Assembly (NCBI RefSeq): GCF_004920405.1
Contig: NZ_RFLV01000001.1
Span: 62,001-126,000, forward strand
DNA length: 64,000 nt
Direction: 5' to 3'
Source: Pseudomonas leptonychotis
Lineage (GTDB): Bacteria; Pseudomonadota; Gammaproteobacteria; Pseudomonadales; Pseudomonadaceae
Positions 1 through 64,000 of this stretch are shown piece by piece. The first letter of the stretch is position 1. Each line of letters opens with the position of its first letter. Both the position numbers and the translations under genes were made by a program. The notes beneath the pieces were generated by a model. It was not told the origin of the DNA and did not search any database. It worked only from the letters and a program-made list of their open reading frames with translations.

Positions 1-187
1 AAATGTCGGCGCCATGGGTTTCGATACTGGCCTTGGCCTGATGGTCCGCCACCCAACGCTGCAACTCGGCCAGGTCGAGGTCCAACAACACCAGGCGATT
101 GCCGGCGTCACCGGCGAAACTCTCGGCCACGGCGCGACCAATGCCTTTGGCGGCACCGGTAATAAGAATGGTACGTGGCTGGCTCAT
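1..187 (-). CDS. Short-chain dehydrogenase/reductase, N-terminal part (cut by left edge)
   Basis: The minus strand from the ATG at 187 reads an open frame to the window edge. It begins with a Rossmann dinucleotide-binding start: TILITGAAKGIGRAVAE (TGxxxGIG, residues about 9-16), followed by LVLLDLDLAEL, where the acidic residues at the end of beta-2 favour NAD(H). About 62 residues are visible, so the catalytic Ser-Tyr-Lys are outside the window. Its ATG overlaps the stop of the upstream ketoreductase gene (ATGA at 187-184), so the two are translationally coupled and it belongs to the same operon. It is probably a second reductase or dehydrogenase of the KS/ACP pathway. The substrate cannot be inferred from this part. 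Confidence 0.85.
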   Translation of the reverse strand, partial: MSQPRTILITGAAKGIGRAVAESFAGDAGNRLVLLDLDLAELQRWVADHQAKASIETHGADI

Positions 188-921
188 GGCATTTTCAATC
201 CGCCGTTGACCGGCAACACTTCACCGGTCAGGTAGTGGGCACGCTCGGCAATAAACAACACCGCCTCAGCTATTTCTTCGGGCTCGGCATAGCGCTTAAT
301 CAGCAGGCGAGATTGAATGTCCTGCTCCAAGCTGCCGATCAGTGCCTTGCTCATCTCGGTGTTGACGATGCCGGGCGCCACCGCGTTGACCCGGATATTG
401 CGCGGCGCCAGCTCGACGGCCAGCGCACGGGTGAGCGCTTCGACTCCGCCTTTGGCCGCCGCGTAGTTGCTCTGCCCCTTGCCCGGTTTTTGCGCCGCAA
501 CCGAGCTGATATTGACGATGCAACCGCTGCGCTGGCGCATCATGCAAGGCACCACCTGCTGACAGCAGAGCAAGGTGCCGATCAAATTGGTCTGGATGAC
601 CTGAGTGATGTCCTCCAGCGACAGAGTGGCCAGCAGACCATCACGGGTTACCCCTGCGTTATTGACCAACAGATCGATACGGCCGAACGCCCCCTCGATC
701 TGTTCGAAAAAGGCCGCGATGCTCTGCGGTGCACTGATATCGCAATGCAGGGCCAGGCACTGGCCACCCTGCTGCTCGATTTCTTCGCGCAAGGCCGCGG
801 CTGCGGCCTCATCACGCACATAGTTGAAAGCCACGGCATAACCCGCTCCGGCCAATGTCTTGACAATGGCCTTGCCAATCCCACGGCTGCCGCCTGTGAC
901 CACTGCTACTTTGTCGTGCAT
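184..921 (-). CDS. FabG-type 3-oxoacyl-ACP reductase (SDR ketoreductase)
   Basis: A protein of 245 residues, the usual FabG length. It has the NADP(H) motif TGGSRGIG near residue 9, NNAG near residue 88, and the catalytic Ser-Tyr-Lys in NISSVAAQKPGKGQSNYAAAK. The Arg-rich loop after beta-2 fits NADPH. The start at 921 was chosen because GGAG lies about 7 nt upstream; an open frame continues to 1014 but encodes no SDR sequence. It starts 10 nt after the stop of the aminotransferase-reductase fusion gene and its stop overlaps the next SDR start. In this operon it most likely reduces beta-keto groups on the dedicated carrier protein. It is inferred to be pathway-specific rather than the housekeeping fabG, because no fabD/fabH/fabF neighbourhood is present. 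Confidence 0.9.
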   Translation of the reverse strand: MHDKVAVVTGGSRGIGKAIVKTLAGAGYAVAFNYVRDEAAAAALREEIEQQGGQCLALHCDISAPQSIAAFFEQIEGAFGRIDLLVNNAGVTRDGLLATLSLEDITQVIQTNLIGTLLCCQQVVPCMMRQRSGCIVNISSVAAQKPGKGQSNYAAAKGGVEALTRALAVELAPRNIRVNAVAPGIVNTEMSKALIGSLEQDIQSRLLIKRYAEPEEIAEAVLFIAERAHYLTGEVLPVNGGLKMP

Positions 922-931
922 GCGGGTCTCC

Positions 932-3802
932 TTAGAGCGAATTCGCGGTTTTGAACTGGGCCAGGCCGAAGCCGTGTGTCGCGGCGATGGCGCGAATCTG
1001 CTGAACCTGCTCACGACTGATGTCGCCGTAGGAGTAGTGCTGCTTCATTCCCGATAGCCCCATCAGCACCGACTCGGCCATGCAGGCATACAGCTGATCT
1101 TGCTTCAGGTAAGCCCGCACATTCGGCGCCAGACCATCGCCCAGCGGGGTCTGCACAATGCCGCCATGCATATAGAGCACATCGGCGCGCTGCTCAGGCA
1201 GCGCTTGGTCAACGTTCAGCGGTACAGCGATATCGCAGATCACCGCGTTCTCGGCGAAATGGTCGGCGCCCAAGAATGCCTCCGGCGCATTGGCCGCGCA
1301 GAGCACGATGCGTGCCCGCTTAAGCACCTGCAGATCATTGCTGACGGTGATAAAGGCGTTTTCCCCGGCCTGCTCGCCAACATGGCGGAACAAACGCTGG
1401 CCCAGATCGTTGCTATCGCCGTGTTGCGCGATCAGCTCGCTAACCCCCGGCAGCTGCTGCAAGCGTGTCGCCAGGCGATCCTGAGCAAAGTTGTCATTGC
1501 GAATGGCCTTGGCGGCATCCGCGTAGATCAACTGAGCGGTTTTCTCCAGACGCCGGGTCGAGCCGTCGCGACCGCTGCCGATCAGGATCAGATGATCAAC
1601 CTTCTCCGAGAGCAGCGAAGCGTAAGTGGAGGCAATATTGCCGGCCGCGCCGACCACCGCCGCGGTTTCCTCGGCCATATCGAGCCCCTGCTTGACGCAG
1701 CCCTGCTCAATGGCTTCCAGACCCATGCCGATGGTCAGGGCATTGCCGGAGGTCAGCGCCATATCCGGCACCGCCAGTGCCTGGCAGTTGTTGGTGACGA
1801 TTGAGGTGTACATGCCCAGGCCAGCAACGCTATAGCCATCAGCCCGCGCATCGCGGATACGGTTGGTGATTTCCTCACGGATGGTGGCCAGATCGCCGCT
1901 GGCGATGTACTCGGCCATGGCGTTGGAGTCCATGCACAGCGGATACAAAGTGAACTCCACCGCTGTGCCCAGACGTGAACGGATCAGCACCGGGCCTATA
2001 GGCGCCGAGCGTCGTTCGGGAGCCATGCGTTGGATAAACACTCGCTTCTGTTCCGCGCTAAGAGCGGCCAAAGATGGATCGACATCGCTAAACATGTCGG
2101 CATCAATCAGGTGGTTGATAAAGGCCACCCGCGCCACCACCGGCACGGCCGAGTCAGGCTTTGGCGCACTGACTTGTTCCTGGAAGTTCCCCTCACGCTC
2201 ACCCACCTCGGGAATCAGGTCGGCGCACACACCAGCCACCAACGGGAAAGCATCACGGCGGCGGAGCATTTCGCAGACCTTCTGCAGGGACGCTATCAGG
2301 CCGTCAATTTCGGCGAAGGTGATGCACGCAGGCGGCTCCAGGCGGATCACATTGGCATTGCTGCCAGACGGTGCAACCCGCAGCTGCTCGTGCTGCAGCA
2401 AATACCCCGCGATGATGTAGCCCAGCGCGTCGTTGTACTGCGCCGATGCCTGCACCAAGGAACTGCTACCGGTAACGTCGTGCAGCTCGAAACCAAGCAG
2501 TAAACCACGGCCGCGCACATCGGCGACCACGTCCGGGTAGGCCTGCTGCAACTCGACCAGCGAGGCTTTTAGGTACTCACCTTTTTTCTGCACGTCCTTG
2601 AGCATTGCGCCGTCTTCAGCCAGCAAGCGCTGCAGCGCCAAAGACGCGACTCGGCAAGACACATCGTCCTCGGCGAAGGTGGAACTGTGGATATAGCTGA
2701 AATCGGGGTCGTAATGGCTAGCGCGGATCAGGGTCGCAGCAATCTTGGTCAGGCTGCCGCCCAATGCCTTGGACAGGCAGTAATAATCGCCCTGCAGCTT
2801 GAACTGACTGCTAGCCAACAGGGTGCCGGCGCGGCCGAAACCCGACTGCACCTCGTCGATGATCAACGGGCACTGCTGCTCGTTGCAGAAACGCCGTACC
2901 GCCAGATAAAACTCGGCGGGAAACTCATTGATACCGCCCTCGCCCTGAATCGGCTCAAGCAGAAAACCGGTGATGGCGCTGAATGGTTGACGACGCAGCT
3001 GAACGCCCTCGCCCTGCCACTCCAGGCTCAGCCAATCGCGGCGGTAACGCACCTTCATCTCTTGCAGCTGCTCCGGCTGCTGCGGATCGAGAAACTCCAC
3101 CTGTAAACCGAAGCGCGCGAAGGGTTGGCGATACTGCCGGCCATGGGTCAGCTGTACGGAATTGACCAGCTTGCCGTGGAAACTGCGGCGCATGGCGATA
3201 AACACCGGTTCGCTGTGCAACAGCTCCAAGTTGTGTTGACGCAGCGCTTCTACCAGCTGGCGTAACGTGCCATAGGACTGATTGCTTGGGAGCAACCCTG
3301 ATGGCAAATCCAGCTCATCGAGGTCCAGCTCAGCATAGGCTTTGTCGCTTGCCAGCAGCTGCGCTAGGGCAAAATCCACCTCGTCGAATTGCTGCTGCAG
3401 GTTCTTCTGTCGACGGTACTCAGCGTGCTTGACGGCGATTTCCACCGACTCGGCACCACTGTTGGAGAAGGTCGAGATATAGCGCTCGCTGTTGTTCAGC
3501 TCGCCATTCAGCGCATCGCTCAATTGATGCGCCAGTTCACCGGCGGCGCTGCGCACCGACATCTGCGCATTAAACGGCACATCAGCGCGCAACATATCGC
3601 AGACCGCATCAACGAACTGTGGATCGTTGTGACCGAATAAGGCCGCCCCATAGCCACCCAAAAAGTCGGTCACGGCCACCTCGGCACCCTGCGCGTCGCG
3701 GTAGTACAGCTTGCTGCCGCGGGCTCGGTGGAATTCTTTCTCCAGACCAAGGGCCTGCATCAACTCAACGTATTTAGGTCTTACGTAATCGCGATAATCC
3801 AT
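932..3802 (-). CDS. Bifunctional class III aminotransferase - acyl-ACP reductase fusion
   Basis: A two-domain protein of 956 residues. Residues ~1-510 are a PLP class III (ornithine/acetylornithine type) aminotransferase with IIDEVQSGFGRAG (314-326) and the PLP lysine in CLSKALGG (Lys345); about 70 residues are inserted after EIAVKHAEY near 125. Residues ~555-956 resemble cyanobacterial long-chain acyl-ACP reductase: GLGMYTSI (661-668), the nucleotide-binding VVGAAGNIAS (716-725), YMHGGIV, and ACMAES with Cys907 at the position of the catalytic Cys294 of the Synechococcus enzyme. The predicted reaction is reduction of an acyl-ACP thioester to an aldehyde, then transamination to a primary amine. 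The closest logic known to me is TamH of tambjamine biosynthesis. The start at 3802 follows AAGGA 10 nt upstream; an open frame extends to 3907 without similarity. The reductase domain has roughly 50 more residues between its nucleotide-binding site and Cys907 than the cyanobacterial enzyme. Confidence 0.88.
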   Translation of the reverse strand: MDYRDYVRPKYVELMQALGLEKEFHRARGSKLYYRDAQGAEVAVTDFLGGYGAALFGHNDPQFVDAVCDMLRADVPFNAQMSVRSAAGELAHQLSDALNGELNNSERYISTFSNSGAESVEIAVKHAEYRRQKNLQQQFDEVDFALAQLLASDKAYAELDLDELDLPSGLLPSNQSYGTLRQLVEALRQHNLELLHSEPVFIAMRRSFHGKLVNSVQLTHGRQYRQPFARFGLQVEFLDPQQPEQLQEMKVRYRRDWLSLEWQGEGVQLRRQPFSAITGFLLEPIQGEGGINEFPAEFYLAVRRFCNEQQCPLIIDEVQSGFGRAGTLLASSQFKLQGDYYCLSKALGGSLTKIAATLIRASHYDPDFSYIHSSTFAEDDVSCRVASLALQRLLAEDGAMLKDVQKKGEYLKASLVELQQAYPDVVADVRGRGLLLGFELHDVTGSSSLVQASAQYNDALGYIIAGYLLQHEQLRVAPSGSNANVIRLEPPACITFAEIDGLIASLQKVCEMLRRRDAFPLVAGVCADLIPEVGEREGNFQEQVSAPKPDSAVPVVARVAFINHLIDADMFSDVDPSLAALSAEQKRVFIQRMAPERRSAPIGPVLIRSRLGTAVEFTLYPLCMDSNAMAEYIASGDLATIREEITNRIRDARADGYSVAGLGMYTSIVTNNCQALAVPDMALTSGNALTIGMGLEAIEQGCVKQGLDMAEETAAVVGAAGNIASTYASLLSEKVDHLILIGSGRDGSTRRLEKTAQLIYADAAKAIRNDNFAQDRLATRLQQLPGVSELIAQHGDSNDLGQRLFRHVGEQAGENAFITVSNDLQVLKRARIVLCAANAPEAFLGADHFAENAVICDIAVPLNVDQALPEQRADVLYMHGGIVQTPLGDGLAPNVRAYLKQDQLYACMAESVLMGLSGMKQHYSYGDISREQVQQIRAIAATHGFGLAQFKTANSL

Positions 3803-3825
3803 CTGTGCCACATCCTTTGCATGAA

Positions 3826-5079
3826 TCAAGATTGCAGGGTCGGTTGAGAAAACTGTGCCGTGTCCGCGCCTAAGGTCCGTGCTTCTCGCTGCTCGAGCTG
3901 GTAACAAGCGCTGAAACCGTTGTCGTCGCGGTTAACGATGGCGCACCGCTGCAGTCGCGCCGGGCGGCTGGCACCCATGGCAAACGGCAGATCCTCGTTG
4001 ATTGGTTGGCGCAAGCCGGCAATCGGCGGCACGCATTGGTCCTGCAGCGCGCGGCAGGCCAGAATCAAATCCACCAGACTGGGTGCGCCACTAAGAATGC
4101 CGGTCAGCGGTTGGCCGCTGGAGACGTGCGAGGTTTGTATGGCAGCCAGGGTTTCGCTCAACTGGCGGTCTTGCTCGGGTATCGCCGTACCGCCGCACAG
4201 CAGCAGATCGACCGGTTTGTTGGGCAGTCTCAACTTGCCAAGCTCGGCATGCGCCGATAGCCCAGTCAGGCAAATCTGCTGCGCCCCCCACAAGTCTTCG
4301 CTGCGCCGCAACACCAACGCCGCAGCGCCCTCACCGGCAATACCACCGCTGCCCTCTCGATCGAAGGGGCGGAACGCGCTGCTGCCGTTAGAGCTGATAA
4401 CACCCGCCTGAGCCAAAGCTGAGAGGGCCAAACCATCCAGTTCGCTGCCTGCGCCAACCACCACGGCCACATCAATGCGGTAGCTTTGCAAGGCCGCACT
4501 GGCCTCCTGCAGGGCCGCCAGATTACCGGCCACGCCTTGCATATAAGCGTTGCACTCGCACTCGAATTTGTTGACTAGGCTGACGATGCCGAGCAGCCCA
4601 TTACTCAGACTCTTGAGCACCAGAAAGGGGTCCAACGCCCGCTCCTGCAAGACCCTGCGTGCCAGCCGGCAGATATCCAAACCATTATTGCCGTTGCACT
4701 CATGCAGCAACTCCGCATAAGAGTCGAGCGAGGGGTGGGTATAGCCGCCCTGGCAGCAGTACAAGCCATAACGCAGACGGTCCTTGCGTGGTTCCAGCCC
4801 GGCCTCGTCCAAGGCCTGCTGTACTGCATTGACGCCCCAGATCACCGATGGCGGGCAATAACGCTGCAGGTTCGCCGCCACCTCCTTGCGACATTGTTGA
4901 TGCACCTCGTCGGCGACATGCCCAAAGGCAACCACGCGCCGACTGTGAAAATGCGCAGAGCGCAACGGACCTATGGCGCTACGCCCATCGCGGGCGGCCT
5001 GCCAGAGCGCATCAACACCCAAGCCACTGGGCAGCACACAACCCGTGCCGGCAATACTGATTGAATTATCCAAACGCAT
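3826..5079 (-). CDS. Chain-length-factor-like ketosynthase homologue (active Cys replaced by Gln)
   Basis: A thiolase-fold KS homologue of 417 residues. The nucleophile region reads CNAYMQGVAGNLAAL, so Gln181 stands where KS enzymes have Cys. This is the same substitution as in chain-length factors of actinobacterial type II PKSs. The HGT and GHxxGxxG histidine motifs are also lost (CGGTAIPEQD and LTGILSGAPS). The protein should be non-condensing and pair with an active KS, most likely the product of the gene just upstream. The ATG at 5079 overlaps that gene's stop (TGATG), with GGAGG about 8 nt upstream; an open frame extends to 5205 inside the neighbour and is ignored. The alternative, an inactive relic, is less likely because the frame and coupling are intact. 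Confidence 0.82.
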   Translation of the reverse strand: MRLDNSISIAGTGCVLPSGLGVDALWQAARDGRSAIGPLRSAHFHSRRVVAFGHVADEVHQQCRKEVAANLQRYCPPSVIWGVNAVQQALDEAGLEPRKDRLRYGLYCCQGGYTHPSLDSYAELLHECNGNNGLDICRLARRVLQERALDPFLVLKSLSNGLLGIVSLVNKFECECNAYMQGVAGNLAALQEASAALQSYRIDVAVVVGAGSELDGLALSALAQAGVISSNGSSAFRPFDREGSGGIAGEGAAALVLRRSEDLWGAQQICLTGLSAHAELGKLRLPNKPVDLLLCGGTAIPEQDRQLSETLAAIQTSHVSSGQPLTGILSGAPSLVDLILACRALQDQCVPPIAGLRQPINEDLPFAMGASRPARLQRCAIVNRDDNGFSACYQLEQREARTLGADTAQFSQPTLQS

Positions 5080-6374
5080 CACAGAACCTCCCGGTATTTG
5101 CGCACGACCAGCGAGGTGTTCAAACCACCGAAGCCGAATGAGTTGCTCAAGGCCAGATCGACCCGACGGCTGACCGCCTGCTGCGCGCAATACTGCAGAT
5201 CGCATCCGTTATCGGGATGGTGCAAGTTGACCGTAGGGGTGATTCGATCGTCGCGGCAAGCCAGTGCCGTGAGCATCATTTCCGGGGCACCAGCCGCCGC
5301 GATTAAATGGCCAAACTGCGATTTATTGGCGCTGACCGCTAGCTGCTGGTAGTGGTCGCCACGGGAGAACACGTTCTTGATCGCCAAGGTCTCGGTCGCA
5401 TCGTTGAGCGGCGTGGACGTACCGTGGGCGTTGATCATGTCCACCTGCTCAGGCTCCACGCCAGCATCGCGCAGCGCAGCCTGCATGGCGAAAGCGGCCC
5501 CACGCCCCTGCGGATCGGGCGCGGTGACCTTATAGGCATCGAGGCTGCTACCGAAGCCGATAATTTCCGCGTAGGGCTTCGCCCCCCGTGCCAATGCCCG
5601 CTCGAGCGTCTCGAGCACGATAAAACCACCGCCCTCGCCGGCCACCAGGCCGCTGCGGTCACGATCAAAAGGCCGGCACAAATCTTTGCCCCAGCGTTGT
5701 TCGCTGCTGGCCGCGCCGAGCAAATAAAGCGCGCCCATGGTGTCCAGATTGAGCACCGAGTCGGCACCACCGGCTAAGGCAATCTCGACTTCGCCGCGCC
5801 TGATCATTTGGAACGCATTGCCAATGGCCTGGGCCGCACCCGCACAAGCGCTGCTGATATTAATCACTGGCCCCTCACACCCGAGATCGTCGGCGATTAC
5901 CTGGGCCAGGCGGTCGTTGCTCTGGCGCAGCGAACCTTGCACCTGCACCTCAACAGCACGCTGCATCAGGTGCCGCCAATCAGCACCTGCGTGTGCCTCA
6001 TCCGCCAGGGCTAGCTGCATATCCGCCAGCATGTGCTGCGGCGCACCAGAGGCGCACAGAACAGCTGCATCACGCAGCTGCTCCGCTTGCAACCCGCTGT
6101 CACTGAACGCCTGAGTGGCTGCAACCCAGCCATAACGGCTACGCTTCTCCAGCGGCAACCGCCAGGCAGGGTGTTCCTGCAAATACGCTGGCAGCAGGCC
6201 CATATCTACCGCTGCGGCATAGCGCACCGGAAAACTGCCATCGGTTATTTCCTCGGGCTGCCAAGGACGGATGCAATGCGCACCATCGAGCATCTGCATC
6301 CACATGGACTGCCACTCGAAACCAAAACCGGTCACCGCGCCCATACCGGTGATCACTACTCGTCTCGCACTCAT
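5079..6374 (-). CDS. Beta-ketoacyl-ACP synthase, catalytically complete (FabF/PKS-II KS type)
   Basis: A protein of 431 residues with a full elongating-KS triad: Cys177 in NISSACAGAAQAIG, His317 in NAHGTSTPLND, and Lys351/His356 in SANKSQFGHLIAAAGAPE. The C-terminal SNSFGFGGLNTSL is typical of FabF. It performs decarboxylative Claisen condensation of malonyl-ACP with an acyl chain. It overlaps the preceding degenerate KS gene by ATGA (6371-6374) and the following CLF-like gene by TGATG. That arrangement matches KS-CLF pairs, so this protein and the 3826-5079 product probably form a heterodimer. The chain length and starter unit cannot be read from the sequence. Confidence 0.9.
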   Translation of the reverse strand: MSARRVVITGMGAVTGFGFEWQSMWMQMLDGAHCIRPWQPEEITDGSFPVRYAAAVDMGLLPAYLQEHPAWRLPLEKRSRYGWVAATQAFSDSGLQAEQLRDAAVLCASGAPQHMLADMQLALADEAHAGADWRHLMQRAVEVQVQGSLRQSNDRLAQVIADDLGCEGPVINISSACAGAAQAIGNAFQMIRRGEVEIALAGGADSVLNLDTMGALYLLGAASSEQRWGKDLCRPFDRDRSGLVAGEGGGFIVLETLERALARGAKPYAEIIGFGSSLDAYKVTAPDPQGRGAAFAMQAALRDAGVEPEQVDMINAHGTSTPLNDATETLAIKNVFSRGDHYQQLAVSANKSQFGHLIAAAGAPEMMLTALACRDDRITPTVNLHHPDNGCDLQYCAQQAVSRRVDLALSNSFGFGGLNTSLVVRKYREVL

Positions 6375-7453
6375 GCGCCCTTCTCCATCTTTGCGATTTC
6401 CAGCAGTAGCGCGCCGCAGTGCCCTGCGCGACTGCGCGTCATCAGCAAGACATAACGCGAGCGAGGCTCGTGCTCATGGCGTGAGTCGCCAATTGCATAG
6501 GCGATATCGGTCAACAGCGCACTGGCGCCAAGATCACCTGTGAGGTCACGACTGCTGCGTGGGGTGGCGGCTGGCGCGAACAACTCACGCAGAATCGGGT
6601 CTCGCTCATCAGCGACCAACAACTCGACATCGCTCAAGTTGACCCGCTCAGTACTTAAGGCCTGCTCTAGTACCCGCTCGGCCAAAGCCGCAGCACGTTC
6701 GACGCGGGCGCTGTAAGCCCGCCCCCAGCCCGCGACACGAATGACCAGCGGCGCGGTGAGCGGCGCAACAGTGGCCAACAGCACAGCTGCCGCCCCCTCC
6801 CCATAAATGTCAGCGTCAGTGCCATCGGGATAAGACGTCCCTTCACGCAGGTACAACGCAGGGGTGATGTTCGGGCTACTGCTGACCACCAACGCAGCGT
6901 CTGCACGCGCCTCAGCAAGCATGGTTACAGCCTCGATAAAAGCGTCGATGCCGGCATTGCTCTGCGAGCAGTAACCCGCCATCGGCCCATTGCAGCGCAG
7001 GCCTTCTGCGACATAAGCCATCACACTGCTGTTGAGTAGGGTCAACGCGTGCAGCGGTGGCGTATTGGCAAACAGCTGGCCGAGCAGTTTGTGTGGTTGC
7101 TCGCGAATGGCCTCTACTGCGTCCCAGCAAGGGCTCGGCGCATCGACCTCAGGAATTGCCGCAGTGAGGGCAACCCGCTCCGCAGGCAGTTGCAAGTCGC
7201 GCAATGCAGGCGCCAGACGCGCAGCACAGTGCAGCAAACGCAGGCCCTGAGCTTCAACACTGCGTTGGATCTTGCGATCGAACAAGTCGATGGCCAAACG
7301 CGGAGTGGCAATAGGCCGCGCCAACCGGTCCAACTTGAAAGTAGGCGCTTGCGCCGGCTGAGCAGCTGCATATAGATCGCTTGGAGAGCTGCCGGCCGCA
7401 TTGAGCAGCGCGAGGTCGACCAGATAAACCTGACGTGCATGTGAGCCATTCAT
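6371..7453 (-). CDS. Degenerate ketosynthase-like protein (second non-catalytic KS partner)
   Basis: A 360-residue KS-fold protein, about 60 residues shorter than its neighbours. The nucleophile elbow reads GYCSQSNAGIDAF, aligning Ser where Cys is expected (a nearby Cys is three residues too early). The HGT motif is replaced by VADERDPIL and GHxxG by LTGDLGASALL. It is therefore not a condensing enzyme and is likely a CLF-like subunit for the KS encoded upstream. The start at 7453 was chosen over 7459 because GGGAGG lies 8 nt before the later ATG and only 2 nt before the earlier one. The reading frame is intact and closely packed between two active KS genes, which argues against a pseudogene. 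It diverges most strongly of the four from FabF. Confidence 0.75.
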   Translation of the reverse strand: MNGSHARQVYLVDLALLNAAGSSPSDLYAAAQPAQAPTFKLDRLARPIATPRLAIDLFDRKIQRSVEAQGLRLLHCAARLAPALRDLQLPAERVALTAAIPEVDAPSPCWDAVEAIREQPHKLLGQLFANTPPLHALTLLNSSVMAYVAEGLRCNGPMAGYCSQSNAGIDAFIEAVTMLAEARADAALVVSSSPNITPALYLREGTSYPDGTDADIYGEGAAAVLLATVAPLTAPLVIRVAGWGRAYSARVERAAALAERVLEQALSTERVNLSDVELLVADERDPILRELFAPAATPRSSRDLTGDLGASALLTDIAYAIGDSRHEHEPRSRYVLLMTRSRAGHCGALLLEIAKMEKGA

Positions 7454-7455
7454 GC

Positions 7456-8733
7456 TCATGCCCTCCCCAATACGATGGAGCTGTTTACGCCACCGAAGCC
7501 GAACGAGTTGGACAGCACGATGTTGATCGACTGCTTGAGTGGCTCGCTAAGGAAGCGCAGTTCGGGAAACTCAGCGCCTTGCGCGTCGTAGTTCAGGGTC
7601 GGTAGCAACACCCCATCACGCAGACTGATCAGCGACAGCACCGCTTCGATGGCGCCGCTTCCAGCCAGGGAGTGACCCAGCGCAGATTTGTTGGCGCTCA
7701 GCGTCATGCCGTCCAACAGATCACCGAACAAGCGTTTCAGCGCATGGGCCTCGCAACTGTCATTGACCTGCGTTGAGGTACCGTGAGTGTTCACATGCTG
7801 TATGGCGTAGCGCAGCAGACCGGCGTCTTCGATGGCCGCTTCCATGCAGTGTTCGTACTTGCTGCCGTCGCGACTGCTTGAAGTCATTTTCTCCGACTCG
7901 CAAAAGTTGGCATAACCGAGCACGCGCCCCAGCGGTTTAGCGTTACGGCGCTCGGCATGCTGTTTCGATTCGAGGATGATTAAAGCCGCGCCCTCACTCA
8001 GCACGAAGCCGCTGCGATCACGCATAAACGGTCGACTCTGCTGCTGCGCCGGCACATCGGCCTTCTGGCACAAAGCCCCTAGGCTGTTGAACATGTAATA
8101 GGGCAACTCGTTAGCCATCAGCTCGACCGCACCACAGATAGCCAGGTCGATTTCGCCGCGCTCGATAGCCCGATAGGCACTACCAATGGCCACAGTACCG
8201 GCGGCACAGGCATCCGAATGGGTGGAAATGTGATCGCGAATGCCTAGCCGCTTAGCAAGATGTAAGGTTTGCTGGTCAACGCGGCGAGCAAACGGATGCT
8301 CTACCCTTTCCTGACGCTGTAGAAAGCGATCCAGATCAAGGCTGCCGCGCTCGTCCAAACACATACAAGCCAGATCAAGGTCCTGACTGTTGGCGCAGTA
8401 CTTGTTTGCCCCCAAAAACAGGCCGCTGGCAACCTGACTGAAGGCCTCAGGCTGTAATCCTGCATGCTGCAAGGCTTGTTTCGCTACGTACTCGGCCAAC
8501 ACCGTCTGACGTGGTTGAGCGCTCGGGTTCTCATCAAACCCTGCACGCAACTGTTGCCACTGCTGATCGTCGATAAAGCCGGCCGCCGCGTTGGGAAAAC
8601 CAAGCTCGACAAATAGTGGATGCTCACGTACGCAAGAACGCTTCTCGCATATGCGCTGGAACAGACTCTGTGCATCCAATACGGTGGGGGCCACCAGACC
8701 GTAGCCGGTGACATAAACTTCGCGCGCCCGCAT
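7456..8733 (-). CDS. Beta-ketoacyl-ACP synthase, catalytically complete (first KS of operon)
   Basis: A 425-residue elongating KS with Cys176 in HSDACAAGTVAIG, His317 in NTHGTSTQVND, and Lys349/His354 in SANKSALGHSLAGSGA, plus SNSFGFGGVNSSI near the C-terminus. The substrate-facing loop between residues 110 and 170 is Cys-rich and differs from housekeeping FabF/FabB. It starts 8 nt after the carrier-protein stop, with a GGGGGCGG ribosome-binding sequence. With the degenerate KS just downstream it forms the first of two KS / KS-like pairs. The role is chain elongation on the neighbouring ACP. Whether the two pairs act in series or make alternative products is not visible. Confidence 0.9.
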   Translation of the reverse strand: MRAREVYVTGYGLVAPTVLDAQSLFQRICEKRSCVREHPLFVELGFPNAAAGFIDDQQWQQLRAGFDENPSAQPRQTVLAEYVAKQALQHAGLQPEAFSQVASGLFLGANKYCANSQDLDLACMCLDERGSLDLDRFLQRQERVEHPFARRVDQQTLHLAKRLGIRDHISTHSDACAAGTVAIGSAYRAIERGEIDLAICGAVELMANELPYYMFNSLGALCQKADVPAQQQSRPFMRDRSGFVLSEGAALIILESKQHAERRNAKPLGRVLGYANFCESEKMTSSSRDGSKYEHCMEAAIEDAGLLRYAIQHVNTHGTSTQVNDSCEAHALKRLFGDLLDGMTLSANKSALGHSLAGSGAIEAVLSLISLRDGVLLPTLNYDAQGAEFPELRFLSEPLKQSINIVLSNSFGFGGVNSSIVLGRA

Positions 8734-8741
8734 ACCGCCCC

Positions 8742-9311
8742 CTAGGCGACTGCCGACAGATGGGTCGCAACAAATTTCTCCACCAGACGCTGGGAGATTT
8801 CGTCACCGTCCACCGGCGTAACCCGGGCGCTACAAGAAGAACACACCACCTGCTGACGCTCATTCAACTCAGCATGTTCCCCGCCGCACTCGGGGCACAC
8901 GGCAGGCAAGTAGTTGAAGACACCACGGCACTGCTCTGCCCAGTTACGCACAGTAGTCACAGCAAACACATCCGCAGGCTTCATGCCGACCCGTAACTGG
9001 TTCGACGCGTAGACGCTCAGGCTCTCCTCCAAGAGTGCCTTGCCCGCTTCGGTCAGCCCGCCTTCAAGGACAAATGCATCCAGGCTCCCGCAAACGGTTA
9101 CCGCATGCTCAAGCACGCTGGTTTTCGGCAAGGTACAGCCATAGAGTCGACCAAGCTGAAAACTCAGATCGACAATATCCAAAGAATCGGCGGACAAATC
9201 CTCAACCAAGCTACTATCAGGCGCTATATCCGCGGCATCAATCGCCAGCAGTTGCGCTAATATTTCACGGGCACTAACGATAACTTCATTCAGTTCGACG
9301 GGGTTATTCAT
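8742..9311 (-). CDS. Acyl carrier protein fused to a C-terminal zinc-ribbon domain
   Basis: A 189-residue protein. Residues 1-85 are an ACP with SLVEDLSADSLDIVDL; Ser43 in DSLD is the 4'-phosphopantetheine site. Residues ~86-135 are a linker of unknown fold, and residues 136-165 form a rubredoxin-like knuckle pair (CPEC at 139-142, CSSC at 157-160) likely to bind zinc or iron. Stand-alone ACPs are about 80 residues, so more than half of the protein is extra. The ATG at 9311 is preceded by AAGGAG with a 6-nt spacer; a TTG at 9317 is too close to that site. It is the promoter-proximal gene of the operon and presumably carries the chain for all downstream enzymes. The metal knuckle might dock a partner enzyme (inference). 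Confidence 0.85.
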   Translation of the reverse strand: MNNPVELNEVIVSAREILAQLLAIDAADIAPDSSLVEDLSADSLDIVDLSFQLGRLYGCTLPKTSVLEHAVTVCGSLDAFVLEGGLTEAGKALLEESLSVYASNQLRVGMKPADVFAVTTVRNWAEQCRGVFNYLPAVCPECGGEHAELNERQQVVCSSCSARVTPVDGDEISQRLVEKFVATHLSAVA

Positions 9312-9388
9312 ATGCAACTCCTTATTTGTCCATTTGCAGAATTTCGTCGTATCGCAACGCTAAACAAGCACTTCGCTGCGGACGGCAA

Positions 9389-9419
9389 ATCTAAACTCTC
9401 CCCCTAAGGGTAGAGTCAA
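9389..9419 (-). promoter_or_regulatory. MerR-type promoter/operator of the KS-ACP operon
   Basis: On the minus strand, TTGACT (9419-9414) is followed by TTAGAT (9394-9389) at 19 bp, or by the overlapping TTTAGA at 18 bp. A 22-bp dyad fills the space (9395-9416): half-sites ACTCTACCC and GGGGAGAGT, with 18 of 22 positions symmetric. An over-long spacer occupied by a dyad, and the TTGACT-CT start, are hallmarks of promoters bent by MerR-family activators (copA, cadA and pbrA type). It lies about 78 bp upstream of the ACP start codon. No MerR-family gene is visible in the window, so the regulator is unknown. Confidence 0.6.
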
Positions 9420-10064
9420 TACGGCATTACCAACTTCGCGGAAATGTCATACACAAAAGGGACAAAGAGTTTCTTTACAACCCCACACTCTATCGAGCCT
9501 CAACCGCTCTAGATAAGGCCTTAACAAGAAACTTCCAACTTGCAAAACCACCAGACCAGCAACACCACTGCAGGCTTTCAACTACTTGCCAGCAAAGCAT
9601 TATGCAAACCAGCTCACACCTCATGGCCAACTTCTGACGACTTTCTTTCATTGCAATGGCTGTGCATTTCAACGCGCGCGCCAAAACAGGGCATAAATGA
9701 CTACAGGGTCATTAAAATAAAATCATTTATTCATAAATTTGATATGCAGCCGACATCAAGTATCCGTTAGTAAATACCTGACAGAAGAATTAAAGGCTTG
9801 GTATTTAATAATTGAAGTTACTAATACGAAAAATCAACTATTCAGACAGTGCTCAAGCACACTTCATCAAACCAATATGGATATACAGCTCACCCTCTGG
9901 AGCTTGCGGAACGCGCAGCTAGTTAGTGGATATAGCCACAACAATCGACGTGAGCCGTCAGCCCACAGGTAGCCTGGCAACACCTGTTGGCCTATTCACA
10001 ATCGGTTAGCTCGACAGGTAAACGGCGCCGCCTGGCTTGGGAAAGCAGTGAGTGCCATGCATGC
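9420..10064. other. AT-rich non-coding gap upstream of the KS-ACP operon
   Basis: About 650 bp with no convincing gene. Open frames of 60-77 codons exist but have no recognisable family, no good ribosome-binding site and stop-rich surroundings. Roughly 9700-9880 is clearly A/T-rich compared with the GC-rich neighbours on both sides. No tRNA, inverted-repeat ends or transposase fragment was found. It may be decayed DNA at the edge of an acquired segment. Confidence 0.5.
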
Positions 10065-10292
10065 TTAACCCCACGCCTCTAGCTCGGCGCACAGCAGGAC
10101 ATTTTTAGGGACGCCGAGGTGCCTGCCCGCCAAGCGCAACCCGGTTTCGTGCCCGTAGGCTAAATGCTGACAATCCAGTAGCTGTAGCCCTACCCTATGG
10201 GTTAAAGCTACGAGTCGACGCCAGGTATTGAACGATGCAGTCAGTCGCCCGCATGGGGCGTGCGCGACTCCAAAATAGAGCCCCTCAATCAC
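10065..10292 (-). pseudogene. Possible C-terminal remnant of a leucyl/phenylalanyl-tRNA transferase (aat)-like gene
   Basis: The minus-strand frame of 75 codons contains, in order, EGLYFGVA, a CG pair, LQLLDCQHL and a Gly/Pro-containing tail. These align with the Aat family pattern GG-[LM]-Y-G-V-A, the CGESMFS region, L-I-D-C-Q and the HxxSLGA..IPR segment. An in-frame TAG lies about four codons upstream of the GTG and there is no room for the N-terminal half before gloA, so if the match is real this is a broken fragment. The SMFS core is not preserved. The resemblance is by eye only and could be chance. Confidence 0.33.
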
Positions 10293-10359
10293 CGCAATCT
10301 AGCGATTTGACATGCTGACTCGCCGACAGAGGCCTACTGAGCGACCCACAGCAGGTTGA

Positions 10360-10752
10360 TCAGTCCTTACGCGAAGGCGATAACAGCTCGATCTTGTAGC
10401 CGTCCGGGTCTTCTACAAACGCCAGGATGCTACTGCCATGCTTCATCGGCCCTGGCTCACGGGTGATCTTGCCGCCGCGGGCACGGATGTCTTCGCAGGC
10501 TTTGTACACATCAGCCACTTCCAGAGCGATATGGCCATAGCCGCTGCCCAAGTCGTAACTCTCTACGCCCCAGTTATGGGTCAGCTCAATCACGCTGTTA
10601 TGCGCCTCATCGCCGTAGCCGACGAACGCCAGGGTGAACTGCCCCTCGGGGTAGTCCTTGCGACGCAGCAGGGTCATGCCCAGCACTTCGGTGTAGAACG
10701 CGATGGATTTATCCATATCGCCGACGCGCAGCATGGTGTGCAGCAGTCTCAT
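10360..10752 (-). CDS. gloA: Lactoylglutathione lyase (glyoxalase I)
   Basis: A 130-residue cytosolic enzyme that isomerises the methylglyoxal-glutathione hemithioacetal to S-lactoylglutathione, for methylglyoxal detoxification. The four metal ligands of the short, nickel-type bacterial class are all present: His5 (RLLHTML), Glu56 (VIELTHN), His74 (GYGHIAL) and Glu122 (KIELL). The length equals E. coli GloA. The start at 10752 follows GAGGAG 7 nt upstream; in-frame ATGs at 10770 and 10767 lack a site. It lies next to argG as in P. aeruginosa (gloA1, PA3524, from memory). Confidence 0.97.
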
Positions 10753-10797
10753 CAGGTATCTCCTCATCATTGCCCGCGATACCGGGCTTATAAATGC

Positions 10798-10822
10798 AAA
10801 CCCCGGCTTATGGCCGGGGTTT
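10798..10822 (-). terminator. Rho-independent terminator downstream of argG
   Basis: A perfect 10-bp stem (AAACCCCGGC / GCCGGGGTTT) with a 5-nt loop, 25 nt past the argG stop. On the minus strand it is followed by TTT and further T-rich bases. Confidence 0.8.
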
Positions 10823-10847
10823 GGTCAGGCTCAGGTGCTCAAGTCTA

Positions 10848-12065
10848 TCAGAGCATCTTGCGGCCTTTGCCGGCGGCAATGCGCAGGCGCAGGGCGTTGA
10901 GCTTGATAAAGCCTGCAGCGTCCTGCTGATTGTAAGCACCGCCGTCTTCTTCAAAGGTGGCGATATTGGCATCGAACAGGGAATCATCGGACTTACGCCC
11001 GGTGACGATCATGTTGCCCTTGTACAGCTTCATGCGTACCACGCCGTTCACGTTGGCCTGGGATGCATCGATCATCTGTTGCAGCATCAGACGCTCTGGG
11101 CTCCACCAGAAACCGTTGTAGATCAGGCTGGCATATTTCGGCATCAGCTCGTCTTTCAGGTGGGCGACTTCGCGGTCCAGGGTGATCGACTCCATGGCGC
11201 GGTGACCCTTGAGCATAATGGTGCCACCCGGGGTTTCGTAGCAGCCACGGGCTTTCATGCCCACGTAGCGGTTCTCGACCATATCCAGGCGGCCAATACC
11301 GTTGGCCCCGCCGATGCGGTTCAACTCAGCCAGTACGGTAGCCGGGCTCATCTCAACGCCGTCAATCGCAACGATGTCGCCGCCGCGGTAGGTCAGCTCA
11401 ATGTAGGTTGGGGTGTTGGGTGCGTTCTCTGGCGAGGTGGTCCAACGCCACATGTCTTCTTCGTGCTCGGTCCAGGTGTCTTCCAGCACGCCACCTTCAT
11501 AGGAGATGTGCAGCAAGTTGGCATCCATGGAGTACGGCGACTTTTTCTTGCCATGACGCTCGATCGGGATGGCGTGCTTCTCTGCGTAATCCATCAGCTT
11601 TTCACGGGACATCAAATCCCATTCACGCCATGGCGCAATCACTTTCACACCCGGCTTCAGTGCATAGGCACCCAGCTCGAAACGCACTTGGTCGTTACCC
11701 TTACCGGTCGCGCCATGGGAGATAGCGTCAGCGCCGGTTTCGTTGGCAATTTCGATCAAGCGCTTGGCGATCAGCGGACGAGCGATCGAAGTGCCGAGGA
11801 GGTACTCGCCTTCATAAATAGTGTTGGCGCGGAACATCGGGAAAACGAAATCACGCACGAACTCTTCGCGCAGGTCATCGATGTAGATTTCTTTAACGCC
11901 CATGGCCTTCGCCTTGGCGCGAGCCGGCTCGACTTCCTCCCCCTGGCCGAGGTCTGCGGTGAAGGTCACCACTTCGCAGTTATAGGTGTCTTGCAGCCAC
12001 TTGAGGATCACGGAAGTGTCCAGGCCACCGGAATATGCCAGGACTACCTTGTTTACGTCGGCCAT
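10848..12065 (-). CDS. argG: Argininosuccinate synthase
   Basis: A 405-residue enzyme joining citrulline and aspartate with ATP hydrolysis, the penultimate step of arginine biosynthesis. The N-terminal [10 protein letters not shown] (residues 10-19) is the ATP-pyrophosphatase P-loop. [15 protein letters not shown] binds citrulline/aspartate, and [19 protein letters not shown] is the conserved middle segment. The length matches the type 1 family (about 400). GGAG is 8 nt before the ATG. It is a single-gene unit with its own terminator, between gloA and motY as in P. aeruginosa. Confidence 0.98.
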
Positions 12066-12196
12066 GCCATCAACTCCACGGGGTTGTGCGGGAAACCCGT
12101 GATTCTACTGGTCGCGTCGCCTTATTTACAGAGGCGCGACAGCTTGTGACGACCAAGCGACGGTTAAATTGTTGAACAACCGTGCAATCACTGTTG

Positions 12197-13108
12197 CTAG
12201 GACGTGGCCGCAGGGTCAGTCGGCGCCGCTGCTGGCGCAGGTGGCACAGCGGCCTCAGGCACGCGATCAAGGAGGATGGTCACCCGACGATTCTTCGCCC
12301 GATTCGCTTCATTATTATTCGGCGCAACCGGGTAACGCTCACCATGAAAACGCATGGTGATCTGCTCAGGCGCAATCCCGCTCGCTTTGAGGTATTCCAT
12401 TACGGCCAAAGCCCGGCGGCGTGACAGATCGCGATTGGTCAGACGATTGCCGCTGTTGTCAGCATGCCCGTCAAGCTGAATACGGTTGACGCTGGGGTCT
12501 GCCTTGAGGAAGTTCAAGATGATCTCCAGCTTAGCCTGGGCCAGCGGCTCAAGGTCCACCCCGCCCCCCGGAAAGCCGACCTGGCTTTTACGTATTTGAT
12601 CAAAGTTCACCGGCAGCAGCTTGGCCGTGCAGTCCAAATAATCGTTGTAGGCCTTATGGAACTTAGCGGGCAGCAGACGCACCTCAACCGCATCACCGCC
12701 CATTGCCGCGCGATGCCGCACCACTGGGCTGCGGCCTTCAAGCAACCCCGTCAGCAAGCGCGCGCCCTGCTCCTGGGAACTGTTAAACAGCACCTCGGCG
12801 GGCACAACGCTGACCGAGCCCAGGTTGATATCACCTCGCCCCGGCTGCCAGGGCGCCGCCGCCGCCAACAGCGTGGCATTGCCAGCACCCAGCCAACGCT
12901 CGCGGGCTTCGAGACTGAAGGTGACCTGCTCGCCGGCACGGCGCACAAACACCCCGGATCCGAAATCGGTGACGGGCTGCGACAGACGGCACTCAAATTG
13001 ATCGCCGTCTACCTTCCACTCGATCTTCTCCAGACGCGTCTGGAAACTGATAGCAAGAGCAGGCTGGCTTGCCAGCAGGCAAAGCATGGCGAATGGGGTG
13101 AGTCGCAC
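12197..13108 (-). CDS. motY: Flagellar motor stator-associated protein MotY (OmpA-family C-terminus)
   Basis: A 303-residue periplasmic protein that forms the T-ring around the flagellar basal body and holds MotAB/MotCD stators in Pseudomonas and Vibrio. Residues 1-19 are a signal peptide ending ALA. Residues ~20-160 are the MotY-specific N domain. Residues ~165-285 are the OmpA-like peptidoglycan-binding domain with IQLDGHADNSGNRLTNRDLS and AKNRRVTILL. The tail after 285 is Ala/Pro-rich and disordered. The start codon is GTG at 13108, supported by GGAG 6 nt upstream; the next ATG lies inside the signal peptide. It is divergent from pyrC across about 210 bp. The position between argG and pyrC matches PA3526. 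Confidence 0.93.
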   Translation of the reverse strand: MRLTPFAMLCLLASQPALAISFQTRLEKIEWKVDGDQFECRLSQPVTDFGSGVFVRRAGEQVTFSLEARERWLGAGNATLLAAAAPWQPGRGDINLGSVSVVPAEVLFNSSQEQGARLLTGLLEGRSPVVRHRAAMGGDAVEVRLLPAKFHKAYNDYLDCTAKLLPVNFDQIRKSQVGFPGGGVDLEPLAQAKLEIILNFLKADPSVNRIQLDGHADNSGNRLTNRDLSRRRALAVMEYLKASGIAPEQITMRFHGERYPVAPNNNEANRAKNRRVTILLDRVPEAAVPPAPAAAPTDPAATS

Positions 13109-13317
13109 GACAGGCTCCAGGGAATACGGCTTACCCTGTGGCTATCGGTGCCTTCGCGGAAAACTTGAGCACAACCTGTAACTGCTCACACGTATCGCCA
13201 GCGCACGTCGAGCCTGCAGCAGGTTTACCGCTTTACCGGTAAGCGCCGCTTTCAGCGTGCTGCAACGGGGCTTTTCCGGTAGCATTCTCGCCACGTTTTG
13301 CCCGCCTGGAAGCTTCC

Positions 13318-14364
13318 ATGACTGACCGCCTTACCCTGCTGCGTCCCGACGACTGGCACATCCACCTGCGTGACGGTGGCGTACTGCCGCACACCGTCGC
13401 CGATGTAGCCCGTACCTTCGGCCGCGCCATCATCATGCCCAACCTGGTGCCGCCCGTGCGCAATGCCAGTGAAGCCGACGCCTACCGTCAGCGTATTCTT
13501 AGCGCCCGCCCAGCCGGCAGTCGCTTTGAACCCCTGATGGTGCTGTACCTCACGGACTTGACCGAGCCGGACGCTATTCGCACCGCCAAGGCCTCAGGCT
13601 TCGTGCATGCAGCCAAGCTCTATCCGGCCGGCGCAACCACTAACTCTGATTCCGGCGTAACCAGCATCGACAAGATTTTTCCGGTGCTTGAAACCATGGC
13701 CGAAGTGGGCATGCCGTTGCTGGTGCATGGCGAAGTAACGCGCAACGAGGTCGATATATTCGACCGCGAGAAAGTCTTTATCGGCGAGCATTTAAGCCGT
13801 GTGGTCGAGCGCTTTCCAACCCTGAAAGTGGTCTTCGAGCACATCACCACCCGCGATGCGGTGGAGTTCGTGCAAAGCGCCTCGGCCAACGTTGGCGCGA
13901 CCATCACCGCCCACCATCTGCTGTACAACCGCAACCACATGCTGGTTGGCGGCATTCGCCCGCACCTCTTTTGCTTACCAGTCCTCAAGCGCAATACCCA
14001 TCAGGACGCGCTGCTGGATGCGGCCACCAGCGGCAACGCCAAGTTCTTCCTCGGTACAGACTCGGCACCGCACGCCAAGCACGCCAAGGAAGCAGCCTGC
14101 GGCTGCGCCGGCTGTTACACCGCCTATGCCGCCATCGAGCTGTATGCCGAAGCCTTCGAGCAGCGCAACGCGCTGGACAAACTAGAAGCCTTCGCCAGCC
14201 TCAACGGCCCGGACTTCTACGGCCTGCCGCGCAACAGCGACAGCATCACCCTGGTGCGTGAAGACTGGACCGCACCGGCCAGCTTGCCGCTGGGCGATCA
14301 AACCGTTATCCCGCTGCGCGCCGGTGAAACCCTGCGCTGGCGTCTGCTGGAGAAGCACGCGTGA
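13318..14364 (+). CDS. pyrC: Dihydroorotase (class II, PyrC type)
   Basis: A 348-residue zinc enzyme catalysing reversible cyclisation of carbamoyl-aspartate to dihydroorotate in pyrimidine synthesis. Metal ligands visible: His14 and His16 ([10 protein letters not shown]), carboxylated Lys100 ([11 protein letters not shown]), His in LLVHGE and FEHITT, and the Asp in FLGTDSAPH. The length fits the E. coli-type enzyme (347-348). GGAAG lies 5 nt before the ATG. It overlaps rnt by four bases and is co-transcribed with it. Confidence 0.98.
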
Positions 14365-15035
14365 GTGAAGACCTGTACGACGACGAATCTGAGGGCAACA
14401 GCCATTCTGGCCCACGCCACCCGATGGCCGCGCGTTTTCGTGGCTACCTGCCGGTAGTCGTGGATGTGGAAACCGGTGGCTTCAATAGCGCTACCGACGC
14501 GCTGCTGGAAATTGCTGCCACCACCATCGGCATGGACGAAGGTGGTTTCCTCTATCCGGAGCACACCCAGTTCTTCCGTGTCGAGCCGTTCGTAGGTGCG
14601 AATATCGAGCAAGCGGCGCTGGATTTTACCGGCATCAAGCTCGATCACCCCTTGCGCATGGCCGTTACTGAGGAGCACGCGCTGACGGAGATTTTCCGTG
14701 GTCTGCGCAAATCACTAAAAGCCAACGGCTGCAAACGAGCAATCCTGGTCGGCCATAACAGCAGTTTCGACTTGGGCTTTCTCAATGCGGCCGTGGTGCG
14801 TACTGGCATCAAGCGCAACCCGTTCCATCCCTTCTCCAGTTTTGATACCGCGACCCTGGCCGGCCTCGCCTATGGCCAGACCGTGTTAGCCAAAGCTTGC
14901 CAGGCCGCCGGGATCGATTTCGATGGCAAAGAAGCCCACTCGGCCCGTTACGACACTGAAAAGACTGCCGAGCTGTTCTGCGGCATCGTCAATCGGTGGA
15001 AAGAGATGGGCGGCTGGATGGACTTCGACGACTAG
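14361..15035 (+). CDS. rnt: Ribonuclease T
   Basis: A 224-residue DEDDh 3'-5' exoribonuclease that trims tRNA CCA ends and other stable RNAs. Exo I is [10 protein letters not shown] (Asp35, Glu37), Exo II is [11 protein letters not shown], and Exo III is [10 protein letters not shown] with the general-base His. The start codon is GTG at 14361, overlapping the pyrC stop (GTGA), so expression is coupled to pyrC. The N-terminal 25 residues are acidic and longer than in E. coli. The order pyrC-rnt is as in P. aeruginosa PA3527-PA3528. Confidence 0.97.
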
Positions 15036-15101
15036 GGTTAGGGCAGTCAACGATCTGCTGCGCGTCCGCCCTGCTACGTTAAAAACAGACGAGTAATGCT
15101 C

Positions 15102-15189
15102 ATGTACAAAAGTACACTCCGCTTACTCGCCTGCCTTTGCCTTGCAGGACTGTAGCTCGCAAGATCTAGAGCAGTTGTGTCTATGCTGA
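15102..15189 (+). pseudogene. Possible frameshifted small lipoprotein
   Basis: From the ATG at 15102 the frame reads MYKSTLRLLACLCLAGL then TAG at 15153. Shifting by one base after the glycine codon (15147-15149) gives LCLAG followed by CSSQDLEQLCLC and a stop at 15187-15189. The combined reading is a classic lipobox (L-A-G-C) with a polar start, that is, a very small lipoprotein with a one-base insertion. It lies between rnt and a strong terminator. It could be a decayed gene, a sequencing error or chance. Confidence 0.3.
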
Positions 15190-15197
15190 CGCCAGAC

Positions 15198-15246
15198 ATG
15201 AGCCAATAAAAAGCCCCGCACTAAGCGGGGCTTTTTATTGGCTCAT
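15198..15246. terminator. Bidirectional terminator between rnt and gdhB
   Basis: A perfect 22-bp stem with a 5-nt loop; the core is AAAAAGCCCCGC / GCGGGGCTTTTT, extended outwards by ATGAGCCAAT / ATTGGCTCAT. The U-tract works on both strands, serving pyrC-rnt (+) and gdhB (-), which converge here. Confidence 0.9.
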
Positions 15247-15279
15247 AAACCGCGCAGGCCAAAGCCTGCGCGTTTACCC

Positions 15280-18200
15280 TTATGCGCTTTGCGCCAGGTC
15301 CATCAGCTCACGGTTAGCCACGGCGTACATGGCGTAATCGGTTGCTGTGGCGGCGCGCAGCTCACCGAGCATGAGCTTCCAGCGATCCACCAAACGACGG
15401 TGCTGATCCAGCCACACGCCGACACGCTCCTCGATATCCGCAGGACCTTCGGCCATCTGCAACACCGACACCGTGATGGCGCGCTGCTGCCAATCCAAGT
15501 CATCGCGGAAGGCTTCACGGGCCAGCGCTTGCCAGTTGTTTTCCACCGGCAGGCTGGTGATCTGCTGCAGATACCAGGACAACTCCAGGGAGCCGCCAAT
15601 GGCAAAGTACGCCGCCGCCACCCGGTCAGGCTCTTGGGCGGTGACGTCCGACGCCTCGATGATCGGCAGCAAGGTGTACAGATGGCTGGTGCCTGCAACA
15701 ACACGGGCCAGTACCTCCGGCACGCCGGCTTCGACATAGGCCTGGAAGCGTGCCAACCATTGTTCACGGGCCGGGCCTTCGAGCAGCTCGTCCAGACGCA
15801 GGGCCAGCGCTTCAACACGCGGCGCAAAATGCGCCACATCGCGCGCTGCATCAAGGTCACTACGGCGGTTGCGCAAGAACCAGCGAGTAGCCCGACGGCC
15901 CAGGCGCATCAACTCATCCATCAGATGCAGTTGCAGCTCTGCTGGCACCTGGTAATCCAGCGCTTCGATCTGCTGCCACCAGTGCGGCAAACGGAACAGG
16001 TCACGCACAATCACATAAGCCCCAGCGACATTCGCCGCGCTCATGCCCGTGGATTCCTTCAGGCGCTGCACAAAGGTGATGCCCATGTGGTTGACCAGAT
16101 CATTGGCGATCTGCGTGCTGACAATTTCACGCTTGAGGCGGTGACGACGCATCTGTTCGCCGAACTTCGTCGCCAGCAGCGGCGGGAAGGCCGTTTCCAT
16201 TTCACGCGCCAGGTACTCATCATCGGGCACCTGCGATTTGAGCAAGGATTCTTTCAAGTCGATCTTGCTATAGGAAATCAGCACTGCCAGCTCAGGCCGG
16301 GTTAAACCCTGCCCTTTGGCTGCCCGTTCATTGAGCTCGTCATCGGTGGGCAAGAATTCCAAACCGCGATCCAGCTTGCCAGCCGCTTCCAACGCCGACA
16401 TCAGACGTTTGTACTCACCCACCCGCTCGCGGGCACGGCGCTCGGCCAGCGACAGCGCCTGGGTTTGCTTGTAGTTGTTGCCCAACACCAAGCCGCCGAC
16501 CGCATCGGTCATTTCCACCAGCAGCTTGTTGCGCTGCTTGCCGGTCATGTCGCCAGCGCTGACGATTTCACCGAGCAGAATCTTGATATTCACTTCGTGG
16601 TCAGAACAGTCCACGCCACCCGCGTTATCGATAAAGTCGGTGTTGCTCTTGCCACCATTGAGGCCGTACTCGACGCGGCCCAGCTGGGTCATGCCGAGGT
16701 TACCGCCCTCACCTACCACCTTGGCGCGCAGTTCGCGGCCGTCGACCCGCAGAATATCGTTGGCTTTATCGCCGGCATCGGCATGGCTTTCTTTGCTGGA
16801 TTTGACGTAAGTGCCGATACCGCCGTTCCACAGTAAATCCACCGGCGCCTTGAGCAAGGCATTGAGCAGCTCGGTCGGCGCCAGCTTGTCAGCACTGATA
16901 TCGAAACGCTCTTTCATCTGCGGGCTGATGGCGATGCTTTTGGCGCTGCGCAGGAAGATCCCGCCGCCAGCTGAGATCAGCTTAGCGTCATAGTCAGCCC
17001 AGCTTGAACGCGGTAAATCGAACAGCCGCTGACGCTCGACAAAGCTCTTGGCAGCGTCCGGCGTCGGGTCGATAAAAATGTGCATGTGGTTAAACGCGGC
17101 GACCAACTGCAAGCTCTTGGACAGCAATAGGCCGTTACCGAATACGTCACCGGCCATGTCGCCGATACCAATCACCGTCACGTCATCTTTTTGTACGTCG
17201 ATGCCGCGCTCACGGAAATGCCGCTGCACCGAGACCCAGCCGCCTTTGGCCGTGATGCCCATGCCTTTATGGTCGTAACCGGCCGAGCCACCCGAAGCAA
17301 AGGCATCGTCCAACCAGAAGCCATAATCAGCAGCAATGCCATTGGCAATGTCGGAGAAGGTTGCAGTGCCTTTGTCGGCAGCCACCACCAGATACGGGTC
17401 ATCACCGTCGTGACGCACCACGCTTGGCGGCGGCACCACGGCACCTTCTTTAAGGTTATCGGTGATATCCAGCAGACCGCTGATAAAGATGCGGTAGCAG
17501 GCAATGCCTTCAGCCAGCACCTCATCGCGCGAACCGCCGAGCGGCAAGCGGCGTGGGATAAAGCCGCCCTTGGCGCCCATCGGCACAATCACCGCGTTTT
17601 TCACCTGTTGCGCTTTGACCAGGCCCAACACTTCGGTACGGAAGTCTTCCTCGCGGTCCGACCAACGCAGACCGCCACGGGCAACATCGCCAAAGCGCAG
17701 GTGCACGCCTTCAACCCGCGGTGAATAGACGAAGATTTCAAACTTCGGCGTCGGCCGCGGAATGTCCGGAATCGCCCGCGGGTTGAGTTTGAAGCTGAAG
17801 TAACTCTTCGGTGCGCCACTGGCATCGGCCTGGTAGAAGTTAGTGCGCAGAGTGGCTTTGATCAGGTCGAGGTAGCGACGCAGGATACGGTCTTCGTTGA
17901 GCACGGCGACGTTGTCCAGCGCCGAAAGAATCGCTTGCTCAAGTTTCTGCTGTTTATCTTCCAGGTCATCAGCGGTGAGCTTACGCGCTAGATAGAAACG
18001 CGTCTTGAACAGGCGCACCAGTTCCTTGGCGATGTCGGCGTGGTTGACCAGGGTGCTGGCGATATAGCTCAAGTCAAAACCCAGGCGAATCTGCTTGAGG
18101 TAGCGCGCGTAGGCACGCAGCAATGCCACATCGCGCCACGGCATGGCCGCCATCAATACCAGGCGGTTGAAACCGTCATTCTCTGCCGCGCTGCCGACGA

Positions 18201-20121
18201 TATTGACGAAGGCGTCCTGCAGAGTGTCGTTGAGCTGCTGAATGTCGACATTCAGACCTTCAGCGTAAGTAAAGGCAAAGTCGTGAATCCAGAACTCACG
18301 GCCATCGGCGCGTCGCAGCTTGTATGGGAACTCACCCAAAACGCGCAAGCCGAGGTTTTCCAGAATCGGCAGCACGTCCGACAACGGCAACGGCGTGTCC
18401 GCGTGATACAGCTTGCAATGCAATTGCTGCTCGCCCTGAGTCAGCGGCTGGTAGAAGCTCATCACCAACTGGCGCTTAGTATTCAGGCTGAGCAAGTGTT
18501 GCATGTCGACTACCGCCGAGTGCGGGGCAAAACGCTCACGGTAACCGGCGGGGAAACCAGCAGGAAACTCGCTCAGCACTTCGGTGCCTTGGGCCTCACC
18601 GAAGCTTTCCACCATTAAACTGGTGAAATCATCCTTCCACGAACGGCACGCCTGGATCACTTCTTTTTCCAGGCGTACGGGGTCGATCTGCACGCGATTT
18701 TTCGGGTCAACCTTGAGGATAAACTGCACCCGTGCCAGCACCGACTCCGAGAAGAACGTCCAGAACTCGCAATCGATACCCTGCAAACGATCCATCAGCA
18801 CCTGCTGGATCTTCATGCGGGTTTCGGTGGAATAAACATCGCGCGGTACATAAGCCAGGCAGTAGCAGAAGCGCCCGTAAGGGTCGCGGCGCACGAACAC
18901 GCGGATCTTGTTGCGTTCTTGGATCTGCACAATAGCCAGGGCAGTGCTGAACAGCTCGTCCACCGGGGTCTGAAACAAATCATCACGCGGCAAAACTTCC
19001 AGTACTTGGGCCAGCTCCTTGCCCAAGTGCGCACTGCTATCGAAGCCTGAGCGTTGCTCGATCACCGCCACCTTGCGGCGGATATAAGGAATGTTCCACA
19101 CGCTTTCGGCATACACCGCTGAGGTGTACAGCCCCATGAAGCGGCATTCCTTGATGACATTGCCCTTGGCGTCCAGCTCGCGGATCGACACCAAATCTGG
19201 GTACGCCGGTCGGTGCACGCGGCTGGGTACGGCGGCCTTGGCGAAAGACAGCAGCTGTGTGCTACGCAGGTAACTAACAGCCTCGGCCTCGATATGCGTG
19301 TCATCGGCCTTCAGGCCTGTGCGCAGGCTTTTGGACAGGCCCAACAGGGACTTTTCGTCATAGACAATAGTGCCGCCATCGGCACTGTCGGCGACGGTGA
19401 ACTCTTCATAACCGAGGAAGGTGAAGTGGTCATCGAGCAACCAGCTCATGAACACCTTGACCTCTTCCAGCTCGGCGCCTTCCACTTTGAGCTTGGCCTT
19501 ATCCAGCCAGGCACGCAGTTCTTTGGCCTTGGCTTTCATGGGCTGGAAGTCCGCCACACTCAGGCGCACATCGCTGAACACTTCCTGCAGGGCTTTCTCT
19601 AGAACTTTCAGCTCACCAGCGCTGGAACAGCGGTCAATTTCCAGAAACATCAGCGCTTCTTGCTGCACATCAGCGCCCTGAGCACCTTTGCTCAAGATTT
19701 CCTGCAGTTCACCGTTCTTGTTGCGGCGCACACTGAACACGCTGTTCTGCAGGGTGTGAATGCTGTAACCGCGACGGTTCAGCTCCATGCGTACCGAGTC
19801 GACCAGAAACGGGATGTCGCTGTGCAAAATCTCCACAGCGGAGTGAGTGGACTGCCAGCCGTGTTTTTCGTAATCAGGGTTAAATACCCGCACTTCGGGT
19901 TTGGCCGCGTCAAAACGCTCCAACACCCGCCAGGACGACAAAGTGCAGCCGACCAGATCAGAGAGGCGCCGTTGGGTCAGCTCCTCAAGGGCGATAATGC
20001 CGAAGAATTGCTCGGCGAACAGGGCTACTTGTGGCAAAGCCTGTTCGCTGACGTGCTGCGCCAGCGCCGTTTGCAGGTGATGCTGAAAATCGGCTTTGCT
20101 GGCCGCCGTAAAGAACGCCAT
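15280..20121 (-). CDS. gdhB: NAD-specific glutamate dehydrogenase, large (GDH180) type
   Basis: A protein of 1613 residues that deaminates glutamate to 2-oxoglutarate with NAD+, used for growth on arginine and glutamate. The N-terminal ~700 residues are the regulatory region with ACT-like folds. The catalytic core includes [30 protein letters not shown] with the catalytic-type Lys, and a Rossmann segment around [15 protein letters not shown]. The C-terminal ~350 residues are the helical domain typical of this class. The length equals the P. aeruginosa homologue (about 1620). GGAG lies 9 nt before the ATG. It has its own terminator and is divergent from the moxR operon, as at PA3068-PA3070. 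Arginine control is known for the P. aeruginosa gene; no operator was identified here. Confidence 0.97.
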   Translation of the reverse strand: [1613 protein letters not shown]

Positions 20122-20295
20122 GGGTGTGCTCCGTTTGGCTGGTGATTCGACTCGGGGGCAGTCGCGAGAATGACCTTCGCCACAACCTTGTTGTTCAACG
20201 TTAGTCTAGGAGGCAGCGATTGCATTAAAGTGGCTGCCACTTAACTCTGGCGAGTCTCACGACCCGCTGGTCACATTTGCTGGATGAGCTTAACG

Positions 20296-21255
<960 letters not shown>

Positions 21256-21260
21256 GCACC

Positions 21261-22202
21261 ATGCATGATCAACCCACGCAACCCGGCATTCGCGTCAGCC
21301 TCGGTGAACTGATCGAGATGCGCCACCGTGTGCGTGAGGTTCAATTGTTTTCTACCCCCGCGCAGCGCAGCCCACTGATCGGCCTGCACCACTCCAAGCT
21401 GCGTGGACGCGGCGTGGACTTTGATCAAGTGCGGGTTTATCAGCCCGGTGACGATGTGCGCACCATCGATTGGCGCGTCACCGCGCGCACCCAGGAGCCG
21501 CACACCAAGTTGTTCCATGAAGAGCGCGAGCGACCGATCTACATCATGGTTGAGCAAAGCAAGCGGCTGTTCTTCGGCTCTGGGCTGATGTTCAAGTCGG
21601 TGCTCGCGGCCCAGGCTGCCAGCCTGATCGGCTGGGCCGCACTGGGCCATAACGACCGCATCGGCGGTCTGGTATTCGGCGACGTTGAGCACCACGAAGT
21701 CAAACCGCGGCGCAGCAAGCAAAGCCTGCTGCAGCTGCTCAGTCGTCTGGCCAAAGCCAACCAGGCACTGAGTTGCGACAGCCAAGGTGAACGCGACAGC
21801 TTCGGCCTGGCCTTGCGCCGTGCCCGCGAAGTGTTACGACCCGGTAGCCTGGTGGTGGTGCTGTGCGATGAGCGCACACTCAACGACAGCAGCGAACAAC
21901 AGTTGCAACTGCTCGCTCGACACACCGACCTGCTGCTGCTGCCGCTTTCGGACCCCCTCGACCACGAACTGCCCAATGCCGGCCTGCTGCGTTTTACCGA
22001 GCGGGGCGCACAGCTGGAGCTGGACACCCAGGACGCCGAGCTGCGCCAGGCGTATCGCAACCTCGCCGATGCACGCCAGTCCCGCTGGCAGCGCCTGGCG
22101 CAGAAGCTCGGTGTGCCGCTGCTGGCCTTGAACACCCAGAGTGAAATGATTGAACAGTTACGCGAACATCTAAACGCCCAGCGCCCGAGGAAAACCCCGT
22201 GA
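21261..22202 (+). CDS. DUF58 domain protein
   Basis: A 313-residue protein of the DUF58 family, VWA-related and constantly found next to MoxR. The diagnostic block is GRGVDFDQVRVYQPGDD followed by VRTIDWRVTARTQEPHTK. The following ERPIYIMVEQSKRL strand sits where a VWA MIDAS would be but lacks DxSxS. There is no signal peptide or membrane segment, so it is cytoplasmic or peripheral. It starts 5 nt after moxR and its stop overlaps the next GTG start (GTGA). The molecular role is not established; a bridge between MoxR and the membrane VWA proteins is inferred. Confidence 0.9.
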   Translation: MHDQPTQPGIRVSLGELIEMRHRVREVQLFSTPAQRSPLIGLHHSKLRGRGVDFDQVRVYQPGDDVRTIDWRVTARTQEPHTKLFHEERERPIYIMVEQSKRLFFGSGLMFKSVLAAQAASLIGWAALGHNDRIGGLVFGDVEHHEVKPRRSKQSLLQLLSRLAKANQALSCDSQGERDSFGLALRRAREVLRPGSLVVVLCDERTLNDSSEQQLQLLARHTDLLLLPLSDPLDHELPNAGLLRFTERGAQLELDTQDAELRQAYRNLADARQSRWQRLAQKLGVPLLALNTQSEMIEQLREHLNAQRPRKTP

Positions 22203-22693
22203 ACCCGCTGGATCAACTCGAACCTCTGATCGCCCCACCGGCCATCAGCTGGTGGCCGCCGGCGCCGGGCTGGTGGTTGCTCGCTCTGTTGTTGCCATTG
22301 CTGCTGTGGGGTGGCTTCACCTTGCTCAAACGCCTGCCGCGCAAAGCCACCGGCGCCGCGAACGATGCGCTACTCGACCCGCTGCGTCTGGCAGCACTGA
22401 ACGAGCTTGAAAACTTGAGCAAGCCCTATAACGGTGTCGATGCCGGTCCTTGGCTGCAACAACTCAACGCCATCCTCAAACGCCTGTGTCGCGAGCGTTA
22501 CCCGCAAAGCCACAGTCACGTGCTCAGCAGCCGTGCCTGGCTGGCCTTTCTCGACAGCCGCTGCCCAGCTGCCGGCCTGACCCGGTGGATGATTCTGGTC
22601 GAAGGGGCCTATCGGCCCCATTGCAACCTGGATGACAAAGCCATTGCCGGCCTCAACCAGGCAGTGTCGATCTGGATTCGCAAACATGTTTGA
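22199..22693 (+). CDS. DUF4381 single-pass membrane protein
   Basis: A 164-residue protein with PPAISWWPPAPGWW and a membrane segment LLALLLPLLLWGGFTLL (about residues 25-45), then a soluble helical region with NAILKRLCRERYP. The Pro/Trp-rich entry to the membrane helix is characteristic of DUF4381. The start is GTG overlapping the DUF58 stop; the stop overlaps the next gene by 8 nt. It is found almost only in MoxR/VWA operons. The function is unknown. Confidence 0.88.
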   Translation: MNPLDQLEPLIAPPAISWWPPAPGWWLLALLLPLLLWGGFTLLKRLPRKATGAANDALLDPLRLAALNELENLSKPYNGVDAGPWLQQLNAILKRLCRERYPQSHSHVLSSRAWLAFLDSRCPAAGLTRWMILVEGAYRPHCNLDDKAIAGLNQAVSIWIRKHV

Positions 22694-23717
22694 GTTTGCC
22701 TGGCCCTGGGTCTTTCTCCTCGCGCCCCTGCCCTGGTTGCTGCGAACCTGGTTGCCTGCAGCGGACAGCGGCGAGGCGGCGCTGAAAATCAGCTTTCTGG
22801 CGGAACTCGAAGGGCTAAGCGGGCGACGAGCGCGCGTACGCCTGCCAACCTTGCGCCAACAAGCGCCGTTTGCACTGGTTTGGTTATTGCTGCTGCTGGC
22901 CTGCGCCCGCCCGCAATGGCTCGGTGAACCGCTCCCCTTGCCCGCCAGCGGCCGCGACCTGTTGCTGGCCGTGGATGTGTCCGGCTCCATGGATTACGCA
23001 GACATGACTTGGGAAGACCAGGAAGTCAGCCGCCTGACCCTGGTCAAACATCTGCTCGGCGACTTTATCGACGGTCGCCAGGGTGACCGAGTCGGCCTTA
23101 TTTTATTCGGCAGTCGCGCTTACCTGCAGTCACCGTTGACCTTTGACCGGCAGACCGTGCACACCTGGCTGGATGAGGCGCAAAAGAATATTGCCGGGCC
23201 CCAAACCGCCATCGGCGATGCCATTGGCCTGGCAGTCAAACGCCTGCGCGAACGCCCGGCGCAGAGCCGCGTGCTGGTACTGGTCACCGACGGCGCCAAC
23301 AACGGTGGTGAAATCGAGCCGTTGACCGCCGCACGCTTGGCCGCCGAAGAAGGCATCACCATTTACCCTATCGGCATCGGTGCCGACCCCGAACAAGGCG
23401 GCGTGCTCGGCATGCTCGGCTTCAACCCCGGTATCGAACTGGACGAGCCGAGCCTGCGTGCAATTGCCGAAGCCACCGGCGGCGAATACTTCCGCGCCCG
23501 CGACAGCGAAGAGCTGCAAGCGATCGAAGCCACCCTCGACCGGCTGGAGCCGGTGGCGCAAAAACCAACCCTGGCGCGCCCAACCTTGCCACTGTATCCC
23601 TGGCCACTGGGCCTCGCGCTGCTGCTCAGCCTGTTACCCGCCGGCCAAACACTCTGGCCAACCCTGCAGCCACGCTGGCGCAACCCACTGACACGACGAC
23701 AGGGGAAACAGCCATGA
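22686..23717 (+). CDS. BatA-like VWA protein with intact MIDAS
   Basis: A 343-residue membrane protein. N-terminal hydrophobic segments (about 4-24 and 61-75) flank a short loop, then a von Willebrand A domain with a perfect MIDAS: DVSGSM (Asp97, Ser99, Ser101), SRAYLQSPLT and VTDGANN. A C-terminal membrane helix lies in LPLYPWPLGLALLLSLL. The ATG at 22686 lies inside the end of the DUF4381 gene; an upstream in-frame ATG at 22632 would add non-family sequence. Metal-dependent ligand binding on the periplasmic side is expected. It is coupled to the next gene by ATGA. Confidence 0.92.
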   Translation: MFEFAWPWVFLLAPLPWLLRTWLPAADSGEAALKISFLAELEGLSGRRARVRLPTLRQQAPFALVWLLLLLACARPQWLGEPLPLPASGRDLLLAVDVSGSMDYADMTWEDQEVSRLTLVKHLLGDFIDGRQGDRVGLILFGSRAYLQSPLTFDRQTVHTWLDEAQKNIAGPQTAIGDAIGLAVKRLRERPAQSRVLVLVTDGANNGGEIEPLTAARLAAEEGITIYPIGIGADPEQGGVLGMLGFNPGIELDEPSLRAIAEATGGEYFRARDSEELQAIEATLDRLEPVAQKPTLARPTLPLYPWPLGLALLLSLLPAGQTLWPTLQPRWRNPLTRRQGKQP

Positions 23718-25477
23718 GCGACCTGGCGAACCTCTGGCCACACTGGCAGCGACCTTTCTGGTTGTTACTGATACCGCTGCTGGGTGTGCTGTTGTGGCAA
23801 CTCTGGCACCGGGAAAAACGCGCCGGGCGCTGGCAGCTTTTGCTACCAGCGGCCTTCCAGGCAGCGCTATTGACCACCACACGCGGGCAGAACAGCCGCT
23901 TGCCCTGGCTGGCCCTGGGCCTAGCCTGGCTACTTGCTGTACTGGCGCTGCTGGGCCCAAGCTGGCAACGCATTGAACAGCACAACCCCAAACCGGCTGA
24001 TCCGTTGGTGGTGATGCTGGAACTGACCTCTGACATGCTCGCCAGTGACGCCTCACCCAACCGTCTGGCACAGGCCAAGCGCAAGCTGCTCGACCTGTTA
24101 GACGCACGCCAGGATGCACAAACGGCCATCGTCGTGTATGCCGGCAGCGCGCACACCTTGGTGCCCCTGTCCGACGACCTGGCCACCAGTCGCAACCTGC
24201 TCGACGCGTTGAACCCGGGGATCATGCCCGAACCTGGCAAGCGCGCCGACCTGGCCGTAGCCAAAGCCCTGCAACTGCTCGAGCAGGGCGGCCAGGGCAA
24301 CGGTCGCCTGCTGCTACTGACCAGCAGCCTGAGTGAAACGGAGCGTCAGGCCATCAGCCAAAACCTCGGCCGCCGTGGCGAACGCCTGCGTATTCTCGGC
24401 ATCGGCAGCACCCAAGGTGCGCCGATCATTCAGGAAGACGGCTCATTCCTCAAGGACGCCCAAGGCACCATTCTGCTACCGCGCCTGGACAGCAATGGTA
24501 TGAAGCGCTTTGCCAATGAGCTCGGCGGCCAGTATCAGGGCGTGACGCTGGACGAGCGTGACCTGCGCACCCTGGGTCTGCTGGATGCGCCACAGCAGCT
24601 GCGCCGCGATGGCGAGCTGACTCGCCTACAAGCCTGGGCCGACCAGAGCCACTGGCTGTTGCTGCCGCTGCTGTTACTCGCGGCCTGCGCGGCGCGGCGC
24701 GGCTGGCTGCTGTGTTTGCCGCTGCTACTACTGGGCTTGCCGCAAAACAGCTACGCCTTCAGTTTCGAAGACCTCTGGTTACGCGCCGATCAACAAGGCC
24801 AACGCCTGCTTGAGGCACAACAACCGGCAGAAGCTGCGCAACGTTTCAACGATCCGCGCTGGCAAGGTCAAGCCCTCTACCAAGCCGGAGATTACGCTGC
24901 GGCCGCCGAACGCTTCGGCAACGGCGAAAGCGCCAGCGACCACTACAACCGTGGCAACGCACTGGCGCAGAGTAATGAGTTGGAAGCGGCCATAGAGGCC
25001 TACACTCAGGCGCTCGAGATACAGCCTGAGCTGGCTCAGGCGCAAAAAAACAAAGCCCTAATCGAAGAGTTGCTACGCCAGAACCAGCAACAGCAGCAAC
25101 AGCAGGACCAAAGCGATAGCGCGCAAGAACCGAATGAGCAGCAGAATCAGCCCAGCAGCCCGCCACAAGCCGGGCAGCCCGATCCAAAAGCCCAGCAGCA
25201 GACCGAGCAATCGCCGGCCAAGCCATCGGCGCCTGAAGACGAGGGTGAAAAGCCCACGCAACCCGGCGCCGACAAAGACGCGGAGCCATCGCTGTCGCAA
25301 CCAGAAGAAGACGACAACAGCGGTGAAGAACAGGTCGCCAGCGCCGAGCCGGCCCTTGACGGCGAACGACGCCAGGCATTGGAACAATGGCTGCGGCAGA
25401 TCCCTGACGATCCAGGCGAATTGCTGCGGCGTAAATTCAGGCTGGAACAACAACAGCGCCAGGAACAACTGCAATGA
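23714..25477 (+). CDS. BatB/BatC-like VWA-TPR fusion protein with degenerate MIDAS
   Basis: A 587-residue protein: two N-terminal membrane helices (about 13-30 and 62-80), a VWA domain, another pair of membrane segments near residues 312-340, then a TPR unit (SDHYNRGNALAQSNELEAAIEAYTQALE split over helices A and B) and a Gln/Pro/Glu-rich disordered tail with a run of Gln from about residue 457. The MIDAS is eroded: LELTSDM gives Glu103-x-Thr105-x-Asp107 instead of DxSxS, so metal binding is doubtful. It combines what are separate BatB and BatC proteins in Bacteroides. Gene overlaps are 4 nt on each side. Confidence 0.88.
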   Translation: MSDLANLWPHWQRPFWLLLIPLLGVLLWQLWHREKRAGRWQLLLPAAFQAALLTTTRGQNSRLPWLALGLAWLLAVLALLGPSWQRIEQHNPKPADPLVVMLELTSDMLASDASPNRLAQAKRKLLDLLDARQDAQTAIVVYAGSAHTLVPLSDDLATSRNLLDALNPGIMPEPGKRADLAVAKALQLLEQGGQGNGRLLLLTSSLSETERQAISQNLGRRGERLRILGIGSTQGAPIIQEDGSFLKDAQGTILLPRLDSNGMKRFANELGGQYQGVTLDERDLRTLGLLDAPQQLRRDGELTRLQAWADQSHWLLLPLLLLAACAARRGWLLCLPLLLLGLPQNSYAFSFEDLWLRADQQGQRLLEAQQPAEAAQRFNDPRWQGQALYQAGDYAAAAERFGNGESASDHYNRGNALAQSNELEAAIEAYTQALEIQPELAQAQKNKALIEELLRQNQQQQQQQDQSDSAQEPNEQQNQPSSPPQAGQPDPKAQQQTEQSPAKPSAPEDEGEKPTQPGADKDAEPSLSQPEEDDNSGEEQVASAEPALDGERRQALEQWLRQIPDDPGELLRRKFRLEQQQRQEQLQ

Positions 25478-27114
25478 GTCGACTGCTCTGTACCCTTTTG
25501 CTTGGCCTGCTGGCCCTGAACGTCAGCGCGCAAAGCCTGACCGCCAGCGTCGACCGCACCCGCCTGGATGCCGGTGAGAGCGTTGAGCTGACCCTGGAAT
25601 CGGATGACGCCACACTGTTTGGCAAGCCTGACCTGCTGCCGCTCAACGATCTGTTCGAGGTGCTCGGCACCCGCCAGGTCAATCGCCTGACCACCGGCAG
25701 CAATGGCGCCCAAGCCAGCACCCGCTGGATTGTCACCCTGCAACCCAAGCACAGCGGTTACGTGGTGATACCACCACTGAGCCTGGGCCAGCTACAAAGC
25801 GCGCCCATCACCCTGCACGTACAGCAGGGCAACAGCGCTGCTGACAGCCGCCTGGCTCCGGTGTTTATCGACGCCAGCCTGGATCAGGAGAGCGTCTATG
25901 TGCAGGCGCAAACCGTACTGACGCTGCGCATTTACCACTCTGTTTCGCTTTACGACGACAGCAGCCTGACCCCGCTGGATATGCCCCAGGCGCGGGTGGA
26001 GGCCCTGGGCGAACCACGTACTTACGAAAAAGACATCAATGGCGTGCGCCATGGTGTGATCGAGTTGCGCTATGCGATCTTCCCTCAGGAAAGTGGTGAG
26101 TTGCTGATCCCGGCACAAGCTTTTACCGCCACGGCGGTTGATCGCTCCAGCAGCAATGCCTATAACCCGTTCGGCCCACGACCCGGCAAGGTCGTGCGCG
26201 TCAGGTCCCCGGAAATCCCGCTGACAGTAAAAGCCAAGCCGGCCAGCTATCCAGCCGATGCACCCTGGCTGCCCGCGCAAGCGCTGACTCTAAGTGAGGT
26301 GTGGAGCCCTCAACCCGAAGATGCCCGCGTCGGTGACTCGCTGACCCGCAGCCTGCTACTCGAGGTGCAAGGTCTTGCCAGCGCACAGCTTCCGCCTTTG
26401 CCTGCAACCCAGGTCAGTGGCCTGCGTCGCTATCCCGACCAACCGCAATTAACCAATCAGGCCAGCGACAACGGCCTGATCGGCAGCCGTGAAGAACGCG
26501 AAGCCTTGGTGGCCAATCGCGAAGGTTTGATCGTTCTGCCTGCAGTCGAGGTGTTGTGGTGGAACACCAAGACCGACCAACTGGAACGCAGCAGCCTGCC
26601 AGCACGCGACCTGCAGGTAGCGGCCAATCCCGCGCTGGATACCCTACCCGTGGAAGCAGAGCGACCTGACTCCATCGCAATATCTACCTCAGCGCTGTGG
26701 CCCTGGCAGTTGAGCACTGGGCTACTGAGCCTGACCACCCTGCTCGGTTTCACTCTCTGGTGGCGTGCACGTCGTCAGCCTGCCGTAACGCCCAACCAGC
26801 AAACAGGCCCCAGCCCGCGTAACTTGCTCGACGACCTCAAGCGCAGTTGCTTGGCCAATGACTCGCAGGCCACCCGCCACGCGCTGGATGCCTGGGCCCG
26901 CCAGCAACCAGAAACCTTGGCCGACATGGCCGCGCGCTTTACTCCACTGTCGGAGGCGCTTGATGGCCTCAACGGCGCGCTCTACAGCGAAAGTGGCCAG
27001 CACTGGCAAGGTCGTAACCTCTGGCTGGCTATTCGCAGCCTGCCCGCCGTAGAAGACCTTGAGGGCAGCGCCAACATCGACACCAGCGCGCTGCCTCCGC
27101 TGTATCCGCGCTAA
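25474..27114 (+). CDS. BatD-like periplasmic/membrane protein
   Basis: A 546-residue protein with a signal peptide ending near LNVSAQS and a BatD beta-sandwich region starting TASVDRTRLDAGESVELTLES. Further features are YEKDINGVRHGVIELRYAIFPQESGEL and one membrane helix at about residues 410-430 (LSTGLLSLTTLLGFTLWW) before a cytoplasmic helical tail. BatD proteins are thought to scaffold the Bat membrane complex. It is the last gene of the operon, overlapping the previous one by ATGA; a strong terminator follows after about 280 bp. Confidence 0.9.
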   Translation: MSRLLCTLLLGLLALNVSAQSLTASVDRTRLDAGESVELTLESDDATLFGKPDLLPLNDLFEVLGTRQVNRLTTGSNGAQASTRWIVTLQPKHSGYVVIPPLSLGQLQSAPITLHVQQGNSAADSRLAPVFIDASLDQESVYVQAQTVLTLRIYHSVSLYDDSSLTPLDMPQARVEALGEPRTYEKDINGVRHGVIELRYAIFPQESGELLIPAQAFTATAVDRSSSNAYNPFGPRPGKVVRVRSPEIPLTVKAKPASYPADAPWLPAQALTLSEVWSPQPEDARVGDSLTRSLLLEVQGLASAQLPPLPATQVSGLRRYPDQPQLTNQASDNGLIGSREEREALVANREGLIVLPAVEVLWWNTKTDQLERSSLPARDLQVAANPALDTLPVEAERPDSIAISTSALWPWQLSTGLLSLTTLLGFTLWWRARRQPAVTPNQQTGPSPRNLLDDLKRSCLANDSQATRHALDAWARQQPETLADMAARFTPLSEALDGLNGALYSESGQHWQGRNLWLAIRSLPAVEDLEGSANIDTSALPPLYPR

Positions 27115-27395
27115 GAACAGCACCGGCAAGGCCTAGCAGACGCAAATCATGTGTACGCCCACGCTCACCAGGCGCATTGGCTTAACGCCAACAGGGTAAG
27201 CGTGCGGCACACACAGACGTGAACCTCAGCACCCAAGCGCAGCCTCACGCCTCATCAAACGGCAATAATCGGCATCACGCATGGCCGGCATAACGCCACA
27301 TGCTGAATACGCCAATCCGCCCTAGCACTGCCTCAAGTGTGTATGCCTCAAGCGTGAACATGGACGCTCGGCCCACCACGGATAAACAGGCAATA
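27115..27395. other. Intergenic region after the bat operon
   Basis: About 280 bp before the terminator with no gene of recognisable family on either strand. Short frames up to about 85 codons (minus strand, over the terminator) look random. No RNA gene or repeat was seen. Confidence 0.4.
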
Positions 27396-27424
27396 AAAAA
27401 CCGCGGCCCAGGGCCGCGGTTTTT
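27396..27424. terminator. Bidirectional terminator between batD and the RND permease gene
   Basis: A perfect 14-bp stem AAAAACCGCGGCCC / GGGCCGCGGTTTTT around a single central A, with A/T tracts outside on both strands. It lies 24 nt after the RND gene stop (minus) and about 280 nt after batD (plus). Confidence 0.9.
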
Positions 27425-27447
27425 AGTGTTGCGACTGCGTATTAGGC

Positions 27448-29802
27448 TCAGGCCTTGTTGCGCAACTTCTCTGGGTTGATCAGGAAGCGTGCCAGGGCAG
27501 GCAGCAGCCAGATCGCACCAATCATGTTCCACAGGAACATAAAGGTCAGCATCAAGCCCATATCAGCCTGGAACTTGATCGCCGAGAAGATCCACGTTGC
27601 CACGCCAATCGCCAAACAGATACCGGTAAACAGCACCGCTTTACCCGTCGACTTGAGGGTCTCGTAGTAGGCATCCTGCAACGACAGGCCCTGACGCAGG
27701 TAAGTCTCCAAACGGCTGTAGATATAAATGCCGTAGTCGACACCAATACCTACACCCAAGGCGATTACCGGCAGCGTGGCTACCTTCACACCGATACCCA
27801 TATAGGCCATCAGGGCGTTACCCAACACCGAGGTCAGGACCAACGGCAAGATCACGCAGAGAGTGGCCGCCAGCGAACGGAAGGTCAGCAAGCACATGAT
27901 GCTCACGGCCGCATACACCGCGATCAACATGGTGGTTTCAGACGCCGCGATCACCTCGTTGGTGGCCGCCTCAATGCCCGCATTACCGGCTGCAAGGATG
28001 AACTCCAAACCGTCCGTGTTGTTCTCTTTGGCAAAATCTTCAGCGACTTTAACCGCACGCGTTAGCGTTTCAGCTTTATGGTCGGAGAGGAAGATCAGCA
28101 CCGGAGCAACCGAGCAATCACCGTTGTACAGACCATCGGCCCGGGCAATGGAGTTGTTCAGCATGTCCTGATTGCGCGACAGGGCTTCCCATTTCAGGTT
28201 GCCCTCGTTCATGCCTTTGATCACCTGACGCGAGACCGTGACCATGGAAATGGCCGACTGTACGCCTTCGGTGTTCTCCATCTTCCACATCAACTCATCC
28301 ATGGCCGACAGAGTCGGATACGTCGAGCAGCCTTCTGCCGCTGTCTTGACCATGATCACCAGTACATCGGAGCTGGTGGAGTAATTTCGGATGACGAAAT
28401 CGTTGTCCAGGTTGTAGCGCGAGTCCGGATGCAGCTCTGGCGCGCCTTGATCAAGGTCACCGATCTTCAGGTTCTGCCCGTACCAGACCCCACCCGCCAG
28501 CGCGACAATTGCCACAACCACGGAAATAGGAGCCACCATCGGGTGTGCGCAGTTGGAGATAAAGCGCCAGAACGGATGCTCTTTTTCAGCCTCTTCACGG
28601 CTGATCCTCACCGCCTTCTTGCTGATGCCGACGTAGGAAATCATCACGGGCAGCAGAATCAGGTTGGTCAGAATGATCACCGCCACACCCATGGATGCGC
28701 CGATAGCCAGCTCGCGGATCACACCGATGTCGATCAGCAACAAGGTGATAAAGCCCACCGCATCCGACAGCAGCGCCACCAAGCCTGGAATAAACAGCTG
28801 ACGGAACGCCATACGTGCGGCTGACAACGAATCGGTCGCTTCACCCGAAGCCATGGCGATGCCGTTGATCTTTTGCACGCCGTGAGAAATACCAATGGCG
28901 AAGACCAGGAACGGCACCAGCATCGAGTAAGGGTCAAGTCCGAAACCGAGGGTATGCAGCAAACCCAACTGCCACACCACCGCAATCAACGTGGCAAGAA
29001 CCACCGCCAAGGTGCTTTTGAAGCAGTGGGTGAACCACAGCAAGAGCACAAAGGTGATGCCGATTGCCACGGCAAAGAACAGCGCCACGCCAATCAAGCC
29101 ATCAATCAGATCCCCGACTTTCTTAGCGAAACCGATGATGTGAATTTTAACGTTAGGGTTCTGCGCCTGGTACTTGTCGCGGATCTTCTCTTCAAGTTCA
29201 TGGGAGAACTTCTGGTAATCGAGAGGGATCTGCTTACTCATGTCATTAGGGTCGGCATAGGTTTCCAGCAACGGCAAGTCGACGATGCTCGACTTGAAGT
29301 TGTTGGCGACCAATCGGCCAATTTGCCCGGACTTGAGAATGTTGCTGCGCAATTCTTCCAGGCTTTCAGAGGAACCGTCGTAGGTTTGCGGAATGACTTC
29401 GCCGCCGGCAAAACCTTCTTCAGTCACTTCGGTCCAGCGCACGCTGGGGCTCCACAGTGACTTCAGGCCTGAACGGTCAACACCCGGAATGTAGAAGGCC
29501 TCGTCATTGATCTGACGCAGCGTTTCCATGTACTCCTTGCTGAAGATGTCGCCATCTACCGCTTCCACCGAGATACGCACGGTGTTACCCAGGTTTGCCA
29601 GGTCATTGCGGTGCTCGAGCATCTTCTGGATATAGGGGTGCCCCAGCGGAATCATCTTCTCGAAGCTGGTCTGCGGACGCACTTGCGCCGCCTGGAAGAA
29701 CAGAAACAGACTGATCAACAGGCACAGCAGAATCACAGCCGGACGATTATTGAAAATCAACCGTTCCAGAAAGGAGGCAGGTTGTTGTTGATGCTTACTC
29801 AT
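27448..29802 (-). CDS. RND-superfamily (MMPL-type) membrane transporter
   Basis: A 784-residue inner-membrane permease with the two-fold RND layout: helix 1 (VILLCLLISLFLFF, about 23-36), a large periplasmic loop to about residue 235, then five helices, a cytoplasmic linker (SREEAEKEHPFWRF), helix 7, a second periplasmic loop and five helices to the C-terminus. GIGVDYGIYIYSRLE and GISHGVQKINGI are the conserved RND helix-4/10 signatures. It belongs to the hydrophobe/lipid exporter branch and is much shorter than MexB-type pumps. It starts 18 nt after the Ycf48-like gene. With DUF1302/DUF1329 neighbours, transport of a hydrophobic compound across the envelope is inferred; substrate unknown. 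Confidence 0.9.
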   Translation of the reverse strand: MSKHQQQPASFLERLIFNNRPAVILLCLLISLFLFFQAAQVRPQTSFEKMIPLGHPYIQKMLEHRNDLANLGNTVRISVEAVDGDIFSKEYMETLRQINDEAFYIPGVDRSGLKSLWSPSVRWTEVTEEGFAGGEVIPQTYDGSSESLEELRSNILKSGQIGRLVANNFKSSIVDLPLLETYADPNDMSKQIPLDYQKFSHELEEKIRDKYQAQNPNVKIHIIGFAKKVGDLIDGLIGVALFFAVAIGITFVLLLWFTHCFKSTLAVVLATLIAVVWQLGLLHTLGFGLDPYSMLVPFLVFAIGISHGVQKINGIAMASGEATDSLSAARMAFRQLFIPGLVALLSDAVGFITLLLIDIGVIRELAIGASMGVAVIILTNLILLPVMISYVGISKKAVRISREEAEKEHPFWRFISNCAHPMVAPISVVVAIVALAGGVWYGQNLKIGDLDQGAPELHPDSRYNLDNDFVIRNYSTSSDVLVIMVKTAAEGCSTYPTLSAMDELMWKMENTEGVQSAISMVTVSRQVIKGMNEGNLKWEALSRNQDMLNNSIARADGLYNGDCSVAPVLIFLSDHKAETLTRAVKVAEDFAKENNTDGLEFILAAGNAGIEAATNEVIAASETTMLIAVYAAVSIMCLLTFRSLAATLCVILPLVLTSVLGNALMAYMGIGVKVATLPVIALGVGIGVDYGIYIYSRLETYLRQGLSLQDAYYETLKSTGKAVLFTGICLAIGVATWIFSAIKFQADMGLMLTFMFLWNMIGAIWLLPALARFLINPEKLRNKA

Positions 29803-29820
29803 GCAAAGGCTCCCGGCTTA

Positions 29821-30912
29821 TTATTGTTGGCCCAGATCGGCGCCAGTAGGCGCAGCAGCGTGAACACCACCCTGCCCTACCAGAATCAGATTGCCGTTTT
29901 CCATTGCTGCAACGCCTGCCAGCGATAGCCGGTCGGCACGATTGGTCACACTGAAGTTGCGGCCATTATCGGTGCTCTTGAGCACAGTACCGCCATGCCC
30001 AACAACCACAATAGAGCCATCAGCCAAACGATTACCATCCGCCAAACCGAACTCGAGGGGGCCATTGTTGGCGGTATTTAGCGTGATTGCTTGCCACGTC
30101 GTACCAAAGTCAGCCGAGCGGAACAAATGTCCACGCAGGCCGTAAACCAGTAACGCTCCGGCTTCATCAGTGCCCAATGCGCCGAACAGCGAACCCTCAT
30201 AAGGGCCCTTTATGGTTTCCCAGGTTTGCCCCCAGTCTGGAGAGCGGAACATCACGCCCTGTTCGCCGACGGCAAACAGGCCGGAGTCTTTGACCTCGAC
30301 GATGGCGTTGAGGTGATAAAGATCTTCATTGCCCATACGGTCACTGATATCGGTCCAATTGGCACCACCATCAGTGGTTTCCAGCAGAGCACCATAGGCA
30401 CCCACTACATAACCGTTATTGCGATCTTTAAACCAGACATCAAGGAACGGAGCCCCTTCTTCACGCTCTAGGTCTTCGAACTGCTTGACCCAGGTCGCAC
30501 CGCCATCAGTACTGGCAAGAATTTGCGCATCGTGCCCGACCGCCCAGCCATGGCTATCGTCGATAAAAAATACAGCTGTCAGCATCTGCTTAGTCGGCAC
30601 CTTGGCCTGAACCCAGCTGGCGCCATTGTCATCGGAGTACAGGATATGCCCGCGCGCACCGACGGTGACCACGCGCTTACCTAGGCTGGCGACGTCCAGC
30701 AACAGACTTTGCTGAGCTCTGGCAGAGACGACCGAGTATTGACTGACGTCATCACTGGCAGCCTGCAGTGGTGCGCTGGTAAACATCAGCACGGACAGCA
30801 CACTGCACAGCGACAGCGCTTTGGCTATCGGTGAGTGGACGCGGAGCGCCGGTGCGCGGGACAAACCCACAACACGATCGGCCTGGGTGCGCCGCATGAC
30901 GGGCTCACTCAT
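29821..30912 (-). CDS. Ycf48-like beta-propeller exported protein
   Basis: A 363-residue protein with a long N-terminal region, a hydrophobic export segment (SLCSVLSVLMFTSAPLQA, about residues 34-51) and then BNR/Ycf48 repeats: SDDNGASW, STDGGATW, TTDGGANW, SPDWGQTW, SADFGTTW, STDNGRNF. Six to seven such Asp-box repeats make a beta-propeller. Ycf48 helps photosystem II assembly in cyanobacteria, but in this bacterial operon context the role is unknown; a periplasmic partner of the RND permease is inferred. GGGGGAAGG lies close before the ATG at 30912. It is separated from DUF1329 by 197 bp and a terminator-like hairpin. Confidence 0.9.
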   Translation of the reverse strand: MSEPVMRRTQADRVVGLSRAPALRVHSPIAKALSLCSVLSVLMFTSAPLQAASDDVSQYSVVSARAQQSLLLDVASLGKRVVTVGARGHILYSDDNGASWVQAKVPTKQMLTAVFFIDDSHGWAVGHDAQILASTDGGATWVKQFEDLEREEGAPFLDVWFKDRNNGYVVGAYGALLETTDGGANWTDISDRMGNEDLYHLNAIVEVKDSGLFAVGEQGVMFRSPDWGQTWETIKGPYEGSLFGALGTDEAGALLVYGLRGHLFRSADFGTTWQAITLNTANNGPLEFGLADGNRLADGSIVVVGHGGTVLKSTDNGRNFSVTNRADRLSLAGVAAMENGNLILVGQGGVHAAAPTGADLGQQ

Positions 30913-31060
30913 ATACCTTCCCCCTTATTCTTATTAGGTAGCACTACCCTTCATAGCAGTGCGCCTATCCTACTGAGCTTTCAAAAGGCCTGACAATCGG
31001 CGCGACGTTATGTTTTGTTAAACCCGACTGCTTACCATGCCCTGTTCGACTAACAAATAG

Positions 31061-31092
31061 CAAAAGGCCGCTACAACATTAGCGGCCTTTTG
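31061..31092. terminator. Terminator downstream of the DUF1329 gene
   Basis: A perfect 12-bp stem CAAAAGGCCGCT / AGCGGCCTTTTG with an 8-nt loop, 18 nt past the DUF1329 stop. It may attenuate readthrough into the Ycf48-RND pair. Confidence 0.75.
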
Positions 31093-31109
31093 CTCAACCC
31101 ACACGCCGA

Positions 31110-32480
31110 TTAACGCGTACCGCGGCGACGCAGCGCTGCAGGCTTGAAGTAACCGTCGTCCGGCACGGCCTGACTGAAGTCAATGGTGCTTGGCTCTTCG
31201 TTATCCAAGTTCTGCACGTGATAACGGCGCGCCTGCAAGTCATGGAAGCTGTCCAGTGCAGACCAGGTGGTCGGAAGCTCGTAGTAGTTTTTCAGGTAGG
31301 CAATCGACACGCGCCACAATTCACCGCGGCCGTCGTACTGATCAACCACTGCTGCTTGCCAGCTGTCCTCGTCAAGGAACAGGGTGCGCTTGGAGTAGAT
31401 GTGACGCGAACCCGACTTCAGCGTGCCCTCGACCACCCACACACGGTGCAGCTCATTGCGCGTAAACGCTGGGTTCAAGTGACCGACTTGCAGCAGGTCC
31501 TTGTACTTGACGTCTGGGCTGGTGACTTTGTAGCTGTTGTAAGGAATATAGATTTCTTTCTTACCGACCAGCTTCCAGTCATAACGATCTGGCGAGCCGT
31601 TGATCATGTCGGTGTCGTCTGCAGTGCGCAGGCCGTCAGCGGCAGCGATTGGGGTGTCGTATGCCAGGTTCGGCGCACGACGTACGCGACGCTGACCGGC
31701 GTTGTAACCCCAGGCCTGACGCGGCTCTTTAACCTGATCCAGGGTTTCGTGTACCAGCACCGCACCACCGGCCAGACGCGCCGGGCTCTTGGTGAAGGAC
31801 AAGTAGTAAAACATGATGTTGTTCAGGTCAGCTGCAGTCCCTTTCGGGTTGTAGAACTTGAACATGGCTTCCTGTTGCGAGGTCACCAGCGAATAGCTGC
31901 CGTTACGTTGCACGGCCACTTCCGAGGCGCGACGCACGATGTAGGTGCCGCGGTAGCGAGCAATGTGGTTCCACAGCGCTTCTACGCCATTTTGCGGAAT
32001 CGGAAACGGAATGCCGCCGTAAGCCTCGGAGAAACCGTTGCCACCATCGAGCAGTTTGGCCGTGCTGGCGTTTTTGAGAGTGTTGTCATACACCCACTTT
32101 GGCGCGGAACCGGAGCGACGGGTCTGGTAAACCGGCATCTGGTAACTGTTGGGGTAGGTGTTGAACATCGCAATCTGACCTGGGGTCAGGTTGTCCTTGT
32201 ACTGTTCCAGGTTGGCCTTGGTGATGGTGAACAGCGGCTTGTCATCCGCAAAGGGGTCAACGTGGTGCTGGCCTGGCGTTTTGTAGGCAGCAGGTACCTG
32301 AGTGATGCCACCGGTCCACTCAGGGATGGTGCCGGCGGCGTTACCGGCTTTCTCGGCACCAAACGGGGTGAGGCTTGCGCCCAATTTGGCCACCTCAGCA
32401 GGTGAAACTGCGGCGAGCGCGCTACCAGCGGACAGTGCCAACGCAATGGCGGCACCAATCAGCGTGTGCTTGTTCAGCAT
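31110..32480 (-). CDS. DUF1329 family exported protein
   Basis: A 456-residue protein with signal peptide MLNKHTLIGAAIALALSAGSALA, then AVSPAEVAKLGASLTPFGAEKAGN, the standard opening of mature DUF1329 proteins. Later blocks include RRAPNLAYDTP, HRVWVVEGTLK and KRTLFLDEDSWQ; the last two resemble the LolA/LolB-type outer-membrane lipoprotein-sorting fold to which the family is related. Periplasmic location is predicted. CGGAG lies 8 nt before the ATG. It follows the DUF1302 gene by 64 bp; the two families almost always occur as a pair. Confidence 0.92.
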   Translation of the reverse strand: MLNKHTLIGAAIALALSAGSALAAVSPAEVAKLGASLTPFGAEKAGNAAGTIPEWTGGITQVPAAYKTPGQHHVDPFADDKPLFTITKANLEQYKDNLTPGQIAMFNTYPNSYQMPVYQTRRSGSAPKWVYDNTLKNASTAKLLDGGNGFSEAYGGIPFPIPQNGVEALWNHIARYRGTYIVRRASEVAVQRNGSYSLVTSQQEAMFKFYNPKGTAADLNNIMFYYLSFTKSPARLAGGAVLVHETLDQVKEPRQAWGYNAGQRRVRRAPNLAYDTPIAAADGLRTADDTDMINGSPDRYDWKLVGKKEIYIPYNSYKVTSPDVKYKDLLQVGHLNPAFTRNELHRVWVVEGTLKSGSRHIYSKRTLFLDEDSWQAAVVDQYDGRGELWRVSIAYLKNYYELPTTWSALDSFHDLQARRYHVQNLDNEEPSTIDFSQAVPDDGYFKPAALRRRGTR

Positions 32481-32544
32481 CTTGATTCTCCGTAATAAGT
32501 CATCGACCGAGCGCCCACAGGCACTCGGTGTTTTCTAGTTGTAT

Positions 32545-34503
32545 TTAGAAGGAATATTTGACGTTTACACCGACATTATCGCGGTCGCGACCCGAGTTAC
32601 TTTGACCGCCCCCCATAAACTCGGTGTACTGAATTTCAGCTTCAAGGCTGTTCTGGTAGCTGGCACGCAGACCTAAGGTGTAGGCCTTGCGATCTTCAAT
32701 AAAGTTACCGGTCTGGTGCGAGTTACCCTGGAAGTCGTGTTTGAACACTGTAAATGGCGACAGGTTTACACCGGCATATACATCATTCCAAGTACCAGAC
32801 AGCACCAACGTATAACCATAAGCATCCGCCGATGCACAATCTTGCTTGGCCATAGCGGCGTCGGTCGAATAGGACGTATTGGCACGACCTGCGATGCAAC
32901 GCTCACCATTGGTAGCGCTGTACTTCAAGCTGTCGCCACGCAGATGCTCCGAAGCAAGTTCGGCAACACCAAACAGCGAATCGAAACTCAGGACATTGCC
33001 AAAGCTATGGATCGCACCAATGGATGTATTAAACGCCTCAACTCGACGCGAGTTACTGACGGAGCCATCACGCGAAATCTGCTGACCGGAGATAAGCGCC
33101 GTGCCTGCGCCCGGAAGCGTGCCTGAGTTATCCGCAAGTTTTGCGCCCTGCAAAACCAAATCCCCAAGCAAATCGTTTGTGGCAGCGATCCCTACTGGAA
33201 GATTCGGGCGGTAAGACAACTCACCAAAGACCGACGTTTTATTCAGCGTGGTATTGAAGCTGAATCCATACATGCGAATGTCTTCAGCATACTCACGCTT
33301 GGCCCGAGTGGAGCCTAAAATATCGACTGTAGCCAAACCACCAGCCGCCGCAGCCCCCAGTGCATTTGACAGCGCGCCCACATCAACACCTTGATAACCA
33401 TTTAAATCAGCATAAATGGTCGGCTCTTTCGCATGATAATTAACTAAGTACGCGCCAAACTCTGTCGAATTTAATTCCTCGACAATGTATTTAAATGAAA
33501 GCCCATACTGCCCATCATTTTTCGCATTCAAATCACTGCTTACATCGGCAACTTTAAGAATATCGCCAAACGATGAGTTAACCCCATTTTGGTATATTCC
33601 CGCCGCGCGTGCAGTCGCAAGTGGGCCAGCACCGAAACCACCAGCGGCCAACGAGTTATAACCAGAAATCGCCGGCGCCAAAGCGGTTCCAGCAAAATCG
33701 TTATAGGCAGTATTACCACCTTCGCCAAATAAATCAGTTTCAGAGAAATAGGTGCCAACCGGATCAATAGCCGACTCTTTCCAGTTGAACTGATAGAACG
33801 CATCCATGGAAAGATTGTCAGTCAAACCGACGTTAAAGCTGAGCGCTTCAACTGGAACCAATACTTCTTTAACTTCAGCCCCTGGCAGGCGGAACTTACC
33901 GGCATCTACCGGGTTTGTAGTATTAATACCCCCGCGATAGAACAGCCCCTCACCCCAGTTAAACACCTGTTTACCGAAGCGAGCGCCTACAGGCATATCG
34001 CCAATATCCCAGTTACCGTAAACATAAGCATCGAGGATTTCTGCGTTACGCCCCGCTGTGTGCCGGGTGCCGCGCGTAAAGCTGTCATCTTTCGGTACAT
34101 TCTGGCTCGGCTGATAAGCCAGACTGGTGTCGTAATAATCGCTGCGTTTGTCCATGATCTGGGTGTCATAAAACGCGGTACCACGCACGAAGGCACCGTA
34201 GTTTTGGTACGTCACTTCCAGGTCAGTAGTGGCTTTGAATACTTCAGAGACCAAGCCAGTATCAAAATTGCGATTACCGTCATTGGTATTGATATCGTTG
34301 TTGGTCTTATCCTGCCCTTGCACACGCCAAAGCTGACCGTAAGAAACAGTGGTGTCGATGGAGCCGCTGATTTCATTGTCGGCGAAGCTGAATTCAACCG
34401 CCTGGGCATGTGCAGCCATAAGCAGGGGAAGAATGCCGACAAAGGCAAAACCTGCCTTAGCAGGTGCGAAACGCAATACAGGCTTGCGGGACTTAATTTC
34501 CAT
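32545..34503 (-). CDS. DUF1302 family protein (probable outer-membrane beta-barrel)
   Basis: A 652-residue protein with a signal peptide (hydrophobic FAFVGILPLLMAAHAQA), then VEFSFADNEISGSIDTTVSYG. The body is rich in alternating beta strands and ends NVGVNVKYSF, a C-terminal Phe outer-membrane sorting signal. The chosen ATG (34503) has GGAG about 10 nt upstream; an ATG at 34530 would add nine unrelated residues. It is the first gene of the set DUF1302-DUF1329-Ycf48-RND, together spanning outer membrane, periplasm and inner membrane. The stretch 33400-33800 is more A/T-rich than its surroundings, fitting a variable surface loop or local exchange. Confidence 0.9.
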   Translation of the reverse strand: MEIKSRKPVLRFAPAKAGFAFVGILPLLMAAHAQAVEFSFADNEISGSIDTTVSYGQLWRVQGQDKTNNDINTNDGNRNFDTGLVSEVFKATTDLEVTYQNYGAFVRGTAFYDTQIMDKRSDYYDTSLAYQPSQNVPKDDSFTRGTRHTAGRNAEILDAYVYGNWDIGDMPVGARFGKQVFNWGEGLFYRGGINTTNPVDAGKFRLPGAEVKEVLVPVEALSFNVGLTDNLSMDAFYQFNWKESAIDPVGTYFSETDLFGEGGNTAYNDFAGTALAPAISGYNSLAAGGFGAGPLATARAAGIYQNGVNSSFGDILKVADVSSDLNAKNDGQYGLSFKYIVEELNSTEFGAYLVNYHAKEPTIYADLNGYQGVDVGALSNALGAAAAGGLATVDILGSTRAKREYAEDIRMYGFSFNTTLNKTSVFGELSYRPNLPVGIAATNDLLGDLVLQGAKLADNSGTLPGAGTALISGQQISRDGSVSNSRRVEAFNTSIGAIHSFGNVLSFDSLFGVAELASEHLRGDSLKYSATNGERCIAGRANTSYSTDAAMAKQDCASADAYGYTLVLSGTWNDVYAGVNLSPFTVFKHDFQGNSHQTGNFIEDRKAYTLGLRASYQNSLEAEIQYTEFMGGGQSNSGRDRDNVGVNVKYSF

Positions 34504-34539
34504 CGAACCGTTACTCCGTGGACAGATCATCTTTTAGTA

Positions 34540-34554
34540 CCCCAACCACTGGGG
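34540..34554. promoter_or_regulatory. CCCC/GGGG dyad upstream of the DUF1302 gene
   Basis: A perfect 5-5-5 dyad CCCCA-ACCAC-TGGGG centred 44 bp upstream of the DUF1302 start codon. It is the only strong symmetry in the region and is a candidate operator for the DUF1302-DUF1329-Ycf48-RND set. A 5'-leader hairpin is the alternative. The regulator is unknown. Confidence 0.4.
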
Positions 34555-34934
34555 CATGTTATGGCCATACTGATGACGGCCTTAATGTTGATTGGAAGTA
34601 ATCTCCCAACGCGCTCACGCGCCCCTACGGCTTGGCATGTGCCTTGAAAGGTCAAATCTGTTCAGCACCTGCAACCATGGTGCCAATTCAAACGATCGTA
34701 TAAAAAGCTCACAACCGCCGCACACAGAACTTAAAAGCCATTTTATGACCACTCATTCAGCGCGCAGATGACGGCATGCAGTGACGGTTTTTCTTTTTTT
34801 GTCCTACCATCTGGCGTGATCCGCCACTACCCGCGAAATAGAGCGCTCAAGCCGTTCAAAGAACCTTGATAAGGTCAAGCCATAAATCTCAATTACAACC
34901 GCAAGCACTGCGCTTTCAGCCACCCAAGTAACAA
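34555..34934. other. Intergenic region upstream of the DUF1302 gene
   Basis: About 380 bp with no supported gene. It contains a T-rich stretch near 34784-34801 and presumably the DUF1302 promoter. A minus-strand -35/-10 pair could not be assigned with confidence. Confidence 0.4.
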
Positions 34935-34969
34935 AAAAGTGTTACCCGACACAGCCGGGTAACACTTTT
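34935..34969. terminator. Terminator downstream of pepN
   Basis: A perfect 14-bp stem AAAAGTGTTACCCG / CGGGTAACACTTTT with a 7-nt loop, flanked by A- and T-tracts. It is about 157 nt after the pepN stop on the minus strand; no plus-strand gene ends here. Confidence 0.75.
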
Positions 34970-35125
34970 CGCAACTCGATAGACTCAAACGGAACAGCTG
35001 GAAGCCTATGCCTTGCGCATAGGCCCGTAGATGCGATCTTTAGTGTTAATCACCCAGATCAACACCCCCACCTAGTAACGCCCCACAGAGGGGAACGGTT
35101 TCTGCCAACTGTTACTGCGTCGTGA

Positions 35126-37786
35126 TTAACCCGCCAGGCTCTTGCTGACGACTTCATAGACATCACTGGATAACTCACCCGAGGCCAGAATCCGCTGCAG
35201 TTCGCACTTCATCTGCGCCTGACGAGCTGGGCCATATTTGCCCCAGCGGGTTAGCGGCGCCAACAGACGCGAGGCGATCTGCGGGTTGAGGGCATTCAAA
35301 GTGATCACCTGATCCGCCAGGAAGCGATAACCACTGCCATCCGCCTGATGGAAGCCTTGTAGGTTCTGCCCAGCAAATGCGCCGATCAAGGCGCGCACCT
35401 TATTCGGATTTTTCAAGGTAAATGCGGGGTGCTGCATCAATTGCTCAACGCGCTGCAACGCACCCGGCAAGGCGCAAGCGGCTTGCACGCTGAACCACTG
35501 ATCCATAACCAAGGGGTTGTCTTTGAAGAACTCGGCGAAGCTGGTCAGCGCCGCAGCCTTCTCGACCTCAAACGGCGAGTTGACCAACACGGCGAGAGCC
35601 GCCAAGCGCTCAGTCATGTTGTCAGCGTCCTCGAACTGCTCCAAGCAAGCGGCCAACACCTCGGCTTTGCCGCTCAGCATCAGGTAAGACAGCGCGATAT
35701 TTTGCAGGCTGCGTCGGGCAAAGTGTTCAGCCTCGGCCACATAAGCGCTCGTACGAGAAACCTCACGATTGCTCTGGTAACGCTGCCATAGCAGATCGAA
35801 CAAGGCTTGCGACAGCTGTTTACGAGCAAACTCACGAGCGGCGTGAATGGCCTCCACGTCCGCCACGGAGCTGATTTCCGTCAGATACGCCTCACCCGGC
35901 AGCGAGAGCATCTCAGCCACCATGGCCTGATCCAGCGAATCATCTGCCAGCAGAGTTCGGCAGGCATCAACCAGACGCTGATCGAGCACCAGCGCCTCAC
36001 CGCGCTGATGTTGGCCGATCAGGTCCTGCAACACCTGCACCGACAGCTGCTGCCCCGCTTCCCAGCGGTTAAACCCATCACTGTCATGCTGCATGAGAAA
36101 CATCAGCTGATCACGGCTGTAGGGAAAGCTCAGTTTGATCGGCGCTGAAAAGCCGCGCAGCAATGAGGGCAGTGGTTTTTCGGCCAGGTTGATAAAGGTG
36201 AAAGCCTGCTCAGCCTCGGTCACCTGCACTACGCGCGCGCCTTGCACAGCGGTATCTTCACCCACCAACTGCAGTGGTAACTCCATGCCCTGCGCATCGA
36301 GCAACGCCAACTCAACAGGAATAACAAAGGGTTGCTTTTGCGCCTGCTCCGGAGTGGCTGGGCAGCTTTGGCGAAATTGCAGGCGATAGCTATTGGCCGC
36401 AGCGTCATAGCTTTCACTGACTTCAAGACGTGGCGTACCCGCCTGACTGTACCAACGTTTGAACTGAGTCAGGTCGATGCCGTTGGCCTCTTCCATCGCA
36501 CGGATAAAATCGTCACAGGTCACGGCCTGACCATCATGGCGCCCGAAGTACAGGTCGCTGCCTTTGCGGAAACCTTCGGCACCGACCAAGGTGCGAATCA
36601 TGCGCACCACTTCCGAGCCTTTCTCATACACCGTCAGGGTGTAGAAGTTGGAAATTTCCATAAAGGCATCAGGGCGCACCGGATGGGCCATGGGGCCTGC
36701 ATCTTCGGCGAACTGGTGGGTACGCAGGTAGGCCACATCCTCAATCCGCTTGACCGTGCGCGAATGCATATCGGCGCTGAACTCGGCGTCGCGGAACACG
36801 GTGAAGCCTTCTTTCAGCGATAGCTGGAACCAGTCGCGGCAGGTCACACGGTTGCCCGACCAGTTATGGAAATACTCGTGAGCCACCACGGCTTCAACGC
36901 GCTGGTGAGCAGCGTCAGTGGCGGTCTCGGCCTTGGCCAGCACGCAACTGGAGTTGAAGATGTTGAGGCCTTTGTTCTCCATGGCACCCATATTGAAGTC
37001 GTTGACCGCGACGATCATAAAGATGTCCAGGTCGTACTCGCGGCCGTACACCTCCTCGTCCCACTTCATCGACTTCTTCAGGCTGTCCATGGCGTGCTGG
37101 CACTTGTCGATGTTTTCCGGCTCGACATAAATGCGCAACGCCACGTCACGCTGGTTCATGGTGGTAAAGCTGTCTTCAACACACCAGAGATCACCGGCCA
37201 CCAGCGCAAACAGGTACGCCGGCTTCATAAAGGGGTCTTCCCAGGTCGCCCAATGACGGCCATCACCCTCGCTACCGCTGGCAATCGGGTTGCCGTTAGA
37301 CAGCAGCACCGGATAGTCATGCTGGGCCGCGCTCAGGGTGGTGGTGAACTTACTCATCACATCCGGGCGGTCGAGGTAGTAGGTAATTTTGCGAAAGCCC
37401 TCGGCCTCGCACTGGGTGCAGAACATGCCGCTGGATTTATACAAGCCCTCCAGCGCGGTATTGCTCTCGGGGTGGATGCGCACGCTGCTGTCGATAACAA
37501 AGCTGGCGGTGCTCGGCTGCACGGTCAGATGGCTATCGTCCAGTTGATAATCACCGGCGGACAATGCGCGGTCATCCAGCGCCAGGCTCAGCAGTTCTAA
37601 CTGTTGACCGTCCAGCACCAATGGCGGCAGACCACTGCCCGCCGCCGGGTTGCGCCGCATCACTAACTGCGCGTGTACCAAGGTGTGGTCATCGAACAAC
37701 TCGAAGGTCAGGTGTGTTTCATCGATCAGATAATCCGGAACCTGGTAATCCTTGAGGTAAATCATCTTCGGCTGTTCAGTGCGCAT
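35126..37786 (-). CDS. pepN: Aminopeptidase N (M1 metallopeptidase)
   Basis: An 886-residue cytosolic zinc aminopeptidase of the gamma-proteobacterial PepN type, removing N-terminal residues from peptides. GAMEN exopeptidase motif at 267-271; zinc site HEYFHNWSGN at 303-312 with the third ligand Glu about 20 residues later in the KEG segment. The length matches E. coli PepN (870). The start at 37786 has AAAGGG 9 nt upstream; an internal ATG seven codons later is possible. It lies next to the DUF2797 gene as in P. aeruginosa PA3083-PA3084. Confidence 0.97.
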   Translation of the reverse strand: MRTEQPKMIYLKDYQVPDYLIDETHLTFELFDDHTLVHAQLVMRRNPAAGSGLPPLVLDGQQLELLSLALDDRALSAGDYQLDDSHLTVQPSTASFVIDSSVRIHPESNTALEGLYKSSGMFCTQCEAEGFRKITYYLDRPDVMSKFTTTLSAAQHDYPVLLSNGNPIASGSEGDGRHWATWEDPFMKPAYLFALVAGDLWCVEDSFTTMNQRDVALRIYVEPENIDKCQHAMDSLKKSMKWDEEVYGREYDLDIFMIVAVNDFNMGAMENKGLNIFNSSCVLAKAETATDAAHQRVEAVVAHEYFHNWSGNRVTCRDWFQLSLKEGFTVFRDAEFSADMHSRTVKRIEDVAYLRTHQFAEDAGPMAHPVRPDAFMEISNFYTLTVYEKGSEVVRMIRTLVGAEGFRKGSDLYFGRHDGQAVTCDDFIRAMEEANGIDLTQFKRWYSQAGTPRLEVSESYDAAANSYRLQFRQSCPATPEQAQKQPFVIPVELALLDAQGMELPLQLVGEDTAVQGARVVQVTEAEQAFTFINLAEKPLPSLLRGFSAPIKLSFPYSRDQLMFLMQHDSDGFNRWEAGQQLSVQVLQDLIGQHQRGEALVLDQRLVDACRTLLADDSLDQAMVAEMLSLPGEAYLTEISSVADVEAIHAAREFARKQLSQALFDLLWQRYQSNREVSRTSAYVAEAEHFARRSLQNIALSYLMLSGKAEVLAACLEQFEDADNMTERLAALAVLVNSPFEVEKAAALTSFAEFFKDNPLVMDQWFSVQAACALPGALQRVEQLMQHPAFTLKNPNKVRALIGAFAGQNLQGFHQADGSGYRFLADQVITLNALNPQIASRLLAPLTRWGKYGPARQAQMKCELQRILASGELSSDVYEVVSKSLAG

Positions 37787-37840
37787 GGCTTGTGGCCCTT
37801 TATCTGCGGCGCGCTCGCGCCGGGTTTGCGTAGATGTCAG

Positions 37841-38677
37841 TCAGACGGCCAGTTCGTGGACGGCCAGCTGATAAGCAGTGTATTTGCGGATATTGATCAC
37901 GCCGGTGTCGAACATCAGGTACTGACCCTTGATGCCCAGCAGTGTGCCCTCGGCCAGCGGATTCTTGTCCAGGTTGAAGCTGTTGATCTTCGCCGGGTAG
38001 GCGTCAATCGGGTAGGTAATTTGCACCACAGCCTGGTCGTTCAGCGGCTGAATGGCTTGGATGCCAAAGCGCTGCTGCAGCTCGGTCAGCCCGCTGCTGC
38101 AACTGGTAAATAGCTGCTCGCGAACCGCTACGAGATCCACCGGTGCTGCATCACCTTTGAGCAGCGCGCGCCAGTTGGTTTTATCCGCCACCTGGCTGCG
38201 CAGCAAGTCTTCGACAAAGCCCGATTGTTGACGGGTAGCCACCCGCGCAATAGGTAACGCTTGGGTTGCACCTTGGTCGATCCAGCGCGTGGGGATCTGC
38301 GTAGCGCGAGTAATACCGACCTTGACCCCACTGGAGTTGGCCAGGTAAACCACGTGATCGGTCATGCAGAACTGTTCGCCCCAGCTCGGCTCGCGGCAAG
38401 TGCCGGCCTCATAATGGCAACGCTCGGGGCTCATGATGCAGATATCGCACTGCGCCAGCTTCTGCATACAGGGGTAGCAATAGCCCTGGCTGTAGCTGCT
38501 CTTGGTCTTGCGCCCGCAATGGCTGCAATGGATGGCGCCGAGGAACTCCAGGCGCAGGGTCTTGCCAATCAGTGGATTCACCGGCAGCAGTTCATCACCT
38601 AAGCGAAAGCTGTACTGCACCGGCGCTTCCAGCTGCACCGCCATTTTACTCAGGGCACCACGAGCTATCTCACTCAT
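37841..38677 (-). CDS. DUF2797 protein with cysteine zinc-binding clusters
   Basis: A 278-residue conserved protein. CSHCGRK, CYPCMQ, CDICIMSPERCHYEAGTC and EQFCMTDHVVYLANS lie between residues 50 and 115, suggesting two zinc sites. GVKVGITRATQIPTRWIDQGATQALPI follows and resembles a GIY-YIG-like fold core. The biochemical role is unknown. The start ATG overlaps the stop of the yeaC-like gene by one base (TGATG), so they are coupled. Confidence 0.88.
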   Translation of the reverse strand: MSEIARGALSKMAVQLEAPVQYSFRLGDELLPVNPLIGKTLRLEFLGAIHCSHCGRKTKSSYSQGYCYPCMQKLAQCDICIMSPERCHYEAGTCREPSWGEQFCMTDHVVYLANSSGVKVGITRATQIPTRWIDQGATQALPIARVATRQQSGFVEDLLRSQVADKTNWRALLKGDAAPVDLVAVREQLFTSCSSGLTELQQRFGIQAIQPLNDQAVVQITYPIDAYPAKINSFNLDKNPLAEGTLLGIKGQYLMFDTGVINIRKYTAYQLAVHELAV

Positions 38678-38940
38678 CAGTGCAGGGTATCCGAGGATTT
38701 GAACAACAGATTGGGCACCGGCGCGGACTTAGAGCTGCATTCCTGCGGGCCCATATAACCGATGCGCTCTTCTTCCGGTAAGTTCTGAACCTCCCAGGCA
38801 ATCAGGGCCTGCAGGGTCAGCTCCTTTTGCTCCAGAGTCAGTTTGCGGCCGTCCGGCCATTTGCCGATTTCTACAGCCAGTTTGAGGCTCTGATAAATCT
38901 CAGGGGTGATGTTTTCAATCGCTTGAAGAAAAGACGACAT
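38677..38940 (-). CDS. yeaC: YeaC-family (DUF1315) small protein
   Basis: An 87-residue soluble protein: ITPEIYQSLKLAVEIGKWPDGRKLTLEQKEL matches E. coli YeaC (MTPEIYQRL...ELGKWPDG..LTPEQKE) over most of its length. The function is unknown. GGAGG lies directly before the ATG. It is coupled to the DUF2797 gene, as in other pseudomonads. Confidence 0.9.
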   Translation of the reverse strand: MSSFLQAIENITPEIYQSLKLAVEIGKWPDGRKLTLEQKELTLQALIAWEVQNLPEEERIGYMGPQECSSKSAPVPNLLFKSSDTLH

Positions 38941-38985
38941 GACGCCTCCAAATGCAAAGTGGCAGTTTACCAGCCTGTAGAAGAA

Positions 38986-39849
38986 CTAACTGCGTTGCCG
39001 ACGCGCCAGCGCACCACCCAGCAGCCCTGTCAGGCAACCTACCAGCAGGCCGCCGACATGCGCCGCATTGGCAATCGCGCCGAATTGCAGCAACTCGAAG
39101 ATGCCGGTCATACAGATCACCAGCCAGGCCAGCATCATTACCAGCACGCCAGGCGGTAGCTGATAAGCCCTGTTAGGGGCCAAGCGTTGGAAGATCCAAC
39201 AATGCCCGAGCAAGCCATAGAGCACACCGGACAGCCCGCCAAACAGCGAGGGCCCCGCCCACCAATACTGCGCGATGTTCGACGCCAGACCGAACAACAG
39301 ACTCAACCCCAGCAGACCGACACCGCCTTGGCGAAACTCAATACGCCGCCCCAGCTCCCAGTACCAAAGGCTGTTCATCGCCAGATGCAGCCAGCCGAAA
39401 TGAATCAACATCGGCGTGATCAGCCGCCACCACTGGCCGCTGGCGAGGGTGGCGTCCACATAATTCAGGTAAAAGCGCTCCCCCTCGATACGGAAGTCGA
39501 CGAAACTCAGCCAGCGAATCGCCGCAAAGTTTTCTCCAGCGCCGGTGACGGTAAAAACAATCAAGGTCAGCAACAACATGGCAGCGGTCAGCGGGCTACG
39601 CCGTAACTGCACCAGCACGCCATCGCGCAGGGGCTCAGCTGACTCAGCCGGCGGCACTGCAGCATCGCCCTGCGGATAACGTGCATAAAGTGCACGCACC
39701 TGTTCAGCCCATTGCTCTTCGGGCACCCAGACCACCTGCTCGCCCGCTTCTTCCGCCACCCGGTGTGGCACCTGCAAACGTTGCAATAACGTGATGAAGC
39801 CACTCAGGTCGATCTGTTCGGGTAAGCGCATTGCCGCTACTGCTGTCAT
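38986..39849 (-). CDS. Rhomboid-family intramembrane serine protease
   Basis: A 287-residue polytopic protein. Residues 1-80 are a cytosolic N domain; six membrane helices follow. The catalytic Ser is in GGLSGVLYGLLGH and the catalytic His in ANAAHVGGLLVG; HFGWLHLAMNSLWYWELG provides the oxyanion-hole His/Asn motif. The layout corresponds to GlpG. It cleaves single-pass membrane proteins inside the bilayer; substrates unknown. It overlaps the phosphatase gene by ATGA. Confidence 0.92.
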   Translation of the reverse strand: MTAVAAMRLPEQIDLSGFITLLQRLQVPHRVAEEAGEQVVWVPEEQWAEQVRALYARYPQGDAAVPPAESAEPLRDGVLVQLRRSPLTAAMLLLTLIVFTVTGAGENFAAIRWLSFVDFRIEGERFYLNYVDATLASGQWWRLITPMLIHFGWLHLAMNSLWYWELGRRIEFRQGGVGLLGLSLLFGLASNIAQYWWAGPSLFGGLSGVLYGLLGHCWIFQRLAPNRAYQLPPGVLVMMLAWLVICMTGIFELLQFGAIANAAHVGGLLVGCLTGLLGGALARRQRS

Positions 39850-40820
39850 GGTCGCGCCTCCGGGCGATCAACATCGACCCAAACAAACTTGTTGGCCTCT
39901 AGGCGTGTTTCCTGATCAAGGCGATAGGCGACTAATTTGCCATTGAGTACGGCGCTGTAATCCAAGCACGCCAAGTTGTTGCGAATCGGCGCGGGTTTGC
40001 CGCTGCGCCAGTAGTGGCCGACAAACAGCAGCGGCTGATCGGCCCGGTACTTGAGCAACTCGGTCTTCTGCGACTCACTGAGCGGCATCTGCGCCGCCAG
40101 CGCCGGCAAAGCATCGGGCTGGAACACAATATCGCCGTAGGTTTGCGGGTCTTCTTCCCAGAATTTGGTGCGAAAATGTGCGCGGGTAAAGCCATCATCA
40201 CTCGTCAAGGTCATGCCGTGCGGCAGACGCATGTCAGTGCCGCGCAACAGTCGGTCCAGCGCAGTATTGGCAAAACTGCCATGTACCGCCGCCGCTTGCA
40301 GAAAATGTTCATCAATACAGCCATCGGCAAACTGTGCGCGCAGCGGTTCGATCAGGCTGTCGTCCCAACAGGCATGCACCACACGAAAACGCTCAGCATC
40401 GATAAACAGCGGTAATTCATAGAACCAACCGAGAAATTCGCGCCACTCATCTGGGTAGGCATCGAACTGCTCCAGGGTTTCCTTAATCAGTTTGGCGTGC
40501 CGCGGCGTGTGCTCACGTACAAATTGCCGACCACTGCCGGGGGCCGCAGGCGTACTCCAGCCCAGGGCATTGAACTCATGGTTACCCATGATGCACAGCG
40601 CTTGACCGGCCACGACCATGTCGCGCACCAGATGCAAGGCTTCACGAATGCGCGGACCACGGTCGACCAGATCACCGAGAAAAATCACCATCCGCTGAGG
40701 GTGCCGCCATACACCGGCCTGCTGGCGGTAGCCCAAGGTACTGAGCAATCGCTCCAGCGTTTTCGCACAACCGTGGATGTCACCGATCAGGTCGTAACCA
40801 CGAGCGGGGTCGAGGTGCAT
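39846..40820 (-). CDS. Calcineurin-like metallophosphoesterase
   Basis: A 324-residue cytosolic phosphoesterase with the dinuclear-metal motifs GDIHG (about 12-16), GDLVDRGP (about 49-56) and GNHE (about 79-82), and VGHYWRSG near 260. It is of the PrpE/diadenosine-tetraphosphatase-like group; the substrate cannot be assigned from sequence. Its ATG overlaps the nadK stop by one base (TAATG) and its stop overlaps the rhomboid start, so nadK-phosphatase-rhomboid form one coupled unit. Confidence 0.9.
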   Translation of the reverse strand: MHLDPARGYDLIGDIHGCAKTLERLLSTLGYRQQAGVWRHPQRMVIFLGDLVDRGPRIREALHLVRDMVVAGQALCIMGNHEFNALGWSTPAAPGSGRQFVREHTPRHAKLIKETLEQFDAYPDEWREFLGWFYELPLFIDAERFRVVHACWDDSLIEPLRAQFADGCIDEHFLQAAAVHGSFANTALDRLLRGTDMRLPHGMTLTSDDGFTRAHFRTKFWEEDPQTYGDIVFQPDALPALAAQMPLSESQKTELLKYRADQPLLFVGHYWRSGKPAPIRNNLACLDYSAVLNGKLVAYRLDQETRLEANKFVWVDVDRPEARP

Positions 40821-41707
40821 TAGTTACCCCCACCGAGTCGACTGCCCCAGCCGAGCTTGTTGCGGCAGACCTCGAAGAAATTATGATCCAGCGGGTGAAT
40901 CAGACGCAGCTTCTGCGGCCGCTTGGCCACGGTGATGGTGTCCCCAGGTGCACACGTGAAGTGATTCTGCCCATCACAGGACACCAGCGGATAAATCTGT
41001 AGATCCTTGGAGACAACGATTTTCAGCTCGCTGTTGGCATCCACCACAATCGGGCGACTGGACAGCGTATGCGGGTACATCGGCACGATGACGATGGCAT
41101 CCAGCTTGGGGTGCATGATCGGCCCGCCAGCGGACAAGGCGTAAGCAGTCGATCCGGTTGGTGTGGCGATAATCAAGCCATCCGCTTTCTGGCTGCAGAC
41201 AAACTGGCCGTCGATATACAGCTCGAACTCGATCATTTTGGTCGACTTGCCAGGGTGCAGCACGACATCGTTAAGTGCATCGCCCTGGCCAATAGCCTCG
41301 CCATTGCGGCGCACTTCGGCTTCAAGCAGGAAGCGGTTCTCCGTCAGGTAATGCCCTTCAAGCACCTGCGCAACCTTTACCTCCAGCTCATCGGGGCGAA
41401 TATCGGTAAGAAAGCCCAGGCTGCCACGGTTGACCCCCAACACCGGTACTTTATGCCGCGCCAGGGCACGGGCCGCGCCGAGCATGCTGCCATCACCACC
41501 CACCACGATCACCAGATCGCAGATTTCACCGAGAATTTTGCGTGAGGACGTTTGCAGGCCATGACCGGGCAGCACTTCGGCAATGGTGTCTTCGAGAATC
41601 ACATGCAGGTGATGAGCGAGCAGAAACTTCTTCAGCCGGCGAATGGTGTCGAGAACCTGGGTACTGCCCAGCCGACCGATGATGCCGATATTACGAAATT
41701 GCTCCAT
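40820..41707 (-). CDS. nadK: NAD kinase
   Basis: A 295-residue cytosolic enzyme phosphorylating NAD to NADP. Conserved motifs: VVGGDGSMLGAARAL (GGDG), NRGSLGFLTD, and TPTGSTAYALSAGGPI with HTLSSRPIV. The length fits E. coli NadK (292). GGGAG lies 4 nt before the ATG. It is the first gene of the nadK-phosphatase-rhomboid-yeaC-DUF2797-pepN run, as in P. aeruginosa. Confidence 0.97.
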   Translation of the reverse strand: MEQFRNIGIIGRLGSTQVLDTIRRLKKFLLAHHLHVILEDTIAEVLPGHGLQTSSRKILGEICDLVIVVGGDGSMLGAARALARHKVPVLGVNRGSLGFLTDIRPDELEVKVAQVLEGHYLTENRFLLEAEVRRNGEAIGQGDALNDVVLHPGKSTKMIEFELYIDGQFVCSQKADGLIIATPTGSTAYALSAGGPIMHPKLDAIVIVPMYPHTLSSRPIVVDANSELKIVVSKDLQIYPLVSCDGQNHFTCAPGDTITVAKRPQKLRLIHPLDHNFFEVCRNKLGWGSRLGGGN

Positions 41708-41815
41708 GGGGCTCCCGCCAGGCTCTGAATCTAATGGCTCGGATTATGGGCGAAAGCTGGCGGCAGCAGCAAACCGCCAGGCCATAACGCGGCCGTTAAG
41801 CGCTATGCTCGCAGC

Positions 41816-42760
41816 ATGATGCCTTTCCCATCGCTCGCCGACTTACTTGCACATCTGCACCAACCTGCAGTGCGCGACTTGGCGTGGACGCTGCTATCAC
41901 CGCCCCTGCTGGCACAAACGCCCTGGCCACAGCGGCACCCACTCAACGCCAGCAGTTGGCAGCGGCAACCCGATACGCTGGCCGACTGGCTGCTCAGTCT
42001 GGACGCCGACAGCCACACCCTGCAGCAATGGCTGAGTCAGCGCTCGGTGCGCCGCCTGGGGCTTTACTACGAACGGCTCTGGCAGTTTGCCCTGCATGCT
42101 GCGCCTGGCATCGAGGTACTGGCTGCCAACGTGCCCATCCGGCAACAGGGTCACACGCTTGGCGAGCTGGACATGCTGCTGCGTGATGAAGAAGGGGTCC
42201 ATCACTTAGAGCTGGCCATAAAGCTGTACCTGGGCCAACCGCATTGCAGCGGCAGCGAGCTGTCACACTGGCTCGGCCCAGGCAGCCACGACCGTTTGGA
42301 TATCAAACTGGCGCACCTCGGCGAACATCAACTGCCTTTGTCAGCTCGTCTAGAGGCACAACCGGCACTCCATGCACACGACATTGCACAACCTCAGGCC
42401 GCACTGTGGCTGGCTGGCTACCTCTTCTACCCCTGGCAACAATCCTACCGTGCAGCGTCAGGCACAAACCCTGCCCACCTACGGGGGCGCTGGCTGCACC
42501 GCGCAGACTGGACAAGCTTTACCACTCAGCACCAAGGTCACTGGCAGCCCTTACCGCGACAAGCCTGGCTCGCGCCTGCACGTATAGAAGGGGAGCAATT
42601 ATGGTCGCACGAGCAATTCCAAACATGGCTCGCAGCACTGCCAAGCGATGCCAATGCGCAGTTACTCGTACGTTTTATTGAAAGCCCACAACACTGCTGG
42701 CTGGAAGCCGAGCGGGTGTTTCTGGTGAATGATGGCTGGCCGATGCAACCCACCGCCTAG
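41816..42760 (+). CDS. DUF1853 protein (PD-(D/E)xK-like fold)
   Basis: A 314-residue protein opening with VRDLAWTLLSPPLL and containing RRLGLYYERLWQFAL. The pair GELDMLLRD and HHLELAIKLYL has the spacing of a PD-(D/E)xK nuclease core (Asp ... Glu-x-Lys). W/H-rich segments follow. The function is unknown. Two adjacent ATGs (41816, 41819) are possible starts. It is divergent from nadK and convergent with the cNMP/rhodanese gene. Confidence 0.85.
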   Translation: MMPFPSLADLLAHLHQPAVRDLAWTLLSPPLLAQTPWPQRHPLNASSWQRQPDTLADWLLSLDADSHTLQQWLSQRSVRRLGLYYERLWQFALHAAPGIEVLAANVPIRQQGHTLGELDMLLRDEEGVHHLELAIKLYLGQPHCSGSELSHWLGPGSHDRLDIKLAHLGEHQLPLSARLEAQPALHAHDIAQPQAALWLAGYLFYPWQQSYRAASGTNPAHLRGRWLHRADWTSFTTQHQGHWQPLPRQAWLAPARIEGEQLWSHEQFQTWLAALPSDANAQLLVRFIESPQHCWLEAERVFLVNDGWPMQPTA

Positions 42761-42791
42761 CGCGCAACCTAAACCACCAGCCGTGAGCCCT

Positions 42792-43901
42792 TCAGCGACT
42801 GCGTTCGGTACGACCACCCGAGCGCGCCAGATAACCCGAGCCACTTTCACACAACAGCGCATCACGCTGCACCGCCGGCAAGGCATCCACACCATCACGC
42901 AAAGCGTAAGCGCTGTAGCCCAACTGTGAGAGCAAAAACACCGCACTGGCGCTGCGTTTGCCGCTGTCGCAATAACACAAGTAGGTGCGCGTGGTATCCA
43001 GCAGCCGTGCCTTCAAACGCAGTAACTGCAGCGGCATATTGAGTGACTGCAAAGCATGTGCACGCTCGTATTCTTCTTGCAGGCGCACATCCAGCCATTG
43101 CGCCCCCGCCGCCAGCAACCGCGACGCTTCGCCAAGCGAGACCTCGTTCACCACCGGCGCTTTCAGTAAAGCAAAGAAGTCCTGGCGATCCAGACGCAGC
43201 ACCACCCCCTCTTCCAGCATGGTCACCGTGGCATTACGCGGGCTATCCGCCAGCAAAGCCTCCTCGCCAAAGCACGCGCCAATCTCCAACTCAGCCAACA
43301 CCTGCTGGGCGCTGCCAGCACCACGAATCACTTCGGCCCGACCACTTTTGAGGAAGTAGCAACTGTCGCCAACATCACCTTCCTGCAGCACAGTACTGCC
43401 CGCAACCAACTCAATGCGCTGCAGGCGCTCTAGCATGGCGCGCACATTCGACGGTGGCACCTTGGCAAACAGTGGGTTCTCCAGCAAACGCTCAAGCCAC
43501 TCGACCTCAGCATGGTTTTGCCCCAGCTCCAGCAGCAAATCCTGATAGGCCAGGCGCCACGTCAACAGACGATTGAGAGTCGCCGTGTCCAGCACCAGCA
43601 CGCTGGCATCGGTCAGCGCCCGTACCTCATGCAGGCGCGGCAAACTCGGTGACAACGGATGACAGCTGGCTTCACTGCCGGCTTGCAAACGCTGCTCCTG
43701 GCCATCGACCGATTGCAGTAGCAACTCCCCCGCCAACAGGTAGTAGGTTAGGCGCGCCTGATCCCCAGGCCTAAACAGTAGCTGCCCCACCAACAAGGGT
43801 TGTGGGACCAGCTGCACACGCAACTCACGCCACTGTTGCTCGGACAGCACGTTGAGGGGCGTCAGGCTGCGTAACTGCTCGGGATTAAGGGGTTCGCTCA
43901 T
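42792..43901 (-). CDS. Cyclic-nucleotide-binding / rhodanese-domain protein
   Basis: A 369-residue cytosolic protein. Residues ~15-120 look like a degenerate cNMP-binding fold. Residues ~140-250 are a clear cNMP domain with the phosphate-binding cassette GACFGEEALLADSPRNATV. Residues ~258-345 are a rhodanese domain with active-loop CDSGKRS (catalytic Cys then Asp-Ser-Gly-Lys). No HTH is present, so it is not a Crp-type activator. A ligand-gated sulfur-transfer or sensing role is inferred; partner unknown. Confidence 0.9.
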   Translation of the reverse strand: MSEPLNPEQLRSLTPLNVLSEQQWRELRVQLVPQPLLVGQLLFRPGDQARLTYYLLAGELLLQSVDGQEQRLQAGSEASCHPLSPSLPRLHEVRALTDASVLVLDTATLNRLLTWRLAYQDLLLELGQNHAEVEWLERLLENPLFAKVPPSNVRAMLERLQRIELVAGSTVLQEGDVGDSCYFLKSGRAEVIRGAGSAQQVLAELEIGACFGEEALLADSPRNATVTMLEEGVVLRLDRQDFFALLKAPVVNEVSLGEASRLLAAGAQWLDVRLQEEYERAHALQSLNMPLQLLRLKARLLDTTRTYLCYCDSGKRSASAVFLLSQLGYSAYALRDGVDALPAVQRDALLCESGSGYLARSGGRTERSR

Positions 43902-43942
43902 GGAATATCCAGGCTCCGCTGGTGAAATTCAGTGTAGCCGCG

Positions 43943-44878
43943 TTATGCCGAAGTGTGCTGCAGCAACGCCGCTGCCCGGCCCTGCAAACCACCCGTATGG
44001 ACAAACACCAGACGACTGCCGCGAGCAAAGTAACCGGCCTCGACCTGCTGGCGCAACGCCATTAACGCCTTAGCGGTATACAGCGGCTCGAGCGGTACAC
44101 CGCTTGCCGCTTCCGTTACCTGCATAAAGCTCAGCAACTCGGCATCTACCTTGGCAAAGCCACCGCGGCTGGCAGCATGTAACTGGTAGCCGCCAACGGG
44201 TCTATCAGCATCCTGCACAATCGCCTGCACCTGCTGCTCGACACCATGATCAATCGGTACGGCCAGCGCGGCGTGCACCGGATGCTCAGCGGCCTCACCC
44301 AACAGCACACCGGCCAGCGTGGTGCCCGTACCCGCAGCCAGCCACCAGGCGTCATAATCGGCCCAGCCTAGACCAGGCAATTGCTCACGAACCTGTCGCA
44401 CCAGCCCTATACACCCCAACGCCCCCAATAGTCCGCCACCGCCCTCCGGTACGGTATAAATACCCGGATACTGCGTCCGCCAGGGCAGCCAAAAGTCCGC
44501 GGTATGCCGCGCCCGATAGCCCGCATACCCCAACCAGTGCAATTGCATGCCGAAGGCGTGGAGATCACGCACCGTTGGCGTCTGCTGGGGATGCCCACGC
44601 AGCAGGCCAACCGTGTTAAAGCCAAAGCGTTTACCAGCAGCTGCCAGCGCATGCAGATGGTTAGAGTGGGCACCGCCCAGGCTGATTACGCCAGTAGCGG
44701 CGCAGGCCTCTGCTGCGCGCAGGTGCTCGGAGAGTTTGAACCATTTATTACCACTGATCAGCGGATCAAGCAGATCCAGACGCAATATCGCCAGCTCGAC
44801 GCCAGCTGCGACCGACCAAGCCAGCTGCAACGGCTGTAAAGGCGCACGTGGAGCCCAGTCAGGCAGGATTACAGGCAA
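43943..44878 (-). CDS. PLP-dependent D-cysteine desulfhydrase / ACC deaminase family protein
   Basis: A 311-residue fold-type II PLP enzyme. The Schiff-base lysine is in GNKWFKL (about residues 43-49); SLGGAHSNHLHALAAAGKRFG and a Gly-rich AAGTGTTLAGV phosphate loop are present, and VFVHTGGLQG near the end is diagnostic of the ACC deaminase/D-cysteine desulfhydrase family. True ACC deaminase cannot be distinguished from D-cysteine desulfhydrase here; the latter is more usual in pseudomonads. The start is TTG at 44878 with no clear ribosome-binding site, 2 nt after the upstream stop, suggesting coupling. Confidence 0.85.
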   Translation of the reverse strand: MPVILPDWAPRAPLQPLQLAWSVAAGVELAILRLDLLDPLISGNKWFKLSEHLRAAEACAATGVISLGGAHSNHLHALAAAGKRFGFNTVGLLRGHPQQTPTVRDLHAFGMQLHWLGYAGYRARHTADFWLPWRTQYPGIYTVPEGGGGLLGALGCIGLVRQVREQLPGLGWADYDAWWLAAGTGTTLAGVLLGEAAEHPVHAALAVPIDHGVEQQVQAIVQDADRPVGGYQLHAASRGGFAKVDAELLSFMQVTEAASGVPLEPLYTAKALMALRQQVEAGYFARGSRLVFVHTGGLQGRAAALLQHTSA

Positions 44879-44880
44879 GG

Positions 44881-46251
44881 TTAACTAACGGTGCGCAAAC
44901 GGCTACTGGCCTTATGCCGCGCACAGCAATTGGACTCACCGAGAGCAAAACGACTGGGCGTATCGATACGGTCGATGGGGATGGCGCAGCGCTCACCACT
45001 GGGGAGCGCCGCTTCGCAACTGGGCTTCTGATAATGCGCCAGCCACTTGCGATACTGCTCTTCGCTGACAAAACACTTGGCGGCCACATAAGCCAACGGG
45101 TTGTCTTGGTAAGTAGCTATATCCTGCAAAGGAATGGTCAGGTGCCCGGCACCCGGGTGATACACCACAAAAACCACCCCAAGTTTGGCCAACCGCTCGA
45201 GAATCTGATCGCCACCCTGGCTGGCCAAATCCGCGTACGCCCGCTTGAGGCGATTGATTTCCTGCAAGGCCTGAGTGTCCTGCTCACCACGATAGGCCAA
45301 CTCGACGTCGCGAATGGCGATCTGCTCTTTGTATTCAGCCACTGCCGAAGCGATCTTAGCCTGCATCTCGTCTTCGTATTGCGCACGTAGGCTGTCGCTC
45401 TCACTGCGGCCATCGTGCTGCAGTGCACGCAGCTGCTCGGTCATCTTTTCACGGGACGTTTGGAAGTTTGCCGCCTGCGCCGCGAGCTGAGCCTTCAGCG
45501 CACTGTTGTGCTCTTCTTGCTGCCGCAACGCCTGATGCAGGCCATGAATTTGCGCCTGCAGGTTCTTGTTTTGCTCTTCACTGGCCAATTTGAATTTAGC
45601 CAGTTCTTCCTCGTGCTGCTGAGTCAGGCTGCTAATGCGTAACCGCTGCTGCTTGATTAACTGGGCCGCTTTCAGTCGCTGTTCTTGGTCAAGTTTTTCA
45701 GTGGCTTTGGCCGCCTCATCCTGAGCAGGGTCAGGCGCGTACCATTTGTCTTCAGAGGCCATTTGCAAGCGCTCTAGCGCAACAGCCTGCGCATTTTCAT
45801 CTTCGGCCAATAAGCCAAGGCTGTTGCGTTTAACCACATCGCGCAGCAGCGCTAGGTCGTTATTACCTGGCGTTAAGCCAGGGTCCCAGAGGTGCATCTG
45901 GTGCCAGGATACCGGGCACTGGCTGCGGCAAGCCAAGCGAATCGGTCCCGCTCCCAGATCAGGCCCCCGTCCGGCGCGCTCAGCCAACGCCTGCAATGGG
46001 ATGTTCCAGCCGGAGTCCGGTGCGCCCTTCTCATCAAAATCCAGGTAGAAAAACACCAGCGCCTTAATCATCAAGCGCGGGTTGATCAGCACGTAAGCCA
46101 CACGCATCTGTTGATCGGCGAATTCCGGCATATTTACCACGCCGTCAAGCAAAGCCTCGAATTCAGGGAAAAACATTTGCTTGCAGATGCCGCCGCGTTC
46201 ACTGAAGAACAGTACGGCCTCAACCATCTGCGGCTTGTTCTGCATGCTCAT
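44881..46251 (-). CDS. Conserved coiled-coil protein of unknown function
   Basis: A 456-residue protein. The N-terminal ~170 residues form a globular domain (ICKQMFFPEFEALLDGVVN, LACRSQCPVSWHQMHLWDPG). Residues ~185-340 are a continuous coiled coil rich in Gln/Glu/Lys. The C-terminal ~110 residues form another domain with VVYHPGAGHLTIPLQDIATY and Cys/His residues (SCEAAL, GERCAI, NCCARH) that could bind metal. I do not recognise a characterised family. GAGG lies 7 nt before the ATG. Cytosolic; a structural or scaffolding role is only a guess. Confidence 0.8.
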   Translation of the reverse strand: MSMQNKPQMVEAVLFFSERGGICKQMFFPEFEALLDGVVNMPEFADQQMRVAYVLINPRLMIKALVFFYLDFDEKGAPDSGWNIPLQALAERAGRGPDLGAGPIRLACRSQCPVSWHQMHLWDPGLTPGNNDLALLRDVVKRNSLGLLAEDENAQAVALERLQMASEDKWYAPDPAQDEAAKATEKLDQEQRLKAAQLIKQQRLRISSLTQQHEEELAKFKLASEEQNKNLQAQIHGLHQALRQQEEHNSALKAQLAAQAANFQTSREKMTEQLRALQHDGRSESDSLRAQYEDEMQAKIASAVAEYKEQIAIRDVELAYRGEQDTQALQEINRLKRAYADLASQGGDQILERLAKLGVVFVVYHPGAGHLTIPLQDIATYQDNPLAYVAAKCFVSEEQYRKWLAHYQKPSCEAALPSGERCAIPIDRIDTPSRFALGESNCCARHKASSRLRTVS

Positions 46252-46513
46252 CGGCTTTCCTCTAGGCTAAACGGGGCGTTCCGCTCAGCGCGTGACGCGC
46301 TTGCTTATACTGCGCAACAACTGGCGCAATCAGCAAGATCGCCAACATTCTGACGGGTTAAGCAAGGCCTCTGTTTCAGGCGCTATACCCTTGTTCAGGC
46401 AAGTCTAGGGGAAAAACCAAGCCCAGCAATGTGACTGGGTTGGCAGTCGCCCTGCCGGTGAACCGTAAAAACGGACCAACAGGGCAAAACTGTGATGGGT
46501 TTGGTGCAACGCC

Positions 46514-46945
46514 TCAGCTTTTCGCCGCCGCCAGAAAAGGCGCCAGCCTGCGCCCCATCTCCTCACCCAAGGCTTGCAAGCCACTCATGGGCCGAATCAT
46601 CACCTCGAACTCCACGATCTTGCCGGCCTCGTCGAAGCGGATCATGTCGATACCCTTGAGCTCGCGCGCGCCCACCTTGGCGCTGAATTCCAGCACCACG
46701 TTGAGACCATCGGCTGTGGCCAACTCGCGGTGGTAGGCAAAGTCGACAAACACCTGACTCACGGTATTGAGAATCAGCGAAACCATGGGCGCGCCGACAT
46801 AGGGGTTATACGCCATGGGGGAGCGGAATACCGCCTGCGGATGGAGCAATTCAGGCAAAGCGCGCAGGTCGTTTTTCTGCATCAGGCCATGCCACTGCGC
46901 AAGCGTGGCGGCCGCTGCCGGTTGAAGCTGGGCGTTACTGGACAT
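46514..46945 (-). CDS. NTF2-like / SnoaL-type small protein
   Basis: A 143-residue protein of the NTF2-like fold: LAQWHGLMQKNDLRALPELLHPQAVFRSPMAY is the typical opening helix and cone, and the C-terminal strand KIVEFEVMIRPMSGLQALGEEMG closes it. Ligand or enzyme activity is unknown. The start at 46945 was chosen because AAGGA is 7 nt upstream; the ATG at 46951 is too close. It is downstream of fadH on the same strand, past a strong terminator. Confidence 0.85.
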   Translation of the reverse strand: MSSNAQLQPAAAATLAQWHGLMQKNDLRALPELLHPQAVFRSPMAYNPYVGAPMVSLILNTVSQVFVDFAYHRELATADGLNVVLEFSAKVGARELKGIDMIRFDEAGKIVEFEVMIRPMSGLQALGEEMGRRLAPFLAAAKS

Positions 46946-46976
46946 GAGCATTTCCTTATTGTTATGAGCACATGCA

Positions 46977-47003
46977 AAACGCCCCGCACGAGGCGGGGCG
47001 TTT
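46977..47003 (-). terminator. Terminator downstream of fadH
   Basis: A perfect 11-bp stem AAACGCCCCGC / GCGGGGCGTTT with a 5-nt loop, 6 nt past the fadH stop. It separates fadH from the NTF2-like gene. Confidence 0.8.
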
Positions 47004-47008
47004 GTCGG

Positions 47009-49153
<2,145 letters not shown>

Positions 49154-49280
49154 CTAAAGTGACAACTTACTGACTGTAAATAACATCGTCTCTTGGCAAA
49201 GCCTAAACACCCACCTACCCTGAGGTCCGGCACGAAGCCCACCCACAGAGCCGTTCCAGGCACAAAACGCAGGGTCCTCA

Positions 49281-50321
49281 ATGGTCAAAAACACCCGGGT
49301 CAAACTCGGCGATTTGTCGGTCAGCTTTGTCGACAGCCTGGCTGATGCCATGCGCCGCTGCGCCCAAGATCCACTTCCACTGCTCAACAGCTATGGGCTG
49401 GATGCCGCACGCCTGGCCGAACCGCGCGCACGACTGTCGATCCCACGTTATATGCGCCTGGGCCATGCCGCTATCCAGCAATGCGACGAACCGGGGTTGG
49501 GCTTACTGATGGGCCAGACTGGCCGCCTGAGCCAACTGGGCTTAGCCGGCGTGACGGCCGCACAAGCACCAACAGTGCGCGAGGCGGCGCGCGCACTGAT
49601 TCGCTTCGAACCGCTGTATGCCAGCAATTATCGCGGCCAGTCCAGCCTGCATGAGGACAACCGCGGAGCCTGGCTGCGCTTTTATTCGATCAGTCCGTAC
49701 AACGCCTACAACCGCTTTGTAGTGGATTCGGTACTGGCCAGCTGGGCGCAACAGCTACGCAAACTGGCGCAACAGCCGTTGCCGGTGGAGAAAGTTCAGA
49801 TCGAATTCCAGGCACCCATCTACGCCGCACAGTACGCCGCGCTGTTCGCCTGCCCGGTGGAGTTTGCCAGCCCGCACAATCAGCTGCGCCTGGATCAGCA
49901 CAGCCTGAACATGCGCAACCCCGAGCATTGCCCGAGCACCTGGCGGCATCTATTAGAAATCTGTGAGCAGGAACTGACGCAACTAACCCGTACACGCAAC
50001 CTGCGCGAACGCATTGCTCAACTGCTCGGACCCCTGCTGCATGGCCGTGAGCCGGATCTGACAGAGGTCGCGGCACGCCTGCAATTGCCTGCCTGGACAC
50101 TACGGCGCAAGCTAGCCGAGGAAGGCACGCAGTTTCGCAGCATTCTCAACGACACTCGCCGTGACCTGGCGATGGCCTATATCCGTGACACCGAACTGGC
50201 ATTCGGCGAAATCGCTTATCTACTCGGCTTCGCTTCAGCAGAAGCCTTCCAGCGCGCGTTTAAACGCTGGAACCAGCAAACCCCAGGAGAGTATCGCCGC
50301 GAGCAACGCAGAGCCGATTAA
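49281..50321 (+). CDS. AraC-family transcriptional regulator
   Basis: A 346-residue regulator with an N-terminal ligand domain of the OruR/ArgR-like group (LGLLMGQTGRLSQLGLAG...) and two HTH motifs at the C-terminus: DLTEVAARLQLPAWTLRRKL and AFGEIAYLLGFASAEAFQRA followed by FKRWNQQTPGEYR. It is encoded divergently from fadH, so control of fadH is the obvious hypothesis. The stop overlaps the 3' end of a tiny minus-strand ORF. Confidence 0.93.
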   Translation: MVKNTRVKLGDLSVSFVDSLADAMRRCAQDPLPLLNSYGLDAARLAEPRARLSIPRYMRLGHAAIQQCDEPGLGLLMGQTGRLSQLGLAGVTAAQAPTVREAARALIRFEPLYASNYRGQSSLHEDNRGAWLRFYSISPYNAYNRFVVDSVLASWAQQLRKLAQQPLPVEKVQIEFQAPIYAAQYAALFACPVEFASPHNQLRLDQHSLNMRNPEHCPSTWRHLLEICEQELTQLTRTRNLRERIAQLLGPLLHGREPDLTEVAARLQLPAWTLRRKLAEEGTQFRSILNDTRRDLAMAYIRDTELAFGEIAYLLGFASAEAFQRAFKRWNQQTPGEYRREQRRAD

Positions 50322-50404
50322 AGCTCGGTCGCATCCTCGTTCCACTCGGGTAGATCGAGCTCAACGCTACGCTCTTCCAGCAGTTCTTCTTGATAGTCAT
50401 CCAT
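50318..50404 (-). CDS. Small acidic protein of 28 residues
   Basis: ATG at 50404, stop TAA at 50320-50318. The peptide starts MDDYQEELLEER and ends NEDATEL: 11 of 28 residues are Asp or Glu, with one Trp, and it is amphipathic. The exceptionally good ribosome-binding site GGGAGGAAT, with GGAGG 8 nt before the ATG, is the main evidence for translation. It overlaps the araC stop tail-to-tail by 4 nt and lies just downstream of the tRNA cluster terminator. The function is unknown. Confidence 0.6.
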   Translation of the reverse strand: MDDYQEELLEERSVELDLPEWNEDATEL

Positions 50405-50520
50405 TGCATATTCCTCCCAACCAATATCGTGGCGTGTGCCCATTGCGCTAACAAAGAGCATGCCAATCAAGCTAAGGGAGGAAGATGAACGCACGATGAC
50501 AGTTTCTTGCAGGCAATAAA

Positions 50521-50550
50521 AAACCCTCAGGTATTGCTACCTGAGGGTTT
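50521..50550 (-). terminator. Terminator of the tRNA operon
   Basis: A perfect 13-bp stem AAACCCTCAGGTA / TACCTGAGGGTTT with a 4-nt loop and A/T tracts, starting 7 nt past the tRNA-Asp 3' end on the minus strand. Confidence 0.85.
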
Positions 50551-50556
50551 CGTATA

Positions 50557-50633
50557 TGGCGCAGCGGACGGGACTCGAACCCGCGACCCCCGGCGTGACA
50601 GGCCGGTATTCTAACCGACTGAACTACCGCTGC
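50557..50633 (-). tRNA. tRNA-Asp (anticodon GTC), distal copy
   Basis: 77 nt, cloverleaf intact: acceptor GCAGCGG / CCGCTGC, D-arm with GGTTAGA, anticodon loop CTGTCAC (GTC), T-arm GGGTTCGAGTCCC, encoded CCA end. Identical to the second copy 176 bp upstream. Confidence 0.97.
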
Positions 50634-50732
50634 GTGTCGGTGGACTTGCGTCCGTACAACTCTTGCTTCATCGGGATGATCAGCTAAATCAGCTTTTCAA
50701 CCTCACATCGAGCAAGCTCGATATGGAAAATA

Positions 50733-50809
50733 TGGCGCAGCGGACGGGACTCGAACCCGCGACCCCCGGCGTGACAGGCCGGTATTCTAACCGACTGAAC
50801 TACCGCTGC
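50733..50809 (-). tRNA. tRNA-Asp (anticodon GTC), proximal copy
   Basis: 77 nt, same sequence as the other tRNA-Asp including CCA. Flanking bases are also repeated (ATATGGC before the 3' end; a GTCGGTGGACTT segment next to the 5' end), showing a tandem duplication. Confidence 0.97.
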
Positions 50810-50842
50810 GCGTCGGTGGACTTTCGTCCGGTTTCACAAGAG

Positions 50843-50918
50843 TGGTGGGTGATGACGGGATCGAACCGCCGACCCGCTGCTTGTAAGGCAGCTGCTCTCC
50901 CAGCTGAGCTAATCACCC
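50843..50918 (-). tRNA. tRNA-Val (anticodon TAC)
   Basis: 76 nt, acceptor GGGTGAT / ATCACCC, D-arm TAGCTCAGCTGGGAGAGC, anticodon loop CTTACAA (TAC), T-arm CGGTTCGATCCCG, CCA encoded. First tRNA in the Val-Asp-Asp operon; the order matches the cluster next to xcpZ in P. aeruginosa. Confidence 0.97.
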
Positions 50919-51063
50919 GCTGCTTGCGAGGCGCGAAATTTACGCAAGGGGCGCACCTAAGTCAATACCCTGCTTCAAGTTTTTCTAAAAATAAGAAAAG
51001 TCGATGCGCCCATCCAGTGCCCAAGTGCGCGGTCACGCACGGTAATGCAGCTGACGTAAACGA

Positions 51064-51579
51064 TTATTGAGCAACCCTCAGGCTCAACCGTGCCGCCACC
51101 TGATTGTCACCACTGCGATCCAGGCCTGCCTCGGCAATCTGCACGCCCTGCTCCTGCAAAGCGGCGAACCAACGCAACAGCTGGGCAAAAGGCGCGGCCT
51201 GCACACTGACCTGCAGCACACCCTCCCCGTCGCTATCCAGACGTTCAATGGTCAGACCCTGGGTCGTAGCACTGGCCGTGACCAACCCTTGCAGCCGCGC
51301 CGGCTCGACGCGGCTCTGCGGAGTGCTGGCCAGGTTGCGCGCCAACGGGGCCTGGCTATGCAGGTAGGCATTGAGTTCACGCTGCGTTTCGAACGCCGCA
51401 CGTGCTGCCAGCAAACGCTGCTGCGCCGGCTGCCAGAGTGCTAGGTACAGCAGCACCAGCAACAAAAAACCGCCCAGACTGGCCAGCGACAGCTGCTCAC
51501 GCGGGGCCAGTGTTCGCCAGCGTTGCAGTAGCAGCGAGTTTTCCAATTGGGCCGTAAAGCCTTTGCTTGCCTGACTCAT
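51064..51579 (-). CDS. xcpZ: Type II secretion protein GspM/XcpZ
   Basis: A 171-residue inner-membrane assembly-platform protein: cytosolic N-terminus, one helix (SLASLGGFLLLVLLYLALW, about 30-48), periplasmic ferredoxin-like region. It stabilises XcpY. The start at 51579 is chosen since GGAGG is 6 nt upstream; the ATG at 51585 directly abuts that site. Last gene of the xcpR-Z operon, as in P. aeruginosa. Confidence 0.93.
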   Translation of the reverse strand: MSQASKGFTAQLENSLLLQRWRTLAPREQLSLASLGGFLLLVLLYLALWQPAQQRLLAARAAFETQRELNAYLHSQAPLARNLASTPQSRVEPARLQGLVTASATTQGLTIERLDSDGEGVLQVSVQAAPFAQLLRWFAALQEQGVQIAEAGLDRSGDNQVAARLSLRVAQ

Positions 51580-51581
51580 GC

Positions 51582-52718
51582 TCATCCTCCGATTACCACA
51601 CGTGCACTGACGCCTGCAGCCTCGCGACTGGCCGAGCCCAACTGCACCGCCAGCCCACTTTCCTGCAATCGTTCACGCAAACGCTCCAGCTCGGCAAAAC
51701 CCGCAGCCTGGACTTGCATGGCCAGGTCACCACGCGTCTCACTAAAATCCACCTGGCTGATCTGTACCTGCCCGCCTTCAGCCGTCAGCGCACCACTGAC
51801 CTGAGCGAGCAAGCCAAGCAAACGTGTCTGCCCACCGCCCGCGCCAGCCTGTAGGTGCTGGTCAAACTGTGCTCGCAGGTTGACCAGCTTGCTGTCCTGC
51901 GGGAACAGCTCTTGGTACAACGCGGCACTGGCAACGGCGTACTCATCCGCCTGACGCTGCAGGTGCCAGCCCTGCGCCAGATTGAAGCCCCATTGCAACA
52001 CCAGCCACATGCCCACCAACCCCAGTAAAGGCCGCCAGCGTTGCCATTGACCACCACTGCTCTGCACCGCGAACTCACCTTGCGCCAGGTTATTACGCAG
52101 CGGCTGCTGGGCCAGCCAGGCGAACGGCTCGACCACTGCGCGGCGTTCGTCCACAGGCTGCGCAACCGAATGTTGAGGGTCACACCAGGCAATGTGCGGG
52201 TGCGCGCACAGTGCACTCAGTTGCGGCCAGTCCGTTGCGGTCAGCGCCATGCGTGTGATGGTTTCACCGCCCAGCAACCAGCGGCCGTGCAGCGCCAAGA
52301 GTGCGGTGCCAGGGCCTGGCAGCAGATCAGCATCGACGGCAATCGTCTGAGGGGGCGTGGTGCACAAGGCCAACCAGGCGCTCAGCCAACTACGGCGCAC
52401 GGCAAATACCCGGTGCCGACCATCGGCCAACTCCTCGCCCAAGGCCAGGTGCATCAGCTCAACCTCCTCGGCCAGTAACTCTTCCACCGCGAATGGCAGG
52501 GCCTGACGTAACCAACGGGTTTTGCGCGTCGGCAAGTTGACCGCGCAGGCTGTTACCGCTTCGACCGGTAGGACCAAGGTCCAACTGCCACTCAGCTGTG
52601 CCTGCGCAGCGCTGAATGCCAGGGTTTCGGTTACGCCGCTGGCAACCTGCTGTACGGGTAGATCCGCTTGCGCACCAACACAGGCCGCGGGCGGCAAAAA
52701 CACATAGCTCTGACTCAT
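51582..52718 (-). CDS. xcpY: Type II secretion protein GspL/XcpY
   Basis: A 378-residue bitopic protein. The cytosolic actin-like domain (1-~235) binds the ATPase XcpR. A membrane helix lies near LLGLVGMWLVLQWGFNLA, and the periplasmic ferredoxin-like domain ends with EGGQVQISQVDFSETRGDLAMQV-type strands. It overlaps xcpX by ATGA and its stop overlaps the first possible xcpZ ATG. Confidence 0.95.
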   Translation of the reverse strand: MSQSYVFLPPAACVGAQADLPVQQVASGVTETLAFSAAQAQLSGSWTLVLPVEAVTACAVNLPTRKTRWLRQALPFAVEELLAEEVELMHLALGEELADGRHRVFAVRRSWLSAWLALCTTPPQTIAVDADLLPGPGTALLALHGRWLLGGETITRMALTATDWPQLSALCAHPHIAWCDPQHSVAQPVDERRAVVEPFAWLAQQPLRNNLAQGEFAVQSSGGQWQRWRPLLGLVGMWLVLQWGFNLAQGWHLQRQADEYAVASAALYQELFPQDSKLVNLRAQFDQHLQAGAGGGQTRLLGLLAQVSGALTAEGGQVQISQVDFSETRGDLAMQVQAAGFAELERLRERLQESGLAVQLGSASREAAGVSARVVIGG

Positions 52719-53680
52719 GGATCGACTTCCTCAACAGGCACTGGCGGCATACCGCCCTGCCCTAAATCACGGGCTAGCACATACACCTTGCCGTCGCTGG
52801 CACGCTGCAAGGTACTGCGTAAAACCTGACGGCGCTCACCGACAGTGACTTCGCTGAGCACCTGAAAATACTGACTACCAACACCCAAACCCTGGCTCTG
52901 CACCTGCAGGCCGCCGAGCTGCGCGGTAAAACTGGGGAGGTCACGATAACCCTCACTGCCCCGCGCGGCGACCAGCCCCTGGGCGGTGCTAAGCGGCAGG
53001 CCGTCGGCCACGCTGGCCAGCACCCGCGCGCTGGCGGTGTTGACGTTAAGCGTGGCATCCGCCGGCAAAGCACTGACAAAGGGCGACAGACGCTGGTAAT
53101 CCGCTTCGGTCATTTCCAGCAACAGACGCAGCTCGGAGACGTCTTTCAACTCTCGGTTACCGGCACGATAGGCCGGCTGGGCCAGCAGGTATTGGTTGTC
53201 TTCGGCACCGTAACCGCCGCTGGGCTGATCGTCGGCATCCAGCCAATCGAGCAGGCGTTCAGCGTAGGGTGCTTCGATCTGCAACCCCAGCAACAAACGG
53301 CGAAATTGCGCCACGGCCGCTTCGTTGGGCTGGCCCTGGCGCAGCAGGCTGTTGAGGTTGAAACGTGCGGTCAGATCGGTGATCTGCACCCGCAAGGCGC
53401 CGCCCTCATCCAGGGTAAAGGGCGCACGAGCTTTGGCCCAAGCCTCACCCGGGTGATCCACCGACGCACGTGGATCACCCTCACGCAAGTCGCGCTGCAA
53501 AATGGCTTTAGCCAGTGTTTCGCCGCCTAGGGCGTAATGCCAAGCCTGGCGTACATGCAGCTGATTGGCACTGCTGCGAATCGACAGTTGTTGACGAGCG
53601 ATAATCCCGGCGCTGACTACCGTGACCACCGCCACCACTAACAGCACCGTGATCAGCGCCATGCCGCGCTGCCGGTTCAT
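52715..53680 (-). CDS. xcpX: Minor pseudopilin GspK/XcpX
   Basis: A 321-residue pseudopilin. The prepilin site is RQRG-MALITVLLVVAVVTV: cleavage after Gly, with Thr instead of Glu at +5, which is normal for GspK tip subunits. The large alpha domain inserted in the pilin fold (LNSLLRQ..., LLDWLDADDQPSGGYGAEDNQYL) carries the Ca-site-type Asp residues. It caps the pseudopilus together with XcpV, XcpW. ATGA overlaps on both sides. Confidence 0.95.
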   Translation of the reverse strand: MNRQRGMALITVLLVVAVVTVVSAGIIARQQLSIRSSANQLHVRQAWHYALGGETLAKAILQRDLREGDPRASVDHPGEAWAKARAPFTLDEGGALRVQITDLTARFNLNSLLRQGQPNEAAVAQFRRLLLGLQIEAPYAERLLDWLDADDQPSGGYGAEDNQYLLAQPAYRAGNRELKDVSELRLLLEMTEADYQRLSPFVSALPADATLNVNTASARVLASVADGLPLSTAQGLVAARGSEGYRDLPSFTAQLGGLQVQSQGLGVGSQYFQVLSEVTVGERRQVLRSTLQRASDGKVYVLARDLGQGGMPPVPVEEVDP

Positions 53681-54372
53681 GAGCGAGGCTCCTGGGCAGT
53701 GTCATCACCCGGATCACTGGGGTCTTCAGGATTCTGTTCAGGGGCTTGTTGCAAACGCTCAGGCACGCCTTCGGGTAGGCGCAGTAGGCGACGCAGTTCA
53801 CCGTAACGGCGATGTTCAATAATCAGTTCGACGGCTTGCGGCAAAGCGAGCAACGCATCGGCCGGATTCTTTTCGGCTGGCGGCCAGCTGTCATGCCAGG
53901 CCCCTTCCTGATCACGGTAACGCAGCTGCAGCCGCGTCACCCCATCCAACGCCTGTTGCACTTGCAGCTCACTGTCCTGGGCCTGATCCAGCACTGTCCA
54001 GTATTGGCGCTGCCATTGCTCGCCACTGAGTTGCCAGCGCACCCGCTGCAGGCTAGAGCGCGGCTGCCCCAAAGGATTGCGCCAGCCATTGCGGGTCAAT
54101 TCTATGCTGGGACTGTCCAGTGCCTCACCGAGCAAAGCCGCACGCGGATCACCAAACGCATCACGCGTGGCGCGTGCCTGCACTTGCAACAGGTCACGTT
54201 CAAAAGCCGCCATGGCGCGCACCAGCTCGCGCAACTGCATTTCGTGAGCGCGGGTGACCTTATCGGTCTGCAGCACGCTGTCGAGCATGCGGTAAGTACC
54301 CAGACCCAGCAGGGCAAAAATAGCGATGGCAATCAGCAGTTCAAGCAGAGTAAAACCGCGCACGGCTTTCAT
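53677..54372 (-). CDS. xcpW: Minor pseudopilin GspJ/XcpW
   Basis: A 231-residue pseudopilin with VRG-FTLLELLIAIAIFALL (Glu at +5) and the GspJ blocks MAAFERDLLQVQ and RLQLRYRDQEGAWHDSWP. The C-terminal ~25 residues are Pro/Glu/Asp-rich. It forms the tip complex with XcpV and XcpX. Overlaps xcpV and xcpX by 4 nt each. Confidence 0.95.
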   Translation of the reverse strand: MKAVRGFTLLELLIAIAIFALLGLGTYRMLDSVLQTDKVTRAHEMQLRELVRAMAAFERDLLQVQARATRDAFGDPRAALLGEALDSPSIELTRNGWRNPLGQPRSSLQRVRWQLSGEQWQRQYWTVLDQAQDSELQVQQALDGVTRLQLRYRDQEGAWHDSWPPAEKNPADALLALPQAVELIIEHRRYGELRRLLRLPEGVPERLQQAPEQNPEDPSDPGDDTAQEPRS

Positions 54373-54758
54373 TGCATCACCCCGAGAAAACCATTCAAGC
54401 TCACTACTGCCCGTTCACGCACATCTCCAGCCAACCGCCCCGGCTCTGAAAGAGCGACCCAGAGGGTGACGCGGCGCATATCAGGCTCACTGGTGGCTTG
54501 CACTTCGCTCTGCCATTGCCATCGTCGCCCGGCGAAGTCCAGCTCGCCCTGCTCATGGCCATCAGCCACGGGGCTCGGCGCCAGTTGCAGTTCAGTCAGG
54601 CGGTTATCGGCGATCCACATTGCCAGGGTTTTGTCTTCTAAGCGGGCGGCGGTTTGCAAGCTACGCGCGGTGGCGGTCAACACACTGGCGGCGACCATGG
54701 CGAAAATCGCCAAAGCCACCAAAACCTCCAACAGCGTGAAGCCAGCGCTGCGCTTCAT
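54369..54758 (-). CDS. xcpV: Minor pseudopilin GspI/XcpV
   Basis: A 129-residue pseudopilin, SAG-FTLLEVLVALAIFAMVA prepilin site with Glu at +5, then TARSLQTAARLEDKTLAMWIADNRL, the GspI signature. It nucleates the pseudopilus tip. Overlaps xcpU and xcpW by 4 nt each. Confidence 0.95.
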   Translation of the reverse strand: MKRSAGFTLLEVLVALAIFAMVAASVLTATARSLQTAARLEDKTLAMWIADNRLTELQLAPSPVADGHEQGELDFAGRRWQWQSEVQATSEPDMRRVTLWVALSEPGRLAGDVRERAVVSLNGFLGVMQ

Positions 54759-55297
54759 TGTCTGCGCCCTGCCGGTTGCTCGCTCTCGACCTTCGGCAAC
54801 TGGAAACCATCGCTGACCAGCTGCAGGCGCAAACCATCGGCGCGCCGCTCGCCCAGGAGCAGGCGAAACGGACTGATCTCCCCACTTGAAAGCAGCAACA
54901 ACTGCGGCACCAGGGTGGTCTTGGATGGTTCCTCACCCTCAGCGGCCGGTAATTCGAGCGCCGTACCTTCCAGCTCAACACTCAACTGCGCCCACGCGGG
55001 CAGCTGGTGCGGCTTGTTGCTCAGCGCCTGCCAAGCCTGCTTTGTAGAGTCATAACGCAGCACTTGATAGGCCTCGCGACTGAGCAACAGACCGTACTCC
55101 TGGTTATCCAGCACGGCCTCCTCGGCCAGCACGCCAATCAGTCCGGCCAGCCGTTCGGCTTCGTTATGCAGCTCGCGTCCGGGACCGGCGATGCCCACGC
55201 TAAGCACCGCAATACCGATCAGGCTGCCGAGAATAACCAGCACCACCAGCAGTTCGATCAGGGTGAAACCCTTGGCCTGATTCACATGCTGGCGCAT
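54755..55297 (-). CDS. xcpU: Minor pseudopilin GspH/XcpU
   Basis: A 180-residue pseudopilin with AKG-FTLIELLVVLVILGSLIG and the GspH segment NEAERLAGLIGVLAEEAVLDNQEYGL. It links the tip to the major pseudopilin shaft. It starts 5 nt before the end of the intergenic gap to xcpT and overlaps xcpV by ATGA. Confidence 0.95.
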   Translation of the reverse strand: MRQHVNQAKGFTLIELLVVLVILGSLIGIAVLSVGIAGPGRELHNEAERLAGLIGVLAEEAVLDNQEYGLLLSREAYQVLRYDSTKQAWQALSNKPHQLPAWAQLSVELEGTALELPAAEGEEPSKTTLVPQLLLLSSGEISPFRLLLGERRADGLRLQLVSDGFQLPKVESEQPAGRRQ

Positions 55298-55302
55298 ACG
55301 AG

Positions 55303-55728
55303 TCAGAGGTCCCAGTTACCGATATCAGCATCCTGATCGCTGCCACCTTCCTTGCCATCAGCGCCCAGCGAATAGAGATCAAGCGCGCCCTTGGTACCCG
55401 GTGACAGATACTGATAGGCATTGCCCCACGGATCGACCGGCATACGCTTGAGGTAGCCATCGCGGTTCCAGTTCTTCGGCTGCGGGTTACCCGAGGGCTT
55501 TTTCACCAGCGCTTCCAGGCCCTGCTGGGTGCTCGGGTAGGCGTGGTTGTCCAATTTGTACATGTCCAGCGCAGCCGCCACGGCCTTGATATCACCCTTG
55601 GCCACGGTGACCTTGGCCTGATCGGGCCGGCTCATCACCTGCGGAACGACCAGCGCGGCAAGAATGCCGAGGATCACCACCACCACCATGATTTCGATCA
55701 GCGTAAAACCGGATTGCCGCTTGTTCAC
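55303..55728 (-). CDS. xcpT: Major pseudopilin GspG/XcpT
   Basis: A 141-residue major subunit of the periplasmic piston: RQSG-FTLIEIMVVVVILGILA, then the strongly conserved KGDIKAVAAALDMYKLDNHAYPSTQQGLEALV and a C-terminal Ca-binding loop region (SLGADGKEGGSDQDADIGNWDL). Located between xcpS and xcpU as usual. Processing requires the prepilin peptidase PilD/XcpA, which is not in this window. Confidence 0.97.
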   Translation of the reverse strand: MNKRQSGFTLIEIMVVVVILGILAALVVPQVMSRPDQAKVTVAKGDIKAVAAALDMYKLDNHAYPSTQQGLEALVKKPSGNPQPKNWNRDGYLKRMPVDPWGNAYQYLSPGTKGALDLYSLGADGKEGGSDQDADIGNWDL

Positions 55729-55732
55729 TTGC

Positions 55733-56950
55733 TTACCCCACCAACTGATTGAGAGACAGAATCGGCAGCAGGATAGCCAGTACGATCACCAGCACCACTG
55801 CGCCCATAAATACCAACATAAACGGTTCGAACAGCCCGACCAGCAAGGCCACCTGCGCACCCAGGTCGTTTTCCTGATTGCGCGCGGTGCGCGCCAGCAT
55901 CTGGTCCAGCTCACCCGAGCGCTCGCCGCTGGCGATCATGTGCAGCATCATCGGCGGAAACTGGCCGCTGGCTTCCAGTGCACGCGTCAAGCTGCCGCCT
56001 TCGCGAACCTTTTGCGCGGCGATCACCACGTCGGCGCGAATCACTCGGTTGGCGATCACCTGCGCACCAATGCCCAGGGCTTCAACCAACGGCACGCCGC
56101 TGCGAGTCAAAATAGCCAGGGTCGAAGCAAAGCGGGCGCAATCGGTGGCGCGGATCAAACGCCCCACCAACGGGATACGCAGCAAAAAGCCGTGCCAGCG
56201 CGCCTTGACGCCATCATCACGCAACGACCAGCGCAGGGCGAACACACCCAATATCACCACAATCACCGCCAGCCAGCCCCACCCCTTGACCCAATCACTC
56301 AGAGCAATCAGGCCACGGGTCAGCGCCGGCAGGGTTTGCCCGGAGTCGATAAACACCCGCACCACATCCGGCACCACATAGCCAAGTAGAAAGCCGACGA
56401 TCAGTAACGAGGCGCACATCAGAATCAGCGGATAGAGCAGCGCCAACTGGATTTTCTGTCGTGACTGCTGGCGTTGCTCGGTGTAGTCGGCCAACTGTTC
56501 CAGCACCGGACCCAGATGGCCGGCATGTTCACCCGCCGCTACGGTGGCGCGGTACAGCTCGGGAAACGCCGAAGGAAATTCTTTCAGGCTGCTGGCCAGG
56601 TCATGGCCTTCGAGCACCCGCGCCCGCACCGCCAGCAACATACTTTGGATACGCGGTGAGCTGGCCTGCGCAGCAGCTGCGCGCAAGGACTCCTCAATCG
56701 GCAGCGCCGCCTGCACCAAGGTTGCCAATTGGCGGGTAATCAGTGCCAGATCACGGGCTGAAATACCCCGTGCGAAGCTGAAATGCCCCGCACCGCTGAC
56801 GTTTTCCCGGGTGCGGGTGGCCTTAACGTCGAGTGGTGCCAGTTGTCGCTCGCGCAGTATTTGCCGCACCTGGCGGGCGCTATCGGCTTCCAGCACGCCT
56901 TTCTGCTGGCGTCCGTTGCCGTCGAGAGCAAGGTATTCGAAGGCCGCCAT
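55733..56950 (-). CDS. xcpS: Type II secretion inner-membrane protein GspF/XcpS
   Basis: A 405-residue polytopic platform protein with two repeated cytosolic GspF domains and three membrane helices (about 170-190, 220-240, 375-400). Conserved LALITRQLATLVQAALPIEE and FASTLAILTRSGVPLVEAL mark the two repeats. Its ATG overlaps the xcpR stop by one base. Confidence 0.97.
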   Translation of the reverse strand: MAAFEYLALDGNGRQQKGVLEADSARQVRQILRERQLAPLDVKATRTRENVSGAGHFSFARGISARDLALITRQLATLVQAALPIEESLRAAAAQASSPRIQSMLLAVRARVLEGHDLASSLKEFPSAFPELYRATVAAGEHAGHLGPVLEQLADYTEQRQQSRQKIQLALLYPLILMCASLLIVGFLLGYVVPDVVRVFIDSGQTLPALTRGLIALSDWVKGWGWLAVIVVILGVFALRWSLRDDGVKARWHGFLLRIPLVGRLIRATDCARFASTLAILTRSGVPLVEALGIGAQVIANRVIRADVVIAAQKVREGGSLTRALEASGQFPPMMLHMIASGERSGELDQMLARTARNQENDLGAQVALLVGLFEPFMLVFMGAVVLVIVLAILLPILSLNQLVG

Positions 56951-58437
56951 TATTCTTCTCGCGTCACGCGCAGCACTTCCTCGACCGTGGTCGCCCCTTC
57001 CAGCACCTTGCGCCGGCCATCCTCCCGGATGCTCGGGCCCAGACTGCGAGCGTGGCGGGTCATGTCTTGTTCGGAGGCAGCGTTGTGAATCAGGGTGCGC
57101 AGGTGATCGTCAAACACCACCAACTCATAAATGCCGGTACGGCCGCGATAGCCTTGCTGGTGACACTCGGCGCAGCCACGGGCGTGATACAGGGTCGGCG
57201 GCGGCGCAAATGGCACGCCAAGCAATTTGCACTCGGCTTCATCAGCTTGATAAGCCTCTTTGCAATGCGGACAGAGCACCCGCACCAGGCGCTGAGCCAG
57301 TACACCGAGCAAGGACGACGACAACAGAAACGGCTCGATGCCCATGTCCACCAGGCGGGTGATCGCGCCGATGGCACTGTTGGTGTGCAAGGTCGAGAGC
57401 ACCAGGTGACCAGTCAACGAGGCCTGCACAGCGATTTCGGCGGTTTCCTTGTCGCGAATCTCACCGACCATTACCACATCCGGGTCCTGACGCAGGATGG
57501 CGCGCAGGCCGCGGGCAAAGGTCATATCCACCTTGGCATTAACCTGGGTCTGACCAATACCTTCGAGGTGATATTCGATCGGGTCTTCGACGGTAAGGAT
57601 ATTGCGTGTGCGGTCATTCAGGCTGACCAGGCTGGCGTACAGCGTGGTGGTCTTGCCCGAACCAGTGGGCCCGGTGACCAGCAGAATGCCGTGGGGCTTG
57701 CGCACAGTGGCTTCCATCAGGTCGCGATCGCGCGCGCTCATGCCCAGGTGCTGCAGGTTGAGGCGGCCGGCTTGCTTGTCGAGCAAACGCAGCACCACCC
57801 GCTCGCCATTGGCCGACGGCAGTGTGGAAACCCGCACGTCCACCTCACGACCGCCGACTTTCAGGGAAATTCGTCCATCCTGGGGGATACGCTTTTCGGC
57901 AATATCCAGCCGCGCCATGACCTTGATCCGCGACACCAGCAGAGCTGCCAGCTCGCGCTTGGGCTCCAGCACCTCACGCAGAATACCGTCGACGCGAAAG
58001 CGCACGACCAGGCGTTTTTCGAAGGTTTCTAGGTGGATATCCGAGGCGTTTTCCTTGATCGCTTCGCCCAGGATGGCATTGATCAAACGAATGATCGGCG
58101 CGTCGTCTTCCTGTTCCAGCAGGTCCTCGGTTTCAGGTACCTGCTCGGCCAGAGCGGCCAGATCCAGGCTACCGCCAATGTCCTCAGCCAGCTGCATGGA
58201 CGCCGAGTCATGCTGGTAAGCCTTGCCCAGTGCTTGCTCGAAGGCCTCAAGTGACAAGGCATGCAGCGGTAACTGCGCACCGACGAAGCGTTGCGCCTCG
58301 GCCAGCGCCACCAGTTCAGCGCCAGGACGGTAGGCCAGGCCAGGCACGCCCTCCACCACCAGCAGGACCACGCCATGGCGCCGGGCAAAACTGAATGGTA
58401 ATCGCCGTACTGGCACATCTATAAGCAGCGCGTTCAT
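56950..58437 (-). CDS. xcpR: Type II secretion ATPase GspE/XcpR
   Basis: A 495-residue cytosolic hexameric ATPase powering pseudopilus assembly. The N-terminal XcpY-binding domain covers ~1-140, then [23 protein letters not shown], Walker [16 protein letters not shown], Asp box [10 protein letters not shown], Walker [19 protein letters not shown], and a tetracysteine zinc knuckle (CPHC ... CAEC). First gene of the operon; AAGG lies upstream of the ATG. Divergent from xcpP. Confidence 0.97.
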
Positions 58438-58696
58438 TCGTAACAGGCCTTAAGCACAGTAACCCGACACAGCACCCACGGCTGGAAAGCGAAGGCTCAA
58501 AATCAAAGGTTCTGTGAATTAATTGTTGTATGTTGCTCGCAGTAGAGCGAAAACAGCACGCTATCTTTAGCACATTGAGCTGACCGACACACTACCCCAA
58601 CGGGGGGCTGCCAAATGCTTGCCAAGTGTCTATGATCAGCGCGCGATCCACGCCACATAGTAGGCCACATAATAATAAGTTCTGGAGTGACGCACC
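58438..58696. promoter_or_regulatory. Divergent control region xcpR / xcpP
   Basis: 259 bp between the two xcp operons, with A/T-rich patches (58506-58535 and around 58668-58680) fitting opposing promoters. In P. aeruginosa this region is quorum-sensing regulated; I did not find a clear las/rhl box here. Confidence 0.5.
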
Positions 58697-59341
58697 TTGC
58701 CCTTTTCGGCTATTCAACGCTGGCTGCAGAGCCATATCGCGACCCTAATGGGGCTTGTGCTTGTGACTGCCATGAGCGCCAGCCTGGCATGGCAAAGCGC
58801 CGATTGGCTGCGGTTGCTGCGTTCACCCGCGGCGGCGAGCGATAACACGAGCAACGAAGCCGCTGTGGCCGTGCATAGCCTCGAAATCGGCCACTTATTC
58901 GGCACCCACAACGCAACCAGCGACGGCCCCGCGCCCAGCACCAACCTGCGCCTGACCCTGCTCGGCAGTTTCGTGCACGCCGATCCTGCTCGCTCCACCG
59001 CGATTATTCGCAGCGAAGGCAGCACCGCGCAGCGTTACAGCATCGACAGTGAAATCAGCAGCGGCGTGCGCTTGCACTCGGTCGCAGCGGACCGCGTTGA
59101 GCTGCTGCGCAATGGCCGCCGTGAGAGCCTCAGTTTTCCGCTCAATAGCTCGACCGCCGGCAACGTGCAAAGCAATACCCAGGAAATCATGGCCGACCCC
59201 CTTGAGCAGCTCAGCGAGATGGAGTCCGATGACCTGAGCCAACTGCGCGAGCGCATGGACGCCCTGCGTGAGCAAATGCAGGCCTCAGACAGCCTACCCA
59301 GCGGCGCAGAACCCACCGAACAGCCCACGGAAGACAACTGA
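58697..59341 (+). CDS. xcpP: Type II secretion protein GspC/XcpP
   Basis: A 214-residue bitopic inner-membrane protein: helix LMGLVLVTAMSASLAWQSA (about 17-35), a periplasmic HR domain (NLRLTLLGSFVHADPARSTA, RYSIDSEISSGVRLHSVAADRV) that contacts the secretin, and a C-terminal coiled coil (QLSEMESDDLSQLRERMDAL) instead of a PDZ domain, as in other Xcp systems. The start codon is TTG at 58697, supported by GGAG 9 nt upstream; the first ATG (58748) falls inside the membrane helix. 4 nt before xcpQ. Confidence 0.94.
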   Translation: MPFSAIQRWLQSHIATLMGLVLVTAMSASLAWQSADWLRLLRSPAAASDNTSNEAAVAVHSLEIGHLFGTHNATSDGPAPSTNLRLTLLGSFVHADPARSTAIIRSEGSTAQRYSIDSEISSGVRLHSVAADRVELLRNGRRESLSFPLNSSTAGNVQSNTQEIMADPLEQLSEMESDDLSQLRERMDALREQMQASDSLPSGAEPTEQPTEDN

Positions 59342-59345
59342 CACG

Positions 59346-61295
59346 ATGACCCCGACTCTCTCGCGCGTTACCATCGCCCTGCTGGCCGCCGGATTGGCCT
59401 GCAGCTCATTACCACTGAGTGCAGCTGTTACAGCCGTCACACCGAGCGCCAGCCAGCAAGAAGAAAGCTGGACCATCAACCTCAAAGGGGCCGATATCCG
59501 TGAGTTTATCGACCAAGTCGCGCAGATCAGCGGGCAAACCTTTGTTGTCGATCCGCGGGTCAAGGGCCAGGTCAACGTGGTGTCTAACAGCCCACTGACC
59601 TTGAGCGAGGTCTATCAGCTGTTCCTCTCGGTGATGGCCACCCACGGTTTCAGCGTGATCACCCAGGGTGACCAGGCGCGCATCGTGCCTAACGCCGAGG
59701 CCAAGTCCGACGCAGATGCGGGCCGCAGCGCGCCGGATCGCTTGGAAACCCGGCTGATTCAAGTACAGCACGGCTCAGCCACCGAGCTGATTCCGCTGAT
59801 TCGCCCATTGGTGCCGCAGTACGGTCACCTGGCGGCAATTAGCAGCGCTAACGCGATCATCATCAGCGACCGCACGGCCAATATCGAACGCATCGAAGAC
59901 CTGCTGCGTCAGCTCGACCAGAAAGGTCAGAACGACTACAGCGTGCTCAACTTGCAACATGCCTGGGTGATGGACACCGCCGAAGTGCTGCGCAGCGCCG
60001 TGGACCGCGGCCAAGCCAAAGGCGCATCCGGCACCCAAGTGATTGCCGACGGCCGTACCAACCGCCTGATTTTGCTCGGCCCACCCGCCGCACGGGCCAA
60101 ACTGGTAGCCCTGGCGCAATCACTGGACACGCCCACCAGCCGCTCGGCCAATACCCGAGTGATTCGCCTGCGCCATGGCGATGCCAAAAGCCTGGCAGAA
60201 ACCCTGGGGGAAATTTCCGAGAAGCTCAAACCGGAAGCGGCCGGGGAAACCACTGGCAAACCGCAAACCATCCTGATTCGCGCCGATGAAAGCCTCAACG
60301 CCCTGGTGTTGCTGGCTGAACCGGATGTGGTGGCCACCCTGGAAGACATCGTGCGCCAGCTCGACGTACCGCGCGCTCAGGTCATGGTCGAGGCCGCCAT
60401 TGTCGAAGTCTCCGGCGATATCAGTGACGCGCTGGGCGTGCAATGGGCCGTAGATGCCCGCGGCGGCAGCGGCGGCCTGGGCGGTACCAACTTCAGCGGC
60501 ACCGGGCTGTCAGTGGGCCGAGTCCTGCAAGCCATCCAGGACAGCGGCAATGACACCGACAACAACACCCTGGGCAACCTTCCGGACGGTGCAATCATCG
60601 GCTTGGGTACCGACAGTTTCGGCGTGCTGATCACTGCATTGTCAGCCAACAGTAAAAGCAACCTGCTGTCGACGCCGAGCCTGCTGACCCTCGATCACCA
60701 GAAAGCGGAAATCCTGGTCGGGCAAAACGTGCCCTTCCAGACCGGCTCCTTTACCACCAGTGCCTCAGGAGCCGACAACCCCTTCACCACCATTGAGCGC
60801 CAGGACATCGGCGTGACCCTGAAAGTCACCCCGCATATCAACGATGGCGCCAGCCTGCGCCTGGAAATCGAGCAGGAAATCTCCTCGATCGCGCCCACCA
60901 GCCAGGGCGTAAATGCGGTCGACCTGATCACCAACAAGCGCTCGATCAAAAGCACCATTCTCGCCGAGAACGGCCAGGTCATCGTATTGGGCGGGCTGAT
61001 TCAGGATGACGTCACCCAAGCTGATTCCAAGGTGCCGCTGCTGGGTGACCTACCCCTGCTCGGCCGGTTGTTCCGCTCCACTAAAGAGACGCGGATCAAA
61101 CGCAACCTGATGGTCTTCCTGCGCCCGACGGTTATCCGCGACGCGGCCGGTATGGCAGCGTTGTCCGGGAAGAAATACAGCGATATCCGTGTGCTCGGTG
61201 ATGTGCGCGAGGACTATCGCCCCGGCATATTGCCACGTGATCCGGTGCAGCTGTTTGACAAGGCAGAACCTGGGGCCGTCGATCTGCGCGAATAG
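59346..61295 (+). CDS. xcpQ: Type II secretion outer-membrane secretin GspD/XcpQ
   Basis: A 649-residue secretin that forms the 15-mer outer-membrane gate. Signal peptide to SLPLSAA; N0 (WTINLKGADIREFIDQVAQISG), N1-N3 repeats, then the secretin core with VMVEAAIVEVSGDISDALGVQW, LLSTPSLLTLDHQKAEILVGQNVPF and VIVLGGLIQDD. A C-terminal S domain (~KKYSDIRVLGDVREDYRPG) is the pilotin-binding type. The start at 59346 follows xcpP by 4 nt; an ATG at 59268 is inside xcpP and not a signal peptide. Confidence 0.97.
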   Translation: MTPTLSRVTIALLAAGLACSSLPLSAAVTAVTPSASQQEESWTINLKGADIREFIDQVAQISGQTFVVDPRVKGQVNVVSNSPLTLSEVYQLFLSVMATHGFSVITQGDQARIVPNAEAKSDADAGRSAPDRLETRLIQVQHGSATELIPLIRPLVPQYGHLAAISSANAIIISDRTANIERIEDLLRQLDQKGQNDYSVLNLQHAWVMDTAEVLRSAVDRGQAKGASGTQVIADGRTNRLILLGPPAARAKLVALAQSLDTPTSRSANTRVIRLRHGDAKSLAETLGEISEKLKPEAAGETTGKPQTILIRADESLNALVLLAEPDVVATLEDIVRQLDVPRAQVMVEAAIVEVSGDISDALGVQWAVDARGGSGGLGGTNFSGTGLSVGRVLQAIQDSGNDTDNNTLGNLPDGAIIGLGTDSFGVLITALSANSKSNLLSTPSLLTLDHQKAEILVGQNVPFQTGSFTTSASGADNPFTTIERQDIGVTLKVTPHINDGASLRLEIEQEISSIAPTSQGVNAVDLITNKRSIKSTILAENGQVIVLGGLIQDDVTQADSKVPLLGDLPLLGRLFRSTKETRIKRNLMVFLRPTVIRDAAGMAALSGKKYSDIRVLGDVREDYRPGILPRDPVQLFDKAEPGAVDLRE

Positions 61296-61308
61296 CGCAT
61301 TGGCAAAC

Positions 61309-61342
61309 AAAAAGGCCTCGGTAAATACCGAGGCCTTTTTTT
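61309..61342. terminator. Bidirectional terminator xcpQ / haem peroxidase
   Basis: A perfect 15-bp stem AAAAAGGCCTCGGTA / TACCGAGGCCTTTTT with a minimal loop, 13 nt past xcpQ and 18 nt past the converging peroxidase gene; T-tracts on both strands. Confidence 0.9.
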
Positions 61343-61359
61343 ATTACGGCGACTAGCGC

Positions 61360-64000
61360 TTACTTATCTTCGTTACGCTGATGCTTGAAGAACACCCCGT
61401 TGTCACCGAAGGCTGAGGCGATAAACGCCGAGGTCAGCTCCATCTCGCCGATCTTCACCGCGCTGTTGCGGCGCTGAGCAGCATAGTAACGACTGATCGA
61501 GGGGATGATTGAGGTTTTGATCTCCATCGCCGTAGCGTAAACGTCATAGACCTTGGTGCCTGCATTCAAGGTCAGCAGATCGTTGCGGAAATCATGGGCC
61601 GTGCTGGCAAAGCGGTTACGCAGCTCACTTCGCGGCACGAAGTAGATCTGCGTCGGCGCCTTGGGCTTGGCCACCACCGCACCGTTCTGGCTGACTTCGG
61701 CCAGGTCGTTAAGCAGCAGCAATGTCGGTTTCATGCTCACCGCCGAGAACAAGATGGTCGTGCCCAAGGTGTCGTTAACTTCCGGCACCACGTATTGCGA
61801 TAACTCGTTGGCGAAGAAGTTATGGTTCGCGCCCTGCCCGCTCAAGGTATAGAGCGCCGAGACGTTTTCCGACGGTTTGCCATCGACAAAGGCTTTCCAC
61901 GCCAAGCCAGGGGCAAAACCTCGATCAGCCGGATCACCGGTTACTGATAAGCGCAGCAAGCCACTGTCTGAGCCTTGGAACAGGCCGCTGAAGGGGTTGT
62001 TCGGCACGGCAACAAACTTGACCTTGGCCATCACCCCATGGGGATGAATGGGTTTCTCGTAACCAGCCGGCGCCACGTCGCTGCGGGTTTTCACCTTGCT
62101 CCACAGGATCGAGCTGATCAGTCCGCCAATATTCACTGGCTGCAAAACTGGCAGCCGGTCGGCGGCGTACTGGGTGCGTAACGCGCCGTTAACCCAGAGG
62201 TTTTCCTGCTTGTTGGCCGCCGGCCAGCTTTCGTAATCCGCCGGGATGTTCAGGCCCCAGGGTTTGAAGGCGTTTTCCACACCAACCAAACTGCTCTGCA
62301 ACTGCGGGTTATGCCGACGCAATACATCGACCATGGTCGTGTGTTCAACCCAATCGATACCTTCCTGGGTGTACACCTCAGGGCGATAGTCCTTGGTATA
62401 GAAACGGTCAGCCATCAGCCGGCGTGAGGCGTTCATGATGAAAATCTGGAACGCTGTCTCACCGAAAGCAAAGCCATCTGGGCGCACCGTTTCCGCCAAT
62501 TGGCCGACCAGGGTGTCGATTTTCTCGATGTCGTTGCTGTACAGACGCTTGAGCTCGGCCAAGGTGGCCGCATCCTTAGTCAGGTCCTCGAACTTGGTGA
62601 TTGGATTGAGGCCGATCTGCCGGCGGAACTCGTTATAGCGCGGCACGCCACGTTCACGGTCACGCAGCACGTCGATGGCCGCCAAGTCGATATCGCCTAC
62701 CAATGGCATCGACAGGTTACGCAGGAAGTTGGGGTAGTTGTGCAGCGTCAACGAACCTGGATTGGTGATACCGAAGGAATACCACAGGCGCTCCGGGCGT
62801 TCGTCGTTGAGCAGGTTCTCAGCGTCGCGGTCACGGGTATTTTGCAGTGCAATGGTGCGCGAGACCTGATTGGAGCCGATGTCATACACCTGCACGTTGT
62901 CACGCATCAGTGGGTGCATGCGGTACACCGAGACAAACTCTTCGGTGAGGGTGAACGGCACACCGTAGTTGTTCGGCGCAGTGGAGCCAACGATGCCCGT
63001 CAGGGCGTGATCGATGGCGCTGTTGCCGACACCTGGGGCCACATTCGGGTCGAAACCGAGAATGCGTTTAACGAAAGAGTCGGACTTAGCCAAGTCTGCC
63101 TGCAGCATGCGTACTTCCGCCTGGAAGTCATCACGCGGGCCGCCCTGACCGATTAAGCCCCACCAGTTGGAATACATGGCGCGCTCGGTAATCGGGTTGG
63201 CGATCACTGCCGGGGTCCATTCCACGGTATGGATCTTGGCCATCAACGCCGCGTTAATCAGGCGCGCCCGGTCGTACAGCCACTGGTCACTCTGCGCCGG
63301 GTATTTCTGCTTGAGTTTGCTGGCAATGGCGTTGTGCTCAAGGGTGAACAGCTGATGCAGCATGCTCAAGCCCACCCACCAGTTTTCGTTGAAACCGGTG
63401 ACGGGTTTGCCGCTGAGCAGCTCGGTGGGCAAGGTGCCGTTGGCATTGACCTTGAGCTTGCCGTCGACAAAAGAACGCACCTTGTCGTTGGTTTCCTTGC
63501 TGCTGCCATACAGCTGCGAGCCATCCCACCAGTGGGTGTTGTGGTTACGGTAGGTTTGCGGCTTGCCGGCGTCACTGCTGCTGCGGCTCGGGTCAGGCTG
63601 GGTGCGCTTGACCGACATGTTACCGCTGCCCAGCACATCGCCTGGCGGTAGCGGAAACTGGATCGGATCGGCATCGGCATTCGGGCCGTGGTCGAACCAA
63701 TCGTGCACCATAAATTGAATCCAGGCAGCGGCGATAAAGTTGAGGCTGGCCGCGGGTTTGAATTCCTCACGCGCCATCAGGCTGTTACTCACCTCGCGTG
63801 GGTTGGGCGTCAACAAGGTACTGGTTTCACCCCGAGTCACTGCCGGGTTGACGTTACGACCGAAGCGCCGATACACCGAGCCCTCGGCCGGATTACTGAG
63901 AATATTGCAGGTACCGTCCTCGGTACGCGCTGCCTGGCTGCGCGCATCACAGGTGATGTTGGCGTTGTAGCCCGCGTAATTTTCGACATCAAAAAGGTTG
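61360..64000 (-). CDS. Animal-type haem peroxidase / fatty-acid dioxygenase-like protein (cut by right edge)
   Basis: At least 879 residues; the frame stays open to the window edge (visible upstream residues include TEDGTCNILSNPAEGSVYRR), so the true start lies outside and the GTG at 63876 is internal. Peroxidase-cyclooxygenase superfamily: distal His in FMVHDWFDHG, WWDGSQLYGS, TLEHNAIASKL, proximal His in FVSVYRMHPLMRD, and the Arg-rich segment FGETAFQIF/ASRRLMADRF. These match plant and bacterial alpha-dioxygenase/peroxinectin relatives. The last ~280 residues extend beyond the usual catalytic core and are of unknown fold. Oxidation of fatty acids or halides is possible; the proximity to xcp hints at secretion but is not proof. 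Confidence 0.85.
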   Translation of the reverse strand, partial: NLFDVENYAGYNANITCDARSQAARTEDGTCNILSNPAEGSVYRRFGRNVNPAVTRGETSTLLTPNPREVSNSLMAREEFKPAASLNFIAAAWIQFMVHDWFDHGPNADADPIQFPLPPGDVLGSGNMSVKRTQPDPSRSSSDAGKPQTYRNHNTHWWDGSQLYGSSKETNDKVRSFVDGKLKVNANGTLPTELLSGKPVTGFNENWWVGLSMLHQLFTLEHNAIASKLKQKYPAQSDQWLYDRARLINAALMAKIHTVEWTPAVIANPITERAMYSNWWGLIGQGGPRDDFQAEVRMLQADLAKSDSFVKRILGFDPNVAPGVGNSAIDHALTGIVGSTAPNNYGVPFTLTEEFVSVYRMHPLMRDNVQVYDIGSNQVSRTIALQNTRDRDAENLLNDERPERLWYSFGITNPGSLTLHNYPNFLRNLSMPLVGDIDLAAIDVLRDRERGVPRYNEFRRQIGLNPITKFEDLTKDAATLAELKRLYSNDIEKIDTLVGQLAETVRPDGFAFGETAFQIFIMNASRRLMADRFYTKDYRPEVYTQEGIDWVEHTTMVDVLRRHNPQLQSSLVGVENAFKPWGLNIPADYESWPAANKQENLWVNGALRTQYAADRLPVLQPVNIGGLISSILWSKVKTRSDVAPAGYEKPIHPHGVMAKVKFVAVPNNPFSGLFQGSDSGLLRLSVTGDPADRGFAPGLAWKAFVDGKPSENVSALYTLSGQGANHNFFANELSQYVVPEVNDTLGTTILFSAVSMKPTLLLLNDLAEVSQNGAVVAKPKAPTQIYFVPRSELRNRFASTAHDFRNDLLTLNAGTKVYDVYATAMEIKTSIIPSISRYYAAQRRNSAVKIGEMELTSAFIASAFGDNGVFFKHQRNEDK

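Follow-up and report, generated by a model that had tools for sequence, protein, structure and literature searches.

A koreenceine (kec) gene cluster in Pseudomonas with a putative MerR-type promoter and a zinc-ribbon-like carrier-protein tail

We find that the operon at the left end of the analysed window, a stretch of 64,000 nucleotides of the Pseudomonas leptonychotis genome, is together with its left flank the already described koreenceine (kec) cluster, as judged from gene content and order. Koreenceines are hemlock-like alkaloid antibiotics of soil Pseudomonas, reported to be made by kecA–kecK of Pseudomonas koreensis, where deletion of kecA–K removed koreenceines A–D and the inhibition of Flavobacterium johnsoniae (Lozano 2019, PMC6498172); the cluster is catalogued as MIBiG BGC0001987, in a family of 664 members that is 99% Pseudomonas (PMC11888242). 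The locus is very probably best explained as a complete koreenceine-type cluster with the published chemistry and a putatively MerR-driven kecA promoter. The pathway is thus a known one, and what looks new is the MerR-type regulatory detail and the tail of the acyl carrier protein.

The window covers bases 62001–126000 of contig C1, in a 4.39-Mb genome of 29 contigs, and its left end is filled, from 9311 down to base 1, by eight minus-strand genes whose junctions overlap or nearly touch. They encode an acyl carrier protein (ACP) with Ser43 and a C-terminal extension bearing a four-Cys zinc-ribbon-like motif (kecA, 189 aa, 8742..9311; PP-binding at 41.7 bits against a cut-off of 20.8); two ketosynthases (KS-alpha) with catalytic residues (kecB, 425 aa, 7456..8733; kecD, 431 aa, 5079..6374), each followed by a KS-beta/chain-length-factor-like protein without the catalytic Cys/His (kecC, 362 aa, 6371..7459; kecE, 417 aa, 3826..5079); a class III aminotransferase fused to an acyl-ACP-reductase-like domain (AT–AAR; kecF, 956 aa, 932..3802); a beta-ketoacyl-ACP reductase (FabG; kecG, 245 aa, 184..921); and the 5′ part of an SDR (kecH, 254 aa in full, 1..187). 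Domain searches and gene coordinates confirmed all eight coupled minus-strand genes of the initial annotation, which had read them as ACP, KS, KS-like, KS, CLF-like, aminotransferase/acyl-ACP reductase, FabG and SDR. The most likely start of kecF is the ATG at 3802, giving 956 aa as in the eleven closest homologues (an alternative GTG at 3811 would give 959 aa); the kecG frame is open upstream to 1014, and its natural start is the ATG at 921, backed by the alignment with PDB entry 9NG1.

The window edge cuts kecH at base 1. Extending the sequence leftward, as the initial annotation had advised, completed this gene, which continues to C1:61423, and recovered three further same-strand genes absent from the window: kecI (427 aa, outer-membrane-like, no Pfam family), kecJ (LolA-like; PF17131, 173 bits) and kecK, an 866-aa MMPL/RND transporter. 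A merR gene (139 aa, C1:56129–56548) lies convergent to kecK, and the stretch from the remainder of kecH through merR spans C1:62187 to C1:56129 (L009). The left flank had been suggested as one possible source of a thioesterase, a dehydratase and an acyltransferase; this is not supported, its operon-adjacent part carrying kecI–K and the MerR gene. The phosphopantetheinyl transferase family PF01648 has a single match in the genome, on another contig. Overall G+C (0.60 in kecA–H, 0.56 in kecI–K, 0.59 in the surroundings) does not mark the cluster as foreign; at third positions, kecA–C (0.61–0.66) lie somewhat under argG and glutamate dehydrogenase (0.72–0.73), and kecF–G are not lower than these two genes. 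Scanning five loci and window bases 1–20000 revealed no tRNA near the cluster. Elsewhere, the window holds a distant KecK-like (MMPL/RND) stretch of 22% identity (27556–29172, minus strand), and the genome has two more ketosynthase matches close together (G000 C1:1123381–1126353; L010).

From ACP, KS-alpha, KS-beta, KS-alpha, KS-beta and AT–AAR fusion, through two reductases and two predicted membrane proteins, recognised here only as outer-membrane-like and LolA-like, to a transporter, the gene order equals that described for kecA–kecK in PMC6498172, which assigns kecA as the ACP, kecB and kecD as KS-alpha, kecC and kecE as KS-beta, kecF as a fusion of aminotransferase and acyl-ACP-reductase-like domains, kecG and kecH as reductases, kecI and kecJ as predicted membrane proteins and kecK as the transporter. 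By this published description, the likeness to the kec cluster of P. koreensis CI12 extends to the 11 genes, their order, the KS-alpha/KS-beta pairing and the AT–AAR fusion. In Pseudomonas putida KT2440 the kec cluster is PP_2777–PP_2787 (PMC10829540), a comparable gene set whose antiSMASH match to the P. koreensis koreenceine cluster is given as 100% by the authors of PMC12490732; its enzymes were assayed singly, and no KT2440 product is reported in the portions of PMC10829540 and PMC12490732 covered here.

With KecF as query, relatives at 74% identity or above were found in 9 of 95 genomes, its own included, and in five named Pseudomonas. All 11 genes are present and collinear in 12 of the 13 other loci at this threshold (L031–L042), while the thirteenth (L043) meets a contig edge after kecG; with the gene order shared by 12 of 13 loci, the set is not a product of chance. 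Per-protein identity runs from 81–97% in Pseudomonas sp. CC6-YY-74 down to 56–77% in P. sivasensis P7, a species for which a complete koreenceine operon has been reported (PMC12595949). Four more distant KecF relatives (28–36%; L044–L047) were rejected as further kec clusters, having no kecA, kecC or kecE match; the other matches are weak, namely a KS resembling KecB/KecD in L047, KecJ in L045 and L047, and KecK in L045. In locus L045 (G051, about 30–17087), an aminotransferase-reductase with 28% identity to KecF belongs to a different kind of cluster, which also encodes a DUF1302 protein, two AMP-binding enzymes, a LolA-like domain in-frame with MMPL and another weakly KecK-like gene; it has no kecA–kecE match and is perhaps a fatty-amine pathway fed by acyl activation. 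KecF-like proteins (28–31%) also lie near AMP-binding enzymes in L047 (G025, 5158–18816), alongside a KS and a weakly KecJ-like protein, and in L046 (G001, 5336–11049).

Upstream of kecA, at window positions 9391..9419 on the minus strand, we identified a candidate promoter with a MerR-type operator, TTGACTCTACCCTTAGGGGGAGAGTTTAG, present in 14 of 14 kec loci. It consists of a −35 box (TTGACT) and an inverted repeat of 22 nt; the −10-like element after it, either TAGATT (20 bp spacer) or TTAGAT (19 bp), extends to about 9386. The right edge drawn by the initial annotation, 9419, is the −35 end of this promoter. The site lies 79 nt upstream of kecA in the window and 79–92 nt upstream across the 14 loci. 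A 29-nt block over most of the site is 81% alike on average among kec loci, with 49% and 61% in the adjoining blocks, 39% in the next block downstream and 25–31% in four blocks further upstream. Allowing up to three mismatches, the pattern has a single occurrence in the genome of the window and none in 100 shuffled versions of the window; among the 95 genomes it is found in 13, nine of them with kec, each time at kecA, and four without. When 33 loci and the window were scanned, every site with seven mismatches or fewer stood either at kecA or before an oxidoreductase gene.

The putative regulator matches PF13411, PF00376 and PF09278 above cut-off (MerR HTH and DNA-binding domains), and its gene is found past kecK in each of the 12 other loci that cover that side (L031–L042; cut by the locus end in four), while the L043 genome carries it on a separate contig. 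The chromosomal neighbours tested, argG and nth, are common to L031 and L032 only, the kecK-side DNA compared being less than 1 kb in L036–L042. Homologues of this MerR (E ≤ 1e-30) occur in 22 of the 95 genomes, nine with kec and 13 without. In all 13 kec-less genomes merR is downstream of, and on the same strand as, a homologue of one oxidoreductase gene, the one member scanned being a flavodoxin-fold protein (PF02525). Operator-like sites beginning TTGA precede the oxidoreductase gene with 3–7 mismatches in 12 of these 13 genomes; the last site, with 8, is no better than chance, because the best chance matches in six other stretches of 18.5–20 kb have 8–10. Flavodoxin-fold oxidoreductase and then merR thus form a small operon of kec-less Pseudomonas (L053–L065), mostly with the kecA type of operator; in Pseudomonas sp. 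RIT-PI-AD (L032, 3062–3684), the oxidoreductase gene sits at the opposite end of kec, before kecA, with an operator of its own (3 mismatches). Since the sites fall only at kecA or the oxidoreductase gene, and in MerR genomes, the operator, the MerR and the two putative target genes go together, and in relatives without kec this type of MerR and operator seems to serve the oxidoreductase gene.

A rather unlikely alternative is that the inverted repeat at kecA is a terminator, an RNA element or the site of another regulator, and that the neighbouring MerR serves the oxidoreductase gene only. Its appeal is that the action of MerR on kecA is read from sequence alone, that several kec genomes have merR beside the oxidoreductase gene with its own operator-like site, and that linkage to kec could reflect an insertion hot spot. 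As a dyad, moreover, the kecA site is not outstanding in every locus: it pairs 8–11 of 11 positions, the strongest competing dyad within 400 nt pairs 7–9, and in the window the two tie at 9, so the dyad by itself does not settle the operator reading. A published transposon screen of 2,500 mutants hit cbrA and cysB and lists no merR in the part covering it (PMC6498172), although a screen with two hits inside kec was hardly saturated. Against this alternative, one operator type is found at kecA and before the oxidoreductase gene, with 13 occurrences in 95 genomes, only there and only with this MerR; in the window's genome, merR has no oxidoreductase gene beside it (the homologue is on another contig and has no operator), and the sole such site is at kecA; and a palindrome-bearing spacer of 19–20 bp is typical of MerR promoters (PMC9909328).

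Two cysteines of the regulator, at residues 54 and 121 of 139, may bear on what it senses; both are kept in the 11 sequences recovered from 14 loci searched. Cys54 is the sensing residue of NmlR (PMC4776306), and the likeness of the kec MerR to NmlR/AdhR in this respect is one of residue numbering. With CueR and NmlR/AdhR it has in common the MerR HTH domains and, putatively, an operator within a long −35/−10 spacer, but it falls below the curated NCBIfam cut-offs (CueR 77 of 147 bits, NmlR 39 of 175), and assignment to the CueR, ZntR, CadR or NmlR subfamily was rejected, every curated cut-off being missed. A link between koreenceine and MerR was not found in the main texts of open-licence PMC papers, where two papers naming both do so through a reference on AdhR in one and a plant authority name in the other; nothing relevant appeared there for PP_2788, the portions of PMC9586298 covered here name no such regulator, and the literature examined names no cluster-specific koreenceine regulator in the sections concerned. 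The MerR gene and operator are likewise absent from the published description of the CI12 cluster in its covered parts. The conserved, apparently MerR-type promoter upstream of kecA looks new.

The enzymes of the cluster conform to the koreenceine assignment. KecF is a class III aminotransferase by domain search and acyl-ACP-reductase-like at its C-terminus by sequence match to the structure database, where this domain matches solved AARs and PigE. The context of its PLP lysine is kept in 14 of 14 loci (a stricter motif, SKA[LM]GGS, in 2 of 14 only), as is a cysteine aligned with the AAR acyl-enzyme Cys, reported as C294 (PMC10829540). The cyanobacterial reductase with which the C-terminal domain aligns (PDB 6JZQ, 6JZU) is a stand-alone fatty-aldehyde enzyme, unlike the fused KecF. 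PigE of prodigiosin biosynthesis (NF053554; PDB 4PPM) likewise combines a reductase and a class III aminotransferase in one protein and is homologous in both parts, but has the opposite domain order, and KecF, at 277 bits against a cut-off of 850, is not a member of that family. The KecF homologue of KT2440, PP_2782, has been assayed as a transaminase (PMC10829540). The best PDB hit of KecG is 9NG1 (191 of 244 aligned residues identical, 78%), the crystallised PpFabG4 (PP_2783) of KT2440, whose activity is reported as low (PMC12490732).

In the ketosynthase pairs KecB–KecC and KecD–KecE, domain searches assign KecB and KecD as ketoacyl-synthases, and by alignment their Cys/His/Lys/His set is intact, with active-site motifs conserved across 14 of 14 loci. 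All four residues are missing from the aligned positions of KecC and KecE, and the degenerate KecE motif holds in each of the 9 of 14 loci examined for it. KecC has no Pfam hit and no PDB sequence match at E ≤ 1, and its predicted model (pLDDT 87.6, pTM 0.87; from the window protein and 47 of 65 homologues listed) adopts a KS/CLF fold. Structurally, the KecC model comes closest to chain B of the KS–CLF of the actinobacterial ishigamide pathway (PDB 6KXD), with a TM of 0.77 at 17% identity.

The biosynthetic steps of koreenceine are given in PMC6498172 as proposed, not reconstituted. Following that proposal, the pairs KecB–KecC and KecD–KecE would act with KecA to add two malonyl units to a C10 acyl starter, KecG and KecH would reduce, the C-terminal domain of KecF would release the chain as an aldehyde and its N-terminal domain would transaminate it, after which the amine would close on a keto group to give a 6-alkyl-tetrahydropyridine, an analogue of gamma-coniceine; KecI–K may export the product. 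To this we add that transcription would start at the MerR-type promoter upstream of kecA and be driven by the MerR encoded beside kecK. Iterative type II condensation, reductive release by an AAR-like domain and transamination had all been anticipated by the initial annotation and agree with the published proposal; of its two suggested products, the cyclic imine is the more likely and the linear primary amine the less likely, the published proposal including ring closure. A 6-alkyl tetrahydropyridine is accordingly the most likely product suggested by the gene set; koreenceines A–C have m/z 208.2067, 210.2224 and 226.2171 (PMC6498172).

A kec-like cluster with a different product, either a linear long-chain amine or a tetrahydropyridine of other chain length, is improbable, although the tree position of the cluster gives it some footing. 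In the KecF tree, which is midpoint-rooted, the window pairs with Pseudomonas sp. CC6-YY-74 (support 100/100) and falls outside a 15-row group (100/100) that takes in both the loci closest to P. mandelii and those closest to the P. putida group, with less firm intervening forks (97/96 and 84/81). These loci were assigned to the published clades A and B through KecA identity alone (KecA of L037 is 98% identical to a protein of P. mandelii, and that of L042 98% identical to one of P. shirazica), and on this basis the window cluster seems to branch before their split, in distinction from the CI12 cluster, as a separate KecF branch apparently outside both. KecF shares 74–80% identity with its counterparts in the clusters closest to the published species groups, so the product could differ in chain length or oxidation level, and KecC, which may set chain length, shows the lowest conservation among the 11 proteins (53–64% in all relatives but L031). 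Yet the 11 genes, their order and all catalytic motifs examined are conserved, and Pseudomonas sp. SWI36, with a cluster of Lozano's clade B, also yielded koreenceine C (PMC6498172), which favours a koreenceine-type product.

That the set represents an undescribed type II PKS/FAS pathway to long-chain amines, as first proposed, is scarcely credible: the gene set had been read correctly and the best 25 NCBIfam families per protein include none named for koreenceine, but the same 11 genes in the same order constitute a named pathway. The initial annotation knew of no named pathway with exactly this set and had offered such a match as its own refutation; the set is koreenceine kecA–kecK, for which products have been isolated, a deletion mutant made, the KecF homologue PP_2782 assayed and a KecG homologue crystallised.

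The carrier protein KecA consists of an ACP followed by about 110 residues with two Cys-x2-Cys knuckles, C139-x2-C142 and C157-x2-C160. All 50 sequences of the alignment have these four cysteines, as do 14 of 14 loci (a narrower motif, CP.CG, occurs in 8 of 14 only). The alignment holds the window protein and 49 of 57 listed, one near-identical copy, three fragments and four sequences of odd length or chimeric build being left out. The knuckles follow the pattern of a zinc ribbon, and the tail may bind zinc; the corresponding Pfam match (PF08271) is below its cut-off, at 18.3 against 29 bits. A Foldseek search with the predicted model (pLDDT 95.2, pTM 0.89) returned nothing at E ≤ 0.001; the top-ranking rows were ACPs, aligned mainly over residues 4–136. 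We found no zinc-ribbon-like KecA tail in the main texts of open-licence PMC papers, and the feature looks new. It may explain why the KT2440 homologue, PpACP2, was described as having ‘an unusual predicted structure’ and was inactive in vitro with the fatty-acid-synthase enzymes tested (PMC12490732).

Taken together, we somewhat favour a model in which a MerR-family protein that originally controlled a flavodoxin-fold oxidoreductase operon, as it still would in kec-less Pseudomonas, also switches koreenceine production, and in which KecA is a two-domain ACP whose zinc-ribbon-like tail would separate it from the ACP of central fatty-acid synthesis. Because the kec promoter shares its operator with that operon and the MerR keeps Cys 54 and 121, the cue for alkaloid synthesis may be an electrophile, a redox change or a metal, and perhaps the aldehyde or imine that the pathway itself forms. 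The conserved operator and neighbouring merR would offer a direct handle on the timing of rhizosphere antibiotic production, and the regulation would be testable in P. putida KT2440 if the cluster there has the same site.
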